This document shows positions 1 through 64,000 of a DNA stretch of 64,000 bases, in pieces. The stretch covers positions 62,001 through 126,000 of the forward strand of contig NZ_PGUW01000002.1 in the NCBI RefSeq assembly GCF_002863565.1, read 5' to 3'. Origin of the DNA: Bacillus sp. V5-8f. Its GTDB lineage: Bacteria; Bacillota; Bacilli; Bacillales; DSM-1321. The notes below the pieces were generated by a model that saw only the letters and a program-made list of their open reading frames with translations, was not told where the DNA came from and searched no databases. The translations under genes were made by a program, and so were the position numbers. Each line of letters starts with the position of its first letter. The first letter of the stretch is position 1.

Positions 1-14
1 TCTAACAAAGATCC

Positions 15-170
15 TTATTGTTCAGTAGTATCGGGGGAAAGTGCACTCGCTAAAAGTTGGATATCCTTAAAAATTTGTTCTTTTATTTCACGTACTTCAC
101 ACCTATAGTAGTCATCAATCAAACGGCCGATTTCATCTAAAAAAATAAGTGCCTCATCGTTGTTTATCAT
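15..170 (-). CDS. Small hypothetical protein, 51 aa
   Basis: A 51-codon frame on the minus strand, too short for usual ORF cut-offs. It starts at ATG 168-170 with an AAGGA site about 11 bases upstream and ends in TAA at 15-17. The product is acidic and mostly helical in character (MINNDEALIF..., ending SPDTTEQ), with no signal peptide or membrane segment. I do not recognise a family. The ribosome-binding site and sensible codon use are the only support, so it may be a small regulatory or sporulation protein, or a chance frame. Confidence 0.45.
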   Translation of the reverse strand: MINNDEALIFLDEIGRLIDDYYRCEVREIKEQIFKDIQLLASALSPDTTEQ

Positions 171-414
171 AGTCTCGATTCCTTATACAGTAGAATTAAT
201 CGAAAAATACTCGCTTCATGCTGATATATCTTAAAGTTAGCTTATTATCTAAATTTATTCATAAAAATAGTACTACGTTCTCATTTTTAACTTTCATCAT
301 TTTATTAAATAAATTAGGGTCTGATCACCGTTGATTTACCTTATTAACCTATTGAAGCCTGACCCCTAGTTTATTTGAACTGGAGAAATTTGCTTTAAAT
401 AAGGGGGATTTTTT
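171..414. other. Non-coding stretch with a loose inverted repeat
   Basis: No gene is visible here. Imperfect arms GGGTC (317-321) and GACCC (361-365) lie about 40 bases apart. They resemble the G-run/C-run palindromes seen near 46.3 kb and 63.8 kb, but the match is short. Confidence 0.3.
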
Positions 415-598
415 TGGGGAAATCAAGTTGTGGTTGTGACCGGGTCTTCCAGTGGCTTTTGGTTTTTTGACTTGCTTGGAATTTGCGAAGAGGGGGTTTC
501 ATGTGATTGCAACGATGAGAGATGTCGATAAAGGTTGCGAATTGATTAGTAATGCTCAGGGTATGGGTGAGAAATTATTATTAAAGAGACTTGATTAG
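415..598 (+). pseudogene. Remnant of a short-chain dehydrogenase (N-terminal part)
   Basis: Translation around 421-455 gives a Rossmann start (QVVVVTGSSSGF), the NAD(P)-binding TGxxxGxG region of the SDR family. One extra T in the run near 456-465 breaks the frame. Skipping it restores a G-F-L-T-C-L-E-F-A-K-R-G helix followed by strand two (HVIATMRD) and a tail that stops at TAG 596-598. No start codon is visible and the remaining roughly 190 residues of a normal SDR are absent. This is a dead fragment. The intact SDR at 52729-53481 is a different sequence, so the fragment is not a local duplicate of it. Confidence 0.7.
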
Positions 599-754
599 GG
601 TTTTTAAGAATAGAACACGGGGTAAACACCTTAAAATAACCGTTAACTGATTGGAAAATAATTTTATTATGTTAACTTTTGTGAATTTTCAATCTTTAAA
701 ACGCTTTTGGATAATGATTGTCATATATCACATCCTATAACGGAGGTGTGAAAT

Positions 755-910
755 ATGGAAAAACAAGACTTTAACCAAAGCAACAGCAATACTGGAAATG
801 ATGAAAGTGATATGACGCAAGGCATGGATCGAGCAGCAAGTAAAATTAAAGATGCCTTTAAAGAGACGTTTGGCATGGAGCAAAGCAACCAACAAAACAG
901 CAATAATTAA
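755..910 (+). CDS. Small hydrophilic protein, 51 aa
   Basis: ATG 755 follows a strong GGAGGTG site (742-748) and TAA is at 908-910, directly before a textbook terminator. The product is Asn/Gln/Ser-rich at both ends with a central amphipathic stretch (MDRAASKIKDAFKETFG). No cysteine, signal peptide or membrane segment is present. I do not recognise the family. The composition resembles small stress or spore-associated proteins of bacilli, which is inference only. The RBS-ORF-terminator arrangement makes expression likely. Confidence 0.65.
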   Translation: MEKQDFNQSNSNTGNDESDMTQGMDRAASKIKDAFKETFGMEQSNQQNSNN

Positions 911-911
911 T

Positions 912-940
912 AAAGCGCCATGCATGGCGCTTTATTTTTT
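912..940 (+). terminator. Rho-independent terminator of the 51-aa gene
   Basis: A perfect self-complementary 22-mer core (AAAGCGCCATG/CATGGCGCTTT) is followed by TTATTTTTT. Confidence 0.85.
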
Positions 941-1070
941 AAAGTAATATGGAAAGCGTAGTAACATCCCATGCCTATCTTTAGTAGTGCACATACAGCT
1001 CTAACAGTTAAAGATGAAAGCCGGATAATCACACCGGCGTCTATATAATACGATGTGATGTTAGTAACTT

Positions 1071-2486
1071 TTATTGAAATAAACGTTTTAGTTCTTCCCA
1101 AAACCCAGCGCGTTGTTGGTTTTCGGGTTTTTTCACACTGCGCAGTGATTCCTGTATATCAATGATCCCACTGCCATAAAAAGGGTCAAAACCCGAAGGC
1201 CCAAGGTCATATGAGGTAGTCCTAATGACATTCATGATCTCGGTATTTTTTAAATCAGGATTTTGTGACTTGATCAGACCGGCTTGCGCGGCAACATGCG
1301 GCGATGCCATCGACGTTCCTGAAAGGGCAGCATACTGTTTGTGAAAATAGGTGCTTGGGATCTCAACGCCTGGTGCTGCAACATCTACATGTTCTCCATA
1401 GTTTGAGAATGGTGCTTTATTCCCTTGAAAGTCAATAGCTGCAACAGTTAGTACTTCCGGGTATGCAGCGGGGTAACTTGGCTGATCCGTATTATCATTT
1501 CCAGCGGCCACAGTAATCACGACACCTTTCTTATATGCATACTGAACTGCTTCATGCATTACAGCTGAGGGCTGGTAATTCCCCAAGCTTAAATTTATGA
1601 TATCTGCTCCGTGGTCAGTTGCCCAGATAATACCTTGAGCAATATCAAATGCATTTCCATAGCCTTTAGCAGCCATGGCTTTAATTGGCATGATTTTATT
1701 ATACCACGTTAATCCTGCAACTCCGCGCAAGTTATTTGTTTCGGAAGCGATAATGCCTGCAACATGGGTACCATGTCCGTTATCGTCATCTGGATTATGT
1801 GTATTTGAGACTACATTGTAACCAGCAGTCAATCTTCGCCTTAAATCCGGATGGTCCAGATCCACTCCAGTGTCCACTACCGCTATGATAACATCTTTCC
1901 TTCCTCGTGTAATTTCCCAGCCTTCCTCTGCTTGAATTGCAGGGAAGTTCCACTGATATCTTCGGCGGTAGAGAGAATCATTCGGGATGGTTGCTTCATT
2001 CTGAAGATAAATGTAATTAGGCTCTGCGTAGTCAACATAATCCTGATGGTTGAAATATTGCAGCAATTCATCTGTATATAACCTTTTCGACCGGAAGATA
2101 ATTGTTGAATTATATGTTTTGATGATTTGACCTTGAATTCTTTTGTTGATTTCATTCAGTTCTTTTTTATCTGGATAATGTTTGAATTTAACGGACACCT
2201 CATGCTCATGAAAGTGGCTTTCGTCCGACGCATTATGTTTAATAATAGATATTTCCGGGTGGGAACGCAGGTGTGATTTCAAACTTATGCCGTCTTCTAG
2301 GCTATTAATGTGCAATAAATCCTTATTTGTCCTATCATTTAGTATTCGCAGATTGGCTTCAGACAAAGGATTTACACGTCTATTTTGTTCATTATTTTCC
2401 CCGTCGCCCCGCATCATCATTGTGATTCCAATTGCCACCAGCAAAACCACAAAACCAGTTATTGCATAATTACGCATCCTAGCCAT
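1071..2486 (-). CDS. S8 (subtilisin-family) serine protease, membrane-anchored or secreted
   Basis: A 471-residue subtilase. The N-terminus has a basic end followed by one hydrophobic segment (about residues 8-25), either a signal peptide or an anchor. Residues about 30-180 form a pro-region ending in a YAEPNYIY element typical of fervidolysin/thermitase-like proteases. The peptidase domain carries Asp205 (VVDTGVD), His238 (NGHGTHVAG), oxyanion Asn330 (AAGND) and Ser392 (GTSMASPH), so the triad is complete. I chose the ATG at 2484-2486 because GAGGTG lies six bases before it; a frame start at 2507 has no such site. It stands alone on the minus strand. The likely role is extracytoplasmic protein degradation; the substrate is unknown. 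Confidence 0.93.
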   Translation of the reverse strand: MARMRNYAITGFVVLLVAIGITMMMRGDGENNEQNRRVNPLSEANLRILNDRTNKDLLHINSLEDGISLKSHLRSHPEISIIKHNASDESHFHEHEVSVKFKHYPDKKELNEINKRIQGQIIKTYNSTIIFRSKRLYTDELLQYFNHQDYVDYAEPNYIYLQNEATIPNDSLYRRRYQWNFPAIQAEEGWEITRGRKDVIIAVVDTGVDLDHPDLRRRLTAGYNVVSNTHNPDDDNGHGTHVAGIIASETNNLRGVAGLTWYNKIMPIKAMAAKGYGNAFDIAQGIIWATDHGADIINLSLGNYQPSAVMHEAVQYAYKKGVVITVAAGNDNTDQPSYPAAYPEVLTVAAIDFQGNKAPFSNYGEHVDVAAPGVEIPSTYFHKQYAALSGTSMASPHVAAQAGLIKSQNPDLKNTEIMNVIRTTSYDLGPSGFDPFYGSGIIDIQESLRSVKKPENQQRAGFWEELKRLFQ

Positions 2487-2663
2487 TCCGTACACCTCAT
2501 TTAACATGTATTGTTACTTAGCCTGTTATTTTTAATTAATTTTAACGATGGTAATGTGTGGTGGATTAAGATTGCTGCTAAAAGGGAAATCCAACATATT
2601 TTTTCTTTATTTTTCATATTATGGACAAGGAGTAAAAATGTCCGCAGACGGTGAACGGAGGCA

Positions 2664-3335
2664 ATGAAGACATTGTCAAAAAAAGGGAAACGAAATAATC
2701 GGTTACTAGGTGAAATGTTTTACTGGGAAATTATTTCTTATGGATACTTAACTGTAGGCGCTATCATTCAAGGAATTGGAATGTCATTATTTTTATTTCC
2801 TAACTCTATACCTTCTGGAGGAGCTGCAGGGATTGCCATTCTAATGAATCATTTCCTGCATTTCTCCATCGGAGTGTGTTTATGGTTTGCCAATTTAATG
2901 TCATTAACATTGGCTATAAAATACTTCGGGTATCAATGGACATTAAGGACAATATATTCCGTTTCAATTACGTCTTTTACGGTAAACTGGGTGACAGCTT
3001 TTTGGTATATTCCTGAATGGAACATCATGATCGATCTTATTTGTGGCTCTTTATTTTACGGTGTAGGCGTTGGAATCTTAATCAGATATGGCTCTTCTAG
3101 TGGGGGAATGGTTGTGTTTGCGCTTGTTCTGGCAATGTATAAAAAAATGTCTCCGGGAAAAGCGATGTTCTGGCTTAATATCTCCATATTTATCCTAACA
3201 GCTTTAATCATTGATTTAAAAATTGTTATATATGCTGTAATTTGCCAGTTTTTATCCACAAAGATTATTGATGTCGTAAACACTTATAAAATCCAATTTT
3301 CCTTGTTTCAGAATGTGGCATGGCGGAGAAAATAG
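2664..3335 (+). CDS. YitT-family (DUF161) integral membrane protein, short form
   Basis: A 223-residue polytopic protein with about five to six hydrophobic helices. It includes a loop PNSIPSGGAAGIA matching the conserved proline/glycine region of YitT-family proteins (PNxIxSGGxxGI). Usual family members are about 280-290 residues with a C-terminal soluble DUF2179 domain. This one stops after the membrane part, so it is a short variant. GGAGG (2657-2661) sits only two bases before the ATG, so the TTG at 2673 is a possible alternative start with better spacing. No function is established for the family. It is followed by coat-protein genes but separated by a likely sporulation promoter. Confidence 0.7.
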   Translation: MKTLSKKGKRNNRLLGEMFYWEIISYGYLTVGAIIQGIGMSLFLFPNSIPSGGAAGIAILMNHFLHFSIGVCLWFANLMSLTLAIKYFGYQWTLRTIYSVSITSFTVNWVTAFWYIPEWNIMIDLICGSLFYGVGVGILIRYGSSSGGMVVFALVLAMYKKMSPGKAMFWLNISIFILTALIIDLKIVIYAVICQFLSTKIIDVVNTYKIQFSLFQNVAWRRK

Positions 3336-3357
3336 GAGAGCTTGTAAGTTCAGAATA

Positions 3358-3384
3358 ACGGGCGGCACTTTTGTCCATAATAAA
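3358..3384 (+). promoter_or_regulatory. Candidate sporulation (SigK/SigE-like) promoter
   Basis: An AC dinucleotide at 3358-3359, sixteen bases, then CATAATAAA from 3376. This approximates the mother-cell SigK consensus (AC, N16-17, CATAnnnTA) with one mismatch. It lies just before two coat-protein genes, which fits mother-cell expression. Confidence 0.35.
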
Positions 3385-3418
3385 GTTATCGTTATAAGGA
3401 GGAAAGGGGGATCCTGAC

Positions 3419-3700
3419 ATGGAAGATCAACAACCACCAATACCGAATCCACCGCGCGCCATTACAACAAAGGATTTACTGTATTTAAAAGATGCTCTAT
3501 CCTGGGAGCTTCTGGCGTTTAAAAAGTTTAGTTTTTATGCAAAACAGGTGAACAATCCTGTTTTTAAAGAAGCCTTCGATAGTGCAGGGAGAATGCATCA
3601 AAACCATTTTAAAAAACTATTAACGCATCTTCAAATCAATAATGATGAAGTAATGGCAGAAATTCCAAGTCCAAAACAGACCAAGTCTTTGTCACAATAA
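3419..3700 (+). CDS. CotF-like spore coat-associated protein, 93 aa
   Basis: A 93-residue helical protein with the ITTKDLLYLKDALSWELL signature seen at the start of many small Bacillus spore coat (CotF/ferritin-like) proteins, then a second helix with MHQNHFKKLL. The N-terminus is proline-rich (QPPIPNPPRA). It starts at ATG 3419 after an AGGAGGAAAGGGG site. It lies 17 bases upstream of a second CotF-domain gene and is probably co-transcribed with it. The family is assembled into the spore coat by the mother cell. The exact location is unknown. Confidence 0.75.
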   Translation: MEDQQPPIPNPPRAITTKDLLYLKDALSWELLAFKKFSFYAKQVNNPVFKEAFDSAGRMHQNHFKKLLTHLQINNDEVMAEIPSPKQTKSLSQ

Positions 3701-3717
3701 GCGTCTGAGGTGATATC

Positions 3718-4065
3718 ATGCAAAACGATCAATCAAAAAATAACAGCAAAATTGCCAACCCGCAAACAGGCGAACTCCCAAAAACAAAAGGTCCGGATAT
3801 GAATGACCGGGACTTTTTAAATGATGGCCTAGCCATGTGCAAATACTTAACCGACAGCCTTAATATCGCAGTAAGAGAAGCAAGCCATAAGGAGCTTTTT
3901 GCTGATATGGTTCAAATTCTTAATGAAACGCATGATAGCTGCCGCGAGATGTATAATTTAATGTTCCAGCATGGCTGGTACAAACTTGAGGCTGAAGAGC
4001 AGAAAAAAATCGACCAAGCTTACAAACAATTCAGCAACTATTCATCACAATTCCCTTACGAATAA
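3718..4065 (+). CDS. CotF-domain spore coat protein, 115 aa
   Basis: The second gene of the coat pair. After a hydrophilic head of about 25 residues it has the CotF core: MNDRDFLNDGLAMCKYLTD, a helix with ASHKELFADMVQILNETH, and a C-terminal Tyr/Gln-rich end (YNLMFQHGWYKLEAEEQKK...). CotF-domain proteins are two-helix to four-helix coat components. An RBS (GAGGTG) lies before ATG 3718. A strong terminator follows, closing a two-gene unit. Confidence 0.82.
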   Translation: MQNDQSKNNSKIANPQTGELPKTKGPDMNDRDFLNDGLAMCKYLTDSLNIAVREASHKELFADMVQILNETHDSCREMYNLMFQHGWYKLEAEEQKKIDQAYKQFSNYSSQFPYE

Positions 4066-4076
4066 AATATTTTAAG

Positions 4077-4103
4077 GAGGAGCAAAATTGGCTCCTCTTT
4101 TTT
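4077..4103 (+). terminator. Terminator of the coat-protein pair
   Basis: GAGGAGC (4077-4083), seven-base loop, GCTCCTC (4091-4097), then six Ts. Confidence 0.88.
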
Positions 4104-4117
4104 AATGTTCCATGTAT

Positions 4118-4405
4118 TTATAGACTAATGCTAATACCTCCGTTTTCGGCAATTTCCACAGTGGAATAGCTGTGGAAGGGATACATGCTCTCTATTTGAT
4201 TACCATTTGAAACTGCAGCCATATAGTCCTTATACTCTTGTTGATCCTTCACTATATGGTAGTAATAAACCTTAGTTTCTTCAATTAAATCGGTTGTTCC
4301 TAACACAAACCGGTCATGATACCTTTCTTCAAACCAAGCTTTCGCTTCACTGTGCGTATTAAAATCAGGTAACTCCTGCATAAGCTGGTCGATTTTTATC
4401 TCCAT
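4118..4405 (-). CDS. Hypothetical protein, 95 aa
   Basis: An acidic 95-residue protein with no signal or membrane segment. It is rich in aromatic residues (KAWFEERYHDRF, KVYYYHIVKD, QEYKDYMAA) and reads as a compact alpha/beta domain. AAGGAGA lies six bases before the ATG. It runs convergently with the coat-protein pair. I do not recognise the family and assign no function. Confidence 0.7.
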   Translation of the reverse strand: MEIKIDQLMQELPDFNTHSEAKAWFEERYHDRFVLGTTDLIEETKVYYYHIVKDQQEYKDYMAAVSNGNQIESMYPFHSYSTVEIAENGGISISL

Positions 4406-4594
4406 TTACATATCTCCTTTATAAACTTAATGGTTCTTAGTCTGTCCTACCACGACGAAAAGATTAAGGCACTCATATGGAAAGAAATGATGTTTTTTCT
4501 CATTGCGTTTTGAACCATTGGAGTTTATGCTGTACGACCACTAAGATTACCGTATAAGGGAAAACTATTTAAAAACTACAATGAGGTGAATGTT

Positions 4595-5170
4595 TTGGAG
4601 GAATATTGTCCAGTAATTTGTCCAGAGGAACCAGTTCCAGATGATATGAAATGTTGCCGGGAATGCGGAATTTATGAGCATGGATCACGTATGGTCTGGG
4701 GTGAAGGTAATCCAAATGCACCAATTATGCTCATTCTTGATAACCCAGGAGCTAGGGAAGACAGGGAAGGAATCCCATATGTATGCGGGACAAGGCAAAC
4801 ACTACAGAAGGCTGCACACCAGACTGGTTTTCGAATGGATAATCTGTATGTGACATACATACTTAAAAGAAGGCCGATCCGTGCTTATGATAAGGAAAAG
4901 GCTCGTAATACTTGCATGATGCATCTTAGCAAACAGCTTTCTGATAAAAAGCCCCAAATGATTTTATGTTTAGGAAACGTTGCAGTACAATCCTTTTTCA
5001 GGGATAAGGAAGCGGAAGTGAAAAAACTGCGTGGCACATGGCATGATATATCAGGCTTTTCGACAGCTGTTGCTTATCATCCGCTAGCTATAAGGCGTAG
5101 GCCAAATCTATGGAGCTTGTTTCTTGAAGATTGGAGACTGGTTGCAGAGCGCTTCCAACAACTTTACTAA
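4595..5170 (+). CDS. Uracil-DNA glycosylase family 4/5-like protein
   Basis: About 191 residues. The family 4 layout is visible: Cys-rich N-terminus (CCREC), a glycosylase motif 1 region with NPGAREDREGIPYV (usual form GEAPGxxEDxxGxPF), a YVTYILKRRP strand, a further Cys (ARNTC), an ILCLGNVA strand, and a C-terminal YHPLAIRRRP (usual HPxxxxR). The four cysteines could hold the 4Fe-4S cluster typical of families 4 and 5. Motif 1 has LDNPG in place of GEAPG, so the substrate preference may differ. I prefer the TTG at 4595, which has GAGGTG six bases upstream; a frame-opening GTG at 4586 lies inside that site. It meets the next gene tail-to-tail with five bases between stops. Confidence 0.78.
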   Translation: MEEYCPVICPEEPVPDDMKCCRECGIYEHGSRMVWGEGNPNAPIMLILDNPGAREDREGIPYVCGTRQTLQKAAHQTGFRMDNLYVTYILKRRPIRAYDKEKARNTCMMHLSKQLSDKKPQMILCLGNVAVQSFFRDKEAEVKKLRGTWHDISGFSTAVAYHPLAIRRRPNLWSLFLEDWRLVAERFQQLY

Positions 5171-5175
5171 GGGTG

Positions 5176-5931
5176 TTACAATTGTTTTGCCCATTTCTCA
5201 ACAATCTTTTGGAAGGTTTGGATTTGTTCTTCAAATTGCTTTTTCCGATGTCCGTTCGCACCGGAAGGGTGGGGGAAACCAAAAAGATATTGATGATGTG
5301 CCGGTAGCTCTTTTTGGGCAATTAGCATAACAAATACATGTTCCACAGTCTTACCCAAAGGAATAATCAGCGAACGGTTTTTTAACATTCCCAGTTCCTT
5401 TGGGAATATTTCATAAGCAAAATACGAAAGTAGAGATGAGTGCTCAATCTTAGGGCGGTGGCCGGTGTAGTTTTTATATTGGTGAAACACCGGATATTTA
5501 ATGACAGATGTTGTATGCAACAAATCCCATTTATCGTAAAATAATGTTTCTGAACTGTTAACTCCCAATGCAGCAGGCACTCCGCACCCATCAAGCATTG
5601 ATATCAAATTGACACGCATGCTACCGGAAAAGCTCGCTGCCTTTTTTGCTGACCGAAGGATTTCTGGGATAGAATGACCGTTATGAAGGCTATTCCCAGC
5701 TTGTTGAAAGGCAGTTTTCATCTGTGTCCAGCCAGGAGTGATGCCGACAATCACAATTTTTGCATCGGGGTTCAAATATTCATTATGAGGGGAATAATAC
5801 ATTTCTAAATCCCCTTGTGTGTTTAGTAAGAATTTTCCTGTCAGTAAATCTTGCTTAGTTAGCGACTCTTGATGGGACAGTTGTTCAATCTTCTTATAAA
5901 AAAGCTCAAAACGCGCTTCATGAAAGATCAA
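5176..5931 (-). CDS. Uracil-DNA glycosylase-superfamily-like protein
   Basis: A 251-residue protein of a less common group. The superfamily pattern is a strand plus glycine loop KIVIVGITPGWTQM (motif 1 position), a central ML.GCGVPA..GV region, a LIIPLGKTVE strand, and FPHPSGANGHR near the C-terminus, equivalent to the HP(S)xxxxR DNA-intercalation motif. It lacks the Cys cluster of family 4. It starts at TTG 5931 with AAGGAGGT ten bases upstream. It ends five bases from the stop of the other glycosylase-like gene on the opposite strand. The activity (base excision or another nucleotide-related reaction) is not proven by the sequence. Confidence 0.6.
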   Translation of the reverse strand: MIFHEARFELFYKKIEQLSHQESLTKQDLLTGKFLLNTQGDLEMYYSPHNEYLNPDAKIVIVGITPGWTQMKTAFQQAGNSLHNGHSIPEILRSAKKAASFSGSMRVNLISMLDGCGVPAALGVNSSETLFYDKWDLLHTTSVIKYPVFHQYKNYTGHRPKIEHSSLLSYFAYEIFPKELGMLKNRSLIIPLGKTVEHVFVMLIAQKELPAHHQYLFGFPHPSGANGHRKKQFEEQIQTFQKIVEKWAKQL

Positions 5932-6119
5932 TGAAAAATTACCTCCTTATTCAGATTACTTATTCCTTTATAATCCGTACGTTATTCTATCAATTATGAA
6001 CAAAGGGTAATACCGCGATTAATTTTTAAATGCCCACGGATCCTACACAAGTGTTATAATTTTTCTAATACGTTTATTTTATCCAGCCTGCTACGTTTAA
6101 TTAATTGGAGGACTGTTTT

Positions 6120-7334
6120 ATGATTGCGAAGGAAAAATTATCTGATTCCCGTGTCACTTCTCGTGTTAGTATCATTGTACTCATCTTGGGTATTGTGTTT
6201 GCTGCAGCGAACCTCAGAGCACCTATTACCGGCGTTGGGCCTATCATTGATACAATCAGGCAGGACATGGGCTTATCCAGTACATTGGCTGGGATGTTGA
6301 CGACGATTCCATTGCTTGCATTTGCCATTATTTCGCCAATTGCACCCAAAATCGCCAGCCGATTTGGATTAGAAACTACGATATTTGGCGCTATGTTTTT
6401 GCTTACAGCTGGAATTTTACTTAGATACGTTACTTATATCCATACATTGTTTCTGGGAACTGCATTGATTGGTATTGCGATAGCGGTATGTAACGTGCTT
6501 TTGCCGGGATTGGTAAAACAGGCATTCCCCGAAAAAGTCGGACTTATGACAGGTACATATTCCCTGTCTATGAATTTATGGGCGGCAATAGCTTCAGGGG
6601 TCAGCATCCCAATTTCACAAGGCCTAGGTTTAGGCTGGCAAAATGCTCTTGTTTGCTGGATTTTTTTATCTATCATCGCCATCCTTTTTTGGATTCCTCA
6701 AATAAGGTTTTCAAATCGACCAGGTAATTCGATCAAGCGGTCCGGCCCATCACTTTGGCATTCCTCTCTTGCGTGGAAGGTCGCCTTGTTTATGGGGTTG
6801 CAGTCGACAGTCTTTTATACTGTGATAACCTGGTTGCCATCTATCCTTCATTCCCAGGGAATCTCCCACTCTGCGGCTGGCTGGCTTCTATCCTTAACAC
6901 AATTTGTAAGCCTTCCTGCAACCTTTATTGTCCCGATACTGGCAGCACGCTTTTCGAGCCAGCGGGGTTTGGTGATGATCATCGTACTTTGTTTAATCTT
7001 TGGCTATATTGGTCTTCTTAGTGGGATCACCTGGTTAGCGCCATTATTTGTTATGCTCATTGGAATTTTTTTAGGAGCAGCATTTAGTCTTGCCACCATG
7101 TTTTTTGTACTACGTACACATAATGCTCAACAGGCTGCAGAGTTATCGGGAATGGCGCAATCAATTGGGTATTTATTGGCAGCTATAGGCCCCGCACTAT
7201 TTGGCTTCATTCATGATATCACACATAGCTGGACAATTCCTTTAGTGATCTTGTGCGCGGGGGCCGTTCCTTTGTTTATTATGGGTATGGAGGCCGGAAG
7301 TGCTAAGTATGTTACTGGCGATGAAACCAAATGA
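6120..7334 (+). CDS. MFS transporter, CynX/NimT-like
   Basis: A 404-residue major facilitator with about twelve hydrophobic helices. The first helix leads into AAANLRAPITGVGPI, the hallmark of the cyanate/2-nitroimidazole (CynX/NimT) group. The ATG at 6120 has GGAGGA seven bases upstream; the longer frame from TTG 6105 would include that site. It is monocistronic with its own terminator. Substrates of this group are small organic anions or amides. The true substrate cannot be read from the sequence. The next operon downstream also concerns nitrogen compounds, which is suggestive only. Confidence 0.82.
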   Translation: MIAKEKLSDSRVTSRVSIIVLILGIVFAAANLRAPITGVGPIIDTIRQDMGLSSTLAGMLTTIPLLAFAIISPIAPKIASRFGLETTIFGAMFLLTAGILLRYVTYIHTLFLGTALIGIAIAVCNVLLPGLVKQAFPEKVGLMTGTYSLSMNLWAAIASGVSIPISQGLGLGWQNALVCWIFLSIIAILFWIPQIRFSNRPGNSIKRSGPSLWHSSLAWKVALFMGLQSTVFYTVITWLPSILHSQGISHSAAGWLLSLTQFVSLPATFIVPILAARFSSQRGLVMIIVLCLIFGYIGLLSGITWLAPLFVMLIGIFLGAAFSLATMFFVLRTHNAQQAAELSGMAQSIGYLLAAIGPALFGFIHDITHSWTIPLVILCAGAVPLFIMGMEAGSAKYVTGDETK

Positions 7335-7354
7335 ATAATATAAATATTTATAGG

Positions 7355-7390
7355 CGGAAAGCAGATAGTTGCTTTCCGTTATTTTTTTTA
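7355..7390 (+). terminator. Terminator of the MFS gene
   Basis: CGGAAAGCA (7355-7363), six-base loop, TGCTTTCCG (7370-7378), then a T-rich run. Confidence 0.88.
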
Positions 7391-7428
7391 ACAAAAGACA
7401 AAACATCTAAAAAACAATAGTAAGAATG

Positions 7429-7470
7429 TTACATTTTGTTCAATGTGCGAATTCTCAAATTATATATAAT
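7429..7470 (+). promoter_or_regulatory. Permease promoter with shared pyrimidine-cluster motif
   Basis: TTACATTTTGTTCA at 7429-7442 fits TTACA-N3-TGT-N2-A. A TATAAT -10 box lies at 7465-7470, 36 bases further on. The same arrangement recurs before 10603, 12131 and 19419. It probably binds a regulator just upstream of a poor -35. Confidence 0.5.
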
Positions 7471-7555
7471 TAAATTAGCTGTTAAGTATCATTGACATAA
7501 TAGTTGATTTCCTTTTTGGTGTTTCCTAACGCTGTCGCATCGATTTTTGGTCCGG

Positions 7556-7586
7556 CCTCTCGGAAAAAGGGGTTTTTCTTGAGAGG
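7556..7586 (+). promoter_or_regulatory. Leader hairpin before the NCS1 permease
   Basis: CCTCTC (7556-7561) pairs with GAGAGG (7581-7586), and the loop holds a second pairing A5/T5. No T tract follows, so it is not a normal terminator. The 5' leader is about 145 nt long. A role in RNA stability or control is possible but unproven. Confidence 0.4.
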
Positions 7587-7622
7587 ATTGGGAAATCTCA
7601 GCATTAAAAAAGGAGGGGTTTA

Positions 7623-9149
7623 ATGAAAACGCAAATTCAACAAAATGGAATTGTTACCTTGACAGACACTGCAACAGAAAAATTGAAGCACAGCGATTTA
7701 TGGAATGATGATTTGCGGCCGACAACTTTGAAGGAACATTCATGGAGCGGCATGAACTTTGCTACTTTGTGGATTGGGATGTGTTTATGTATCCCTGCCT
7801 ACACTATGGCAAGCGGGCTGATAACATTAGGAATGAGTTGGTGGCAGGCTGTCTTAACGATTTTCCTGGGAAACGTCATTGTTCTTATCCCTATTCTTTT
7901 AAATTCGCATGCAGGGACAAAGTTTGGCATTCCATATCCAGTTTTTGCCCGCCTTTGGTTTGGGGATAAAGGTGCACACATTCCAGCGTTAGCACGAGCG
8001 CTTGTCGCAGCAGGATGGTTTGGTATTAATACGTGGATTGGAACAGGTGCAATCGATACATTGCTTTCAGCCTCATTTTCCACTTGGGCGAACTTACCAG
8101 GACATACGGCAATTGTTTTTGCTTTTTTCTGGGCACTGAATGTAGGCGTGGCTTACAAAGGCCCACAAGCTATGAAGGTTCTAGGTGCAATTGCAGCACC
8201 GGTAGTCGGTATTTCAGCAATCATTCTCCTTATTTGGGCTTTCACCCAATCAGGCGGCTGGGGGCCTATTCTAGAGCAGCCTTCCAAATTCAATTCCACG
8301 GGCGAATTTTTCAAAGTATTTTTTCCAGCCCTTACTGGGGTTATTGCGTTTTGGGCAACCTTAGCTTTAAATATTCCTGATTTTTGCCGGTACGCAAAGA
8401 ACCAGAAATCACAAATGGTTGCCCAAAGCATTTCTCTTCCGCTGACAATGAGTATTTTTGCTTTTATTGGCATAGCAGTAACGTCCGCAACAATTGTTAT
8501 ATTTGGGCAGGCTATTTGGGATCCAGTACAGCTGATAGCGAACTTCCCGCCATTTGTTATCTTCTTAGGCACTATTGTCATTGTGCTTTCTTCCTTGACG
8601 ATTAATGTTGGAGCAAACATTGTAGCGCCTGCCCGTGCAGTAGAAAACTTAAACCCGAAACGTATCACTTTTGCAATGGGTGCCCTGATTACCGGAATTG
8701 TGACCATCTTAATGCAGCCTTGGTATATCATGTCTAACTTTGGCAACTATATTTTTGGCTGGCTTGGTGCTTATGCGGCATTGTTAGGCCCGATTGACGG
8801 CATTGCCATTGCAGACTACTGGTTGGTTCGCAAAAGGCAGTTGGCACTCAGTGAATTATATGAACCAGGCGGAAGGTACAACTATAGCAGCGGGTATAAT
8901 AAAAATGGGATTTATGCACTTATTATCGGAGTAGTTATTCCCGTTCTTGGATTGATTATTCCAAGTCTTAGATTTCTCTGGGATAACGCCTGGACAGCCG
9001 GATTAATCATTTCAATTGCTGCATATGTCTACTTAATGAGAAGCGATAAAAGTGTTTTGAAAACTGGGGAATATGAAAAAATTACAATCAAGGAAAATTT
9101 AGCACAAACGCCTGGCAGTAATCCTATCGATTCAGTTGTAACAAAATAA
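7623..9149 (+). CDS. NCS1-family permease (uracil/hydantoin/allantoin type)
   Basis: A 508-residue nucleobase:cation symporter-1 protein with about twelve membrane helices. The N-terminal cytoplasmic part (NDDLRPTTLKEHSWSGMNF) and the first helix (LWIGMCLCIPAYTMASGL) are typical of Mhp1/PucI-like transporters, and GWFGINTWIG in helix 3 carries the aromatic substrate-site region. AGGAGGGG precedes ATG 7623. It lies at the head of the pyrimidine catabolic cluster and shares its promoter motif, so uracil, thymine or the dihydro/hydantoin forms are the most likely cargo. The exact cargo is inferred from position, not from residues. Confidence 0.87.
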   Translation: MKTQIQQNGIVTLTDTATEKLKHSDLWNDDLRPTTLKEHSWSGMNFATLWIGMCLCIPAYTMASGLITLGMSWWQAVLTIFLGNVIVLIPILLNSHAGTKFGIPYPVFARLWFGDKGAHIPALARALVAAGWFGINTWIGTGAIDTLLSASFSTWANLPGHTAIVFAFFWALNVGVAYKGPQAMKVLGAIAAPVVGISAIILLIWAFTQSGGWGPILEQPSKFNSTGEFFKVFFPALTGVIAFWATLALNIPDFCRYAKNQKSQMVAQSISLPLTMSIFAFIGIAVTSATIVIFGQAIWDPVQLIANFPPFVIFLGTIVIVLSSLTINVGANIVAPARAVENLNPKRITFAMGALITGIVTILMQPWYIMSNFGNYIFGWLGAYAALLGPIDGIAIADYWLVRKRQLALSELYEPGGRYNYSSGYNKNGIYALIIGVVIPVLGLIIPSLRFLWDNAWTAGLIISIAAYVYLMRSDKSVLKTGEYEKITIKENLAQTPGSNPIDSVVTK

Positions 9150-9169
9150 GTATAAATTCAAGTAAAGGG

Positions 9170-9195
9170 CCTGAGATCAAATTCTCAGGTTTTTT
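9170..9195 (+). terminator. Terminator of the permease gene
   Basis: CCTGAGA (9170-9176), six-base loop, TCTCAGG (9183-9189), then six Ts. Confidence 0.85.
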
Positions 9196-9344
9196 ACGTA
9201 TACATGAGAGCCAATAAATTCAAAAGGAAAAAAGCGTTGAATGTAGAAAAAACAATATAGGGGAACACGATAACAGAATTATAAGCTTTATCTTGTCACC
9301 TAATAAAATTGAATAAACGAATCATTTAACTAGGGGGAATAATT

Positions 9345-10424
9345 ATGAAGTCATTTCCATTTATTGCAGTAAGCGGATCTGCAATTGAACGAGGGAGACA
9401 AATAGGAAGTAGAGCTAAAGAGCAAATCCTTCACAATATTAACACCTATAAAAGGATTTTTAAGGATATGGCTGGTGTAGACTGGGAAACCGCGACGAAA
9501 CGGGCGGCAGAATATATACCTTGGATTGAAAAATATGACCAAGAAATTATGAATGAAATCATTGGGATTAGCGAGGGCTCGAATCAGCCGCTATTGGATA
9601 TTGTTGCGTTAAATGCTAGAAGTGAAATTATAATAAACACCGACGGGTGCACAAGTTTAGCTGCCTTGCCCATAGCGACAAAACACCAGCATACGCTGCT
9701 TGGACAAAATTGGGACTGGATTGATGATATTAAGCCAGGTGTCATTATCCTTGAAATAGATCAGGACCCACGCCCGACGATATTAATGGCTACAGAAGCA
9801 GGCATTGTAGGGAAAATAGGGATGAACAGTAAAGGTGTTGGCGTTTGTTTAAATTTACTTGGAACAGCAAACAACAAAATGGGGGTGCCTATCCATATCA
9901 TACTCCGTGGCATTTTAAACAGTCATTCATTATCTCAGGCAGTCGGCCAGGTAGGAAGGCTGCAACGTGGTACAGCTGCTAATTTTCTTGTTGCTCACGG
10001 GGAAGGAGTTGCTTTCGATATTGAGGCAACTTCTACTGATTTTGATGTTTTGTATCCTTCCGATGGGACCATCAACCATACAAATCATTTTTTAAGTACC
10101 CGGATGGACATATTAGATACTGCCAGGCTGAAATTCCCCGATACCTATGTAAGATACTGGCGCTCCCATAATTTAGTTTCCGCAGCTAACATCGATGCAC
10201 AGACTCTTAAAACTATCTTTTCCGATCACTTCGGCCATCCTGATTCAATTTGCCGCCATGGCGAATCATATCCTGTTGATTTAGGAAGGAGTACAGCCTG
10301 CGGTACTGTATTTTCCATCATAATGAATTTATCAACAAAGACACTGGAGATTTCAAATGGTCAGCCTTGCACTAATGCCTATCACACTTATCAACTTTCC
10401 AAATTACAACTGAAAGAATCATAA
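9345..10424 (+). CDS. C45-family acyltransferase/amidohydrolase (penicillin acyltransferase-like)
   Basis: A 359-residue Ntn-hydrolase of the C45 type (acyl-CoA:6-aminopenicillanate acyltransferase family). Visible features are G.AIERGRQIGSRAKEQI near the N-terminus, a NARSEI segment, and DGCTSLA, where the Gly-Cys bond would be cut autocatalytically so that Cys becomes the N-terminal nucleophile. LLGQNWDWIDD, the Asn/Asp-rich partner motif, comes next. Proteins of this family outside fungi hydrolyse or transfer amides of unknown structure. RBS GGGGGAA lies before ATG 9345. It is monocistronic between the permease and the M20 hydrolase, inside a pyrimidine amide pathway. A role on an N-acyl or carbamoyl intermediate is a guess. 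Confidence 0.8.
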   Translation: MKSFPFIAVSGSAIERGRQIGSRAKEQILHNINTYKRIFKDMAGVDWETATKRAAEYIPWIEKYDQEIMNEIIGISEGSNQPLLDIVALNARSEIIINTDGCTSLAALPIATKHQHTLLGQNWDWIDDIKPGVIILEIDQDPRPTILMATEAGIVGKIGMNSKGVGVCLNLLGTANNKMGVPIHIILRGILNSHSLSQAVGQVGRLQRGTAANFLVAHGEGVAFDIEATSTDFDVLYPSDGTINHTNHFLSTRMDILDTARLKFPDTYVRYWRSHNLVSAANIDAQTLKTIFSDHFGHPDSICRHGESYPVDLGRSTACGTVFSIIMNLSTKTLEISNGQPCTNAYHTYQLSKLQLKES

Positions 10425-10505
10425 AATGTTCGTATCTATTAAATAGAGTGCAAACATTTAAAACTGTAGTTCGGACGATTTGTTAAAACTTGTTTGTCTA
10501 TTACT

Positions 10506-10548
10506 TTACAAAATGTCTATCCAATTAAAATTTTATGATAACTATAAT
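10506..10548 (+). promoter_or_regulatory. Promoter of the M20 hydrolase with shared motif
   Basis: TTACAAAATGTCTA at 10506-10519, then TATAAT at 10543-10548 (37 bases from motif start). Thirteen bases (10507-10519) are identical to 19326-19338, before the semialdehyde dehydrogenase gene. Confidence 0.55.
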
Positions 10549-10602
10549 AATAGAGAGGTTTCATAAACGAGAAATAAACTTTATTGTGGAAGCGGTGAAA
10601 TT

Positions 10603-11853
10603 ATGATCAAAACACATGCTATCAATACTTCAAGACTGCAGGACAGAATTGAGAAGCTAGCTCAAATTGGAAAAATCGGTGACACCGGGGTCTGCCGCTT
10701 AGCTTTGTCAAAGGAAGATCGTAAGGCAGTCGATGTTGTAAAGGGTTGGATGGAAGAAGCGGGAATGGAAACAAGGATTGACCATTTCGGTAACTTAATA
10801 GGAAGAATGGAAGGGAAAAATCCCGATAAACCAATAATAATGTTGGGTTCGCATATTGATTCACAGCCTTACGGGGGACGCTTTGATGGTGCAATTGGGG
10901 TTTTGGGCGCCATTGAAGCAGTGCAAGCCATGGCAGAAAAGAAAATTGTCCCCGAAGCACCTATTGAGGTTGTGGCTTTTTGTGATGAAGAAGGCTGTAG
11001 GTTCAATAAGGGGATTTTTGGGGTCCGGGGCATTTGGGGAGCATTGGAACCGGGCGAATTGGATAGAAAGGACAAAGACGGGATTACAAGAAGGCAAGCA
11101 CTTATTGATTTTGGTTGTGATCCCGAAAAATTTAGCGAATCGGAATACAAACCAGGCAGTGTTGCAGCATTTCTGGAATTGCATATTGAGCAAGGTCCAG
11201 TGCTTGATAGGCTACAGGAACCAATTGGAATTGTAACGGGAATTTCAGGCCCCCTATGGCTGACCGTTGAGATGACAGGTTTTGCCGGACACGCCGGAAG
11301 TGTGCCGATGCCAATGCGCCAGGATGCCTTATTAGGTTCTGCCAAAGTGATTGTCGCCCTAAATGAAATCGCAACGCAAGAACAAGGAAGTCCAACTGTC
11401 GCCACGGTGGGAAATATTGAGGTATTCCCAAATTCCAGAAACATCATTCCTGAAAAGGTTACTTTCACAGTGGATTTAAGGGATATCGAATTGGAGCGAA
11501 GAGACCGGTATGAAAAACAACTCCACCGTGCCATTCAGAGGATAGCTGAGGAACACAAGCTAACAGTTTCGATTTCAGAGGATACGAATACAGAACCACG
11601 TTATTGCGCGGACTGGATTAAGGATATGATTCGTGATGCAGCCGGCAAAATGGGCTATAAGCCAACTGAATTAATGAGCGGCCCCTTTCATGATTCGCTA
11701 GTAATGTCTAATCACTGTGATTATGGAATGATTTTCGTCCGCTGCAAGGACGGCATCAGCCATAATCCGCTTGAGTCTTCCACCCATGAAGACATCGCAA
11801 TCGGAACAGAGCTGTTATACCAAACAGTGCTGGGCATTATCCAACGGAAGTAA
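10603..11853 (+). CDS. M20-family N-carbamoyl-amino-acid hydrolase / beta-ureidopropionase-like
   Basis: A 416-residue binuclear zinc amidohydrolase. Metal and catalytic motifs are visible: GSHIDSQPYGGRFDGAIGV (His and bridging Asp), CDEEGCRFNKGIFG (Glu base and Glu ligand), LELHIEQGPVL (His ligand) and a dimerisation segment with GFAGHAGSVPMPMRQD. The family splits N-carbamoyl-beta-alanine, N-carbamoyl-L-amino acids or allantoate. In this cluster, where dihydropyrimidinase makes N-carbamoyl-beta-alanine, it is probably a beta-ureidopropionase or a hydantoin-linked carbamoylase. A nitrilase-type ureidopropionase follows, so two unrelated enzymes could do the same step. It has its own promoter and terminator. 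Confidence 0.87.
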   Translation: MIKTHAINTSRLQDRIEKLAQIGKIGDTGVCRLALSKEDRKAVDVVKGWMEEAGMETRIDHFGNLIGRMEGKNPDKPIIMLGSHIDSQPYGGRFDGAIGVLGAIEAVQAMAEKKIVPEAPIEVVAFCDEEGCRFNKGIFGVRGIWGALEPGELDRKDKDGITRRQALIDFGCDPEKFSESEYKPGSVAAFLELHIEQGPVLDRLQEPIGIVTGISGPLWLTVEMTGFAGHAGSVPMPMRQDALLGSAKVIVALNEIATQEQGSPTVATVGNIEVFPNSRNIIPEKVTFTVDLRDIELERRDRYEKQLHRAIQRIAEEHKLTVSISEDTNTEPRYCADWIKDMIRDAAGKMGYKPTELMSGPFHDSLVMSNHCDYGMIFVRCKDGISHNPLESSTHEDIAIGTELLYQTVLGIIQRK

Positions 11854-11870
11854 TCGCATATCCAATAATA

Positions 11871-11907
11871 GCGGGCTCATCCTTAATGTGGCCCGCTTAT
11901 TTTTTTG
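11871..11907 (+). terminator. Terminator of the M20 hydrolase gene
   Basis: GCGGGC (11871-11876), 14-base loop, GCCCGC (11891-11896), then TTATTTTTTT. Confidence 0.85.
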
Positions 11908-11996
11908 AAAGAACGTGGACTTGGCCGGCGTTCGGAAAACTGTTTTTTGACAAAGTGTTATATGAAGACTCAAAGTCAAGCCCAAACGTAATAAGT

Positions 11997-12071
11997 TTAC
12001 ATTGTGTATGAAACGCATCGTCCATTCCTTACAGATTGTGTAATGAAATGACCAGGTCTTAATAATAAAAT
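11997..12071 (+). promoter_or_regulatory. Promoter of the pyrimidine-degradation operon with two motif copies
   Basis: TTACAGATTGTGTA at 12029-12042 is a full match to TTACA-N3-TGT-N2-A. A second copy, TTACATTGTGTATG, lies 32 bases upstream at 11997-12010 with one mismatch. The -10 candidate TAAAAT is at 12066-12071, 37 bases after the proximal motif start. The 32-base spacing puts both sites on the same DNA face. Confidence 0.5.
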
Positions 12072-12130
12072 TAATCCAACGTTACATAGAGTTTTTATTA
12101 TAAAGCACGGTGAAGGAGGAGGGTTTCAGA

Positions 12131-13021
12131 ATGTCGGACAAAGTGATGATTGGTCTGATTCAAGCATCCAATGACATCCATGGGAATGAATCGGTAGAGG
12201 TGCACAAACAAAAAGCGATTGAAAAGCACATTAAGCTAATCAGAGAAGCAAAAGCAAAAAAAGCTCAAATCATTTGCCTACAGGAAATTTTTTATGGCCC
12301 ATATTTCTGTGCTGAACAAACCCCGAAATGGTATGAGGCTGCAGAAGAAGTGCCAAATGGGCCTACAGTTAAGCTTTTTCAGGAGCTGGCAAAAGAATTG
12401 GAAGTCGTGATCATTTTGCCTATTTACGAACGGGAGGGTATTGCAACATATTACAATACGGCCGCTGTTATTGATGCAGATGGATCATATTTAGGTAAAT
12501 ACCGGAAAAATCATATTCCTCACGTACAGGCTGGTGAGGAGGGATACGGTTTCTGGGAAAAGTACTATTTTAAACCAGGTAATCTGGGATATCCTGTTTT
12601 CGATACGGCTTATGCAAAAGTAGGCGTGTATATATGTTATGACCGCCATTTTCCAGAGGGTGCCCGCTTGTTAGGACTAAAGGGAGCTGAAATCGTATTT
12701 AATCCCTCAGCGACAGTAGCTGGGACTTCGGAATATTTATGGAAGCTTGAACAACCGGCCCATGCCGTTGCCAATGGGTATTATATTGCTGCGATAAACC
12801 GTGTAGGCTTCGAAGCTCCATGGAACATGGGTGAGTTTTATGGTCAATCTTATCTCGCCGATCCGCGAGGTAACTTTGTGGCAGAGGCAAGCCGCGATCG
12901 TGATGAAGTGGTAATTGGTGAAATGGATAAAAAGTTGATTCGAGAAGTAAGGGATGTTTGGCAATTTTATCGTGACCGTCGCCCGGAAACTTATCAAGAC
13001 ATGACTGCACTACTTCCGTGA
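12131..13021 (+). CDS. Nitrilase-superfamily beta-ureidopropionase
   Basis: A 296-residue carbon-nitrogen hydrolase. The Glu-Lys-Cys triad is visible in CLQEIFYGPYF, KYRKNHIPH and YICYDRHFPEG. The last, with its RHFPEGAR context, is typical of beta-ureidopropionase/N-carbamoylputrescine amidase-like enzymes. The expected reaction is N-carbamoyl-beta-alanine (or the beta-aminoisobutyrate form) to the beta-amino acid, CO2 and ammonia. I start at ATG 12131, seven bases after GGAGGAGGG; the longer frame opens at GTG 12110 with no site. It is the first gene of the operon with preT, preA and hydA, which fixes its pathway role well. Confidence 0.88.
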   Translation: MSDKVMIGLIQASNDIHGNESVEVHKQKAIEKHIKLIREAKAKKAQIICLQEIFYGPYFCAEQTPKWYEAAEEVPNGPTVKLFQELAKELEVVIILPIYEREGIATYYNTAAVIDADGSYLGKYRKNHIPHVQAGEEGYGFWEKYYFKPGNLGYPVFDTAYAKVGVYICYDRHFPEGARLLGLKGAEIVFNPSATVAGTSEYLWKLEQPAHAVANGYYIAAINRVGFEAPWNMGEFYGQSYLADPRGNFVAEASRDRDEVVIGEMDKKLIREVRDVWQFYRDRRPETYQDMTALLP

Positions 13022-13069
13022 CCTGAGTGCTTGAATCATCAAACCAATGAATGCAAAGGGGTGGATTGA

Positions 13070-14437
13070 TTGAGTAATGTAGCGAGAATTTCCTTGCATC
13101 AGTTAGAAAAGAACTTTGACGAAATAGAGCTTGGTTTAACAAATCGCCAGGCAATAGAAGAAGCGAACCGATGTTTATACTGTTACGATGCTCCTTGCAT
13201 TAAAGCATGCCCTACAGGAATTGATATTCCAACCTTTATAAAAAAAATCGCTACGGGAAATCTCAAAGGGTCTGCCACAACCATCATGACAGCCAACCCT
13301 ATCGGTGCCAGTTGTGCTAGGGTTTGCCCGACGGAGGAGCTATGTGAGGGTGCTTGTGTACTAAATCATTCTACAGCGCCGATTATGATTGGGAATCTGC
13401 AGCGGTATGCCACAGACTGGGCGATTAAAAACGAACAGGTACTTTTTAAAGCCGGAACGAGGAACGGAAAATCAGTGGCAGTTGTAGGAAGTGGTCCCGC
13501 CGGTCTGTCTGCCGCCCGTGAATTGGCGATCCTCGGATATAAGGTTACTATTTTTGAAGCCGAAGAAAAAGCAGGAGGGTTAAATACGTATGGCATTGTT
13601 TCTTTCCGGCTGCCGCAAGCAATTTCTTTCTGGGAAGTGGAACAGGTAAAAAGCCTGGATGTTGAGATACGCACAAATACAAGAGTAGGAAAAGATATTT
13701 CGGCGAAAGAACTGCTTGAAAGTTACGATGCCGTAGTAATGGCTATAGGCATGTCCGAAGTTCCTAAAGTGGGTATTGAAGGGGAAGACCTCCCGGAGGT
13801 CTACGATGCGATCCAGTTTGTTAAAGAAACAAAAACCGGTGAACTTACAAGGGAATTCATCGGAAAGCGGGTAGCCGTGATCGGAGCAGGCAATACCGCG
13901 ATTGACGCTGCAACCTGTTCGGTACGCCTCGGTGCGGAAAATGTGAAAATCCTATACCGCAGAACGTTTGAAGAAATGACCGCCTATGAATTTGAATACG
14001 AGTTTGCTAAACAGGATGGTGTTGAATTTCACTGGTTAACCGCGCCTAACAGGATCCTTGCCGATGAAACCGGAAAGGTGGCCGGAATCGAATGCATAAA
14101 AATGGCATTAAGTGATCCAGGTGAAGACGGCCGGCGCCGACCGCTCAAAGTGGAGGGGTCAGAATTCGTAATACCCGTCGATGCAGTCATTCGCGCAATT
14201 GGACAATCCAGGCGTGTACAGTTGATTGAGGAGTTTGGACTTGACCATAACGATGGAGTAGTTAAGCTATCACATGACTCATTCAAAACCTCCAATGATC
14301 AAGTATATGCATGCGGAGATGTTGTATTTGGAAAAGGCCAGGGGGAAGCCATGGTCGTGTCAGCCGCACAGCAAGGAAAGAAGCTAGCATATGAAATTCA
14401 TAAGAAGCTATTTAACCAGAGAATAGAAACCGCATGA
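13070..14437 (+). CDS. preT: Dihydropyrimidine dehydrogenase, PreT-type NAD/FAD subunit
   Basis: A 455-residue protein resembling the small subunit of glutamate synthase. The N-terminal domain has two cysteine clusters for 4Fe-4S centres (CLYCYDAPCIKACP and CARVCPTEELCEGAC). An FAD-binding VVGSGPAGLSAA (near residue 140) and a second NAD(P)H dinucleotide fold with VIGAGNTAIDAA follow. It passes electrons from NADH to the pyrimidine-reducing PreA subunit, converting uracil/thymine to the 5,6-dihydro forms. It starts at TTG 13070 after GGGGTGG. preA starts 24 bases downstream. The match to PreT of the PreTA complex is clear by motif order and partner. Confidence 0.9.
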   Translation: MSNVARISLHQLEKNFDEIELGLTNRQAIEEANRCLYCYDAPCIKACPTGIDIPTFIKKIATGNLKGSATTIMTANPIGASCARVCPTEELCEGACVLNHSTAPIMIGNLQRYATDWAIKNEQVLFKAGTRNGKSVAVVGSGPAGLSAARELAILGYKVTIFEAEEKAGGLNTYGIVSFRLPQAISFWEVEQVKSLDVEIRTNTRVGKDISAKELLESYDAVVMAIGMSEVPKVGIEGEDLPEVYDAIQFVKETKTGELTREFIGKRVAVIGAGNTAIDAATCSVRLGAENVKILYRRTFEEMTAYEFEYEFAKQDGVEFHWLTAPNRILADETGKVAGIECIKMALSDPGEDGRRRPLKVEGSEFVIPVDAVIRAIGQSRRVQLIEEFGLDHNDGVVKLSHDSFKTSNDQVYACGDVVFGKGQGEAMVVSAAQQGKKLAYEIHKKLFNQRIETA

Positions 14438-14461
14438 AAATACAGATAAAGGAGGTATAAT

Positions 14462-15742
14462 ATGGCAGATCTAAGCATTAACCTTGCTGGAATAAAATCC
14501 CCGAACCCTTTTTGGCTAGCCTCTGCACCCCCCACGAATTCGGGATACCAAGTACAACGGGCATTTGAAGCCGGCTGGGGAGGAGCAGTTTGGAAGACAT
14601 TGGGAGATCCGATCTTAAATGTTTCTTCCCGTTTCGCTGCTGTCAGCTTTAATGGACAAAGGGTTGCAGGCTTTAACAATATCGAATTGATTACCGACCG
14701 ACCCCTTGAGGTAAATTTGAAGGAAATAGAGGAGACCAAGAAGAAATTTCCCAATCACGCTATCATCGCTTCTTTAATGGTAGAGCCAAAGCAAGAGAAA
14801 TGGCATGAAATCGTAAAGCGCGTGGAGGCTGTCGGGGTGGATGGTTTAGAACTAAATTTCGGGTGCCCTCACGGTATGGCTGAAAGGGGAATGGGTTCAG
14901 CTTCTGGTCAGGTTCCAGAATTAGTGGAAAAACAAACCTACTGGACTAAGGAGGCAGCCAATACGCCGGTTATAGTTAAATTAACGCCAAATATTACGGA
15001 CATTACCGTAACAGCGGAAGCGGCTGTAAGAGGCGGAGCGGATGCAGTGAGTATGATCAACACCATAAACAGCCTTGCTGGAGTTGATATTCATACATGG
15101 AACACGATACCGCATGTTGGCGGAAAAGGGGCACATGGTGGCTATTGCGGCCCGGCAGTAAAGCCAATTGCCTTAAATATGGTTGCCGAATGTGCAAGGA
15201 ACCCTTTGGTGAATGTTCCTATCTCCGGAATTGGCGGCATCTCCAATTGGCAGGATACTGTTGAATTTATATTGATGGGGGCAACAGGAGTTCAGGTTTG
15301 TACAGCAGCCATGCACCACGGGTTCCGCATTGTCGAGGATATGATAGAGGGGTTGTCCAATTATCTAGATGAAAAAGGGCTTGCTTCCATTAATGATTTG
15401 GTAGGAAAATCGGTGCCAAGATACTCCGATTGGGGGGACCTGGATTTAAACTACCAGATTGTTGCCAGGATCAATAAGGATGTTTGCATTAATTGCAACA
15501 AATGCCATATAGCCTGTGAGGATACTTCCCATCAATGCATTGATATGCTGAAAGACTCAAATGGAAATCCTTACTTAAGGGTTCGAGAGGATGATTGTGT
15601 AGGATGCAATCTTTGCTCCATTGTTTGCCCTGTAGACGGAGCCATTGATATGGTTGAATTGAAGACGAGTTTGCCGCCAATGACATGGAACGAGAGGCAA
15701 TCTGCTATTAGTTCGTTTAGCCGAAGAGATTTAGTTAAATAG
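14462..15742 (+). CDS. preA: Dihydropyrimidine dehydrogenase, PreA-type catalytic subunit
   Basis: A 426-residue protein. The FMN-binding dihydroorotate-dehydrogenase-like barrel begins LAGIKSPNPFWLASAPPT and carries the catalytic cysteine in FGCPHGMAERGMG, the pyrimidine-binding loop of dihydropyrimidine dehydrogenases. Two ferredoxin-type 4Fe-4S motifs close the protein (CINCNKCHIAC and CVGCNLCSIVCP). This is the uracil/thymine-reducing subunit paired with PreT. AAAGGAGG lies before ATG 14462. The dihydropyrimidinase gene begins 10 bases after its stop. Confidence 0.92.
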   Translation: MADLSINLAGIKSPNPFWLASAPPTNSGYQVQRAFEAGWGGAVWKTLGDPILNVSSRFAAVSFNGQRVAGFNNIELITDRPLEVNLKEIEETKKKFPNHAIIASLMVEPKQEKWHEIVKRVEAVGVDGLELNFGCPHGMAERGMGSASGQVPELVEKQTYWTKEAANTPVIVKLTPNITDITVTAEAAVRGGADAVSMINTINSLAGVDIHTWNTIPHVGGKGAHGGYCGPAVKPIALNMVAECARNPLVNVPISGIGGISNWQDTVEFILMGATGVQVCTAAMHHGFRIVEDMIEGLSNYLDEKGLASINDLVGKSVPRYSDWGDLDLNYQIVARINKDVCINCNKCHIACEDTSHQCIDMLKDSNGNPYLRVREDDCVGCNLCSIVCPVDGAIDMVELKTSLPPMTWNERQSAISSFSRRDLVK

Positions 15743-15751
15743 GGAGGCATA

Positions 15752-17173
15752 ATGATGAGGAAATTAATTAAAAACGGCACAATCGTGACCGCTGCTGATA
15801 CCTATTCAGCAGATATATTAATTGAAAATGAAAAGATTACGGCAATAGGAGCCAACCTGAACTTTGAAGGCGCTGAGGTTATCGATGCTTCCGGTTTTTA
15901 TGTTTTCCCGGGTGGAATTGATCCACACACACATCTGGAGATGCCATTCGGAGGCACTGTAACAAAAGACGACTTTGAAACGGGTACAATAGCAGCTGCT
16001 TTTGGCGGAACAACTACTGTGATAGATTTCTGTTTGACCGAAAAAGGAAAACCCTTAAAAAGCGCAATCGAAACCTGGCATAATAAATCAAGAAATAAAG
16101 CGGTCATTGACTACGGCTTTCACCTAATGATTTCAGAGATAAATGACGATGTTTTACAAGAGATACCAAGTGTAATAGATGAGGAAGGGATCACCTCATT
16201 TAAAGTGTTCATGGCTTATAAAAACGTGTTCCAGGCTGATGACGAAACCCTATTTCGAACCTTGGTCACTGCCCGGGAACATGGAGCGCTTGTCATGGTT
16301 CATGCTGAGAATGGAGACGTAATAGACTACTTAACAAAAAAAGCTCTGGACGAAGGAAAGACGGAACCGATCTATCATGCGTTAACCAGGCCACCTGAAA
16401 TAGAAGGAGAAGCAACAGGTAGGGCGGCTCAGTTGGCCGGCCTCGCCAATTCTCAGCTATATGTAGTCCATGTTTCCTGCGAGGATGCGGTTGAAAGAAT
16501 TATAGAAGCCAGAAACAAGGGTTTTGATATTTGGGGGGAAACCTGTCCGCAGTATTTAGTTCTTGACCAATCCTACTTAGAGAAGCCAAATTTCGAAGGT
16601 GCCAAGTATGTTTGGTCCCCGCCGCTTCGGGAAAAACGGCATCAGAATGTCCTGTGGAACGCATTGAAAAACGGCCAGCTGCAGACAATCGGATCCGACC
16701 AATGTTCGTTTGATTTCAAAGGGCAAAAGGATCTTGGGAAAGATGATTTCACAAAAATCCCGAATGGTGGTCCCATGATCGAAGACCGCATGAGTATCTT
16801 GTTCTCGGAAGGGGTTACCAAAGGGAGAATCTCCTTAAATCAATTTGTAGAAATTACATCAACTAGAGCTGCCAAGTTATTTGGACTTTATCCGCAAAAA
16901 GGGACCATAACAGTTGGAGCTGATGCAGATATCATTATTTTTGATCCTGTTTCAGAAAGAACAATTTCAGCTAGTACACACCATATGGCCGTTGATTATA
17001 ATGCCTTTGAAGGGATGAAAGTAACTGGGGAGCCAGTCTCTGTATTATCAAGAGGACAATTTGTCATTCGGGACAAAAGTTTTGTAGGTACACCCGGGAA
17101 AGGGCTATATCTGAAAAGGGATAAATATGGAAGTGCTCAGTCGATAAATGAAAAAGAAGGTTTGTCCGTTTAA
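15752..17173 (+). CDS. hydA: Dihydropyrimidinase / D-hydantoinase
   Basis: A 473-residue cyclic amidohydrolase. Zinc ligands are all visible: His59 and His61 (DPHTHLE), carboxylated Lys151 (SFKVFMAYK), His184 (VHAENGD), His240 (VVHVSCE) and Asp316 (GSDQCSF). The enzyme opens the ring of dihydrouracil/dihydrothymine (and hydantoins) to give N-carbamoyl-beta-amino acids, the substrate of the ureidopropionase at the head of the operon. GGGAGG precedes two adjacent ATGs (15752 and 15755), and either could be used. Length and motif spacing are normal for the family. Confidence 0.93.
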   Translation: MMRKLIKNGTIVTAADTYSADILIENEKITAIGANLNFEGAEVIDASGFYVFPGGIDPHTHLEMPFGGTVTKDDFETGTIAAAFGGTTTVIDFCLTEKGKPLKSAIETWHNKSRNKAVIDYGFHLMISEINDDVLQEIPSVIDEEGITSFKVFMAYKNVFQADDETLFRTLVTAREHGALVMVHAENGDVIDYLTKKALDEGKTEPIYHALTRPPEIEGEATGRAAQLAGLANSQLYVVHVSCEDAVERIIEARNKGFDIWGETCPQYLVLDQSYLEKPNFEGAKYVWSPPLREKRHQNVLWNALKNGQLQTIGSDQCSFDFKGQKDLGKDDFTKIPNGGPMIEDRMSILFSEGVTKGRISLNQFVEITSTRAAKLFGLYPQKGTITVGADADIIIFDPVSERTISASTHHMAVDYNAFEGMKVTGEPVSVLSRGQFVIRDKSFVGTPGKGLYLKRDKYGSAQSINEKEGLSV

Positions 17174-17225
17174 TCTGTCAAAAAGCTAAAATCACTGATT
17201 ATCATAAGGTAAAGAGTTTCACGTG

Positions 17226-17243
17226 CCCCCCGATAAAGGGGGG
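17226..17243 (+). promoter_or_regulatory. GC-rich hairpin between hydA and the following small gene
   Basis: Six Cs (17226-17231), six-base loop, six Gs (17238-17243). No T tract follows. It may protect or cut the operon mRNA, or slow transcription before the small gene. Confidence 0.45.
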
Positions 17244-17267
17244 GATTTCATTAAAAGAGGGATGCAT

Positions 17268-17471
17268 ATGTCGGATTATCAGGAATTTCTGGCTGAAAGG
17301 GAACAAATGGATTTATTAATAGGCCAGGGATATCGTATAGTAAATGTAACAGAAAATCTTAGCGGAGCCTTTGTGGACTTTATATCGAAAAAAGATGGCG
17401 ACTTGAAGCAGCTCCACATCAAAACGGCGGATGGGAGAAAGTACTTTTCTATCATTCTCTTGAATAAGTAA
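17268..17471 (+). CDS. Hypothetical protein, 67 aa, last gene of the pyrimidine operon
   Basis: Starts at ATG 17268 with AGAGGG six bases before; a longer frame from 17223 crosses the GC hairpin and is unlikely. The 67-residue product is a soluble alpha/beta domain: an acidic helix (SDYQEFLAEREQMDLLIGQ), then strands YRIVNVTENLSGAFVDFI, KQLHIKTADGRKYFS. I do not recognise a family. It sits 94 bases after hydA and before a strong terminator, so it is co-transcribed. A small accessory or regulatory role in pyrimidine breakdown is possible but unproven. Confidence 0.7.
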   Translation: MSDYQEFLAEREQMDLLIGQGYRIVNVTENLSGAFVDFISKKDGDLKQLHIKTADGRKYFSIILLNK

Positions 17472-17493
17472 GGCATCCGATTGTAAAAGTGGG

Positions 17494-17519
17494 GACAAGG
17501 TAAAATCTTGTCTTTTTTT
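17494..17519 (+). terminator. Terminator of the pyrimidine-degradation operon
   Basis: GACAAG (17494-17499), seven-base loop, CTTGTC (17507-17512), then seven Ts. Confidence 0.87.
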
Positions 17520-17608
17520 GGTGTAAGAAAAACTAACAAAGAAGTAGAGCACCAACCAGTATTTCTTTATAATGGAATTAGTTAGTCTTAGGTAAAGGGG
17601 TTGGATGG

Positions 17609-19225
17609 ATGAAATCTTTTATGACCATTGAAGAAATCTTAAGACGAAAATATTTCGATAAAAGTGAAATGCTGGCAGGAAAAGAGGGAAAAAAAAGGTT
17701 GGTAAAATGGGTTCATGTAGTGGAATCAACCCAAATAACGCATTTGTTAAATGGAAATGAGCTGATCCTGACTACCGGATTAGGCTGGAAGGATGATGAA
17801 ACGCTTTTAATCCCCTTTATAAAGCAATTGATCAACACCCATGCTGCTGGCCTTTGCATTGAAATAGGAACCCATATTTCTAAGATACCTCAAGACGTAA
17901 TCATACTAGCAAACCATTACAACTTTCCAATCATACTTTTCCATCAGGAAGTACCCTTTGTTGAAATTACCCACGATTTGCATTCCGTCATAATAAACAA
18001 ACAATACCTACTTATCTCCAGCATAGAAAGCTATTCCCAGGAACTTAATAAGATGTTGCTTGAAGTCGATCATTACGACCAGATTTTGAAGTTTTTACAA
18101 AACTATTTAGAGGTACAGGTTTTGATTTTATTTAATAACCAAGAATTTAAAGCTTGTCCAAATATCCGAGGAGATGTGTTAAGGCAACTTATTGGAAAGA
18201 TACAAGAATCGGAGAACCTATCTGATCCTTGTGTTTCCAGGCAATCCATACAGATTCTTGGTGAAGCTTATGCGGAACTGGCCATCTTTTCAAAGCAGAG
18301 GGAATTGAATGAGTTTGATCTGATTATCCTAGATAGAACGGCCACTGCTCTTGCACAACATTTTTTGCGTGATTTATATGTGGAAGAGAAAAAAAATGTG
18401 GAAGAAGGTACATGGATTAGGAGCTGGCTAGACGGAGAGCATAGCGATGAGGCGATCCGAAACCAACTATCATTCAGTCATCCCCGAATAAAACTCCATG
18501 GGGCAGCCGTCTGCATTTGTAAACTTCCGCCTGCGACCAGAAACAATGCAGTAGTAGACCGTACGTATTTCAAATTATTGTTCAGAACAGTATTTGAACA
18601 AGCGGGCTTTTTGATATTTCCAACAGAAATGCAGCATCATCTGATTTTTATTATGGGTGATAAACGTTCCCCGGAAAACTGGAAAGACAGAATGGCCGAC
18701 GCCTTTGAACGCATTATTAATTCTGAGAGAATTAGTAGAAAGAGAAGCTCAGGTATAGCCTTTGGTGTGGGAAAATATGTGACTAATCTTGGAGACTTGT
18801 ATAAGAGCTATAAAACAGCAAAAGAGGCACTTGTTTTGCAGGATAAGTTAACCCAAGAAAATAAAAGTTATTTTTATCAGGACTTGCATATGTACCGGAT
18901 TCTGTCACTAATAAAAGAGCATAGTAATCTGGAGGAAACTGTGAAAGAATACCTTGAGCCTGTAATACTGTACGATAAACAATTTAACGGGGAATTGATG
19001 GTCACGTTAAAAACTTATTTAAGATGTAATGGTTCCAAACAAGAAACTTCAAGAAGGTTATTTATCGTTCGGCAGACTTTATATCATCGGCTGGAAAAGC
19101 TGGAAAAGCTCCTTGGAAAAGACTTTATGCAGTCGGAAAGGCGATTGGCTATTGAATTTATGGTATTGGCACATGATTATTTATTGAGCACTAAGAAAGA
19201 AGATTTGTTACGATATGAAATTTAG
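17609..19225 (+). CDS. PucR-family transcriptional regulator
   Basis: A 538-residue protein with the PucR layout. An N-terminal purine-catabolism-regulator-like domain comes first (EILRRKYFDKSEMLAG, VVESTQITHLLNGNELILTTG). A GGDEF-like central CdaR region follows (RISRKRSSGIAFGVGKYV, YKSYKTAKEALVL). A C-terminal helix-turn-helix closes it (LKTYLRCNGSKQETSRRL, RQTLYHRLEKLEKLLG). PucR proteins activate purine, allantoin and pyrimidine degradation genes. AAAGGGG precedes ATG 17609, and a TATAAT lies at 17568-17573. Its place between the degradation operon and the semialdehyde dehydrogenase operon makes it the best candidate for the factor binding TTACA-N3-TGT-N2-A. Confidence 0.88.
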   Translation: MKSFMTIEEILRRKYFDKSEMLAGKEGKKRLVKWVHVVESTQITHLLNGNELILTTGLGWKDDETLLIPFIKQLINTHAAGLCIEIGTHISKIPQDVIILANHYNFPIILFHQEVPFVEITHDLHSVIINKQYLLISSIESYSQELNKMLLEVDHYDQILKFLQNYLEVQVLILFNNQEFKACPNIRGDVLRQLIGKIQESENLSDPCVSRQSIQILGEAYAELAIFSKQRELNEFDLIILDRTATALAQHFLRDLYVEEKKNVEEGTWIRSWLDGEHSDEAIRNQLSFSHPRIKLHGAAVCICKLPPATRNNAVVDRTYFKLLFRTVFEQAGFLIFPTEMQHHLIFIMGDKRSPENWKDRMADAFERIINSERISRKRSSGIAFGVGKYVTNLGDLYKSYKTAKEALVLQDKLTQENKSYFYQDLHMYRILSLIKEHSNLEETVKEYLEPVILYDKQFNGELMVTLKTYLRCNGSKQETSRRLFIVRQTLYHRLEKLEKLLGKDFMQSERRLAIEFMVLAHDYLLSTKKEDLLRYEI

Positions 19226-19324
19226 CTGGAGCTCCGTTGGGGGCTTCTATTTCGTTATATAGAAGATGATACGCAGCCCTATCGAAATTTACTTACACTC
19301 TGTTACAAATATTCAATAATTTGT

Positions 19325-19368
19325 ATACAAAATGTCTAATGAACCGACCTTCCTTTCCCGTATATAAT
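19325..19368 (+). promoter_or_regulatory. Promoter of the semialdehyde-dehydrogenase operon with shared motif
   Basis: ATACAAAATGTCTA at 19325-19338 matches TTACA-N3-TGT-N2-A with one change and is followed by ATGA. TATAAT is at 19363-19368, 38 bases from the motif start. Confidence 0.55.
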
Positions 19369-19418
19369 GAGGACAATAAAAGTTATATATCTATGGAATG
19401 ATTATGGAGGTAAATGAT

Positions 19419-20879
19419 ATGGGTCTTACCAAACCGGCAGTAGATGTTCTAAAGAATTTTGTAGGCGGCGTCTGGGTCGAGTCTTCAAGTGAAAAGTTTG
19501 AAGATGTTCCTAACCCAGCAACAGGTGAATTACTAGCAAAAGTTCCGATTTCAACACGTGAAGATGTGAATCACGCAGTGGCTGTAGCGAAAGAAGCGTT
19601 TAAATACTGGAAAAATATAGCTGTTCCTCAAAGGGCACGAATTCTGTTCCGATACCATCAGCTCTTGACGGAAAACTGGGACGATCTAGCTACGCTGGTG
19701 ACCCAGGAAAATGGAAAAAGCTATGAAGAAGCTTACGGGGAAGTGTTACGCGGTATCGAGTGCGTGGAGTTTGCTTCAGGTGTTCCAACTCTCATGCAAG
19801 GATACCAGCTACCGGACATTGCAACAGGAATTGAATCAGGAATGTACCGTTATCCAATTGGGGTAATAGGGGGAATCACACCATTTAATTTCCCTATGAT
19901 GGTACCTTGCTGGATGTTCCCGCTCGCTATTGCCTGTGGAAATACGTTTATATTGAAGCCTTCAGAAAGGACACCGCTTTTAGCAAACCGATTGGCGGAA
20001 CTTATGAAAGAGGCCGGTTTGCCAGATGGGGTTCTAAATGTGGTTCATGGTGCACATGATGTAGTAAACGGATTGCTTGAACATGAAGATGTCAAGGCGA
20101 TATCTTTTGTGGGCTCACAACCAGTTGCAGAATATATTTATAAGACTGCGGCTGCAAATGGAAAGCGTGTTCAAGCACTTGCCGGGGCGAAAAACCATTC
20201 AATTGTTATGCCGGACGCGGATATGGAGAATGCGGTTAGAAATATTACGATGGCTGCCTTCGGTTCTGCCGGTGAACGTTGCATGGCTGCTTCCGTTGTT
20301 GTGGCGGTTGGAGATATTGCGGATGAACTTGTGAACAGGCTTAAAAAAGCCGCTGATGAAATTGTAATAGGCAATGGCCTTGACAAGGAGGTATTCCTGG
20401 GGCCTGTCATTCGGCAATCGCATAAGGAACGAACCCTGAAATATATCGAATCAGGAAAAGAACAGGGAGCCCAAATAATCAGGGATGGACGAAATGACGA
20501 AGTATCTGAGGAAGGATACTTTATTGGGCCTACCATATTTGACAGCGTAAAGACAAACATGAAAATTTGGAAAGATGAAATTTTTGCGCCTGTATTATCT
20601 GTTGTCCGGGTTGAAAGTCTTGATAAAGCCATTGAACTTGCTAATGAATCTGAATTTGCGAATGGTGCCTGCCTTTATACAGACAGTGCGAAAGCAATCC
20701 GCCAATTCCGGGATGACATGGATGCAGGCATGCTGGGTGTAAATCTGGGTGTACCTGCACCAATGGCATTTTTCCCATTCTCAGGTTATAAAAAGTCGTT
20801 TTACGGAGATCTTCATGCCAATGGCAAGGACGGAGTGGAGTTTTATACCCGTAAAAAAATGCTTACTGCCCGGTATTAA
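19419..20879 (+). CDS. mmsA: CoA-acylating (methyl)malonate-semialdehyde dehydrogenase
   Basis: A 486-residue aldehyde dehydrogenase. Family marks are FVGGVWVES near the N-terminus, the MMSDH-type [20 protein letters not shown], an Asn-rich Rossmann region and the catalytic Cys in [11 protein letters not shown] (the GERCM signature separates MMSDH/IolA types from ordinary aldehyde dehydrogenases). The product would be acetyl-CoA from malonate semialdehyde or propionyl-CoA from methylmalonate semialdehyde. ATG 19419 has GGAGGT seven bases upstream; earlier ATGs in frame lie within that site. It is co-transcribed with the aminotransferase 34 bases downstream, completing the route from beta-amino acids. 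Confidence 0.9.
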
Positions 20880-20913
20880 TGCGTTACAAATTCATTAATA
20901 TGGAGCTGGTGTG

Positions 20914-22254
20914 ATGAAAAATCTAGAAAAGACTCATACACTTCAAGAGGCGGATGAAAAGTTTCTATGGCATTCCATGAAAGGTTCAGCCCCTGGGCAG
21001 GCAAATACAGTATTTACCAAGGGAAGCGGTGCATGGATCACTGATACCGAGGGCAATAGATACCTTGATGGAATGTCAGGCTTATGGTGCGTAAACGTTG
21101 GTTATGGAAGACAGGAGCTTGCGGAAGCAGCATTTAAACAATTGCAGGAATTAGCATATGTTCCCTTAACTCAAAGCCACATCCCGGCCATAAAACTAGC
21201 GGAAAAATTAAATGAGTGGCTCGGTGACGAGTATGTCATTTTCTTTTCAAACAGCGGATCAGAAGCAAATGAAGCTGCATTTAAAATTGCACGCCAATAC
21301 CATCAACAAACGGGAGGGCACAACCGTTATAAATTCATCTCAAGATATCGAGCTTATCATGGGAATACAATGGGGGCGTTAGCGGCAACAGGGCAGGCGG
21401 AAAGAAAATATAAATATGAACCTCTTGGGCAAGGTTTCCTACATGTAGCCCCTCCTGATACTTACCGGAATCCGGAAGATTCGACTACTTTGGCTTCTGC
21501 TGAAGAAATTGACCGGGTGATGACATGGGAAATTAGTGAAACCATTGCAGGTGTGATCATGGAGCCTATTATTACCGGTGGAGGAATCATTATGCCGCCA
21601 CAAGGATATATGGCCAGGGTGAAGGAAATCTGTGAGAGCCATGGAGCCCTGCTGATTTGCGATGAAGTTATCTGCGGTTTTGGAAGAACCGGTAAACCAT
21701 TCGGGTTTATGAATTACGGAGTGAAGCCGGATATTATCACAATGGCAAAAGGAATAACAAGTGCGTATTTACCGTTATCGGCGACCGCGGTAAAACGGGA
21801 TATTTACGAGGCTTACGCTGGGGCAGACACGTATGACCGTTTCCGCCATGTGAATACCTTTGGTGGAAATCCGGCTGCATGTGCGCTCGCTTTAAAAAAT
21901 TTAGAAATATACGAAAATGAAAACCTCATTGAAAGATCCAGAATATTGGGAGAAAAGCTTTTGGCTGACTTACAAGAATTAAAGAATCATCCATTGGTCG
22001 GGGATGTACGCGGAAAAGGGCTCCTTGTCGGCATAGAATTAGTAAAAGATAAAGAAACAAAGGCCCCTCTGGAAATCGAAAAGGTAAACAAGGTAATTGG
22101 GTTGTGCAAAGAAAAGGGACTTATTATTGGGAAGAACGGAGACACAGTCGCAGGATTCAATAACGTAATAGCGCTGGCACCGCCGCTAAGTATAACCGAT
22201 GATGACTATGCCTTCATTGTGCGTACGTTAAAGCAAAGTTTTTTGGAGTTGTAG
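20914..22254 (+). CDS. Class III omega-aminotransferase, probably beta-alanine/beta-aminoisobutyrate:pyruvate
   Basis: A 446-residue PLP enzyme of fold type I. Visible features are FWHSMKGSAPG-type substrate region, GLWCVNVGYGRQEL, the SGSEANEAAFKIARQYH phosphate-binding helix, the ICDEVICGFGRTGKPFG Asp, and the Schiff-base Lys in TMAKGITSAYLP. Beta-alanine:pyruvate aminotransferases share this layout. Its product in this setting would be malonate semialdehyde or methylmalonate semialdehyde, the substrate of the dehydrogenase just upstream. ATG 20914 has GGAG eight bases before it. Amine or taurine substrates cannot be excluded from residues alone. Confidence 0.87.
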   Translation: MKNLEKTHTLQEADEKFLWHSMKGSAPGQANTVFTKGSGAWITDTEGNRYLDGMSGLWCVNVGYGRQELAEAAFKQLQELAYVPLTQSHIPAIKLAEKLNEWLGDEYVIFFSNSGSEANEAAFKIARQYHQQTGGHNRYKFISRYRAYHGNTMGALAATGQAERKYKYEPLGQGFLHVAPPDTYRNPEDSTTLASAEEIDRVMTWEISETIAGVIMEPIITGGGIIMPPQGYMARVKEICESHGALLICDEVICGFGRTGKPFGFMNYGVKPDIITMAKGITSAYLPLSATAVKRDIYEAYAGADTYDRFRHVNTFGGNPAACALALKNLEIYENENLIERSRILGEKLLADLQELKNHPLVGDVRGKGLLVGIELVKDKETKAPLEIEKVNKVIGLCKEKGLIIGKNGDTVAGFNNVIALAPPLSITDDDYAFIVRTLKQSFLEL

Positions 22255-22275
22255 CAAAACGAAATTTTTGATTTG

Positions 22276-22303
22276 AAAGATGGGGAATACCTCATCTTTT
22301 TTA
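22276..22303 (+). terminator. Terminator of the semialdehyde/aminotransferase operon
   Basis: AAAGATGGG (22276-22284) pairs with CTCATCTTT (22291-22299, one G-T), then Ts. Confidence 0.75.
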
Positions 22304-22649
22304 TATGTCTGTTTATCAAGCGGTATCATGTTAATAGAACCGCGATTACTATAGAATATGATGCTAGAAGATGAACCTGAAGATATATTAGAGTTTATTT
22401 TACTATCCTATTTCAACTGCACTGCTTTATTTTTTTTCATCTACAATCATAGATAGAGATGTCACCTAATAAGATGGTCTTGGCGCTCTGCTGATTAGCT
22501 GACACCCTTGTCTTTTGAAAGGGAAAATTTATGTAACAGGCATATGCCTATTTTTATTTTCTGTCATTTATTAATAAAGAGGTCAGCTTCAAACCGAATT
22601 ATTGTTCTCAATCATTAAGCTATATATATGCCATTTGAATAATAGAACT
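22304..22649. other. Intergenic stretch without a recognised gene
   Basis: An AT-rich spacer of about 350 bases between two convergent genes. Short frames only, none with a ribosome-binding site. I see no convincing feature. Confidence 0.5.
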
Positions 22650-23543
22650 CTAGTCTTGGAAGATTGCTATTTCTTTACAAAAATTAAGAAAGGAGTACAC
22701 AAGCGGGGATGTTTCTTTTTTGCGCCAAGCTACAATAGTTTCTGCGCTTGGGGTAGGATCATCCAACATACGGTATTCTACGCCCTTACTATATAAGAAC
22801 TGAGTGGAATAGGGAACTAATGCAATGCCGATTTCTGATGCGGCAAGTGCAATAGCGGTTTGCATTTCAGGTGCTTCATATACGATATTGGGGCTAAAAC
22901 CAGCATCATAACATAGTTTCATAATGGCATCATAGAATCTCGGCCCAACCAGGTTTCGGGGATACAAAATAATAGGCATTTCTTTTAGAAAAATCAGGGG
23001 TAAAGGTTCGCCTAAATCCAGTAAAGGATGTCCCTCCGGAAGTGCGGCTACCCATCGCTCACGTCGAATCGTTTCACAGTTAAGAGAGGTATTGGTAGAG
23101 GGAGGGCGCATGATGCCGATATCAATCGTCCCCTTTTCCAGTTCCTCCAATTGGACTGGAGTATACATTTGTAATAGGGTAATTTCCACTTTAGGAAACC
23201 GCTTGCGATACCCTTTCATTATCGGAATAATGTCATAATTGGAAGATCCTATAAAAGCCATTACCAATTTCCCGGTTTCTCCACGATGAGCCCACCTTGC
23301 AATATTTTGTGCATGCTCTAGCTGTAACAGCAACTTTCGCGCTTCTTCCAAAAATAATGTGCCGGCAATTGTTAATTCAACATTTCGCTTATTTCGGTTA
23401 AAAAGCGGGACTCCTAGCTCTTTTTCCAGGTTTTTAATCTGGATGCTTAATGGTGGCTGAGCCATATGTAACCTTTTAGCTGCCTTGCCAAAGTGCAACT
23501 CTTCCGCAACCGCGATAAAATATTTCAAATATCTTAGTTCCAT
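22650..23543 (-). CDS. LysR-family regulator (BenM/CatM-like)
   Basis: A 297-residue LysR-type regulator. The N-terminal winged helix reads MELRYLKYFIAVAEELHFGKAAKRLHM-AQPPLS, with the AQPPLSIQI start of the recognition helix typical of the BenM/CatM/CbnR branch. A periplasmic-binding-protein-like effector domain follows. I chose ATG 23543, seven bases after GGGAGAGG; the frame-opening TTG 23549 is too close to that site. It is divergent from the 2-oxoacid dehydrogenase operon, with a palindromic LysR box 22 bases before its start. By position it probably controls that operon and itself. The effector is unknown; a 2-oxo acid or aromatic acid is plausible. Confidence 0.9.
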   Translation of the reverse strand: MELRYLKYFIAVAEELHFGKAAKRLHMAQPPLSIQIKNLEKELGVPLFNRNKRNVELTIAGTLFLEEARKLLLQLEHAQNIARWAHRGETGKLVMAFIGSSNYDIIPIMKGYRKRFPKVEITLLQMYTPVQLEELEKGTIDIGIMRPPSTNTSLNCETIRRERWVAALPEGHPLLDLGEPLPLIFLKEMPIILYPRNLVGPRFYDAIMKLCYDAGFSPNIVYEAPEMQTAIALAASEIGIALVPYSTQFLYSKGVEYRMLDDPTPSAETIVAWRKKETSPLVYSFLNFCKEIAIFQD

Positions 23544-23564
23544 TTTCAATCCTCTCCCTTTTTG

Positions 23565-23587
23565 ATTAATATCTCATAAGTATTAAT
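23565..23587. promoter_or_regulatory. Candidate LysR operator
   Basis: ATTAATA (23565-23571), nine bases, TATTAAT (23581-23587). Within it lies ATAT-N7-GTAT (23569-23583), one base from the ATAC-N7-GTAT site of BenM/CatM, and a T-N11-A core. Confidence 0.55.
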
Positions 23588-23693
23588 TTTCAGTCAATTA
23601 TATATTTGTATCATTTTTATTATATGAATAGAATAGAATTAGAATCACTTTTTCACCGAGAAATCTATTTAGCTATTAATTCATGCAATTGAA

Positions 23694-23707
23694 TAAAAGC
23701 GCTTAAA
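23694..23707. promoter_or_regulatory. Candidate cre (CcpA) site
   Basis: TAAAAGCGCTTAAA is a palindrome with the AAGCGCTT core of cre sites, 39 bases before the E1alpha start. The outer bases (TA.../...AA) differ from TG...CA, so affinity is uncertain. Confidence 0.4.
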
Positions 23708-23745
23708 TAAACACTTAATAAAATCCTAAAAATGGGGTGTAAAGG

Positions 23746-24816
23746 TTGGGTTATGTTTCAGATTTCGACATGATTCGAGTGATAAATGACGATGGAAGTA
23801 TCGCAGAAGGATATTCAGTAGATTTAGAGGATGAAAATTTATTGGATTTGTATCAAAAAATGCTTTTCTCAAGAGTGCTAGACGAGAAAGTCTTCCGATT
23901 ACAACGTCAAGGAAGAATTGGTACATACCCTCCATATAGAGGACAAGAAGCGGCGCAGGTAGGTAGTGCTACTGTACTTGGAAAATCTGACTGGATGTTC
24001 CCATATGGCAGGGATCTTTGTGCGACCTTAATGTTTGGAAAAGATCTCGTTACTGCACTCTTATATTTTTCCGGGCATCATACAGGAGGTACTGTTAGGA
24101 ATGGTGTAAATATATTTCCGTATGGGATTATGATTCCGCCGCAAATCCCTCAGGCGGTGGGAGCTGCATGGGCTTTTAAGCTACGTAATGAGAAAAATGT
24201 AGCCCTGACTTATTTTGGTGATGGTGCAACCTCAAAAGGCGATTTTCATGAAGGCTTAAACATAGCATCAGTTATGAAAGCCCCTGTTGTATTTTTTTGC
24301 CAAAACAATCAATGGGCAATCAGCGTACCTTATTCTAAACAAACAGCTACCCCAACAATAGCCCAAAAAGCAATTGCTTACGGGATGAAGGGTGTTCTTG
24401 TCGATGGCAATGATATTCTAGCTGTCCGAAAGGTTACTGAAGAAGCGATTGAGCATGCAAGAAGAGGAGCTGGGCCAACATTGATTGAAGCATTGACATA
24501 TCGTGTCCAACCTCATACGACATCGGATGACCCTACCCGCTATCAAGAAAGTTCTGTTGTGGAGGATTGGAAATTGCGTGATCCGTTAGCGAGGTACCAA
24601 AAGTTTTTGGAGAATTACGGCATTTGGGAAAGGTTTGAAGTGGAAAAGGAACTGATGAAAATTAATGCAGAAATATCAGAAGCTGTAGAGGAATTTGAAA
24701 AAACTCCAAAAACAAGACTAGAAGAAATTTTTGAAATGGTTTATACAGAGATGCCAGAAAATCTTCGTAAACAGAAACAAGAAGTTCAAGCCTTATATGG
24801 AAAAGATGGGAGGTAA
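23746..24816 (+). CDS. 2-oxoacid dehydrogenase E1 component, alpha subunit (PdhA-like)
   Basis: A 356-residue thiamine-diphosphate subunit. Visible marks are SRVLDEKVFRLQRQGRIGTYPPYRGQEAAQVG, the FGDGATSKGDFHEGLNIA cofactor motif (GDG...N type), CQNNQWAISVP, and a phosphorylation-loop region PHTTSDDPTRYQ. The sequence is closer in style to pyruvate dehydrogenase E1alpha of bacilli than to acetoin dehydrogenase, but the substrate (pyruvate or another 2-oxo acid) is unproven. It starts at TTG 23746 after GGGGTG. E1beta begins six bases downstream. It is divergent from a LysR gene, unlike the housekeeping pdh operon, so it is probably an inducible catabolic complex. Confidence 0.88.
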   Translation: MGYVSDFDMIRVINDDGSIAEGYSVDLEDENLLDLYQKMLFSRVLDEKVFRLQRQGRIGTYPPYRGQEAAQVGSATVLGKSDWMFPYGRDLCATLMFGKDLVTALLYFSGHHTGGTVRNGVNIFPYGIMIPPQIPQAVGAAWAFKLRNEKNVALTYFGDGATSKGDFHEGLNIASVMKAPVVFFCQNNQWAISVPYSKQTATPTIAQKAIAYGMKGVLVDGNDILAVRKVTEEAIEHARRGAGPTLIEALTYRVQPHTTSDDPTRYQESSVVEDWKLRDPLARYQKFLENYGIWERFEVEKELMKINAEISEAVEEFEKTPKTRLEEIFEMVYTEMPENLRKQKQEVQALYGKDGR

Positions 24817-24822
24817 TGGTTT

Positions 24823-25803
24823 ATGGCAATGAAATCAATGGTTCAAGCAATCAATGAAGCTATTTCACAGGCAATGGAAGCCGATACTTCCATTCTTGCG
24901 TTAGGCCAGGATATAGGGGCAAACGGGGGAGTGTTCAGGGTAACCGATAATCTTCAAAAAAGATTTGGTGAGAGTCGGGTCATTGACACGCCCTTAGCTG
25001 AATCAGGTATTGTTGGTGCTTCAATTGGATTAGCGGCAAATGGCTTTAAACCAATAGTAGAAATTCAGTTTATGGGATTCATGTATTCAACGATGGATCA
25101 GGTATGTTCACAATTATCCCGAAGCCGAATGCGGACAGGGGCAAGCTTTTCAACACCTATTGTCATCCGCGGGCCATTTGGGGGAGGAGTAAGGGCGCTG
25201 GAGCTTCATAGCGATAGCATGGAAGCATTTTTTACACATACGCCCGGTTTAAAAGTAGTTATACCAAGCAATCCGTATGATGCCAAGGGTTTGTTATTAT
25301 CAGCTATCGATGACCCGGATCCAGTAATCTTTTTTGAGCCTATGCGACTTTACCGTTCTTTTCAGGTAGAAGTTCCAAATGAACCTTACCGTATTCCCCT
25401 TGGCGATGCCAACATTATTAGGGAAGGAGAGGACATTACATTAATCAGCTGGGGCGCACCGGTTGGAACGGCCAGAAAAACCGCTGAATATTGTGCAGAA
25501 AAGATGGACGTGTCTATTGAAGTGGTAGATTTACGAAGTCTGGTTCCGTTTGATTATGAAACTGTAATGAATTCTGTAAGAAAAACGGGCAGGGTAATTA
25601 TTACCCATGAGGCGGTCAGGACAAACGGTTTCGGGGCGGAGGTTGCTACAAGGATCATGGAAGAAGCTTTTCTTTACTTGCAATGCCCGATTAAACGAGT
25701 GACTGGATATGATACACCTTATCCTTTCACCCAAGTTGAAGAAGAGTGGCTACCTAACAAGGATCGATTAATCCGGGCGGTTCAAGAAGTGATGGACTAC
25801 TAA
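24823..25803 (+). CDS. 2-oxoacid dehydrogenase E1 component, beta subunit
   Basis: A 326-residue transketolase-like subunit: SMVQAINEAISQAME start, ALGQDIGANGGVFRVT, DTPLAESGIVG with the catalytic Glu, IQFMGFMYSTMDQV, and a C-terminal domain with EVVDLRSLVPFD and THEAVRTNGFGAEVA. It pairs with E1alpha to decarboxylate a 2-oxo acid and reductively acylate the lipoyl group on E2. It starts six bases after E1alpha and ends 19 bases before E2, which indicates tight translational coupling. Length is normal (about 325). Confidence 0.9.
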   Translation: MAMKSMVQAINEAISQAMEADTSILALGQDIGANGGVFRVTDNLQKRFGESRVIDTPLAESGIVGASIGLAANGFKPIVEIQFMGFMYSTMDQVCSQLSRSRMRTGASFSTPIVIRGPFGGGVRALELHSDSMEAFFTHTPGLKVVIPSNPYDAKGLLLSAIDDPDPVIFFEPMRLYRSFQVEVPNEPYRIPLGDANIIREGEDITLISWGAPVGTARKTAEYCAEKMDVSIEVVDLRSLVPFDYETVMNSVRKTGRVIITHEAVRTNGFGAEVATRIMEEAFLYLQCPIKRVTGYDTPYPFTQVEEEWLPNKDRLIRAVQEVMDY

Positions 25804-25822
25804 AAGGAAGGGTGAACATGTT

Positions 25823-27094
25823 ATGTTATATGAATTCAAATTTCCTGATGTGGGGGAGGGTATTGCCGAGGGAGAAATAGTAAAGTGGCACGCCCAACCT
25901 AATGATGTTATTGTTGAAGACCAGCTAATTGTAGAAGTGCAAACCGATAAGGCAATTGTTGAAATCTCCTCTCCGGTAGGAGGAAAAATAGAAAAACTCC
26001 ATGGTGACGAGGGGGAAAACATTGAAGTAGGATCCATCCTGGTTTCCATAGAAACGAATAAATCCACAAAATCTGAGCCGCCAAAAGAAAGCAGTGAAAA
26101 AAACAATTACATAAGCAAAACATCATCTGAAATCTCCACGAGTATGTCTGTTGAAACAAGTTCAGCCCAAAAAAGGAAACCTGGAAAGTATCTTCCAATA
26201 GCCGTTCCTTCAGTAAGGAAATTGGCTCGGGAACTGAAGGTTGACCTTACAATGGTTACAGGAACGGGAAAGGGTGGCCGCATAACAGAACAAGATGTAA
26301 GATCCTTTTTAGATAATTCACAATCAAGACAACTTCAGGAGACTACGATTAATATCGAGAATCCTCAAAGTTTGGGCGAAGAACAGTTTGAGCTGGATGA
26401 ACGGGTGCCATTAAAAGGAATCCGGAAGCAAATCGCACAAAATATGATGAAGTCCACGTCCTTAGCTGCACTAAGCACCGTAATGGATGACGCAAATATT
26501 ACTGAGCTTATTTCCTTGAAGGAGAAAATGGCTGAGAAGGCAATGAAAAGAGGGGTTAAATTAACATATCTTCCTTACATCATCAAAGCAGTGGTTACTG
26601 CCTTGCAGGAATATCCTTATTTGAATTCTACCATTGATTTGGAAACGCAGGAAATTATCCTTAAAAAAAGATATAACATTGGCGTAGCAGTTGATACACC
26701 AAGCGGCCTAATGGTGCCTGTCATTAAACAAGCCGATAAAAAAAGCATTCGCAGGTTGGCAAAAGAAATTGTTTCACTCAGTGAAAAAGCAAGAAATAAT
26801 AAACTTAAACTGGAAGACATGCAGGACGGTACCTTTACTATTTCCAACATAGGTGCGACAAGATCGGTGAAGTATGGTACACCTATCGTAAATCATCCAG
26901 AGGTAGCCATTTTAGGCGTAAATAAAATTCATAAAAAGCCCGTCATTGTGAATAATGAGATTGCTATTGGCGATGTTGTCGGACTTTCTCTGGCATTTGA
27001 TCATCAAGTAATCGATGGTGTTCTTGCAGCCAATTTTTTAAAGAGAGTCATCGAATTTCTGGAACAGCCGGATTTGTTCCTTCTCGAAATTTAG
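25823..27094 (+). CDS. 2-oxoacid dehydrogenase E2 (dihydrolipoyl acyltransferase)
   Basis: A 423-residue E2. One lipoyl domain (residues about 1-77) has the lipoylated Lys in VQTDKAIVEI. A Ser/Thr/Lys-rich linker follows, then a peripheral-subunit-binding domain (VPSVRKLARELKVDL...GTGKGGRITEQDV, about 130-165), a second linker and the catalytic CAT domain ending with FDHQVIDGV (catalytic His and Asp of HxxxDG). The final E1/E2 genes are intact, but the gene that follows, an E3, is only a remnant. The complex must therefore use dihydrolipoamide dehydrogenase from elsewhere. The acyl group carried is not decided by the sequence. Confidence 0.9.
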   Translation: MLYEFKFPDVGEGIAEGEIVKWHAQPNDVIVEDQLIVEVQTDKAIVEISSPVGGKIEKLHGDEGENIEVGSILVSIETNKSTKSEPPKESSEKNNYISKTSSEISTSMSVETSSAQKRKPGKYLPIAVPSVRKLARELKVDLTMVTGTGKGGRITEQDVRSFLDNSQSRQLQETTINIENPQSLGEEQFELDERVPLKGIRKQIAQNMMKSTSLAALSTVMDDANITELISLKEKMAEKAMKRGVKLTYLPYIIKAVVTALQEYPYLNSTIDLETQEIILKKRYNIGVAVDTPSGLMVPVIKQADKKSIRRLAKEIVSLSEKARNNKLKLEDMQDGTFTISNIGATRSVKYGTPIVNHPEVAILGVNKIHKKPVIVNNEIAIGDVVGLSLAFDHQVIDGVLAANFLKRVIEFLEQPDLFLLEI

Positions 27095-27127
27095 TTCAAT
27101 AGAAATGACTGGGTATTGATTTAATCG

Positions 27128-27286
27128 GTAAATGTACAGAGGGAGTTGATAGGAGAAACCACAATAGCAATTGAACTTGGGGTTAGTGTTAAGGTATCTC
27201 ATTAACTGTCTACCCTCACCCAACATGAGAAGAAGGCTGCCGAAAGTGTGCTTGGCGAGGTAATCCATAGAATCAATGGGAAATAA
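27128..27286 (+). pseudogene. C-terminal remnant of dihydrolipoamide dehydrogenase (E3)
   Basis: Right after E2, one frame reads ELIGETTIAIELGVS, the dimer-interface segment of E3 enzymes (usual ELIGEATLAIEMGA). After one or more frame shifts another reads EKKAAESVLGEVIHRINGK followed by TAA at 27284-27286, matching the E3 C-terminal helix. The flavin, disulfide and NAD domains (about 400 residues) are missing. So the operon once ended E1alpha-E1beta-E2-E3 and the last gene has been deleted and decayed. Identification rests on eye-matched motifs, but both pieces occur in the right order and place. Confidence 0.7.
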
Positions 27287-27615
27287 CAATATTTTTGATA
27301 CCAATATATGTAATTTCATAATAGGAATTTAATACACCAGGCGGCAATTCCTGTGGGGTGGATATCCTGTACAAATACAGCTATATCCAATAGTATAGGA
27401 AATCTATACATATTGGAGATTGGTAGATGAACGATGTCTGTTTATGCCGGCTTCTACACGTTTCGTGAAGATATTTTAATATCCGTGGGAGCCATGTATA
27501 ATTGGCATCTGTTGGAATAAAATTTAGAATCGATAAGACTTCTCTGCAAGATTTTGAGGGCAAAGATTTAGCGAAAAGAAATTAAAAGATTCACATAATA
27601 ATATAAAAAATGAGT
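27287..27615. other. Degenerate non-coding stretch after the E3 remnant
   Basis: No recognisable gene. It has a hairpin TGGATAT (27359-27365) / ATATCCA (27383-27389) enclosing CTGT/ACAG. It may be further debris of the lost gene end. Confidence 0.4.
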
Positions 27616-27656
27616 GTGGAAGGTTCAATTAATGAAAAAGAACCTTCCACTTTTTT
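27616..27656 (+). terminator. Strong terminator, probably the original end of the 2-oxoacid dehydrogenase operon
   Basis: GTGGAAGGTTC (27616-27626) pairs perfectly with GAACCTTCCAC (27640-27650), followed by six Ts. No intact gene lies directly upstream. Confidence 0.85.
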
Positions 27657-27815
27657 GCGTTTTTTGTGGTAATTATCACTTTATAATAATATTATGTAAA
27701 CAAAAAATAAAATACCAGAATTTACGGTGTTAAAGTTGTTATGAATTAAAAAGCAAGAATTCATATGAAATATCGTTAAAATTTTGCCATAATAATAGTT
27801 GAAAGGAGTGAAATC

Positions 27816-28742
27816 ATGTTTCGCTTATATGCAGCCTTATTCGGGCTAAGTCTAATATGGGGTTTATCTTTTGTGTTCATGAAATGGCTGCTTCCTGTGG
27901 CCGGAGTTTGGGGGATTGTGTTTCTTCGCTGTTTAGCAGGTGCTGCAGTTTTGTTTCCTGTCTTATGGCGGAAGAGGGCAGAAATTAATTGGAAATTACC
28001 TTGGAAGGCATTAATAATTGTTGGCATCTTTAATTGCGGTTTGGCCTGGGCACTCATTCCCTTAAGTGAAACCGAAATCAATAGCAATACGGCATCTATT
28101 CTCAATGCAACGACTCCAATATGGACGGGGCTCATTGGCTTTATTGTATTTTCTTATGTGCTTTCTGCCCGTCAATGGTCAGGTATCGTAATCGGTTTTT
28201 TTGGAATATTGGTCTTAATGGATTTTCAAGTAGGTGAGCTTTTTGGCAAGGAGTTTATTGGGATTGGCACGATGCTGCTGGCTTCCATTTGTTATGGATT
28301 TGCAGGACAATTGACGAAACGGTATCTTTCAAATATTGGTGTATTGGTCATTACAGCATTCACCTTGTTGACCGGAGCGGTGATTGGTTTGACAGGGATG
28401 CTGTTGACGGAGCCCATTTATATGAAGCAGTTGATGGATCCTATTGCCATATTTGCCGTTATTGGCCTGGGCTGCTTTGGTTCCGGCCTAGGCCAGCTTA
28501 TCTATTTCTACATAAATAAGAAGGGAAGCCCTGAGTTAGCTGCGACAGTAACATACTTAATTCCTGGTACCGCCATGGTGTGGGGCTATGTACTGCTTGG
28601 TGAATCCATAACGCCAAATGTCATCGTTGGCCTCTTGATTATTTTCGCAGGTGTATATCTCTCCTCCCGCAAACCAAAGGCCAAGCTTGAGGGACCGGAA
28701 GTATTAACCCAAAAGTCTGGCAGTCTGAAGCAAATTAAATAG
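27816..28742 (+). CDS. EamA/DMT-superfamily metabolite exporter
   Basis: A 308-residue protein with ten hydrophobic segments in two EamA repeats. The first begins FRLYAALFGLSLIWGLSFVFMKW; the second contains GIGTMLLASICYGFAGQLTKRY. The C-terminal tail is short and basic. GAAAGGAGTG precedes ATG 27816. The family moves amino acids, sugars or other metabolites outward. The substrate is not readable from sequence. It stands alone, separated from the 2-oxoacid operon by a strong terminator. Confidence 0.88.
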   Translation: MFRLYAALFGLSLIWGLSFVFMKWLLPVAGVWGIVFLRCLAGAAVLFPVLWRKRAEINWKLPWKALIIVGIFNCGLAWALIPLSETEINSNTASILNATTPIWTGLIGFIVFSYVLSARQWSGIVIGFFGILVLMDFQVGELFGKEFIGIGTMLLASICYGFAGQLTKRYLSNIGVLVITAFTLLTGAVIGLTGMLLTEPIYMKQLMDPIAIFAVIGLGCFGSGLGQLIYFYINKKGSPELAATVTYLIPGTAMVWGYVLLGESITPNVIVGLLIIFAGVYLSSRKPKAKLEGPEVLTQKSGSLKQIK

Positions 28743-28755
28743 AAAGAGAAAACCC

Positions 28756-28787
28756 GAAAACCCCCGTCCAATGGATTGGGGGTTTTC
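28756..28787. terminator. Perfect hairpin between two convergent genes
   Basis: GAAAACCCCC (28756-28765) pairs with GGGGGTTTTC (28778-28787). Only the arm Ts serve as U tract on the plus strand; a T-rich tail follows on the minus strand. It probably acts in both directions. Confidence 0.6.
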
Positions 28788-28802
28788 AGTGGACTACTAG
28801 AT

Positions 28803-28952
28803 TTATTGTTCTCCGGAAATATGATATGGGTTACAGCAAATATATTTGCGCATGTCAGGTGTAATCTTGATGCGTATTTTTTCGTTTTCTTCATTTCTTT
28901 TTACATGGGTGGGCATTGCACTTCCATCATAATAAAACGGTTTTTGCTCCAT
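28803..28952 (-). CDS. Small protein, 49 aa
   Basis: The frame opens at ATG 28950-28952 with GGGAG and GGAG sites 3-12 bases before it and stops at 28803-28805, just before a hairpin. The 49-residue product is basic and polar with a Tyr-rich head (EQKPFYYDG), a charged middle and a CxxY-type end (KYICCNPYHISGEQ). The paired Cys residues are notable. No family is recognised. Ribosome-binding site plus terminator support a real gene, convergent with the exporter. Confidence 0.5.
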   Translation of the reverse strand: MEQKPFYYDGSAMPTHVKRNEENEKIRIKITPDMRKYICCNPYHISGEQ

Positions 28953-29124
28953 TTTCTCCACTCCCAGGTCTTTGTCTTAACAAATACATGCTTAATCTTT
29001 CAAATAAGCGTAATACTTATTTTTATGCATATTTCCCTAAGACAATTCAACCTTTTTACCTATTGCCTTCTTTCTTTCTATTAAAAGTATTCAACTTAAA
29101 AAATATCTAAATGAAGGGAATATG

Positions 29125-30171
29125 TTAAGTTCCGGAGTTTATTCTTTTCAGGGTTTCTTTATCACAAATGACAAACAGCTGTGCGTTTTCAGGAATTGGG
29201 TGGCTAAGCTTTTTATGGATTTTGAGGTCATTATGGTCAGCTATTAGCGTGGCTCCCTTATCAAGAAGGTCGATGAAGGCATCACGGTAGGTATTCCATT
29301 CAGGGCGCCTTTTTATTTCATGCATGCCTTCATCGTATTGCTTGCTCATCAATTCCGTATACATACGGGTGACACCATGGTGAAATAGGGAGCTGACTGC
29401 CGCTTGGGAAATCATTTCCTGGGTAGGTACAAATTCATCAACGTTAACATGTTTAAATAAGCGGATATGCTCCTGTTCAATCACCTCTGCCGTAACATGG
29501 ATTGATAGGTTCATTTCTTCTTCAATCGAAGTGATTGCCGTGGCAACCAAAAGAGTTTTCCCGTCAATCAATAACGGATCTTTTTTAGTGTAATGATCCT
29601 GCATGATATGGTCTGCAAAAATGATAACCCCTTTTGCTTTTTGCAAATTAGCACGCAGTAATGTCCTTTGGTTCGTTGCATCTCCGCGTACAAAAAAAAC
29701 ACGGTCGTGATCGTAAGGTGATTTTTCAAGATTGCTTATGATGACAGTTTCCGTGTTTTTATCGGATTGCAGTATTTCTTCCGTGGCTATTTTCGATTTA
29801 TTGCTCCATCCGATTAAGATGATATGCCCTTTTCCTGTATAATCCATTTTTCCACCAACTCTGCGTTTTTCAAAATGATTCACCGAACGGACGACTTTTC
29901 CAATAAAAACACTTACAAGACCTATCCCTGAAATATACAAACAAATGGTGAAGATTTTCCCGGCATCCGTAACCGGTGCATAATCACCAAATCCAATCGT
30001 GGAAAGTGTTGTCAGCACCCAATAAAAAGAGGTGAGGAGAGAACCGAATGTGTCCGGCTCCAAGTAATAGGCGATAAAGGCTGCAGTGATTATGTAAATT
30101 AGAAAAAAAGGGAAAAAAATCTGGGTCCTGACTTTTATAAGATTTAACAAGAACTTTCTGATATTATTCAT
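29125..30171 (-). CDS. yugO: Potassium channel with RCK (TrkA-N) domain, YugO-like
   Basis: A 348-residue protein: first membrane helix (about residues 15-37), a pore loop with selectivity filter TIGFGD, a second helix (ICLYISGIGLVSVFIGKVV), then a cytosolic RCK domain starting GHIILIGWSNKSKIA (Rossmann GxG position altered to IGWSN). Layout and length fit B. subtilis YugO, a K+ channel linked to biofilm signalling. The first 14 residues are basic. The upstream site AGGATG is weak. It is monocistronic on the minus strand. The channel role is well supported; the gating ligand is unknown. Confidence 0.88.
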   Translation of the reverse strand: MNNIRKFLLNLIKVRTQIFFPFFLIYIITAAFIAYYLEPDTFGSLLTSFYWVLTTLSTIGFGDYAPVTDAGKIFTICLYISGIGLVSVFIGKVVRSVNHFEKRRVGGKMDYTGKGHIILIGWSNKSKIATEEILQSDKNTETVIISNLEKSPYDHDRVFFVRGDATNQRTLLRANLQKAKGVIIFADHIMQDHYTKKDPLLIDGKTLLVATAITSIEEEMNLSIHVTAEVIEQEHIRLFKHVNVDEFVPTQEMISQAAVSSLFHHGVTRMYTELMSKQYDEGMHEIKRRPEWNTYRDAFIDLLDKGATLIADHNDLKIHKKLSHPIPENAQLFVICDKETLKRINSGT

Positions 30172-30384
30172 TTGATGTCATCCTAACTTTCAAATCATTG
30201 ATGATATTATAAGGCACAAAAGAAAAGGCATACTGTATTGTTAGTTTAAACATCTAAAAAGTATGCAACACTTTTCCCGTTTCTCTAAATGCTTAAACCT
30301 CTAAAATATATTATAATCTGAATACAACCAAGATTCTGAACACTGAAAAGAAGAAGATATAATCTAAGGAAAAGGAGGTTCAAA

Positions 30385-31356
30385 ATGGCCAACAAAATAA
30401 GTAAAGTGCGGGTGGCTGTAATTCAAGCAGCTTCTGTAATCATGGACATGGAAGCAAGTACAAAAAAGGCTATAGCTTTGACACTGGAGGCGGGGGAAAA
30501 AGGGGCGAACATTGTAGTTTTTCCTGAGGCATTCATTCCTGCTTATCCAAGAGGCCTAAGCTTTGGTACAAGCATTGGCAGCCGCTCACAGGAGGGGAGA
30601 AAGGACTGGCTTCGTTACTGGGAGAATTCTATAAGTGTGCCCGGGAAAGAGACAAACCTATTAGGGGAGGCAGCACGCAAAGCTGGAGTCTATCTCATTA
30701 TTGGTGTTATCGAGAAAGATAATGAGTTCAGCAGAGGGACGCTTTATTGCACCGTATTATTTTTTGGACCGGATGGGGCTCTTCTTGGGAAACATCGAAA
30801 ATTAAAACCGACAGCCTCTGAGCGCTTGATCTGGGGAGAAGGGGATGGAAGCACACTGCCCGTTTTTGATACACCGTATGGTCGTATTGGGGCATTAATT
30901 TGTTGGGAAAACTACATGCCATTGGCGAGAACAGCTATGTATGCCAAAGGTGTCCAAATTTACATAACCCCGACTGCGGATGCTAGGGAATTATGGCAAT
31001 CGACTATCCGCCATATTGCTGCGGAGGGAAGATGCTTTGTTTTGTCCTCTAACCAATATGTAACAAAGGATATGTATCCAACAGATTTAGCCTGCTACGC
31101 AGAACTGGCTTCCTCACAAGACGAGATGAGCATCGGGGGCAGTGCCATCGTTGGTCCATTGGGTAACTATCTAGCGGGACCCGTATTCGGCAAAGAGGAT
31201 ATCCTGATCGCCGACTTGGATATAAGGGATATTGCTTCCAGCCAGTTTGATTTTGATGTCGTGGGACATTATTCACGGCCTGATGTATTTCAATTGCATG
31301 TGAATCAAGAAAAGCAAGAGAGCGTGAAATGGTTGGAAACAAAGCAAACCAAGTAG
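30385..31356 (+). CDS. Nitrilase (branch 1, nitrile-hydrolysing type)
   Basis: A 323-residue member of the nitrilase superfamily. The triad lies in VVFPEAFIPAYPRG (Glu), KHRKLKPTASERLIWG (Lys) and ALICWENYMPLAR (Cys). The FPEAFIPAYP and ICWENYMPLAR forms mark true nitrilases, unlike the ureidopropionase at 12131. The expected reaction is a nitrile to acid and ammonia. Plant- or cyanide-like nitriles are typical substrates, but the specific one is unknown. AAAGGAGG lies before ATG 30385. It is monocistronic with a very strong terminator. Confidence 0.9.
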   Translation: MANKISKVRVAVIQAASVIMDMEASTKKAIALTLEAGEKGANIVVFPEAFIPAYPRGLSFGTSIGSRSQEGRKDWLRYWENSISVPGKETNLLGEAARKAGVYLIIGVIEKDNEFSRGTLYCTVLFFGPDGALLGKHRKLKPTASERLIWGEGDGSTLPVFDTPYGRIGALICWENYMPLARTAMYAKGVQIYITPTADARELWQSTIRHIAAEGRCFVLSSNQYVTKDMYPTDLACYAELASSQDEMSIGGSAIVGPLGNYLAGPVFGKEDILIADLDIRDIASSQFDFDVVGHYSRPDVFQLHVNQEKQESVKWLETKQTK

Positions 31357-31379
31357 AAAAGGATTTTAGTAGGGGAAGG

Positions 31380-31413
31380 CGGCCGCTCTTAACAGGGCGG
31401 CCGTTTTTTTTTT
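31380..31413 (+). terminator. Terminator of the nitrilase gene
   Basis: CGGCCGC (31380-31386), ten-base loop, GCGGCCG (31397-31403), then ten Ts. Confidence 0.92.
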
Positions 31414-31599
31414 GAGAAAGCTTTTTTACCAATGGATTCATTGGTGACACTGTCCAGAATATTAATGTTGATGTTACAGAAAATTTTACGTTTTCCTAAT
31501 CATTTTACTTAAGCAAGGAACTTTACATTTAAGCAGAATGGGATTATGGTATATAAGGATCAAAATCCGAGTAATTTTATTGGATAAGGAGTGAGTTCA

Positions 31600-32856
31600 G
31601 TGGCACAGACTACTTTAAATACGCCCGCAAACTGGGATCATAAATCCACAACAGTTGTCACGAAGCTTAGCCCGGTGCAAAAGCCATTAGTGGCGGCCGG
31701 GATTCTAGCAACTATCATTCTATTAATAGCAATTGTCAACATGGCAAACTGGACCCAGGGTATCTTGTTTATAATCGGCCTTGCCCTTGGTGCAACTTTA
31801 TTGCATGCCCGCTTTGGGTTTACATCAGCATTCCGCAGGCTTGTTTCAGTTGGAAATGTACAGGGACTCCAAGCACATATGCTTATGCTTGCAATTGCCA
31901 CAACATTATTTGCCATTATATTGAGTACCGGTTTTAGTTTCACTGGGATTAAACCGGCAGGCTATGTTTCGCCTGTAGGGGCGAGTGTAATATTTGGAGC
32001 ATTTATTTTTGGAATAGGGATGCAGCTTGGAAATGGCTGTGCTTCCGGAACATTGTATTCGGTAGGCGGAGGGTCGTCTTCGATGGTTTTAACCCTAATC
32101 TCTTTCATTGCAGGCTCTGTTCTTGGTGCATATCATTTCACATTCTGGATGGAAGATATGCCAAAGCTTCAGCCAATTTCCCTCGCTGAATCTACCGGAC
32201 TCGGTTATTTTGGGGCCTGGCTTGTTCAAATGGCGATGTTTGCAGCTATCTACTGGATAACAGTTCAGATTGCGAAAAAGAAAAACCCACCGATGATGAA
32301 GCCGCTGCCTACCACATCAGGTTGGAAAAAGATTTTCCGTGGATCTTGGCCGCTATTCGCAGCTGCCATCATTCTAGCTGTATTAAATGCTCTGACGCTA
32401 GCAATCAGGGGAAATCCATGGGGGATTACTTCCGCTTTCGCTTTATGGGGTGGAAAAGCTCTTTCTATAGCTGGAGTTGATGTAGCCAGCTGGGGTTACT
32501 TCCAAGGGGTAAACGGAGTGGCTTTAACTCAAACGGTATTAGCTGACTCTACAAGCGTAATGAACTTTGGTATCATGTTGGGCGCGTTCATTTCGGCTGC
32601 TTTCCAAGGAACGTTTAAGCCTAAGAAAATTAAGCCTGGTGTAGCAGGAGCAGCCATCATTGGAGGGCTCATGATGGGTTATGGAGCTCGCCTTGCATTT
32701 GGCTGTAATATTGGGGCTTATTTTGGAGGAATCGCATCCTTTAGTCTCCATGGTTGGGTATGGATGGTCATGGCGATGCTTGGCACATTCTTGGCACTGT
32801 ACATCCGTCCTCTATTCGGGCTGAAAAACCCAAAATCGACTGACTCAATTTGTTAA
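31600..32856 (+). CDS. tsuA: YeeE/YedE-family sulfur transporter (TsuA-like thiosulfate uptake)
   Basis: A 418-residue membrane protein with about ten helices. It has two cysteine motifs in the pore repeats, GMQLGNGCASGTLYSVGGG and RLAFGCNIGAYFGGIA, which match the conserved cysteines that handle thiosulfate in the YeeE/TsuA family. I take GTG 31600 as the start, eight bases after AAGGAG; the frame-opening GTG 31591 falls at that site. No TusA-like (YeeD) partner is encoded beside it, unlike many relatives. It probably imports thiosulfate or a related sulfur compound. Confidence 0.83.
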   Translation: MAQTTLNTPANWDHKSTTVVTKLSPVQKPLVAAGILATIILLIAIVNMANWTQGILFIIGLALGATLLHARFGFTSAFRRLVSVGNVQGLQAHMLMLAIATTLFAIILSTGFSFTGIKPAGYVSPVGASVIFGAFIFGIGMQLGNGCASGTLYSVGGGSSSMVLTLISFIAGSVLGAYHFTFWMEDMPKLQPISLAESTGLGYFGAWLVQMAMFAAIYWITVQIAKKKNPPMMKPLPTTSGWKKIFRGSWPLFAAAIILAVLNALTLAIRGNPWGITSAFALWGGKALSIAGVDVASWGYFQGVNGVALTQTVLADSTSVMNFGIMLGAFISAAFQGTFKPKKIKPGVAGAAIIGGLMMGYGARLAFGCNIGAYFGGIASFSLHGWVWMVMAMLGTFLALYIRPLFGLKNPKSTDSIC

Positions 32857-32870
32857 TATAATAGAAAATA

Positions 32871-32908
32871 AATAGGGGCAACCTGCCGAGGTTGCCCCTA
32901 TTTATTTT
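32871..32908. terminator. Bidirectional terminator between tsuA and the DUF1540 gene
   Basis: AGGGGCAACCT (32874-32884) pairs with AGGTTGCCCCT (32889-32899), with AT-rich flanks giving T tracts on both strands. Confidence 0.85.
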
Positions 32909-33062
32909 ACAGCTTTGGTTCAAACGTTTTACAATCGGTTTCTTCCATAGTTGATGCTTGTTTTCCTTTGTGGCTAACTACGTAAATGGAATCAGCCCAG
33001 CATTTATTCCCTGTAGCCCAATACTTGCAATTGTTTACCTCACAAAGGACATCCTTTGCCAT
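32907..33062 (-). CDS. DUF1540 miniprotein, 51 aa
   Basis: A 51-residue frame with a GGAGG site eight bases before ATG 33060-33062. The cysteine pattern is that of DUF1540: CEVNNCKYWATGNKCWADSI followed by one more Cys (TDCKTF), four cysteines that could bind a metal. No function is established for the family, which is frequent in spore formers. It ends inside the terminator shared with tsuA. Confidence 0.85.
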   Translation of the reverse strand: MAKDVLCEVNNCKYWATGNKCWADSIYVVSHKGKQASTMEETDCKTFEPKL

Positions 33063-33177
33063 TCGTATCGCCTCCATTATTCGTTATAGTGTTCTTATTA
33101 TTACATTACCTTTCCTGAGTTAGATGGAAACCATTTTCCTATTCCAAATATAGGAAGATTATTTCGAAAGAAAGCAT

Positions 33178-33210
33178 TAAAAAATCCCAGGATTTAAACC
33201 AAAGGGGATT
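33178..33210 (-). terminator. Terminator of the zinc dehydrogenase gene
   Basis: Read on the minus strand, AATCCC and GGGATT arms (33205-33210 and 33183-33188) are followed by about six Ts. Confidence 0.65.
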
Positions 33211-33218
33211 TTATGCTA

Positions 33219-34361
33219 TTAAGGTTTTAAAACAACTTTAATAACTTCATCTTCATGATCATTGAATATCTTGTAAGCGTCACTTGCCGCATCAATCGGA
33301 AGTTTATGCGTAATTATTTCAGTTGGGTCAAATTCGCCGGACGTGATTTTGTCAAATAGCATTGGCATGTAATGGATTACAGGTGCCTGTCCCATTTTGA
33401 GGTTTATATTTCTTTCAAATATGTTACCAAGCGGGAACATATTATACACGGAGCCGTATACGCCCGTTAACTGTATCGTTCCGAACTTTCTCACTGCATT
33501 TAGGGCAATCTTAATGGCGCTAATCGTTCCTCCTTGTAGCTTTAGCTTTTGCTCTACCGCTTCGACAACAGACTTTTTTCCATCCATTCCGACACAATCG
33601 ATCACTACATCTGCTCCACCTTCAGTTATTTCTTTTATGTGTGCTCCGGTATCATCAAATTGATCAAAATTAACAATTTCTACATTGTTCATCTTTTTTG
33701 CATGGTTCAAACGGTAGGGGATGTTATCCACAGCGATAACGCGTTTGGCGCCTTTCATCCAGGCGAATTTTTGTGTCATTAACCCAACCGGTCCGCAACC
33801 AAGCACAACAACAGTATCACCTTGCTTAACACCTGAATTTTCGACGCTCCAATAGGCTGTAGGAAGGACGTCTGACATAAATAACAAGGCTTCATCCTCA
33901 AGTTCGCACGATTCTGGGATCACAAACGGCATAAAATTGCCAAATGGTACTCGCAATAATTCGGCTTGCCCGCCTGGATGATTTCCATAGCGTTCAGTAA
34001 ATCCAAAATAACCACCGGTATCAGCGATTTCCTTATTAGGATTAGAATTATCACATTGGCTTTCCATATCATGCTGACAATAGTAGCATTGGCCGCAAGA
34101 GATATTGAATGGCAAGACTACTCTGTCGCCTTTTTTTACTTTTGTCACTTCCGGGCCTACCTCTTCAACAATTCCCATCGGTTCATGCCCAATCACATAT
34201 CCAGGCCGGGTCGGAAGGGCTCCCTGATAAATATGAAGATCTGAGCCACATATAGCTGTCGATGTAATTCGTACGATAATATCATCTTTCTTCTGTAGAG
34301 TAGGGTCCTCTACCTGCTTTACTTGAATATCCTTTGCTCCTTGAAAGGTAACTGCTTTCAT
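33219..34361 (-). CDS. Zinc-dependent medium-chain dehydrogenase (formaldehyde/alcohol dehydrogenase-like)
   Basis: A 380-residue MDR enzyme. Catalytic zinc region CGSDLHIYQG (Cys) and GHEPMGIVEEVG (His-Glu) are visible, structural-zinc cysteines lie in CGQCYYCQHDMESQC, and the NAD fold reads VVVLGCGPVGLM. The long insert with YFGFTERYGNHPGGQAE and the C-terminal layout resemble glutathione-independent formaldehyde dehydrogenase and threonine-dehydrogenase-like proteins of bacilli. AGGAGG precedes the ATG. It is monocistronic. The substrate alcohol or aldehyde cannot be fixed by eye. Confidence 0.88.
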   Translation of the reverse strand: MKAVTFQGAKDIQVKQVEDPTLQKKDDIIVRITSTAICGSDLHIYQGALPTRPGYVIGHEPMGIVEEVGPEVTKVKKGDRVVLPFNISCGQCYYCQHDMESQCDNSNPNKEIADTGGYFGFTERYGNHPGGQAELLRVPFGNFMPFVIPESCELEDEALLFMSDVLPTAYWSVENSGVKQGDTVVVLGCGPVGLMTQKFAWMKGAKRVIAVDNIPYRLNHAKKMNNVEIVNFDQFDDTGAHIKEITEGGADVVIDCVGMDGKKSVVEAVEQKLKLQGGTISAIKIALNAVRKFGTIQLTGVYGSVYNMFPLGNIFERNINLKMGQAPVIHYMPMLFDKITSGEFDPTEIITHKLPIDAASDAYKIFNDHEDEVIKVVLKP

Positions 34362-34477
34362 AAAAAACCTCCTAATATAATAGAATAGTTTTCTTATACC
34401 CTGTGATATTCGAAATAATCATAGTTATGACAAGCCCCATCCGCTGCAAAGCTGGTTGTGAGCTGGCCGCATCACGA

Positions 34478-34852
34478 TTATAAGAGTTTAGGGGCCTCTG
34501 CCAGGGAATGTGTGTCGTCTTCTTCTTTTTGTGCAAAATCCGTTCCCAGCAGAGAGTCTTCTTTGTATGAAGTTGGTCGATCCGTTACGGATGCCCCTTT
34601 TTGAATAGTTTGGTCTTTGTATGAAGTCCCATTGTTACTAGTATTTTTACTTAAAGTACTTTGAAGTGTATTTAAAATGGATCTGCCATAGTCATTACTA
34701 AGAAATGGGAGATTTTTGATTTTTTCAATGTTCTCCGGCATTGCCAAGGATTGGACTTGAGTCATCACTTTGTCGCGGGATTCCTTATTTCTTAGCATAT
34801 ATGCAGCTGCTCCTAAGGCTAAGGTTCCCATCATCATATTTTTATTTTTCAT
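34478..34852 (-). CDS. Small membrane-anchored protein, 124 aa, possible general-stress protein
   Basis: The N-terminus has one hydrophobic segment (MMMGTLALGAAAYML, about residues 5-20), then a charged helix (RNKESRDKVMTQVQSL) and a long Ser/Thr/Asp-rich polar tail. This head resembles YtxH-like stress proteins of bacilli, though the family match is not firm. AAGGAGG lies before the ATG. A SigB-like promoter lies about 40 bases upstream, which fits a general stress role. Confidence 0.65.
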   Translation of the reverse strand: MKNKNMMMGTLALGAAAYMLRNKESRDKVMTQVQSLAMPENIEKIKNLPFLSNDYGRSILNTLQSTLSKNTSNNGTSYKDQTIQKGASVTDRPTSYKEDSLLGTDFAQKEEDDTHSLAEAPKLL

Positions 34853-34888
34853 GTCTTTTCCTCCTTATTTTTAAGTGTAGAATTTCTT

Positions 34889-34912
34889 TTCCCCGATTAG
34901 TCTTATTTTAAC
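34889..34912 (-). promoter_or_regulatory. Candidate SigB-type promoter
   Basis: On the minus strand GTTAAA, 12 bases, GGGGAA. The SigB consensus is GTTTAA-N12-15-GGGWAW, so each box has one mismatch. Confidence 0.4.
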
Positions 34913-34920
34913 CATATACA

Positions 34921-35862
34921 AACCGGAAGTTTCATACATAGCCAGCATAGATACTATTAAACTGGAGGCAAACCAGACATACACTATGAAAATCGATGGT
35001 GCTGAACCCTCTCTTTTAGAATGGCCGAGCATGTTGGGGAAAGCTGCCCAAATAGAAGTAAAATCTGTAAAAGGGAACGGTCCGCTTTCAATAGATGGAC
35101 ACTTTTATTTAGGAAGCTTTTCTTTTTCGAATGAATGCGGGAAATATGTTCGCTCCATAAACATTGTTGATCTGGAAGACAATTAAAAAGTGTTGTCCCA
35201 GCTGAAATGCCCGCTTCCTGGAACATGGAATCATTGTCCCGTTCCTATCGCTTCATGCTCAAACATCAGGCGGAAGGGTAAGGTAAAGGGAGTATTTTGA
35301 TTGAATTCCTCGTAAAGTAAGATAGCAGTACAGCAGAGTATTCATCTAGTAGACGTTTGTGCTTCAAAAATCAGGGCTATTAACGGCTTGGATTTTATGA
35401 GGAGTTATCTTGTCGATAAAGTTGACACAGATGGAGATATAAGTAATGTTTCTGGGAGAGGGTACGGACATGGGGTTGGATTGAGCCAACACGGAGCAAA
35501 AATTGCCGGTGAGTTTGGAAAATCGTATAGAGAAATCCTTGCCTTCTATTATCAAAATACGACGATCAAGCAAGCTTATGAACCAACCATAGAGCAAGTT
35601 AACACGTTTGTTCCTTTTACTCTATCCAAGGATGTAGTGGCTTCATCGATCAAAAATACAGCAATATCTTTTGATTCAGAGGTTAACAAGGTATATTTTA
35701 AACACGAAATTAACGAGACTGCAAAGGTTAGTATTCTTGTGAAAGATTCAAAAGGAAAAGCAGTAGCCGCACTGTCAAACAATTCACCTAAAGCTCAGGA
35801 GACCAATGGGAGCGTGGGATGTCTCAAAAGCTGCCAATGGAAAGTTACAACTATTTTTATAG
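34921..35862 (+). pseudogene. Broken SpoIID/LytB-domain protein gene
   Basis: The pieces occur in family order but in different frames. First comes a beta-rich section ending YVRSINIVDLED. One to two bases are then lost, after which SVVPAEMPASWNMESL and LKHQAEG follow (the catalytic core of SpoIID-type peptidoglycan enzymes). The middle of the domain is deleted, and the C-terminus returns with SGRGYGHGVGLSQHGAK and REILAFYYQNT. A later shift separates WDVSKAANGK. No start codon or signal peptide is seen. The gene would have encoded a cell-wall or sporulation glycan-cleaving protein and is now dead. Confidence 0.8.
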
Positions 35863-35980
35863 AAAAGAAATCTGCATCAAATAAAGTTTATTATATCCTT
35901 TTTTTGGTTGTAGCCTTGTTTTATATAGATAGAATATAATTAGTCTGTAATTATTTACATACGGAAAAAGAGGGAAACGG

Positions 35981-37084
35981 ATGAAAAAACTTACTGGTAG
36001 TGTACTTGCATTCATTTTATTTCTATCAATCTTGCCTGTGAAATCGTTCGCAGCACAGAGTCCAACCTTTAATGATGATCTAGAAGCCTATTTACAAGAA
36101 ATTAGCGACATCCGAGGTTTTGAGGTCACCAAGGATGATATCGAAAACGTCCTTTACAACTTGTATGATGAAGAGTTGGCTAATTTTGAAAGCGTCAAAG
36201 GGGAAGAGGGGCTAACAGATTTCCTTGGAGAAGTAATTGCAGCAGATTACAGCAACCTTGAAGACATGCTGTCTGCTTATGAAATGACTATGGAAGAATT
36301 AGAAGCGTTATTGGTTGAATATGGTGAATCCATCGAGGATTACATTTTCGTCGATGACCTAGCACAATCAGTGGCATTCTATTTAAACCCGGAAGAAGAA
36401 TTTGATGAAGAATTCGATGAGGAATTCACTGAAGACCTTTTGGTTGCTTTTCAAGAAGAACTTGGTCTTACCGAACAGGAACTGACAAATCTGGAAGAAC
36501 ATTTAATGTCATTAGAGGAAGAACTTTCCACCCCGGAAGCCACAGCGAAGTTTGAACAGCTCGCAGAAAGAATGATGGCGTTTGAAGACTTTGAGACACT
36601 GGATGACTTAACACCTGAACAAGTAAGTGAAATACTTGCTATTTATGATGAATTATTCACCATGATGCACATGAAATTGGATTTTGTGATTGTGAAAAAT
36701 GGCAAGCAAACTCCAATTACATTATTGGAAGTTTTAAAAATGGAAGAGCTTTTCAATGCTAAGTTAAAGATCAATATCTACGATTTAGAAGGAAAACTTT
36801 TGGCTGACCTTCTCATCACTGGAGAAATGGTAGATGGGGATACTGTCAGGGATATCGGACAAGATCTTGGAACGGCAACGAAGAAAGTGGAAAACGTCGT
36901 AAAAGAAAAAACAAAAGTAAAATCAACAAAAGTAAAATCAACAAAAGTAAAATCAACAAAAGTAAAAACCGAAAAGGGTGGCAAGCTGCCAAAAACTGCG
37001 GGCAACTATGCAATGAACGCCCTGCTCGGCTTATGTATGATATTTGCCGGAATGATGTTGTACCGTACGTATAGAAGGGCTTAA
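35981..37084 (+). CDS. Acidic cell-surface protein with LPXTA sortase signal
   Basis: A 367-residue secreted protein. It has a signal peptide (MKKLTGSVLAFILFLSILPVKSFAA), a long acidic helical body (EEEFDEEFDEEFTED near residues 138-152), a Lys-rich repeat region, then LPKTA, a hydrophobic helix and a basic RTYRRA tail. The last three parts are the cell-wall sorting signal, of the LPXTA type used with class D sortases in bacilli. The style matches the processed acidic surface proteins of that group. No sortase gene lies in this window. GAGGGAAACGG precedes ATG 35981. It probably binds the wall of the cell or forespore; the ligand is unknown. Confidence 0.82.
   Translation: MKKLTGSVLAFILFLSILPVKSFAAQSPTFNDDLEAYLQEISDIRGFEVTKDDIENVLYNLYDEELANFESVKGEEGLTDFLGEVIAADYSNLEDMLSAYEMTMEELEALLVEYGESIEDYIFVDDLAQSVAFYLNPEEEFDEEFDEEFTEDLLVAFQEELGLTEQELTNLEEHLMSLEEELSTPEATAKFEQLAERMMAFEDFETLDDLTPEQVSEILAIYDELFTMMHMKLDFVIVKNGKQTPITLLEVLKMEELFNAKLKINIYDLEGKLLADLLITGEMVDGDTVRDIGQDLGTATKKVENVVKEKTKVKSTKVKSTKVKSTKVKTEKGGKLPKTAGNYAMNALLGLCMIFAGMMLYRTYRRA
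36911..36967 (+). repeat. Tandem 15-base repeat, about 3.8 copies
   Basis: The unit ACAAAAGTAAAATCA recurs at 36911, 36926, 36941 and partly 36956. It encodes TKVKS pentapeptides in the wall-spanning linker before LPKTA. Copy number could vary by slippage. Confidence 0.9.
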
Positions 37085-37127
37085 AAAAGTCTTTAAGTCT
37101 ATTAAATAACAGGATCTTTCGGTAAGC

Positions 37128-37176
37128 TGCACCCCAATTGTTTGGATAAGATCAACAGTTGGTGGTGCATTTTTTT
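37128..37176 (+). terminator. Terminator of the LPXTA protein gene
   Basis: TGCACCCCAA (37128-37137) pairs imperfectly with TTGGTGGTGCA (37159-37169), then seven Ts. Confidence 0.65.
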
Positions 37177-37349
37177 CATTTGAAAATCTGTTTAAATATC
37201 TTTTCATTCTTCCACTATAATGTACAAACTCCATGTAAAGCAGTCTTTCGTCATTAGAAGTGTACATAGTTTAATTTGTACTGTTTTATCTCCAAGTCCG
37301 TATAGGACAATCTTTAATTGGGGCAGGATGTTAAGAGGAGGCGGGCTAA

Positions 37350-37442
37350 ATGATGGACACTTTTGAAGTCATTTCATTGATGCTTAGTTTTGGGATGTTT
37401 GTCATTGCTGTTCTTTCTTTTCGTAACCGTAAAGATTCCTGA
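37350..37442 (+). CDS. Putative holin-like toxin peptide, 30 aa
   Basis: A 30-residue peptide from ATG 37350 (or the adjacent ATG 37353), with AGGAGG eight bases before. The sequence runs acidic head (MMDTFEVISL), hydrophobic helix (MLSFGMFVIAVLSF) and basic tail (RNRKDS). This is the pattern of the holin-like toxin family and of type I toxins of bacilli (TxpA/BsrG type: xxYESLxxMIxF..., membrane helix, KK tail). Its own terminator follows at once. I could not identify an antisense RNA promoter by eye, so the type I system remains a hypothesis. Confidence 0.6.
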   Translation: MMDTFEVISLMLSFGMFVIAVLSFRNRKDS

Positions 37443-37462
37443 CAATGCATAGTAGTCAGCTT

Positions 37463-37490
37463 GCAGTGGAAATTGTCCACTGCTTTTTTT
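37463..37490 (+). terminator. Terminator of the holin-like peptide gene
   Basis: GCAGTGGA (37463-37470), five-base loop, TCCACTGC (37476-37483), then seven Ts. Confidence 0.9.
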
Positions 37491-37638
37491 ACGTATAACC
37501 ATTTGGCTTTGATCAATATTTTAACTTTGGTGTAAAATGTTTCGTGAGGGAAACATTTTTAGCGTAATCGCATACTATTGTATCAAGTGAAATGTAAATT
37601 AATGCTTCAGCAAAAAAATGTTAGAGGAGAAGGGAGAT

Positions 37639-38439
37639 ATGGCAGAAAATTTATTGTTGGCATTCGGGCTGACCTTAATCGCCGGCCTTGCTACTGGAAT
37701 CGGAAGTGTCATTGCTTTTTTTACATCGACAACCAATAAAAAATTTTTATCTTTAACTCTCGGGTTTTCAGCGGGTGTCATGATTTATGTGTCTATGATT
37801 GAGATTTTTGTTAAGGCGAAGGATGCTCTTGTACAATCTTTGGGAAATGTGTTAGGGAACTGGGTCACCGCTGCGGGGTTTTTTGGCGGAATGCTCTTAA
37901 TCACTTTGATCGATAAGTTGATTCCAAAGCAGGGGAATCCACATGAATTAAAGAGTGTTGAGGATATGAACCAACCTATAAAGGAGCAGGAGTTGTTAAA
38001 AATGGGGACATTTACAGCTCTGGCCATAGGTATTCACAACTTCCCTGAAGGAATTGCTACCTTTACTTCTGCACTGCAGGACCCTGCGCTTGGCATAGCG
38101 ATAGCTGTGGCGATAGCGATACACAACATACCGGAAGGGATTGCCGTTTCTGTACCGGTCTATTTTGCTACAGGTAATAAGAAAAAAGCATTTAAACTGT
38201 CATTTTTATCTGGTTTGTCTGAACCGATCGGAGCATTAGCCGCTTATTTGATTTTAATGCCTTTTTTAAACGATGTTATGTTTGGCCTGATTTTTGCCGC
38301 TGTTGCAGGCATAATGGTTTTCATCTCCCTCGATGGACTGCTGCCTGCAGCAAAAAAGTATGATGAAGGCCACTTATCCATCTATGGACTGATAGGTGGG
38401 ATGGCAGTGATGGCCCTTAGCTTGTTATTGTTTATCTAA
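37639..38439 (+). CDS. zupT: ZIP-family zinc transporter ZupT
   Basis: A 266-residue membrane protein with about eight helices. ZIP metal-site motifs are plain: LAIGIHNFPEGIATF in helix 4 and AIAIHNIPEGIAVSVPV in helix 5 (HNxPEG twice). The GufA/ZupT subfamily imports Zn2+ and other divalent metals. I take ATG 37639, nine bases after GAGGAG, since the longer frame from 37618 runs through that site. It is monocistronic with a terminator. No Zur box was identified by eye. Confidence 0.92.
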   Translation: MAENLLLAFGLTLIAGLATGIGSVIAFFTSTTNKKFLSLTLGFSAGVMIYVSMIEIFVKAKDALVQSLGNVLGNWVTAAGFFGGMLLITLIDKLIPKQGNPHELKSVEDMNQPIKEQELLKMGTFTALAIGIHNFPEGIATFTSALQDPALGIAIAVAIAIHNIPEGIAVSVPVYFATGNKKKAFKLSFLSGLSEPIGALAAYLILMPFLNDVMFGLIFAAVAGIMVFISLDGLLPAAKKYDEGHLSIYGLIGGMAVMALSLLLFI

Positions 38440-38482
38440 TAGTGATTTACCGTCATACCATTGTAAACGGCCGTTAATTTCA

Positions 38483-38521
38483 GGAAGGCAAACGAGTGTT
38501 AGCGCAGTCTGCCTTCTTTTT
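38483..38521 (+). terminator. Terminator of zupT
   Basis: GAAGGCA (38484-38490) pairs with TGCCTTC (38510-38516), then five Ts. Confidence 0.75.
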
Positions 38522-38711
38522 GTTAGGCTCCCACTAATTAATCCTCTATCTAAACAAAACTTACATCATGAAGTTCAACGAGTTATTTTTTGTCTTCCCA
38601 AATTACTGCTGTTGCTTCTTTTAGATACGGAGATTACATACATTCGTTTGAATTATAAACAAACAGATTATGGAGTACCCAGCATAACGAAAGGACAGTA
38701 GAATAATGAAA

Positions 38712-38744
38712 TAAAAAAAACGGCCAACCAGAAAGCTCTGGTTG
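38712..38744 (-). terminator. Terminator of the Asp/Arg-rich protein gene
   Basis: On the minus strand CAACCAGA, GCTT, TCTGGTTG, then GCCG and eight Ts. Confidence 0.85.
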
Positions 38745-38753
38745 ACTGGGTTC

Positions 38754-39068
38754 TTATCTATCAACGTCAACGTTCTGGTTTTGGTCCGCTTCCTGGTCCT
38801 GGTTAGTATCTTGCTCTTGATCTGCCTCTGAATCGGAGTTGGAAGTGGATCTAGAACGTACACGTGCTCTTGAATCAGAATCTACATCAATATCGAGTGA
38901 AATTCTGGAATTTCCGGAATTTGAAAGTTTAGCAACGTTTCTATTGTGGTCGGAATTTCTTACTTTATTATCGTTTTCTACATCGTTTCTATTTCGTGAA
39001 TCAAATTCATTATCAAAATTGTTGTCAACATCAAAGTCCGCGCGTGCGCGGCTATCTGAATCAGCCAT
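38754..39068 (-). CDS. Low-complexity Asp/Asn/Arg-rich protein, 104 aa
   Basis: A 104-residue disordered protein. It begins MADSDSRARADFDVD and carries a second copy of that theme (DIDVDSDSRARVRSRS, about residues 59-74). It ends in an Asp/Gln/Asn-rich tail (DQEQDTNQDQEADQNQNVD). Only one Leu/Ile cluster interrupts it; no aromatic core, Cys or membrane segment is present. AAGGAGG lies before the ATG and a strong terminator follows. Mixed acidic-basic repeats of this type occur in spore-coat or desiccation-linked proteins of bacilli, but I cannot name the family. Confidence 0.72.
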   Translation of the reverse strand: MADSDSRARADFDVDNNFDNEFDSRNRNDVENDNKVRNSDHNRNVAKLSNSGNSRISLDIDVDSDSRARVRSRSTSNSDSEADQEQDTNQDQEADQNQNVDVDR

Positions 39069-39230
39069 TCTTTTTCCTCCTTTACATTTATATGAGCAAT
39101 ATATTCATGCATGGTAATAAGGGATAGACGTATTAATCAGGTTAAGAGTGGATTTCTATTCATCGAAAGAAAATGATGGAAAGCCTGCAAAAAAGTGGAT
39201 CAAACCTTAGGGAGTTTCCTGAAGCTTACG

Positions 39231-39262
39231 CAAAAAAACAGGCCCTAAGTATAGAGCCTGCT
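39231..39262 (-). terminator. Terminator of the cold-shock gene
   Basis: On the minus strand CAGGC, 12-base loop, GCCTG, then seven Ts (39232-39238 as As). Confidence 0.75.
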
Positions 39263-39279
39263 TGTATATTTTCTAGCAA

Positions 39280-39480
39280 TTATAATTTTACAACGTTGGC
39301 AGCTTGAGGTCCGCGAGAGCCTTGTTCTACTTCAAAAGAAACCTCTTGTCCTTCTTCTAGACTTTTGAAGCCTTCTCCTTGGATTGCTGAAAAGTGGACA
39401 AATACATCATCTCCACCTTCGCGTTCGATGAAACCAAAACCTTTTTCTGCATTAAACCATTTTACTTTGCCTTGTTCCAT
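39280..39480 (-). CDS. Cold-shock protein, CspA/CspB family
   Basis: A 66-residue OB-fold protein with both RNA-binding motifs: KGFGFIE (RNP1) and VFVHF (RNP2), ending PQAANVVKL. It binds single-stranded RNA and DNA as a chaperone at low temperature or in stationary phase. AGGAGGC precedes the ATG. The 5' leader is about 110 nt if the TATAAT at 39596-39601 is used, as expected for csp genes whose leader controls translation. Which paralogue (CspB, C or D) cannot be told by eye. Confidence 0.95.
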
Positions 39481-39601
39481 TTTTGTTGCCTCCTAGTGCG
39501 TTAACACACAAAATATTACTATCCTTGCTCTTAGTGAGATAAGACAAAATGTGTAAACTTTTACTGTCCATTTCACCGAACAAAAATAATTCAATATTAT
39601 A
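39481..39601 (-). promoter_or_regulatory. Long 5' leader and -10 box of the cold-shock gene
   Basis: TATAAT on the minus strand at 39596-39601; a TTGATA further upstream is spaced about 20 bases, wider than normal. The leader of about 110 nt is typical of csp mRNAs. Confidence 0.4.
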
Positions 39602-40030
39602 GTAACAGGAAATGGAAAAGATATCAAATCCCTAACAACCTTTTTTTAAAAACCAAAAGCAAACTACTTTGGTAAACAGGGGAATTTCAAGGACTAAATA
39701 GAACGGCAAAAAGAGCCTTTCCTGATATACATTGAAACAAAATAAACGGGAATATCCATTGTTCATTTGAAGCGGTTGCTGTAAGCGGGCAAACGCTTTT
39801 TATAAGTTGTGACACCATCTACACGGCACTAACCATTTCTTTACTGTCTTCACCTTCTGATATGTTTTGTATAAAGAAAACACAATGTACTTTTACTCAT
39901 CCTTTTATGCTATATGTAATGTTTTTGGACAGATGAAAGACAATCGTGAATAGCTTTGTCATATTTTTTGGCCAAACTCCATAAATTTTATTAATTTTGA
40001 TCAATTAAATCAAGGGAGGACGACGACTTA
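39602..40030. other. Intergenic stretch without a recognised gene
   Basis: AT-rich, with only short frames lacking ribosome-binding sites. A cre-like GCAAACGCTTTTT near 39787 is too degenerate to call. Confidence 0.5.
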
Positions 40031-40363
40031 ATGCATATAAAAAGTATACCACTAATCGTGATATTATTTGGGATAGCAATCATTTCATATATAGAAACGA
40101 AAGACCATGAGGTGATGGAAAAGCTCCCGGCCAATATTCCCATGAGCCAGATGGAGGAACCGGTTAACAGTGAAGCAGAAGAAGATGATACGTCAGGAAT
40201 CATGCCGGAATTCGAAAAGGTTTTGGTCGAATCGGAAACAATCGACGGGGAAATTGTTGAGAAATACCAGGAGGTGGAGATATATAAATCCGAAGACGGA
40301 ACAGTTCTAAAAAGAATTCCTACCAATTATTATGACTATATCCGATATCGTAGTGACGATTAG
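40031..40363 (+). CDS. Hypothetical secreted or membrane-anchored acidic protein, 110 aa
   Basis: Begins with a short hydrophobic segment (IPLIVILFGIAIISYI, residues about 6-21) that could be a signal anchor. A 90-residue acidic region follows (EEPVNSEAEEDDTSG, VESETIDGEIVEKYQEVEIY) and ends NYYDYIRYRSDD. GGGAGG lies 11 bases before ATG 40031. No family is recognised. It probably faces the outside of the membrane. Confidence 0.6.
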   Translation: MHIKSIPLIVILFGIAIISYIETKDHEVMEKLPANIPMSQMEEPVNSEAEEDDTSGIMPEFEKVLVESETIDGEIVEKYQEVEIYKSEDGTVLKRIPTNYYDYIRYRSDD

Positions 40364-40540
40364 GATTTAATATATAACGTCCAAATTAAGTCCACTTACT
40401 AAGCTCTAACAGATTAAGAATCACAACAAAGGCTTTTTTCAGCATACACATTTATAATAATATAGTATAATACAAGTTAAATTAAGTTCCTTCACTTTTA
40501 ATAAACTATATTAAATACTTAGAAGGTGTGGGCGAAAGAA

Positions 40541-41356
40541 ATGACAATGACTTTAAAAGTCTCTTAATACTTTATCGATCAAGCACAATCTCTAGCTGTT
40601 GAAATCGTTAATGGCGTTATTCAGAAAATAAATGGAAGCATAAGTGAACATGAAAAAGAACGAGCAATGAAAATGTATGTGGAGTTCATCGGTTTTTTAG
40701 GGACCGCTTTCTCTGAAGATAAAGAGGGAGTACCCGCTGAACTTCTTAAGTGGAGTAAAGAAAATGGCGAAAGAATAGCTGCTGCAGGAGAAAAGATTTC
40801 GAACGAAGTCGTTCGTTACCCGCCAACGAGGGAAGTCTTCACCGATATCTTAACGAAAATCGGAACAGAGTTAAAGCTTTCTCTTGAAGAAAACAGTTTT
40901 TTAATAAAACGAGTCAATTCATTGCTAGACATCAGCCTAAATGAAGCTGTCTTTGCATTTGAGCGTCGTACCGAAAAAATGTTGGAAGAGAATAAAATGG
41001 AAATGGCTAAATTATCAGCACCCATTGTTCCCATTCGAGAGGGTATCGCCGTTCTTCCTTTAATTGGTTCCATTGATCATTACAGAGCACAATATATAAT
41101 GGACAATGTTGTTCCCAAAATTGCAAACCTTCAGTTAGATTACCTGATTGCCGACTTTTCAGGAATTTTGGATATAGATGAAGAAGTTGCTTTCTACCTC
41201 AATCAAATATCAAGTGTACTCAACTTGTTAGGGGTGAAAGTAATTATAACAGGATTGCGGCCTGAGTTAGTTAAAACAGTGGTAAAAGCAACAATTAATG
41301 TTTCTTCCATTGCAACGTTTGGTCATCTTAAACAAGCATTAGATAGCTTAGAATAA
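40541..41356 (+). pseudogene. RsbR-like STAS protein gene with an early in-frame stop
   Basis: After an AAGGTGTGGG site, ATG 40541 opens MTMTLKVS and then meets TAA at 40565-40567. The same frame continues unbroken for 263 residues, beginning YFIDQAQSLAVEIVNGVIQ and ending in a STAS domain (SAPIVPIREGIAVLPLIGSI, LDYLIADFSGI, LNLLGVKVIITGL). RsbR paralogues regulate the SigB stressosome. Either the stop kills the gene, or translation restarts inside, for example at ATG 40667, which has only a weak site and would cut the N-terminal globin-like domain. A base-call error is also possible. Confidence 0.72.
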
Positions 41357-41426
41357 TAAGTGCCAATGCAAAAAGTCCATTACTTTTTTTGCAAAATATT
41401 TAATTGAATGATTCACAAATTTAATC

Positions 41427-41464
41427 CAAAAAAACGGCCCTCAGATTTATGAAAATCGAGGGCT
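41427..41464. terminator. Shared terminator between the RsbR-like and catalase genes
   Basis: GCCCTC (41437-41442) pairs with GAGGGC (41458-41463). An A tract precedes and Ts follow, so it can act on both strands. Confidence 0.75.
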
Positions 41465-41482
41465 AGTTTTATATCTTATGGA

Positions 41483-43120
41483 TTAATATGGATCTGCTTC
41501 ATGGCCCATCTGTTTAGCCTGTTGTGTTGCCTGATCTGCGTCCGCAGAACTTGTATGTTCCTTTGTACCAGTCTGGTTAGCTAGGGCTAAGCCTTCAGAT
41601 ACCCTTCGTCCATAATCAGGGTCTGCATTGGTAAAATTCTCAATCATTTTCTCTTGGATCTGCGGTTCGCATATTTTAAGGGCGTCAACAAGGTTGCTGA
41701 TAAGCTCAGCCTTTTCCCATTCTTCAAAGGCCCTGTAGGTATCACCGGCCTGGCCGAAATTGTTCGGCCTGTCTATTCCTTCACGGACTAATTTCCCGCT
41801 GTAAAAAGGTTCATGGACTTTACCGATTTGTTCGGCTTCCTTCAGGCCGCCAAGTGTAGAAGGTTCATAATCGACATGAGGATTTTGGTTTGGCCCGCGA
41901 TCCACACGATAAAGCATTTTGCCTCCCCACATATTAGTGGCAAACCTTTTCTTTGGTGAATTAATCGGAAGTTGCAGGTAGTTAGTTCCCACACGGTAAC
42001 GCTGAGTATCTGAATAGGAGAAGGTTCTACCCTGTAAAAGTTTATCATCAGAGAAATCTAATCCATCCACTAGTACCCCAGTTCCAAAAGCAGCCTGCTC
42101 AACTTCAGCATGGTAATTTTCCGGATTTTTGTTAAGTACCATTTTTCCAACCGGTAAAAACGGAAATTTCTCAGGCGGCCATAATTTTGTCGGATCAAGC
42201 GGATCAAAATCAAGCTCCCGATGTTCATCATCACTCATGATTTGAACCTGCATTTCCCATTCAGGGTATTCTCCGCGTTCGATGGCTTCATACAGGTCTT
42301 GGGTAGCGTGGTTCGTTGTTTTAGATTGGATCTGTTCAGCTTCTTTTTGTGTCAAATTTTTAATAGGTACCTTTATTGGTTCCCAGTGATACTTAATCAG
42401 CACCGCCTCACCATCATTGTTTACCCACTTGTATGTATTGACACCTGATCCTTGCATCTGCCTGTAATTTGCAGGTATGCCCCAAGGAGAAAAGACAAAG
42501 GTAATCATATGTGTTGCTTCAGGTGATTGGGAGACAAAGTCAAACATTCTTTGTGGATCTGGCAGGTTTGACACTGGATCTGGCTTAAAAGCATGGATCA
42601 TGTCAGGGAATTTAATTGGGTCACGGATAAAAAATATTTTCAAATTGTTTCCTACTAAGTCCCAGTTTCCATCTTCTGTATAAAACTTTACCGCAAACCC
42701 TCGTGGATCCCGGGCAGTTTCAGATGATTCCCGTGCACCTACCACTGTTGAGAACCTTACGAATACAGGAGTTCGTTTTCCTTCTTCCTGAAATAGTTTG
42801 GCGCGTGTATATTTTGAGATGGATTCATTTCCAACCTTACCATAGGCTTCAAAATATCCATGTGCTCCTGCTCCGCGTGCATGGACTACCCTTTCAGGAA
42901 TACGTTCTCTGTCAAAATGGGTGATTTTTTCAAAAAAATCGTAGTTCTCTAAAGTTGTTGGACCTCTATTGCCGACCGTCCTAACATTTTGATTATCGGT
43001 AATAGGGTGTCCCTGACGATTGGTTAATGTATTCTTATCTTCTCCCTTGCCCAATCGATCATCATCAGGACCGCCCACACCTTCTACATTTGTCCCAAAA
43101 TTTTCTTCATTTTTTTCCAT
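41483..43120 (-). CDS. katX: Haem catalase, KatX-like
   Basis: A 545-residue monofunctional catalase. Distal His in [15 protein letters not shown], Asn in the [12 protein letters not shown] region, and proximal haem Tyr in [12 protein letters not shown]. The extended N-terminus (about 40 residues before [13 protein letters not shown]) and a polar C-terminal tail ([13 protein letters not shown]) bring the length to that of the spore catalase KatX, longer than the vegetative KatA (about 483). It detoxifies H2O2; the KatX assignment is by length and style. AAGGAGG precedes the ATG. An unusual set of inverted repeats lies 40-165 bases upstream. Confidence 0.88.
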
Positions 43121-43163
43121 TCCAATCCTCCTTGCTGATACGCTCTATTGGACAGTCCCGGTA

Positions 43164-43283
43164 CATCATGGATTGGTTTTAACATGATGCATGATAACCG
43201 AATGTCCTACAAGAGTGTTGTACAGGTAATACAACATAGTGATCTTCTGCAGCAGCATCACTATGTGAACTATGTCTGCAGAA
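43164..43283. repeat. Dense overlapping inverted repeats upstream of the catalase gene
   Basis: Four perfect dyads: CATCATG/CATGATG (43164-43170, 43183-43189); TGTTGTA/TACAACA (43216-43222, 43230-43236); ACATAGTGAT/ATCACTATGT (43234-43243, 43257-43266); TTCTGCAG/CTGCAGAA (43245-43252, 43276-43283). The last two interlock and cannot both form as simple hairpins. Confidence 0.8.
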
Positions 43284-43867
43284 CCAAGTTATACATAATG
43301 AATCGCTTTTCATGGCATATATGTATAAGTATTACCAACAGATATAATTTCTTCATTAAACGGAAATTTTATACATAAATTAAGAGGTGTTTTTCTGAGG
43401 GACATAGGGAAAGGGGTTACTGAGATACAAGCTCCTAGTTTATCTACTTATTAATCACCGTCTGACAGCAAGCGGTGTTAAAGAAGTGTAAAGTTCTTTC
43501 GTCGACGCGTGCTAACATTTTAAATAAATTTTAAAAAACTTCATAATATAAATTGAATGGAAATACTGACTACAACACACCTAAAACCCAAAAGAAATAA
43601 GGTTAGAAATAACCATCATTAGCGTAGACATTAGTAAACTATTGTCTTAATACGGAAGGAACGACTCTTTTCTTAGAAAATGGTGTGTAAAGTGATAACA
43701 TATTTACTAGTTGGTTGCGTTTTGAATAGAGAAAGGGAAGTCCTTTTGAAGCGTCGTAGAAGGGGAGGGGAGGTTATATATGGTCATACAGGAGATGCAC
43801 AAAAGTAAAAGATAACGAGGTGACATATTTTCCTACAGTGTTGTGTGAAATATATCGGGATTACTAA
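43284..43867. other. Intergenic stretch with a possible decayed coding fragment
   Basis: Mostly AT-rich and without a normal gene. One plus-strand frame at 43680-43808 encodes 42 residues (LLVGCVLNREREVLLKRRRRGGE...) that faintly resembles the first strands of a Nudix hydrolase. It has no nearby ribosome-binding site and no Nudix box, so at best it is a remnant. Confidence 0.3.
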
Positions 43868-43900
43868 ATAAAGGGATAGAGCGATTAATTACTCTATCCC
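43868..43900 (-). terminator. Terminator of glpQ
   Basis: GGGATAGAG (43873-43881) pairs with CTCTATCCC (43892-43900); on the minus strand it is followed by TTTATTTAG. Confidence 0.75.
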
Positions 43901-43959
43901 TTGGTAGGCCCTATAATTAATGGAGGTAACACTTTTCTTTGAATATCCTCGAAACAAGT

Positions 43960-44823
43960 TTACTTTCCTTTCTTTACCTCATGAAGGAGGTCCGGGAAAT
44001 TTGTGAACATTCCGGTTACTCCCCAGTCAATCAGTTTTTGCATCGTTTCCTTGTCATTCACGGTATAAGGATGGATATCTAGACCGCTGTTTACAACCTT
44101 TTGGACATATTCTGGATTGAGGTATGTATAATTCGGGCCGACACCGACAGCATATTGCTTTATTTTTGCGATATCCTCCTCAGTTATAGATGCGTTAGAC
44201 TTATAAGAAAGCAATTGAATCAGTTTGATGGAAGGATCCAAACTATTCATTTTTAGCAGGCTTTCGTCACTGAATGATTGCACAAGAAGTGCTCTTTTAT
44301 TAATGTCGTACTTGTTAACAAGTCTTAGTAATTCTTCTTCCATTCCAGGATAAACCTCAGGTGATTTAGTTTCGATATAATAACTTTTATTTTTACCGAA
44401 TTTTTTGAAAACCTCTTCTAGGGTAGGGACCTGGACTCCAACATATTCAGGCTTTGCATATTGCGGGTATTTTTCATTAAACCATGTGCCTGCATCCAGC
44501 TGCTTGATCTGTTCAAGTGTGTAATCTTTTACAAGACCTGTTCCATTTGTTGTTCGATCAAGTTTCTCGTCATGCATTGCGATCAACTTGCCGTCTTTTG
44601 TCATTTGCAAGTCAACTTCAATATAGTCACCATGCATTTTTTCGCCCATTTCATAAGAGAGGATCGTATGTTCAGGCGCATAACCAGAAGCTCCCCGATG
44701 GGAAACGTTCACAATATCTTTATGTTTTTCCTTTGCCATACTTGTTTCTCCCCCTGCCACAATACCAATCCCAATTACCAGCGCACCTAGCGCCGACATC
44801 CATTTTTTTTTCAATCTGCCCAT
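43960..44823 (-). CDS. glpQ: Secreted glycerophosphodiester phosphodiesterase GlpQ
   Basis: A 287-residue GDPD-family TIM barrel with a signal peptide (KKKWMSALGALVIGIGIVAGG). Catalytic motifs NVSHRGASGYAPEHT (His-Arg and Glu), YIEVDLQMTKDGKLIAMHDEKLDRTT (Glu-Asp calcium ligands and second His) and YIETKSPEVYPG are complete. It hydrolyses glycerophosphodiesters (and, in B. subtilis, teichoic acid glycerol-phosphate) outside the membrane to glycerol-3-phosphate. The Shine-Dalgarno is only moderate (AAGAG). It is monocistronic with a terminator. Confidence 0.92.
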   Translation of the reverse strand: MGRLKKKWMSALGALVIGIGIVAGGETSMAKEKHKDIVNVSHRGASGYAPEHTILSYEMGEKMHGDYIEVDLQMTKDGKLIAMHDEKLDRTTNGTGLVKDYTLEQIKQLDAGTWFNEKYPQYAKPEYVGVQVPTLEEVFKKFGKNKSYYIETKSPEVYPGMEEELLRLVNKYDINKRALLVQSFSDESLLKMNSLDPSIKLIQLLSYKSNASITEEDIAKIKQYAVGVGPNYTYLNPEYVQKVVNSGLDIHPYTVNDKETMQKLIDWGVTGMFTNFPDLLHEVKKGK

Positions 44824-45225
44824 CTCCCATCTCTTTTAAACTACTTTTTAAGATTATCAGCAGATTATTAATTTTCTTCTATAAAAAGGTAAAGAATAAT
44901 AGCATATTTTATAAATAGTTTACTCAGCTGTTATTTTTTCATACAGGGCTATTTCCAAAATGCATATGCCCACCTATCTATAATATATTATGCGCTCGTT
45001 AACTAGGTGAGTGATTCTTCGTGATTTGGAAATGCCTGTTCGATATTATGGATGAGGGAGGGAAATCCATGGATTTAGCTTGTTCCGAAGTATTCAAAGG
45101 TTTCAGGAGGCTTATACACAACTATTTTAGCAGCTATGGAGAGAGAGGATGAACTAAAAAATGTATTAGTAATTCCCACATGTTTTGGTGCATCCCATAT
45201 GTACAAAATTTAACTCGTGTAACAC
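44824..45225. other. Intergenic stretch with a possible gene remnant
   Basis: No complete gene. A plus-strand frame 45079-45213 encodes 44 residues (LVPKYSKVSGGLYTTILAAM...EREDELKNVLVIPTCFGAS) with protein-like composition but no start codon or RBS. It may be a decayed coding piece; I cannot name the family. Confidence 0.3.
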
Positions 45226-45257
45226 CAAAAAGAGGCTCGCCCAGCCTCTTCAGTGTT
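45226..45257 (-). terminator. Terminator of the 217-aa hypothetical gene
   Basis: On the minus strand AAGAGGCT, five-base loop, AGCCTCTT, then Ts, flanked by a further ACACT/AGTGT-type outer pairing. Confidence 0.85.
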
Positions 45258-45911
45258 TTATAGTCCATGTTTATTAGGCAGCAGCCGCCATGCACTTGCA
45301 AGGTTTCTGAATAGTTCTTGTTCCCTGCCTCCTATGGATTCACCAATTTCATTAGCTCCACTTACCAAAATAGTTCCATATTCAGCTGCCAGCCGTGTCA
45401 GTGTCTCATTAAATTCCGCAGCTGCCGGTATCACTTCAATAATCACCAGTAAATGTAAGGAGCATGCATAACTAATAAGGCCGAGTACAGGTGTAATGGG
45501 TGTCAGATTGGTTGTGTCACTTGCCGTATTCCCAGCTGATTTTTCAAGCTCTAACAATTTGTCTTCTTGAATTCGTACAATCCCTGCATCACCCTTGATT
45601 TTCGTTTCAAGATAGTCTAAGTAACGACTCCTGATATTCTCACACTGTGCAAGTAAGCCATTGATCGAAGTTTCATTGAAATCTTCATGTACCTTTTCAG
45701 AAAGTTCTTTTACCGACTCCATAATAAGCTTGCTATAATCGATATCTAACCCAAAATGCCTCTTGATGAAATGGGAGTATTCAACTCCTGCACTTGAAGC
45801 GGTTATACCTTCCGCTTCCTTGGCAAAAAACCACTCCCACGTATGTGTTTCAAAAATCTCCTTTTGCATTTCGCTAGATTGGTGCTGGTTTACATCGTTT
45901 TGGTTTTCCAT
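45258..45911 (-). CDS. Hypothetical protein, 217 aa
   Basis: A 217-residue protein with a charged, mostly helical N-terminal half (about residues 1-125) and a C-terminal half containing a hydrophobic stretch (ITPVLGLISYACSLHLLVIIEVIPAAAEF, about 140-168) that could sit in or on a membrane. No metal or catalytic motif is evident. A weak AAGAAT-type site lies before the ATG. I do not recognise the family. Confidence 0.6.
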   Translation of the reverse strand: MENQNDVNQHQSSEMQKEIFETHTWEWFFAKEAEGITASSAGVEYSHFIKRHFGLDIDYSKLIMESVKELSEKVHEDFNETSINGLLAQCENIRSRYLDYLETKIKGDAGIVRIQEDKLLELEKSAGNTASDTTNLTPITPVLGLISYACSLHLLVIIEVIPAAAEFNETLTRLAAEYGTILVSGANEIGESIGGREQELFRNLASAWRLLPNKHGL

Positions 45912-46166
45912 AACGGATTCTTTCCTCCAACTAATGATATTTTTACTCCTGAATGTTTTATGTAAGAAAACTTACATATACCCTTATGGTATCCCAACAC
46001 ATAACAATTAATTTCTACTCATGAAAGAAAGGCACAGTTTATTCAATAAGGAATGAAGCCGCCACAAATAAAGTCATCTTCGGTTGGCCACCTAAGTATA
46101 TTGTAGAAATTACCTGAATTTAAGCATTGGTTTTCATCAATCCTAAACCAAGGAGGTGAAACGTCT

Positions 46167-46322
46167 ATGCCATTCAGAAACCAGACGGAGTACAGTAATT
46201 TAGACCAAAGGCAAGACCTAACCGGCCCTGATGATCCAGGAAAACGTAACTATCCTAAACAACCTAATCATGTGTCTATTGAGAAAAGTGGATCAATGAA
46301 TCGTGAAGAGGGGCGCCAATAA
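46167..46322 (+). CDS. Small hydrophilic protein, 51 aa
   Basis: AAGGAGGTGA lies before ATG 46167 and TAA is at 46320-46322, four bases before a strong hairpin. The 51-residue product is polar and disordered (RNQTEYSNLDQRQDLTGPDDPGKRNY...), without Cys or membrane segment. No family recognised. The RBS and terminator support expression. Confidence 0.65.
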   Translation: MPFRNQTEYSNLDQRQDLTGPDDPGKRNYPKQPNHVSIEKSGSMNREEGRQ

Positions 46323-46325
46323 TCC

Positions 46326-46348
46326 TGTTGGGGGTCTGTCCCCCAACA
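46326..46348 (+). terminator. G-run/C-run hairpin after the 51-aa gene
   Basis: TGTTGGGGG, TCTGT, CCCCCAACA is a perfect nine-base stem, followed by AATTTT. The GGGGGTCtGTCCCCC core recurs near 63.8 kb. Confidence 0.75.
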
Positions 46349-46461
46349 AATTTTGGAAAATAGAAACAGCTTTTTATAAAATATAAACCGCATCTGGTTA
46401 CATATGGTAAAATAGAAGGGAGGGTAAAACAATAAAGGACAGGGGAGAAGGAGGAGAAGAG

Positions 46462-47613
46462 ATGAAGTTTGGCAATACAGTCCAACTAAAAGTCTATCAA
46501 AATATCGAAAAAAATGTAGTGCCGGTAACCTACGAAGAACTTGAAAAGAAGGCAATGGACAAGCTGGAATCCGGTCCCTACCATTATGTAGCTGCATCAG
46601 CAGGTGCAGAAGAAACGGCGAGGGCCAACCGTGAAGCTTTTTATAAATGGAAAATCGTACCGAGAATGTTCTGTGATACGGACGAAAGGGATTTAAGTCT
46701 TGAGCTTTACGGAAAAACCCTACCATTTCCTGTACTATGTGCTCCTGTAGGAGTCCAGTCAATTGTTCATCCAGAGGGTGAATTGGCATCTGCACGGGCA
46801 GCTACCTCAGCCGGGGTCCCTTTTATATCCAGTACTGCTTCTACCCATAGCCTGGAAAAGGTGGCAGAAGCAGCAGGGGATGGAGTCAAATGGTTTCAAT
46901 TGTATTGGAGTAAAGATCGTGAAATTGCGGCGAGCATGGTGAAAAGAGCGGAGAAGGCAGGCTACAGTGCGATTGTCATTACTCTGGATACCCCAATGAT
47001 GGCCTGGAGGGAAAAGGACATTGAAAACGCCTATTTACCTTTTCTTTTAGGACAAGGAATCGGGAATTACCTTGAAGACCCGGTGTTTTGCTCCAGACTT
47101 GAGTGCCCTCCAAACGAAGATATGCAATCAGCCATTATGTTGTGGTCTAAAGTATTTGGAAATCCATCTCTCACTTGGAAGGATCTTGAGTACATCCGAA
47201 TGCACACCTCCCTGCCTATTTTGCTGAAAGGTATTCTGCATCCTGAAGATGCAAAGCTTGCCAGAGCACATGGAGCAGATGGCATAATCGTCAGTAATCA
47301 CGGTGGAAGACAGGTGGACGGAGCGATTGCTGCGTTGGATGCTCTGCCTGAAATTTGTGAGGCGGTAGGTGATGACATCCCAGTATTGATGGACAGTGGG
47401 ATCCGCAGGGGCGCTGATATCGTGAAAGCGCTTGCTTTAGGGGCCAAAGCCGTATTAATTGGCCGCCCATACATATACGGACTAGCACTGGCAGGGGAAA
47501 AGGGTGTACAGCAGGTACTAAGGAATATACTAGCCGATCTTGATCTCACAATGGCATTAGCAGGAAAAAAATCAATCCAGGAAATCGACCGCTCTTTATT
47601 GAAAAAACTGTGA
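46462..47613 (+). CDS. FMN-dependent alpha-hydroxy-acid oxidase, lactate 2-monooxygenase-like
   Basis: A 383-residue FMN barrel. Features include ASAGAEETARANREAFYKWKIVPRM, APVGVQSIVHPEGELASARAA, WFQLYWSKDREIAASMVKRAE, LDTPMMAWREKDIENAYLPFL and the catalytic SNHGGRQVDGA (His, Arg). The PVGVQSIVHPEGE and WREKDIENAYLPFL segments resemble lactate 2-monooxygenase more than glycolate oxidase or lactate dehydrogenase LldD. The expected reaction is L-lactate plus O2 to acetate and CO2 or to pyruvate; this cannot be settled by eye. AGGAGGAGAAG lies before ATG 46462. It is monocistronic. Confidence 0.85.
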   Translation: MKFGNTVQLKVYQNIEKNVVPVTYEELEKKAMDKLESGPYHYVAASAGAEETARANREAFYKWKIVPRMFCDTDERDLSLELYGKTLPFPVLCAPVGVQSIVHPEGELASARAATSAGVPFISSTASTHSLEKVAEAAGDGVKWFQLYWSKDREIAASMVKRAEKAGYSAIVITLDTPMMAWREKDIENAYLPFLLGQGIGNYLEDPVFCSRLECPPNEDMQSAIMLWSKVFGNPSLTWKDLEYIRMHTSLPILLKGILHPEDAKLARAHGADGIIVSNHGGRQVDGAIAALDALPEICEAVGDDIPVLMDSGIRRGADIVKALALGAKAVLIGRPYIYGLALAGEKGVQQVLRNILADLDLTMALAGKKSIQEIDRSLLKKL

Positions 47614-47833
47614 GGGCTTAGCCAAAAACCAAATAACCTTTATGCAAGAAATAAAAACAAGGTAAAAGTGAAGCGATTCTCTGTTTTTCGGAGGTCGTTT
47701 ATTTTTTTATGGATTTTCTCGCCGTTCCATATCCAAAAAACTTACTTATAAAATGTTACATACATTAAAAATTGGGTAATATAAAAATTTATAACAACGC
47801 TCTATCCACTAGTTTATCGGGGGGAATGGTGCC

Positions 47834-49156
47834 ATGTCACTGAAATTCGTATTAAATAAAATGAAAGCAAATTTTTGGATTTTGCCTGCACTATACGGTA
47901 TTTGTTTTTTTATCCTGGCAATTCTTACGATGCAATTGGATCGTTTCGTAACAACTGAAAGCGGTTTGATGAACTGGCTTCCTGCTGTTTTATTTACTGA
48001 TAAAGAATTAGCTCAAACGATTTTAAGTGCAATATCCACTTCCTTGCTTACAATGACTACGATCACCTTTTCATCCGTATTAGTTGTAGAAACTACATTT
48101 TTGGCGCAATATTCTCCCCGTACCTTACAGAATTTCAACGCCGAATCAAAAATACAGCATGGTCTAGGCACATTTATTGGTGGGTATGTGTACGCCCTGA
48201 TCTTACTCATCCAAGTTAGAGAAAATGAGCCGGGAAACGTGTTTATTATTCCGTCTTTTGCCATAATGGTAACCTTTGTGTGTCTAGGAATGTTCGTTTT
48301 TTTAATTCACCACGTAACAGAATGGATTAAGGTTGGAAATTTAATTTCCTATATCACGAAAGAAACACTATATTCGGTGGATAAACATAAGAGTAAAATG
48401 GGAGCTTCGCCATGTACTTCCTCTAAATATTCAGATCTTCAGCTTGAAAGCAAAAAAGCAAACGAAGTAAGGAGCAAGGATCAAGGGTACATTCAATATA
48501 TTGAACTGGAAAAATTAATAGACTTTTCAGTAGAAAATAACCTTATCATTAAATTTGAAAAAATTCCCGGGGATTATGTGGATGTAGATACTCCTCTTGT
48601 ATCCGTGTGGAACAGTAATGAATCATTTAATCAACATTTACTTGATTTTATTTTCCTTACACCTGATCAAGAATCCATAGAAGATGTACAGCTCGGAATC
48701 CAAAAATTAGCTGAAATTGCTTTAAGGGCAATTGCACCTGGGAAAAATGACCCTGAAACTGCGATAAACTGCATTCAGCAATTGGGCCAAATACTTACTA
48801 AAATCGCTAATATCGAACCTGAAAATCCTTATTATTGCGATGAAGACGGAAACTTACGAGTCATACTGGAGCAGCCGTCATTCTCAGACTATTTGTACGG
48901 AAGCTTCTATCAAATCCGCCATTATGGAAGAGCTGATGTTTCTGTTATGGTTTCCATTTTAAAAGCTTTATCACTGGTCGCCGAAACAAATGGGCAGAAA
49001 ATAAAGAATACGGTTTGGGAGTTTTCGACTTATATTATGGAAGGGCTAAAGGCAGAACAATGGCTTAGCCTTGACAAAAAGTTACTGAATACACATTGGC
49101 AAGGACTTTCCAAAGCATGCAATAAAGAAGATGAAGCGAATAGCATGTTGTTGTAA
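47834..49156 (+). CDS. DUF2254-family membrane protein
   Basis: A 440-residue protein with four hydrophobic segments in the first 180 residues and a soluble C-terminal part. The family region ITFSSVLVVETTFLAQYSPRTLQNF is visible after helix two, and a loop with REN.PGNVFI between helices three and four. DUF2254 members are of unknown function. GGGGGAA lies before ATG 47834. The DUF502 gene starts about 95 bases downstream and may be co-transcribed. Confidence 0.82.
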   Translation: MSLKFVLNKMKANFWILPALYGICFFILAILTMQLDRFVTTESGLMNWLPAVLFTDKELAQTILSAISTSLLTMTTITFSSVLVVETTFLAQYSPRTLQNFNAESKIQHGLGTFIGGYVYALILLIQVRENEPGNVFIIPSFAIMVTFVCLGMFVFLIHHVTEWIKVGNLISYITKETLYSVDKHKSKMGASPCTSSKYSDLQLESKKANEVRSKDQGYIQYIELEKLIDFSVENNLIIKFEKIPGDYVDVDTPLVSVWNSNESFNQHLLDFIFLTPDQESIEDVQLGIQKLAEIALRAIAPGKNDPETAINCIQQLGQILTKIANIEPENPYYCDEDGNLRVILEQPSFSDYLYGSFYQIRHYGRADVSVMVSILKALSLVAETNGQKIKNTVWEFSTYIMEGLKAEQWLSLDKKLLNTHWQGLSKACNKEDEANSMLL

Positions 49157-49250
49157 TGGATGCATAATAAGAAATTGTCCTGCACAAATAATTATGGAAT
49201 AATAGGAAAAGCAACTAACTTTATAAACTTTAAAAGTGCAGGAGATTGAA

Positions 49251-49847
49251 ATGAAGAGTCTAATACGAAATTTTATTAACGGTGTCTTAACCATTGTACC
49301 GATTATTCTGGTGGTATATGTGGTGTATAAAACTTTTATGTTTCTGGATGGAATCCTCGGAAAATACTTGAAACCCTACTTAGAGGATGATTATATACCG
49401 GGCATAGGATTGGTTGTAACACTTGCCCTCATCACAATTTTAGGCTGGCTGTCTACTAAATTCCTAACAGGTACCATTATTCGGCTGATCGATAGGCTTC
49501 TAGAAAAGATACCGCTTGTAAAAACGGTTTATTCTGTCATCAAGGATACCATCAATTCATTCCTTGGCGAGAAAAAGTCCTTTTCAAAGGTAGTACTTGT
49601 TACGATTCCCGGAACGAATATGAAAAGCATGGGATTTATCACATCAGAAGACTTGGAAAGCCTCTATGATCCCTTAAAGGACTACGTCGCTGTTTATATT
49701 CAGCAAACCTTTCAGGTAGCAGGTTTCACTTTTTTGATTCCAAAAGATGAAATTGAAGCCATAGATGTAAAACCGGAAGATGCAATGAAGTTTATTTTAT
49801 CTGGGGGCATGACTTCAAAGAAAGAAAAGAAGAAATTAATTGGCTAA
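49251..49847 (+). CDS. DUF502-family membrane protein
   Basis: A 198-residue protein: helix one (NFINGVLTIVPIILVVYVVYKTF), a short loop GILGKYLKPYLEDDYIPGIG, helix two (VVTLALITILGWLST), then a soluble region with IPLVKTVYSVIKDTINSFLGEKKSFSKVVLVTIPG, the signature of DUF502. I start at ATG 49251, six bases after CAGGAGA; the frame opens at GTG 49236 without a site. Function is unknown for the family. Confidence 0.87.
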   Translation: MKSLIRNFINGVLTIVPIILVVYVVYKTFMFLDGILGKYLKPYLEDDYIPGIGLVVTLALITILGWLSTKFLTGTIIRLIDRLLEKIPLVKTVYSVIKDTINSFLGEKKSFSKVVLVTIPGTNMKSMGFITSEDLESLYDPLKDYVAVYIQQTFQVAGFTFLIPKDEIEAIDVKPEDAMKFILSGGMTSKKEKKKLIG

Positions 49848-49888
49848 TACCCCGCCAATGTTATTTCATTTGTAGAGCTTTTAAAAAA

Positions 49889-49918
49889 CACGGGCTATTT
49901 TTGGTGCCCGTGCTTTTT
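49889..49918 (+). terminator. Terminator after the DUF502 gene
   Basis: CACGGGC (49889-49895) pairs with GCCCGTG (49906-49912), then CTTTTT. Confidence 0.82.
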
Positions 49919-49952
49919 GGATTTTCAAAATAAAAATAGTTATACGAATATA

Positions 49953-50378
49953 CTAATACCTTCCTCTACGACCTGTTGCAGAATTCATGATATAAAAACT
50001 AATGATTAATACAAGTATGGCCAGGCTGAACAGCAGCGTGTGGACAGGATTTTCATGATAGACAATGATAAGACGTATCATCGCTGTAATGCCTATATAA
50101 AGAAAATAACGGATCGGAAAATGATATTGTTCCTGAAAATATTTAATGATCATTGCTATGAACTCAAAATACAAAAAGAAAACCATAATACGCTCCAGCA
50201 GTTTATAATGAATATCCATGCCCGAGTTTGAAAAAGAAACACTGATAAAATACACGATTTCTTTTAGGAGTAATACACTAAGAATAATCGCCAACAGGAT
50301 GAGGGCTGTATTTAACACTAATTGAAGGACCACGGAGATTCTAAGAATAGGCCATTTATTTTTAATTTGTGTAAACAT
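49953..50378 (-). CDS. psiE: PsiE-family membrane protein
   Basis: A 141-residue protein with four hydrophobic helices. The core IMVFFLYFEFIAMIIKYF..HFPIRYFLYIGITAMIRLIIV is the PsiE (phosphate-starvation-inducible E) signature. AGGAGG lies before the ATG. The family has no proven molecular function. No Pho box was identified by eye. It is monocistronic and convergent with the DUF502 gene. Confidence 0.88.
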   Translation of the reverse strand: MFTQIKNKWPILRISVVLQLVLNTALILLAIILSVLLLKEIVYFISVSFSNSGMDIHYKLLERIMVFFLYFEFIAMIIKYFQEQYHFPIRYFLYIGITAMIRLIIVYHENPVHTLLFSLAILVLIISFYIMNSATGRRGRY

Positions 50379-50474
50379 CGGAATTCCTCCTAGTATAAAA
50401 AGTTCTATGTTCTAATTATTTATTATTTAACCTTACTCCTAAGAAAGCAAAATGGTTTCGAAGGAAATGGGCTT

Positions 50475-50508
50475 TAAAAGGATGGCCAAAGTACAGATCT
50501 GGTCATCC
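50475..50508 (-). terminator. Terminator of the 235-aa hypothetical gene
   Basis: GGATGGCC (50480-50487) pairs with GGTCATCC (50501-50508, one G-T pair); a T run follows on the minus strand. Confidence 0.7.
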
Positions 50509-50521
50509 TTTTATGGTTTTC

Positions 50522-51229
50522 TTAAGATTTTTTTGTGATCTTAGAAGGATTATTAATTTTGTATTGAATATCTTTATTTAATTTTTTATCCACTATTTTT
50601 GCGTCAAACGTGATAAAGTCTCCAACCTCCAGTTCAAGTTTCTTGAGGGTTTTGCTATAACCGCACCACGCGTCTCCTACGTCAAGGGAATCTTCTGAAA
50701 CGATTTTAACCTGTTCGAGTATCAGGATTTCATCCTCGCTTTCGTTAAAATGGTTATATTTTGTTGAAAACTCTTTTAACACAGCTTCAATTGATACTTT
50801 TTCACTTGGCAGAACAAGCGCCTTTGTTGTGTCATTTTCCTTTGTTTGCTTCTTAGCTTTAGGTTTCTCAGGTTTTGTGTCCTGAAGTCGCGCTCCTGAT
50901 TCAGGTAATTTTGCAGCAGATGGCTGATCAAGTACATCCAAAACCGACTCCCTGCCAAATGAAGGGCTTTGCATTTCCTTCAAGTATGCGGGATGCACAC
51001 AATGAAGAGCATCATTGGAAAAGCAGATCACCGCTGTCTCATGGGTCCCATTCATTTCATATCCTTTGATTGATACAATATATGTAGTGTTTTCCCGTTT
51101 GTAAAGGAACTCCCGTTTAGGGGATTTAGCGGAAGCAGAAATAAGCCCCCAATCCCTGATTTTTGCAATATATTCATCTTCATTTTCGAATAGCAGATAT
51201 CCATCTTTTGGTGAAATTGTCGTAAACAA
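50522..51229 (-). CDS. Hypothetical protein with probable C-terminal OB-like domain, 235 aa
   Basis: Starts at TTG 51229 with AAGGAGG eight bases before. Three parts are visible. An N-terminal beta-rich domain (residues about 1-95, YLLFENEDEYIAKIRDWGLI, TTYIVSIKGYEM) comes first, then a Lys/Pro/Glu linker with alternate charge (PEKPKAKKQTKEND). A C-terminal section (about 155-235) holds five strands resembling an OB fold (EILILEQVKIVSEDSL, LELEVGDFITFDAKIVDKK). Nucleic-acid binding is a guess from that shape. No family recognised. Confidence 0.6.
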   Translation of the reverse strand: MFTTISPKDGYLLFENEDEYIAKIRDWGLISASAKSPKREFLYKRENTTYIVSIKGYEMNGTHETAVICFSNDALHCVHPAYLKEMQSPSFGRESVLDVLDQPSAAKLPESGARLQDTKPEKPKAKKQTKENDTTKALVLPSEKVSIEAVLKEFSTKYNHFNESEDEILILEQVKIVSEDSLDVGDAWCGYSKTLKKLELEVGDFITFDAKIVDKKLNKDIQYKINNPSKITKKS

Positions 51230-51497
51230 TTATGTATCCTCCTTACATCGTATTTGTTTATCATACAGGAAAGTAGGCATAGGAAAAACCCAAACGATTT
51301 TTCAAGCAGGTAACCAATTCCTCCTCTATTTATTAACATGTTCGTGCGTTGAGGAAAATAAATATTTGTAAATTAGGCAGAAAATTCGATAAAATTATAG
51401 ATAACGTATCTTGGTTAGAATTAACAATATACACTTGAAAAAATTTACCCTTTTATAATTTGCCATGTAGGAAACTATTCAATTTAAGATAGGAGCC

Positions 51498-52502
51498 ATG
51501 ATTATGTCTGAAGATAGGAAAAATATGAATAACGGAAGACACTCTATCTATAACCTAGAACAAGGCAGTCTCGCCTATGATAGTGAGGAAACAAGAATTG
51601 AACAGCTGGATATCCTCCTGGATGGCTTCATGGCTACAATAGCTGAAATTAACGGTTTAGAGAAGGCTGAATCCGTTTTGGAGGCAGCGGGATTCCGTAC
51701 GGGGAAAATCCTGGCGGAAAAATTACATATAACATATCATTTGCAAGAAATAGAAAATTGGCTCTCCCATATCTATAAAATTTCAGATTGGGGGAATGTT
51801 GAGATTGAACATTTATGTCTAAAAAAGAAAACAGTGATATTGAGGTTGGCAATCACTTCAACCAATGAGATTTCTACTAATCTATCCATCTTTCTTTCTG
51901 CACATTTCGCAGGCCTGTTTAGTTACCTTTTCAATGAGAATATGTGGTACCGTTTTTCAGAGAACAAACAAGAAGACCATATGTCTTCCATTATCGAAAT
52001 CAGTCGATCCACTAATAGCCACTATCCTGTCCAGCCTATAAGAACCCAAGAGGAAGAACAAATTGAATATCTCAAAACCTTGGTAGAAGAGAAAAAGAAT
52101 GAACTAACCAATACCATTAGGGAACTATCTTCACCTGTCATTCCCGTATTAGAAAACATTGTAGTAATCCCGCTATTTGGCAAATTTGAAGACTCGGTTG
52201 CTGCTGAATTGACTGAGAAGATCCTAAACGGGATCATTAAATTCGAAGCCAAATACCTGCTTCTTGACCTTACCGCTGTGAAGGAGCTTGATGAATTCAC
52301 GCCTGCTATTTTACGAAACATCACCCAGGCGGTCAAGCTACTAGGAGCACAATCTTTCCTTGTAGGAATTTCTCCTGCTGTAAGCCTGGGGATGGTAGAA
52401 AGCAAGATTGATATCAGACAATTTAAATGCTTCAATACGTTAAAACATGCGTTAACCTACACGCTTTCTGTCGAAGGACTACAAATCACCAAGAGCGGAT
52501 GA
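51498..52502 (+). CDS. STAS-domain stress regulator with V4R-like sensor
   Basis: A 334-residue protein. The C-terminal STAS domain (residues about 225-325) matches RsbR-type proteins: ELSSPVIPVLENIVVIPLFGKF, YLLLDLTAVKELDEFTPAIL, AVKLLGAQSFLVGISPAV. The N-terminal region (about 35-165) is unlike the non-haem globin of RsbR. It has GLEKAESVLEAAGFRTGKILAE and a strand-strand-helix end (VILRLAITSTNE...FLSAHFAGLFSYLF), a plan close to the V4R/4-vinyl-reductase fold. It could be a stressosome member with a different input. The initial ATG at 51498 or the next at 51504 may be used. Confidence 0.72.
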   Translation: MIMSEDRKNMNNGRHSIYNLEQGSLAYDSEETRIEQLDILLDGFMATIAEINGLEKAESVLEAAGFRTGKILAEKLHITYHLQEIENWLSHIYKISDWGNVEIEHLCLKKKTVILRLAITSTNEISTNLSIFLSAHFAGLFSYLFNENMWYRFSENKQEDHMSSIIEISRSTNSHYPVQPIRTQEEEQIEYLKTLVEEKKNELTNTIRELSSPVIPVLENIVVIPLFGKFEDSVAAELTEKILNGIIKFEAKYLLLDLTAVKELDEFTPAILRNITQAVKLLGAQSFLVGISPAVSLGMVESKIDIRQFKCFNTLKHALTYTLSVEGLQITKSG

Positions 52503-52513
52503 AGTTATCAATG

Positions 52514-52560
52514 ACAAGCCCGGGTCTACCTAGGAATGGCGCCTGGCTTGTTCTATTTAG
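52514..52560 (+). terminator. Weak terminator after the STAS gene
   Basis: ACAAGCC (52514-52520) pairs with GGCTTGT (52545-52551), then TCTATTTAGTTTT. Confidence 0.5.
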
Positions 52561-52728
52561 TTTTCTCCCTTTAACCAAGGACAGAAGGTAGGAAGGTATG
52601 ATTTTCATCCTTAAAACATTGAATATTCAGGAATACACTCTTATGTTATAATTATACTAACCAGTTGGTATTTAAACGACCCAAGAGATAGATTTTTAAA
52701 ATACAAATAATCTTAGAGGTGAAAGAAG

Positions 52729-53481
52729 ATGAGATTAGAGGATAAAATTGCAATTGTTACAGGCGGGGGTGGAGGAATCGGTCGAGCTACCGCATGTCTC
52801 TTTTCTAAGGAAGGGGCAAAGGTTGTAGTGGCAGATATTAATGAAGAGCTTGCCATTGAGACGGTAAGTATGATAAGAACGTCAGGCGGAGAAGCCATTT
52901 GTGTGACGGTAAATATGGCAAATCACGAAAACGTGCAAGAGATGATCAGTAAAACCGTTGAAGCATATGGCGGCCTTGACATTTTATTTAACAATGCCGG
53001 TGTAGGGAACACAGAGGTGAAGCTTGCCGACATGCCAATAGAAGAGTGGGAACGTGTTGTAGATATAAATCTTAAGGGCGTTTTTCTCGGCATGAAATAC
53101 GCACTTCCTTTAATGGAAGAACGGGGCGGTGGTTCGATCATAAACACGTCAAGCATCCTTGGATTAAAAGGCAAAAAATTTGTGTCTCCATATAATGCCT
53201 CAAAGGGGGGGGTAGAGATTTTAACGAAAAATGCCGCTTTAGAGTATGGAGGGAAAAAGATACGTGTGAATGCTATTGCACCAGGAGTTATTAACACGCC
53301 TATCATTGACGGCTGGAAAAACGATGAGCGTAAATGGCCGATTATATCTACAAGCAATGCCCTTCGCCGGGTAGGGCAACCAGAAGAAGTGGCTAAAGCC
53401 GTCCTGTTTTTAGCTTCAGCTGACTCCTCTTATATTACCGGAACAACAATCGTCGTCGATGGAGGGGCATTAACGGTTTAA
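52729..53481 (+). CDS. Short-chain dehydrogenase/reductase (classical SDR)
   Basis: A 250-residue SDR with all marks: TGGGGGIG cofactor loop (residues 12-19), [13 protein letters not shown] catalytic Ser, YNASKGG (Tyr and Lys), and PGVINTPI. The C-terminus VVDGGALTV is normal. Asp at the end of strand two (VADINEE) suggests NAD rather than NADP. AGAGGTGA lies before ATG 52729. It is monocistronic with a terminator. The substrate is not readable. Confidence 0.9.
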
Positions 53482-53526
53482 CATGCTCTATTGTTATTCA
53501 CATAATCCCATAGTTGTATTATTAGG

Positions 53527-53559
53527 GAGCAGCTAACGCACACGTAGCTGCTCTTTTTT
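53527..53559 (+). terminator. Terminator of the SDR gene
   Basis: GAGCAGCT (53527-53534) pairs with AGCTGCTC (53546-53553), then six Ts. Confidence 0.88.
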
Positions 53560-53740
53560 CATGTCTTAGTGCAAGCTCAAGCTACAATATTATTTGAAAA
53601 TGCGATGATAAGAAAACATCTGGTAAGTATTTAAACAAAAACCTCGGTAGAATATTATTGAAAAACATAAATAACCAGACAAAAATTGATTACTTAATAT
53701 TATTAGTTAACAGGTAGAATCTGTAGAAATGACAAAATAT

Positions 53741-53770
53741 AAAGAAAAGCAGCCCTTGACTATGGCTGCT
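53741..53770 (-). terminator. Terminator of the GRDP-like gene
   Basis: On the minus strand AGCAGCC, loop, GGCTGCT, then TTTTCTTT. Confidence 0.72.
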
Positions 53771-53790
53771 AGCACAAAGAGTACTATAAT

Positions 53791-54693
53791 TCAAGATGAT
53801 GAACAGGAGCTGCATGAAGAACAGCTAGAGCTAGTATCACTATGGCTGCCCTCATTGCCATGCCCACTGTTGCTAGATGAGTGGTCATTGCCGAAAACAT
53901 GGCGTAATGAATTGTCATGATCATCTGAGTCTACGTACACGAAATAACCAAAGCTTACGTCGTTATTTTTTTTATATGCTTCATGCCAACGGTTGATTCT
54001 TCCAGTGTTATCTTCCTTAAACCTGCTTATAAAAAGCTCAAACGTTGATACAGCAAGGCTGCTTGTCGGTTGCCGCATGTACTTCTCTTTTAAGGTTGAA
54101 ATGGATTCGGTTTCAAATTCTTCAAGAAATTCCTGCCCCTTGCCATGCTTAAACAGTTTACCCCACACCTTAACCGTTATGGAATCCACAGTAAACAGCT
54201 GTACATAGCAAAAGTCAAAAAAAGTTCTTTCAGAAGGCTTGAAGGTAGGCTGGGAAATGGGTATGTGTAAGATTTTGCTTCCAATGAACTGATTGCAGAA
54301 GTTATCATACTCTGCCTCATGTTTTAACATGATATGCCATAATTCGTCGACTTTGCTGTTGAACATGTCAACTCTTTGGAAAATCGATGCGAATATTAAA
54401 TAACGTTTTAACTCTCGCCAATAGTCATTAACCTTGTTTTGTGAATAGCGCGGGAACTGAACTCGAAATTCAGTATTCACGCTCTCCATAAAATCGAAGT
54501 TTAACGCTTCATTTAATTTGTTGACGAGGTCCGTGTTTACTGCGTCGGTCGGCAATATAGACAATGTATGTGGGTAACTGCTTTTAAACTCGTTGCTAAA
54601 TCGTTCGGTCCTTGATAGTCCGTTACTATTTTTAAATAACATAACGAGTCCCCATAAAATTAAGCCACCGGTTACTAAATAGAGTACGATCAT
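53791..54693 (-). CDS. Membrane-anchored protein with a GRDP/DUF1399-like core and Ser/Cys-rich tail
   Basis: A 300-residue protein: N-terminal helix (MIVLYLVTGGLILWGLVMLF), then a soluble domain with LIFASIFQRVDMFNSKVDELWHIMLKHEAEYDNFC. The DELWHxxLxHxxEYxxFC part matches the glycine-rich-domain-like (DUF1399) and TIGR04222-type proteins. The C-terminus is low-complexity: a His/Asn/Ser region (HSSSNSGHGNEGSHSD) and then alternating Ser and Cys (SSSCSSCSSCSSS). I start at ATG 54693, nine bases after GGAGAGG. Function is unknown; the Cys/His tail could bind a metal. Confidence 0.7.
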   Translation of the reverse strand: MIVLYLVTGGLILWGLVMLFKNSNGLSRTERFSNEFKSSYPHTLSILPTDAVNTDLVNKLNEALNFDFMESVNTEFRVQFPRYSQNKVNDYWRELKRYLIFASIFQRVDMFNSKVDELWHIMLKHEAEYDNFCNQFIGSKILHIPISQPTFKPSERTFFDFCYVQLFTVDSITVKVWGKLFKHGKGQEFLEEFETESISTLKEKYMRQPTSSLAVSTFELFISRFKEDNTGRINRWHEAYKKNNDVSFGYFVYVDSDDHDNSLRHVFGNDHSSSNSGHGNEGSHSDTSSSCSSCSSCSSS

Positions 54694-54924
54694 GTTTTCA
54701 ACCCTCTCCAATCCTATCCATATATTCCCTTCACATTATATCATTCAATGTTTATAAATCATTGTCTAATGCGTAAATGTCCTGGAAAATTACCTTTAGC
54801 AATGCACCTTAGCATCACAGTGTTATACTAAAATTTTCCAAAATTGGTGACATGTTAAGTGGGATCCAACTAAAATAAAAGCAGGTAATAGATATTAGTG
54901 AATATTATGAAAATGAGGAATTGT

Positions 54925-55362
54925 ATGAGCCAGAGAATTCCAATTGGGAAAATTGCGATCCTCTTGTGTGCTTTAACAGAAGAAGAATCGGATTACTTTC
55001 GTGAATCTTTAGAAGAGGTAAAATATTGCCAGGGAAGAGTTGGGTCCATGAATATGCAGAAGGTTATATCTGCAGTGGAAACGGCCGCAAAGAGAAACGG
55101 GCTCATCCATGACAGCTTATACCGCGAAACCCATGCACTGTATCATGCAATCGTCGAAGCCATTAGAGGAGTAACAAGAGGGCAGCCTTCTATCGGTGAA
55201 ATGAGCAGAACAGTAGGTTTGCGATTTTCAGTAGTTCGGGGGAAACCATATATAAATGAAGGGGAAGGAGAATGGGTTTCTGTCGCTTTTTACGGAACGA
55301 TTGGCGCCCCTGTGAAGGGACTAGAACATGAAACAATTGGTTTGGGAGTAAATCACATATAA
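54925..55362 (+). CDS. hutP: HutP, antiterminator of the histidine-degradation operon
   Basis: A 145-residue regulator. The core [59 protein letters not shown] and [25 protein letters not shown] matches B. subtilis HutP throughout. With histidine and Mg2+ it binds NAG-repeat RNA and prevents formation of a terminator so hutH and later genes are read. I take ATG 54925, close after GAGGA and matching the B. subtilis start by distance to the core. Earlier GTG/ATG codons (54898, 54907) are possible. Confidence 0.95.
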
Positions 55363-55376
55363 GCTTGCATTGCCTA

Positions 55377-55435
55377 AAGTCCAACAGTCAATAGGAGGCG
55401 ATGATGGTATCTTTGTGCCATTGTCGCCTCCTTTT
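55377..55435 (+). promoter_or_regulatory. HutP-dependent terminator/antiterminator between hutP and hutH
   Basis: A stable hairpin (GGAGGCGA 55394-55401 with TCGCCTCC 55424-55431, extended by the TGATGG/CCATT stem) ends in TTTT. Just before it, NAG triplets AAG (55377-55379), CAG (55385-55387) and TAG (55392-55394) stand 4-5 bases apart, the last overlapping the stem. HutP binding there would block the terminator. Confidence 0.8.
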
Positions 55436-55469
55436 GTATGTGCGTAACAGATTTTCAGGAGGGAAGTTC

Positions 55470-56966
55470 ATGGTTGTGTTATCCGGCCATACATTAACAT
55501 TAGAGGAGATAAAGCTGATCTGTCTTAATGGTGAAAAGGTGACAATCCATCCGGACAGCCTGCGGAAGGTAGAGGAGAACAGGACTGCTGTAGAAAAAGT
55601 GGTTTCAGAAAAGAAGACAGTATATGGAATCAACACGGGTTTTGGAAAATTTAGCGATGTCATGATAGGAGAAGAAGATGTTAACTCATTGCAGCTCAAT
55701 TTAATCCGCTCACATGCCTGCGGGGTGGGTGAGCCTTTTCCGGAGGTTGTTTCCAGAGCCATGTTATTGCTTAGACTGAATGCCTTATTAAAAGGGTTTT
55801 CAGGGATTCGTCCGGCCATTGCCCACATGCTTGTTACATTACTGAACACCCGGATCCATCCCATCATTCCACAACAGGGCTCGCTAGGAGCTTCAGGTGA
55901 TTTAGCCCCACTGTCTCATTTAGCACTCGTCCTTATTGGTGAAGGGAAAGTACATTTTAGAGGGAAAGTCTACGATACAAATGATGTCTTTAGACAACAA
56001 GGGTTAACACCTATTGTATTGAAAGCAAAAGAAGGTCTTGCCTTAATAAATGGGACCCAGGCAATGACGGCTATGGGAGCGGTCAATTGGCTAGAAGCGA
56101 ATGAACTTGCTTTTCAAAGTGAATGGATAGCCGCACTCACTATGGAAGGATTAGAGGGAATTATTGATGCTTTTCATCCGGCTATACATGAAGCACGTGG
56201 ATTCCAACAGCAAATCGCGGTGGCCGAGCGGATAAGACATATTCTTTCTGGCAGCAAACTTGTCACAAGACAAGGGGAAAAACGTGTCCAGGACGCTTAT
56301 TCATTGCGTTGCATCCCCCAGGTACATGGCGCTTCCTGGCAGGCATTGGATTATGTAAAAGAAAAGCTAGAAATCGAATTCAATGCCGCTACCGACAACC
56401 CACTAATTTTTGATGGAGGTAAAACCATAGTCTCCGGTGGAAATTTTCACGGGCAGCCGATCGCCCTTGCAATGGATTTCATGAAAATAGCAGCAGCAGA
56501 ATTTGCCAGTATCTCTGAACGAAGGATTGAACGGCTTGTGAATCCTCAACTAAATAGCCTTCCGCCATTTTTAAGTTCACAGCCGGGCTTGCAATCGGGC
56601 GCAATGATTCTGCAATATTGCGCGGCTTCCCTTGTTTCGGAAAACAAAACGCTTGCCCACCCGGCCAGCGTAGACTCCATTCCTTCCTCAGCCAATCAGG
56701 AGGACCATGTGAGCATGGGTACAATTGCAGCACGGCATGCATATGCCATTATTCAAAACGTACGCAGGGTGCTTGCAATTGAATGTATCTGTGCCATGGA
56801 AGCAGTTCGATACCGCGGGGTTGAAAAGATGTCACCGCAAACTAGAGATTTTTATAATGAAGCAAGAAAAGTAGTTCCTCCGATTACAGCAGATCGAGTT
56901 TTTTCAGAAGACATTGAACAAATGGCGGAATGGTTAAAAAAAATATCCAAAAGTACAAAAACGTAG
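55470..56966 (+). CDS. hutH: Histidine ammonia-lyase
   Basis: A 498-residue MIO enzyme. The prosthetic group forms from Ala141-Ser142-Gly143 in [22 protein letters not shown] carries the active-site Tyr, and other conserved segments ([22 protein letters not shown] region [12 protein letters not shown]) are present. It deaminates L-histidine to urocanate, the first step of the pathway. I start at ATG 55470 after AGGAGGGA; the longer frame from 55401 runs through the terminator hairpin. hutU follows 47 bases later. Confidence 0.95.
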
Positions 56967-57013
56967 AACGTGGCTAAGCCGCCGAATGACTTTTTTCATA
57001 AGGAGTGGACAGT

Positions 57014-58672
57014 ATGGATGAAAAGCAAAATCGTGAAATCCGGGCGAAAAAAGGATTGGAGCTTGAATGTAAAGGGTGGGAGCAGGAAGCTGCCTTAAGG
57101 ATGCTATATAACAACCTCGACCCGGAAGTAGCAGAAAAACCTGAAGATCTTGTAGTCTATGGAGGCATCGGAAAGGCAGCGAGAAACTGGAAATCTTTCG
57201 ACGCAATTGTCGAAACACTGCGTCGGCTTGAAAACGATGAAACCTTGCTTATTCAATCAGGAAAGCCTGTTGCTGTTTTTAAAACACATCGGGTGGCCCC
57301 CAGGGTACTATTATCTAACTCAGTACTCGTGCCCAAGTGGGCCAACTGGGAGCATTTCCATGAACTGGACCGCAAAGGGCTTATGATGTACGGTCAAATG
57401 ACTGCCGGCAGCTGGATTTATATCGGAACTCAAGGAATTTTACAAGGTACTTATGAAACGTTTGCGGAAGTGGCCCGCCAGCATTTTAATGATTCGTTGA
57501 AGGGTACGATTACGCTCACCGCCGGCCTTGGAGGGATGGGAGGTGCACAACCCTTAGCCGTGACCATGAACGGAGGCGTATGCCTGGCTGTTGAGGTCGA
57601 CCCTGACAGGATTATAAAAAGGATCAAGACCCGGTATTGCGATAAAATGACAGACTCCGTTGACCAAGCACTCAACTGGGCAATTGAAGCAAGGAAGAAT
57701 GGTGAAGCACTCTCTATTGGGCTTTTGGGGAATGCGGCTGAAATCCATCAGGAAATTTTGAATAGGAATGTAAAAATAGACATTGTGACTGACCAGACAT
57801 CTGCCCATGATCCGCTAAATGGGTACATTCCTGCGGGACTGTCCTTAAAGGAAGCCGCAGACTTGCGAGAAAAAAACCCAAACGAATTTGTAAAAAGAGC
57901 ATCCCATTCGATGGCAGAGCATGTTACGGCAATGCTTCAATTTCAACGTAAGGGTGCAATCACCTTTGACTATGGAAATAACATCCGCCAGGTTGCGAAA
58001 GATTATGGACAGACGGATGCCTTCGACTTTCCAGGCTTCGTGCCCGCGTATATCAGACCTTTATTCTGCGAAGGAAAAGGGCCATTTCGCTGGGCGGCTT
58101 TATCAGGGGATCCCGCGGATATCTATCGTACTGACGCCCTGATAAAGGAGCTTTTTCCAGATAATAAACCGCTCATTCGCTGGATTAAGATGGCTGGTGA
58201 AAAAATCAAGTTCCAAGGTCTTCCCGCGAGAATTTGTTGGCTGGGTTACGGTGAACGGGTAAAGCTGGGCCTGGCCATAAACGAATTGGTAAGGAAAGGG
58301 GAATTAAAAGCGCCAATTGTTATTGGACGTGACCATTTGGATTGCGGCTCGGTGGCTTCCCCAAACCGTGAGACTGAAGGGATGAAAGACGGAAGTGATG
58401 CAGTGGGCGACTGGGCGATTCTAAACGCACTTATCAATGTTGCAGCAGGAGGCTCCTGGATTTCCGTTCATCATGGTGGCGGTGTCGGAATGGGTTATTC
58501 TCTACATGCCGGAATGGTGGCTGTTGCTGATGGAACAAATCTTGCAGCGGAACGGTTGGAAAGAGTATTAACTACCGATCCTGGAATGGGTATAGTCCGC
58601 CACGCCGATGCCGGATATGAAAAATCCATCGAAATAGCTAGGGAAAAAAGGATTGACATCCCAATGCTCTAA
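57014..58672 (+). CDS. hutU: Urocanate hydratase
   Basis: A 552-residue NAD-dependent hydratase, the usual length. Typical stretches are [48 protein letters not shown] (NAD loop), [14 protein letters not shown], the active-site GYGNNIR-like [10 protein letters not shown], and [11 protein letters not shown]. It converts urocanate to imidazolone propionate. ATG 57014 has AAGGAG eight bases upstream; GTG 57005 opens the frame at that site. It lies between hutH and hutI in the operon. Confidence 0.95.
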
Positions 58673-58734
58673 AAAAGGTTAAGGATTTATGTTCATAGGC
58701 TCCGTATGCTGTTACAACTGAAAGGACGGGAGAA

Positions 58735-59991
58735 ATGAAATACGATTTACTAGTTTATAATATTGGGCAATTAATTTTGCCGAAAGCTTCCCAGACACCG
58801 TTAAAAGGGCAAGAGATGAAGGAGCTTGTAGTTAAGGAGCATGCAGCATTTGCAGTATTGGATGGAAAAATCGCCTGGATTGGCCATGATCAAGTCGGAA
58901 GATCTCTGTCTGTAAGGGAGAAACTGGATGCGGGACAAAAGCTTGTTTCACCGGGACTGGTCGACTCGCATACACATCTGGTATTTGGTGGTTCCCGTGA
59001 ACATGAGCTTCCTTTTAAGCAGGCCGGTCTTTCTTATTTGGAAATCCTAGCCAAAGGCGGTGGCATTCTCTCCACAGTTGAAGCCACGAAGCTTGCTACC
59101 GAAGAAGAATTATTTATGAAAACATCTGTCCATTTAGAACGAATGATTTCCTTCGGTGTCACAACAATAGAAGCTAAAAGTGGGTATGGATTGGAGAGGG
59201 CAACAGAGTTCAAACAGCTAAAGGTTATCAGGCGATTGCAGGAGAAATATCCTGCAGCAATCGTGTCCACTTTTTTAGGGCCGCATGCCGTCCCGCCAAG
59301 CTACAAGGGGAATGAAGATCAATTTATAAATGAAATGATAGGCTTGCTTACAGAAATTAAGCAAGAACAGTTGGCTCAATTTGTGGATATCTTCTGCGAG
59401 ACGGGTGTGTTCTCCATTTCACAGTCCCGAAAGTTTTTACAAGCAGCAAAGGAGTTAGGCTTTGGTTTAAAGATTCATGCGGATGAAATCCATTCGCTGG
59501 GAGGGGCTCAATTGGCTGCACAACTGGGAGCAGCGAGTGCGGACCATTTAGTTGCTTCATCTGATGAAGGGATTAAATGTCTTAGCGAAACGGATACGGT
59601 TGCTGTTCTGCTGCCCGGAACAACTTTTTACTTAGGGAAAGATCGCTATGCAAAAGCACGGGAATTAATTGACCATGGAACGGCTGTAGCCATAGCTACA
59701 GATTTTAACCCTGGAAGCTGTGTCACGGAGAACCTGCAGATGATCATGTGCCTGGCTGCCCTAAAGCTAAAAATGACCGCTGAAGAAATTTGGAACGCGG
59801 TAACGGTGAATGCGGCTCATGCTATTGGTAAGGGGATGGAAGCTGGTACACTAGCGATTGGCCAACAGGCAGACTTTGTTCTATGGAATGTTCCGAATTT
59901 TAGATATATTCCTTATCATTTTGGTGTTAACCATACCGAAAGTGTATATATTGCAGGCGATAAAACCTGGGAGTTAAAGCCATATGGATAA
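58735..59991 (+). CDS. hutI: Imidazolonepropionase
   Basis: A 418-residue amidohydrolase. Metal ligands lie in [23 protein letters not shown] and [22 protein letters not shown] and [21 protein letters not shown] are typical. It hydrolyses imidazolone propionate to N-formimino-L-glutamate. AGGACGGGAG precedes ATG 58735. Its stop overlaps the hutG start by eight bases, showing translational coupling. Confidence 0.95.
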
Positions 59992-60936
59992 GTTTACGTA
60001 TCTTTTACCCGTAAATGCCACAGGTTTTCAAGACCGGTATGTGACCAAAATAAACGATTGCATTCTTCCGTATTCGAATGGAATGCAAGGAGAAATCGGA
60101 TTGATTGGCCTCCCATTTTCCAAATCCTCTATTTCGTATTCACAAGCAGCGGATGCCCCCCAAACCATAAGGGCCTGTTTAAGTAATTTTTCTACCTATT
60201 CAGGGGAATGGGAAAGGGATTTTAAAAATAAGAAAATTATTGATTTCGGAAATGTAGCCAGCCACCCTACAGATGTTGAGAAAAATTTATATCGTATTTC
60301 CATGAGTGTTAAGGAAATGATTGATTCCAAATCATGCAGCCGGTTTATTATGCTGGGCGGCGATCACGGAGTCAGTTTTCCTTCAATAAGGGCTTTCCAA
60401 GAAAAATTTGGTACAATAGGTGTGGTTCAATGGGATGCTCATCATGATGTAAGAAACCTTGAGGATGGCGGACGTACAAATGGAACTCCATTTAGAAGTC
60501 TGCTGGAAGGTGGATTTATAAAGGGGGAGCATCTTGTACAAATCGGGATCCGTGATTTCTCAAATTCGCAAAGATACCACAGGTACACAAAAGAGAAAGG
60601 TGTCACCGTTTATTCAATAGATGACGTTGTACAGGAGGGAATTATCCCGATTATAAAACGAGAAATCAATCGGCTATCCGAAACGGTTCATTTCATTTAC
60701 CTTTCTGTTGATATGGATGTTGTCGACCAAGCGTTTGCACCAGGTTGTCCTGCGATTGGTCCAGGGGGTTAACGTCCAGGGAACTTCTTAACAGTGTTGC
60801 CGAAGCAGCGAAGCACAAAAAAGTAAAAGCCCTGGACATCGTTGAAATAGATCCTTCAAAGGATTTCCAGGACATAACCAGTCGTCTCGCAGCACATGTA
60901 ATGTTAAGGTTTATGTTTATAAATAGAGGCGAGTAG
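59984..60936 (+). pseudogene. hutG: Formiminoglutamase hutG, frameshifted near its end
   Basis: Ureohydrolase-fold gene coding [21 protein letters not shown]... with metal motifs GGDHGVSFP, WDAHHDVR and SVDMDVVDQAFAPG. The first frame ends at TAA 60770-60772 after AIGPGG. The next frame continues seamlessly LTSRELLNSVAEAAKHKKVKALDIVEIDP to TAG 60934-60936. Restoring one G to the five-G run at 60764-60768 yields 317 residues, close to normal HutG length (about 319). So a single-base loss in a homopolymer has cut off the last 55 residues, including GLTSRE and the VEIDP element. Function is probably lost unless this is a read error or the ribosome slips. It overlaps hutI by eight bases. Confidence 0.9.
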
Positions 60937-60948
60937 AAAGGAAGGATT

Positions 60949-62280
60949 ATGGACAAAAAGATGATGGAGGGAAAGAGTATACAGGAATGGTTCGAGGAAC
61001 ATCCTTTATTAAATGAGATCGGGCTGGGGGAAGAAGTAATGTGGATAAACCCACATTATGGTGATGTAGCCTGCGGAAGCAATCTAAGAAAAGAAGAAGT
61101 AACGGCTGCGTCGCAGCGTTTGGACCGGTTTTCGTCTTATATAGAAAAAGCATTTCCCGAAACTAAAGGAACAAATGGGATCATTGAATCTCCTCTCGTA
61201 CCCATATCAAATATGAAGAAGGCAATGGAACAGACTTTCCGAATAAACATCCCCGGGAGTATGCTATTGAAATGTGACAATCATTTACCCATATCAGGAT
61301 CAATAAAGGCAAGAGGAGGCATTTATGAAGTATTAAAATTGGCTGAGACTCTTGCCGCTAAGCATGGCCTGCTTACACAACAGGAATCATACGCTGTATT
61401 TGACAGTGATGCATTCCGCAGCGTGTTTAATAAATATTCCATAGCAGTGGGTTCAACCGGCAACTTGGGTTTGAGCATTGGAATCATCGGGGCAAAGCTA
61501 GGTTTTAATGTAACGGTCCACATGTCTGCTGACGCTAAAGAATGGAAAAAGGATATGCTTAGAAAAAAGGGCGTCCAGGTAATTGAATATACTTCAGACT
61601 ATAGTAAAGCGGTCGAAGAGGGCAGGAAGCAGGCTTTGTCTAACCCGTCCTGTCATTTTATCGATGATGAAAATTCGAGGGACCTCTTTTTAGGCTATGC
61701 TGTGGCGGCGTCCCGATTAAAAAAGCAGCTTGAACAAATGCATGTCACTGTTGATGATACTCATCCGTTATTTGTATATTTGCCTTGTGGTGTGGGTGGA
61801 GCTCCTGGCGGGATTACCTTTGGCCTAAAAATGGAGTTTGGTTCGAATGTCCATTGCTTTTTTGTGGAACCCACCCAGTCGCCCTGCTTTTTGATTGGGC
61901 AAATGACCGGGCTTCAAGATAAAGCAAGCGTACAGGACTTTGGGCTTACTAATACAACCGAAGCAGACGGATTGGCGGTAGGCAGACCTTCTAGGTTTGT
62001 CGGCAATGCGATAGGCAATCTGGTAAGCGGCTGCTTAACCCTTCATGACACAAGGCTTTTTTCCTTTTTGAAGAATCTTGCAGACATCGAAAATATCCAC
62101 TTAGAACCATCTGCACTCGCAGGCTTCTACGGTCCCATCCAATTGATCTCAGAGGGCGTAAATTATTTAAGAAAACATGATTTGACACAGAAAATGGAAA
62201 ATGCCCATCATATCATTTGGGCCACCGGAGGAAGTATAGTTCCCCACGACATCATGAAAAGTTATTATCTTAAAGGATGA
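60949..62280 (+). CDS. dsdA: D-serine ammonia-lyase
   Basis: A 443-residue PLP enzyme of fold type II. The Schiff-base Lys sits in [15 protein letters not shown], the phosphate loop in [12 protein letters not shown] and CGVGGAPGG; the LPISGSIK context is specific to DsdA. It converts D-serine to pyruvate and ammonia. It begins 12 bases after the hutG frame with AAAGGAAGG and ends before the hut terminator, so it is read with the histidine genes. That linkage is unusual. Confidence 0.92.
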
Positions 62281-62305
62281 AAATATTGTATAAAGTTTAA
62301 AAAGA

Positions 62306-62335
62306 AAGCTTTCCAACAGGGAAGCTTATTTTTTA
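62306..62335. terminator. Terminator at the end of the hut-dsdA operon (bidirectional)
   Basis: AAGCTTTCC (62306-62314) pairs with GGGAAGCTT (62319-62327, one G-T), then ATTTTTT. It also has a T run on the minus strand. Confidence 0.82.
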
Positions 62336-62544
62336 TCCTGGTCTATCCCATCAATAACAGTAGTATCGGTGTAAATATATCTTGGGCGTATATTTTTTTC
62401 CTCATTTCCGTAAAAGGCTTCTTGCAGCTGTTCATTTGCACTTTCCGTTTCGGATTGTTCATGTTGTGAAGTGGAACCAAATTGGCTATTTAATTTTAGA
62501 TTAACGTTTTTTACCTGTTCTGAAATAATATTTCCGTTTTCCAT
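62326..62544 (-). CDS. Hypothetical hydrophilic protein, 72 aa
   Basis: A polar, Asn/Gln/Glu-rich 72-residue product (NLKLNSQFGSTSQHEQSETESANEQLQEAFYGNE...) without signal or membrane segment. ATG 62544 has GTGAG eight bases upstream; a GTG at 62556 would add four residues. It is convergent with dsdA and shares its terminator region. Family not recognised; the composition is like small spore-associated proteins. Confidence 0.6.
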   Translation of the reverse strand: MENGNIISEQVKNVNLKLNSQFGSTSQHEQSETESANEQLQEAFYGNEEKNIRPRYIYTDTTVIDGIDQDKK

Positions 62545-62777
62545 TGGTTTTCTCACTTTCTCAATATTATTGATTATTTTAGCCTGCCCAATTTTGTAAA
62601 AAAAGAAGTATAAAGTTATAGTGCAAAATTCAGAACAGAATATACATACACTTTTCGCCGCTTGAATTGCTAATTTTGTATTAAAACAAATAAAATGTGC
62701 ATTTTATTGGGAAACTACCGGAAAGAAATAAAAAAGGATAAATTTTAACCAAAACATTTTGACAAGGAGAATGGATC

Positions 62778-63743
62778 ATGAAAAAGTTATCACAATTTGC
62801 AGTAATTGTGTTGATGATGTTGGTAATTAACGCTTGTGGAAATGGAGACAACAATAACGCGGGAGGAAATAACAATAACAACGGTGGTGGCGGAGGAGCA
62901 CAGTTGTCAGGAAACGTTAAAGTAGACGGCTCTTCCACCGTTTATCCAATCATGGAAGCAGTCGTGGAGGAATATGGAGCAGAGCAGCCTGATGTTAAAG
63001 TTTCTGTTGGGTCTTCAGGAACAGGAGGTGGCTTTAAATCATTTGCTGCAGGAGAAACCGATCTAACGAATGCTTCCCGTCCCATTAAGGATGAAGAAAA
63101 ACAACAGCTTCAAACAAAGGGTATTGATTACACAGAATTCAGGCTAGCGTTTGACGGACTTTCGGTAGTCGTAAATAAGGATAATGATTGGGTGGACCAT
63201 TTAACTGTCGATGAGTTAAGAAAGATGTGGCTAGAAACAGGAAGCCCTAAGAAATGGTCAGATATTAGAAAAGGCTGGCCAGACCAGGAAATAAAGTACT
63301 ACTCTCCAGGAACAGATTCTGGAACATTTGATTACTTTAATGAAGTTATTTTGGAAGATAAACCAATGGTTGAGAGTGCTACCCTTTCTGAAGATGACAA
63401 TATCCTTGTTCAAGGTGTTAGAGGGGACAAGAATTCAATTGGCTATTTCGGTTTTGCGTACTACCTGGAAAACAAAGATGATATCAAAGTAGTTCCCATA
63501 GATGGCGGAAAAGGGCCTGTTGAACCATCACACGACACGATCCAATCTGGTGAGTACTCTCCTCTTTCCCGTCCATTATTCGTCTATGCCAGCAATAAAG
63601 CGGTAAAAGAGAAAAAAGAGGTAAATGATTTCTTGCGATTTACATTAGAAAACGCCGGGGAATTCTCTGAGGATGTCGGATATGTGCGCCTACCCGATGA
63701 TGAATACAAAAAAGATATACAATCACTGGAAGCAATCAAATAG
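62778..63743 (+). CDS. pstS: Phosphate ABC transporter substrate-binding lipoprotein
   Basis: A 321-residue binding protein. Lipoprotein signal peptide with lipobox VINAC (Cys20), then an Asn/Gly linker (NNNAGGNNNNNGGGGG). The binding protein follows with [28 protein letters not shown] (phosphate-binding Ser/Gly loop), [10 protein letters not shown], and [12 protein letters not shown]. It captures phosphate outside the membrane for PstCAB. GACAAGGAG precedes ATG 62778. A strong hairpin separates it from pstC. Confidence 0.95.
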
Positions 63744-63753
63744 TTCGGGTTCG

Positions 63754-63821
63754 GTCCCCCTACTTGGGGGTCAGTCCCCCATCCCGTTAATAGGGTAAAG
63801 CAGTGGGGGACTGACCCCCAA
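63754..63821 (+). repeat. Complex G/C-run hairpin between pstS and pstC
   Basis: TTGGGGGTCAGTCCCCC (63764-63780) pairs perfectly over 17 bases with its complement at 63805-63821. An alternative small hairpin uses TCCCCC (63755-63760) with GGGGG (63766-63770). It may lower pstC expression or protect pstS mRNA. Confidence 0.85.
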
Positions 63822-63840
63822 AAGGAAAGGGGTTTTTTGT

Positions 63841-64000
63841 ATGGAAAAAGATGCTGCTGTAAAAAGTGTGCAGGCGATGATATCAGAGAAGATGCAAAAT
63901 AAACGGAAAGGAACTTCTCTTGAAAGTCTTGTACCCATTTTATTGTTCGTAACTGCGGCGGTTTCGGTGCTAACAACGATTGGTATTGTCCTAACTTTGA
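63841..64000 (+). CDS. pstC: Phosphate ABC transporter permease PstC, N-terminal part
   Basis: Starts at ATG 63841 after AAAGGGG and runs off the window end. The visible 53 residues have a charged head (MEKDAAVKSVQAMISEKMQNKRK) and the first membrane helix (LVPILLFVTAAVSVLTTIGIVL). The placement directly after pstS identifies the permease subunit; the rest lies outside. Confidence 0.85.
   Translation, partial: MEKDAAVKSVQAMISEKMQNKRKGTSLESLVPILLFVTAAVSVLTTIGIVLTL

Follow-up and report, generated by a model that had tools for sequence, protein, structure and literature searches.

The regulator question at the pyrimidine cluster

Which protein reads the short boxes that recur at the promoters of a pyrimidine-degradation cluster in Bacillus sp. 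V5-8f? The motif under study, TTACA-N3-TGT-N2-A, lies within a window of 64,000 nt (the whole stretch of DNA that was analyzed), and sequence comparison suggests that it is very probably the operator of the PucR-type regulator encoded in the same cluster.

The cluster contains the gene set for reductive pyrimidine catabolism (Pyd), i.e., preT/preA, TIGR02033, CN_hydrolase, a class-III aminotransferase, and MMSDH (Table 1). The enzyme activities are predicted, and two roles are assigned by context: the nitrilase-superfamily amidase is probably the beta-ureidopropionase, and the class-III aminotransferase is probably the beta-alanine aminotransferase.

Table 1. Promoter elements and genes of the cluster (d, distance between box starts in bp; offset, proximal box start to -10 box).
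Feature	Position	Strand	Remarks
Distal box, permease promoter	7396..7409	+	AGACAAAACATCTA; 4 mismatches, weak; 33 bp 5' of the proximal box
Proximal box, permease promoter	7429..7442	+	TTACATTTTGTTCA; exact; conserved in L062
Predicted -10 box, permease promoter	7465..7470	+	TATAAT; offset 36
NCS1-type permease (PF02133)	7623..9149	+	profile match
Distal box, carbamoylase promoter	10473..10486	+	GGACGATTTGTTAA; 3 mismatches; d = 33
Proximal box, carbamoylase promoter	10506..10519	+	TTACAAAATGTCTA; exact
Predicted -10 box, carbamoylase promoter	10543..10548	+	TATAAT; offset 37
Hydantoinase/carbamoylase-family amidase (M20)	10603..11853	+	TIGR01879
Distal box, nit operon promoter	11997..12010	+	TTACATTGTGTATG; one mismatch; d = 32; in one of only 2 genome tandem hits
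Proximal box, nit operon promoter	12029..12042	+	TTACAGATTGTGTA; exact
Predicted -10 box, nit operon promoter	12066..12071	+	TAAAAT; offset 37
Nitrilase-superfamily amidase, first gene of operon 1	12110..13021	+	longest ORF, GTG start
PreT-like subunit of dihydropyrimidine dehydrogenase	13070..14437	+	profile match
PreA, dihydropyrimidine dehydrogenase subunit	14462..15742	+	NF006183, 687.7 bits (cutoff 335)
Dihydropyrimidinase	15752..17173	+	TIGR02033, 676 bits (cutoff 393.25)
Small ORF orf60	17268-17471		in no count
PucR-family regulator, proposed activator	17609..19225	+	Pfam domains
Distal box, mmsdh promoter	19293..19306	+	TTACACTCTGTTAC; d = 32; in one of only 2 genome tandem hits
Proximal box, mmsdh promoter	19325..19338	+	ATACAAAATGTCTA; one mismatch
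Predicted -10 box, mmsdh promoter	19363..19368	+	TATAAT; offset 38
CoA-acylating (methyl)malonate-semialdehyde dehydrogenase (mmsdh), operon 2	19398..20879	+	TIGR01722
Class-III aminotransferase, operon 2	20911..22254	+	profile match

Boxes and promoter elements in the window

The five copies of the motif listed in the initial annotation are all correct in position and sequence, as are the four offsets to the -10 boxes, and the identity of 13 bases between 10507 and 19326 (TACAAAATGTCTA) is seen as well. The list was nevertheless incomplete with regard to the partner boxes, given that each of the four promoters has one 32-33 bp upstream of its proximal box (two of them imperfect), and just one of these, at 11997, had been included, the others being at 19293, 10473, and 7396. 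In the related locus L062, the position matching the distal box of the permease reads AGACAAAACATCCA, while the position matching that of the carbamoylase reads AGACATTTTGTTAA in L080 and TAACAACCTGTCCA in L081, and the permease orthologue of both L216 and L217 is also preceded by a tandem pair. The -35 hexamers of the four promoters, at a 17-bp spacer, are poor, agreeing with TTGACA at 0, 2, 4, and 3 of their 6 positions. In the window regions before the AAT gene, preT, and pucR, the box scores are 8, 8, and 9, which is the chance level.

Rarity of the composite site

In the window, the exact motif occurs three times against 0.65 expected (three or more in 3 of 100 shuffles), and 29 matches with at most one mismatch are found against 20.9 expected (29 or more in 6 of 100 shuffles). 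Counts of the bare motif in the genome were rejected as evidence, given that its 69 matches are close to the 56 of the reversed control pattern. The initial annotation had held that commonness of the motif would speak against it, and the bare 14-mer, taken alone, is common in this sense; the specific unit is the tandem pair together with the -10 box. The composite site exceeds chance by a wide margin: TACA-N3-TGT-N23..27-TATAAT has three matches in 4,433,545 bases, all of them within the cluster (control, one), and TACA-N3-TGT-N21..25-TACA-N3-TGT has two in the genome, both within the cluster (control, none). Among 397 genomes, the exact tandem pattern has a match in 65, including some that lack a pucR match, such as G339 and G414, and it misses sites with TGC or TAACA variants, so that it is unfit for counts, and mismatch scoring against shuffles was used instead.

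Conservation across Peribacillus and other genera

Each site was scored by its mismatches over 24 positions (two boxes plus the -10 box), with the spacing searched as a range in the 500 bases upstream and dinucleotide shuffles as the control. Before operon 1 (nit/preT), all 28 Peribacillus clusters with pucR have the signature at a score of 4 or lower (shuffled, 1/140), and outside this genus 52 of 54 loci have it at 5 or lower (0/270). Before operon 2 (mmsdh), 47 of 55 loci outside the genus have it at 5 or lower (2/275), although the loci are not independent, since their sequences share ancestry. The operon-1 signature was missed in L213, where the pair lies just beyond the 500 bases searched, and in L214, and the mmsdh signature in L190, L201, L224, L231, L232, L238, L243, and L244, in both cases among the 60 loci of the order.

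The spacing is narrow, even though a range was allowed in the search. Among the matches at 5 or lower outside the genus, d is 33 in 51 of 52 at operon 1 and in 39 of 47 at operon 2, and the offset is 37 in 47/52 and 47/47, respectively. The 33-bp distance between boxes is found in 50 of 54 operon-1 and 22 of 55 operon-2 loci, with shuffles reaching 3 or fewer at any single distance. The Peribacillus operon-1 offset, with the window included and ties resolved towards 37, is 37 in 27/29 loci and 38 in 2/29, and breaking the ties on TATAAAAT otherwise gave a value of 35 for 23 of 28 loci. A dyad search that assumed no motif ranked ACA-N3-TGT top at operon 1 (25 of 28 genera, against 4.2 expected) and the overlapping ACA-N4-GTC top at operon 2 (29/30, against 1.9). 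A plasmid of Cytobacillus spongiae, outside the scored sets, has both promoters at 33/37. The enrichment at the same spacing upstream of orthologous genes that had been named as support is thus what is found, both in Peribacillus and in other genera.

The search at the level of the class gave 15 of 348 genomes. A site labeled 'B', before an amidohydrolase gene in L275, stands without a clear upstream partner.

Co-occurrence with pucR and unlinked sites

In a held-out set of 30 loci, where a cluster pucR was defined by at least 38% identity, a line set after the loci had been seen, the signature at 5 or lower is present at operon 1 in 8 of 11 loci with a cluster pucR versus 1 of 19 without (Fisher, 2e-4), and at operon 2 in 7 of 9 versus none of 9 (Fisher, 0.002). 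The one exception, L261, scores 5 without a pucR in a stretch that is cut by the contig end, and the sole match in its genome at E<=1e-30 is 32% identical and has an internal stop. A score of 6 is reached without pucR in L257, L123, and L125 (shuffles, 3/150), and pucR-bearing clusters fall short at operon 1 in L254, L255, and L258 (best score 6) and at mmsdh in L247 and L248 (9, the chance level). Two genomes with a 39% identical PucR elsewhere (G037 and G038) have no signature at their clusters.

The site also accompanies mmsdh when this gene is unlinked. With mmsdh outside the pucR stretch, the site is still found 5' of it in 18 genomes, and the count of sites in trans, restricted to those adjoining mmsdh, is 22 in 19 of 20 genomes, one of them (G032) with two mismatches, a level at which genome matches are partly noise (reversed control, 0-3 per strand and genome). 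In the remaining genome, G030, there is just a homologue of 59% identity. Within the genus, there are ten genomes in which the site precedes an mmsdh that shares a contig with pucR but is 2.3-3.0 Mb away from it. As these unlinked sites carry the same signature, the regulator would act in trans.

Given that such signals tend to co-vary with the neighboring regulator gene, the boxes are very probably landing sites of the regulator. There is, on the other hand, a small probability that they are read by one of the global regulators TnrA/GlnR, CodY, and CcpA, or by some other protein of nitrogen control, with pucR a mere neighbor, since pathways of this type are often placed under nitrogen or carbon regulators and L261 reaches its score without a detectable cluster pucR; yet the exact composites are confined to this cluster in the genome, and the preA clusters that lack pucR mostly lack the signature, as the counts above indicate. 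The box, ACA-N3-TGT, also differs from the GlnR consensus TGTNAN7TNACA as it appears in PMC9894248, the one global-regulator site to which it was compared. A TnrA/GlnR box was rejected by inspection, as the TGT...ACA orientation with its 11-base interval is not that of the motif.

The regulator and its proposed mode of action

The protein of the cluster belongs to the PucR type by the Pfam cutoffs (PF07905, 122.6 bits against 33.5; PF13556, 60.6 against 27; PF17853, 24.8 against 24.5), with the domains PucR at 9-128, GGDEF_2 at 321-408, and HTH_30 at 463-520, and its HTH is highly conserved among 96 orthologues. By sequence, no relative with a solved structure was found at E<=0.01. An identity with AdeR was rejected (equivalog NF058503, 49.5 bits against a cutoff of 700), as was autoregulation of pucR through the box, given that the best scores upstream of this gene, 6 to 10 in 30 stretches that include one genome twice (L061 and L080), are at the chance level. 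The one further regulator gene next to the cluster in the window, a LysR gene, was rejected as a conserved second regulator, since among related loci, all picked for pucR, it occurs in 0 of 28 and 2 of 60.

Each target promoter carries two short inverted-repeat boxes, the proximal one being TWACA-N3-TGTMTA and the upstream partner looser, and as they are 32-33 bp apart, they should face the same side of the helix. The proximal box ends beside a poor predicted -35, with a good predicted -10 beginning 36-38 bp from the box start, and if the -10 box is assumed to begin at -12 from the putative transcription start, the box centers would be near -42 and -75. When a metabolite of the pathway is present, dimers of the regulator would occupy both boxes, probably within a larger oligomer, and would contact the RNA polymerase, which may turn on together the uptake, the conversion of uracil to beta-alanine, and the breakdown of beta-alanine. 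The earlier suggestion of an activator site just upstream of the -35, with the PucR-family gene as the candidate, is supported in this comparison by the conserved spacing and the held-out co-occurrence with pucR.

It seems improbable that the PucR protein, once bound to the boxes, chiefly represses or has a dual role, even though B. subtilis PucR is reported as both activator and repressor (PMC7652997, in its account of the family), since two boxes upstream of the -35 position combined with poor -35 hexamers have the geometry of an activator, and the remaining PucR-type regulators named in that account are activators. It is hardly credible that the motif is a chance or ancestral resemblance, inherited in related cluster promoters without function, for although the bare counts are near the control and many Peribacillus loci are closely related, similar boxes precede four different genes of one genome, at operon 1 the spacing stays near 33/37 in 27 of 28 genera, and the site also stands at mmsdh genes distant from pucR.

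Relation to known systems

The box of B. subtilis PucR, which regulates purine catabolism, is of the TTGG type. This protein shares the domain family of the window regulator and, as a regulator of ring-nitrogen catabolism, its kind of pathway, but PMC7652997 calls its site non-palindromic. Few members of the PucR type have been studied, according to the same article. A precedent for the proposed activator is GabR of C. glutamicum, the PucR-type activator of gabTDP, whose two inverted-repeat sites are located between -87 and -23, beside the -35 (PMC7652997). In both systems, two inverted-repeat sites lie directly upstream of the -35, although here the -35 and -10 are predicted; strong binding of GabR needs both sites, and the operon that it activates is one of omega-amino-acid catabolism. 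As it is presented there, GabR differs in having no GGDEF-like domain, where the window protein has GGDEF_2, in its sites of 21-bp repeats, and in being encoded divergently to its one operon, where the window regulator appears to serve several promoters.

Two more activators of the PucR type in Bacillus subtilis, PutR/PrcR for proline and AdeR for alanine catabolism, are also described as having inverted-repeat sites, of 17 and 24 bp (PMC7652997, PMC13198045, and PMC9894248), but their targets are other than those of the window regulator. PydR of Pseudomonas putida, judging by the title of a paper cited in PMC7332683, acts on the gene for dihydropyrimidine dehydrogenase in the same reductive pathway, but as a RutR-like repressor, i.e., a protein of another family with the opposite mode of action. 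No description of a regulon or regulator for uracil and beta-alanine catabolism in these genera was found in the open papers that were searched.

For the breakdown of uracil and beta-alanine in many genera of the order, the analysis yields a sharply defined predicted operator, one candidate regulator, and a predicted regulon. The narrow geometry and the conserved HTH would make this a clean system for the study of DNA binding and activation by PucR-type proteins, and a promoter responsive to beta-alanine or pyrimidines would serve as a sensor.

The effector

A broader picture is offered tentatively, with somewhat less than even confidence: the regulator may be a beta-alanine-sensing activator, whose ancestral regulon was that of beta-alanine catabolism (mmsdh-ata) and later gained uracil breakdown, the permease, and the carbamoylase, the tandem boxes at a nearly fixed 33/37 in some 30 genera marking a PucR-type regulon that includes unlinked genes. 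Beta-alanine may be the signal, and a ligand from the uracil pathway, as first envisaged, is no more than a candidate, given that in all four loci examined from genomes without preA, the regulator is retained together with the box at the beta-alanine genes.

Promoter Architecture in the Cluster

The motif is surrounded in the window by a reductive pyrimidine cluster, which includes operon 1 (the nit/preT operon) and operon 2 (mmsdh and ata). The five copies of the 14-mer TTACA-N3-TGT-N2-A described by the initial annotation were all recovered on re-checking the sequence, with the same mismatches and distances to the -10 boxes, and its main point, a regulatory signal shared by four promoters of the cluster, stands, although the anatomy that it gave was incomplete. 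All four promoters have a common architecture, composed of a proximal box, an upstream partner and a -10 box, and the hexamers at the -35 position, given a 17-bp spacer, are identical to TTGACA at 0, 2, 4 and 3 of the six positions.

Genes and promoter elements of the cluster (positions in the window)
Feature	Position	Strand	Remark
Upstream partner boxes	7396 (weak), 10473 (imperfect), 11997, 19293		33, 33, 32 and 32 bp from the proximal boxes
Proximal boxes	7429, 10506, 12029, 19325
-10 boxes			start 36-38 bp from the proximal box start
NCS1 permease gene	7623
C45-family acyltransferase-like gene	9345-10424		between permease and carbamoylase
M20 carbamoylase-family amidase gene	10603
nit, nitrilase-type amidase gene	12110
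preT	13070
preA	14462
Dihydropyrimidinase gene	15752
67-codon ORF	17268-17471		upstream of pucR
PucR-family regulator gene	17609
MMSDH gene (mmsdh)	19398
ata, class-III aminotransferase gene	20911
LysR-type gene	22650-23549	minus	adjoins cluster

The whole-genome search (4,433,545 bases) that had been proposed as a check found the bare motif to be nothing special (69 matches, against 56 of the reversed pattern), whereas the composite is special. TACA-N3-TGT followed by TATAAT after 23-27 bases has three matches in the genome (control, one), all within this cluster, at the promoters of the permease, carbamoylase and mmsdh genes, and pairs of TACA-N3-TGT 31-35 bp apart occur twice (control, none), at the nit and mmsdh promoters.

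The C45-family gene has no box ahead of it and is perhaps a recent insertion, given that it is unmatched in 28 Peribacillus and 60 other-genus loci (tblastn, E<=1e-20). The LysR-type gene was rejected as a conserved second regulator, being present in only 0/28 and 2/60 related loci. No Pfam family was found above cutoff in the 67-codon ORF; small hypothetical genes lie at the matching position of a Cytobacillus spongiae plasmid (L273:10522-10920).

Conservation of the Signature

In a PucR search of genome contigs, the protein of Peribacillus glennii was 85% identical to that of the window, and the genus name Peribacillus is used here on the basis of this relative. A PucR match at E<=1e-40 is present in 29 of the 36 genomes of the genus, this one included, and the 16-20 kb around the best match were taken from the 28 others. 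The signature was scored over 24 positions (two boxes plus TATAAT) in the 500 bases upstream, with box distances of 31-34 and -10 offsets of 35-38 allowed. It precedes nit or preT with at most 4 mismatches in 28/28 loci (shuffles 1/140), and mmsdh with at most 3 in all six stretches that contain this gene, where none of 30 shuffles fell below 8.

Across the order, PucR orthologues (E<=1e-140) were found in 107 of 397 genomes, representing 32 of the 135 genera, and 60 of the 97 orthologue-bearing genomes outside the genus, covering 31 genera, were sampled. At 5 mismatches or fewer, the signature was found at 52/54 operon 1 loci of other genera (shuffles 0/270) and at 47/55 operon 2 loci (shuffles 2/275), or, counted by genus, in 27/28 and 25/30. 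Its geometry is nearly invariant although ranges were allowed: among these matches the boxes lie 33 bp apart in 51/52 (operon 1) and 39/47 (operon 2), and the -10 box lies at 37 in 47/52 and 47/47. The signature is missing in this set from L213 and L214 at operon 1, and from eight loci at mmsdh; in L213, a box pair lies further upstream of preT, extending beyond the 500 bases scored.

A search without an assumed motif ranked ACA-N3-TGT first at operon 1 (25/28 genera, 4.2 expected); at operon 2, the overlapping ACA-N4-GTC was first (29/30 genera, 1.9 expected) and ACA-N3-TGT ninth (25/30, 3.1 expected). A box distance of 33 was obtained in 50/54 operon 1 and 22/55 operon 2 loci, and the proximal consensus of the related loci is approximately TTTWACA-N3-TGTMTAATGAA. 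The C. spongiae cluster, located on a 690-kb plasmid with an annotated PucR regulator of 43.7% identity, has pairs at 33 bp with the -10 at 37 in its nit and mmsdh promoters, with a total of 3 mismatches each.

Association of the Signature with pucR

The association was scored on 30 preA loci left out of the signature definition, 20 of which were drawn from preA-bearing genomes without a PucR match at 1e-140; ten had been viewed earlier, and all were inspected once before the scored test. A cluster pucR of at least 38% identity, a line set after the loci were viewed, is present in 11, including L256, whose pucR is just beyond the end of the stretch examined, and L263 (33%) and L120 (26-30%) were placed among the 19 without it. 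At operon 1, the signature was found with at most 5 mismatches in 8/11 loci with pucR vs 1/19 without (Fisher 2e-4; shuffles 0/150), and with at most 6 in 11/11 vs 4/19 (Fisher 5e-5; shuffles 3/150), while at operon 2 it was found with at most 5 in 7/9 vs 0/9 (Fisher 0.002; shuffles 0/90). The contrary cases are L261, with a score of 5 although its cluster lacks pucR; L257, L123 and L125, which also lack it and reach 6; L247 and L248, which have pucR but lack the signature at mmsdh; and genomes G037 and G038, where a 39% PucR is encoded elsewhere and the signature is absent.

In L123 (G023), a Peribacillus cluster that lacks pucR, the region upstream of nit retains two boxes that look decayed, TTACATAATGAATG and TAACAAAATGCATA, 33 bp apart and with a poor -10, perhaps a relic of regulator loss. 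In L079 (G008; completeness 87%), the pucR match falls into two parts and an internal TGA interrupts preA, possibly through assembly errors or decay.

Proposed Regulator and Mechanism

The PucR domain, GGDEF_2 and HTH_30 of the window regulator are all above Pfam cutoffs. Across 96 orthologues from related loci, conservation reaches 97% or more at 69 columns, many of them in the HTH, including R488, Q489, T490, Y492 and R494, which would be compatible with a site kept over some 30 genera. The most likely account is that a PucR-type protein activates from two sites on one helix face: the 32-33 bp spacing is close to three turns, which would place both boxes on the same face, and the proximal site adjoins the poor -35, from where the protein would activate. 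We infer the binding, activation and oligomer state of the window regulator. Among studied cases, GabR of C. glutamicum comes closest: its two inverted-repeat sites fall between -87 and -23, directly upstream of -35, strong binding depends on the presence of both, and the protein behaves as an octamer (PMC7652997).

PucR-type activators with inverted-repeat sites are a known kind; the regulon for uracil/beta-alanine breakdown and its tandem operator look new. The open-licence papers searched yielded no account of this pathway being under a PucR-type regulator in Bacilli, or of an operator for one, and mention elsewhere is possible; in passages of PMC4016543, PMC4617892, PMC12507026 and PMC545597, which contain both PucR and a term for the pathway, the name is confined to reference lists or to a table of B. 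licheniformis genes. The regulatory signal is real and functional-looking, and we judge it solid, though of known kind, with beta-alanine as a candidate effector.

Candidate Effector

Among the 107 PucR-bearing genomes, PreA is unmatched in seven (G050, G054, G095, G282, G362, G381 and G395), and in all four loci examined from these (L202, L222, L241 and L242) pucR lies beside mmsdh and/or ata, which are preceded by TTACG-, TTACA- or CTACT-N3-TGTCTA boxes (L202 scored, at 5; L241 and L242 by pattern scan; L222 by eye). As pucR and the boxes stay at mmsdh/ata without PreA, the common denominator is beta-alanine catabolism, and the studied PucR-type relatives respond to amino acids, namely GABA, proline and alanine (PMC7652997 and PMC9894248). 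Given this, beta-alanine would be a fair candidate for the effector. Counter to this, the regulator gene lies with the uracil genes in most Peribacillus examined, and mmsdh elsewhere.

Sites Distant from the Regulator Gene

All 36 Peribacillus genomes were scanned with a fixed pattern, the extended box together with the -10, and mmsdh was located in 20. A site precedes the gene in 19 of these (22 sites, three genomes having two), and the aligned part of mmsdh follows the -10 end of this pattern by 47-62 bp; the exception, G030, has as its only mmsdh homologue one of 59% identity. The gene is inside the pucR cluster in G032 and outside the stretch examined around pucR in the other 18, and in ten genomes both are on one contig, 2.3-3.0 Mb apart, where regulation would have to be in trans. 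For example, the unlinked promoter in L274 reads ATACAAAACGTCTA and has an ACA-N3-TGT box 32 bp upstream, and its gene translates as MMSDH. The second sites, in G021, G024 and G029, have a PucR paralogue of 41% identity within a few kb and may be its targets.

Finally, a TGTCTAATG box with TATAAT, without a clear upstream partner, lies ahead of an amidohydrolase-like gene (L275:105-250, from G017), and the 15-mer with a -10-like end was found in about 15 of the 36 genomes. Eight genomes of the genus (e.g., G016:C1:3980409-3980449) have a similar box lying divergently beside a PucR paralogue of 34% identity, which hints that the PucR family may share part of the box.
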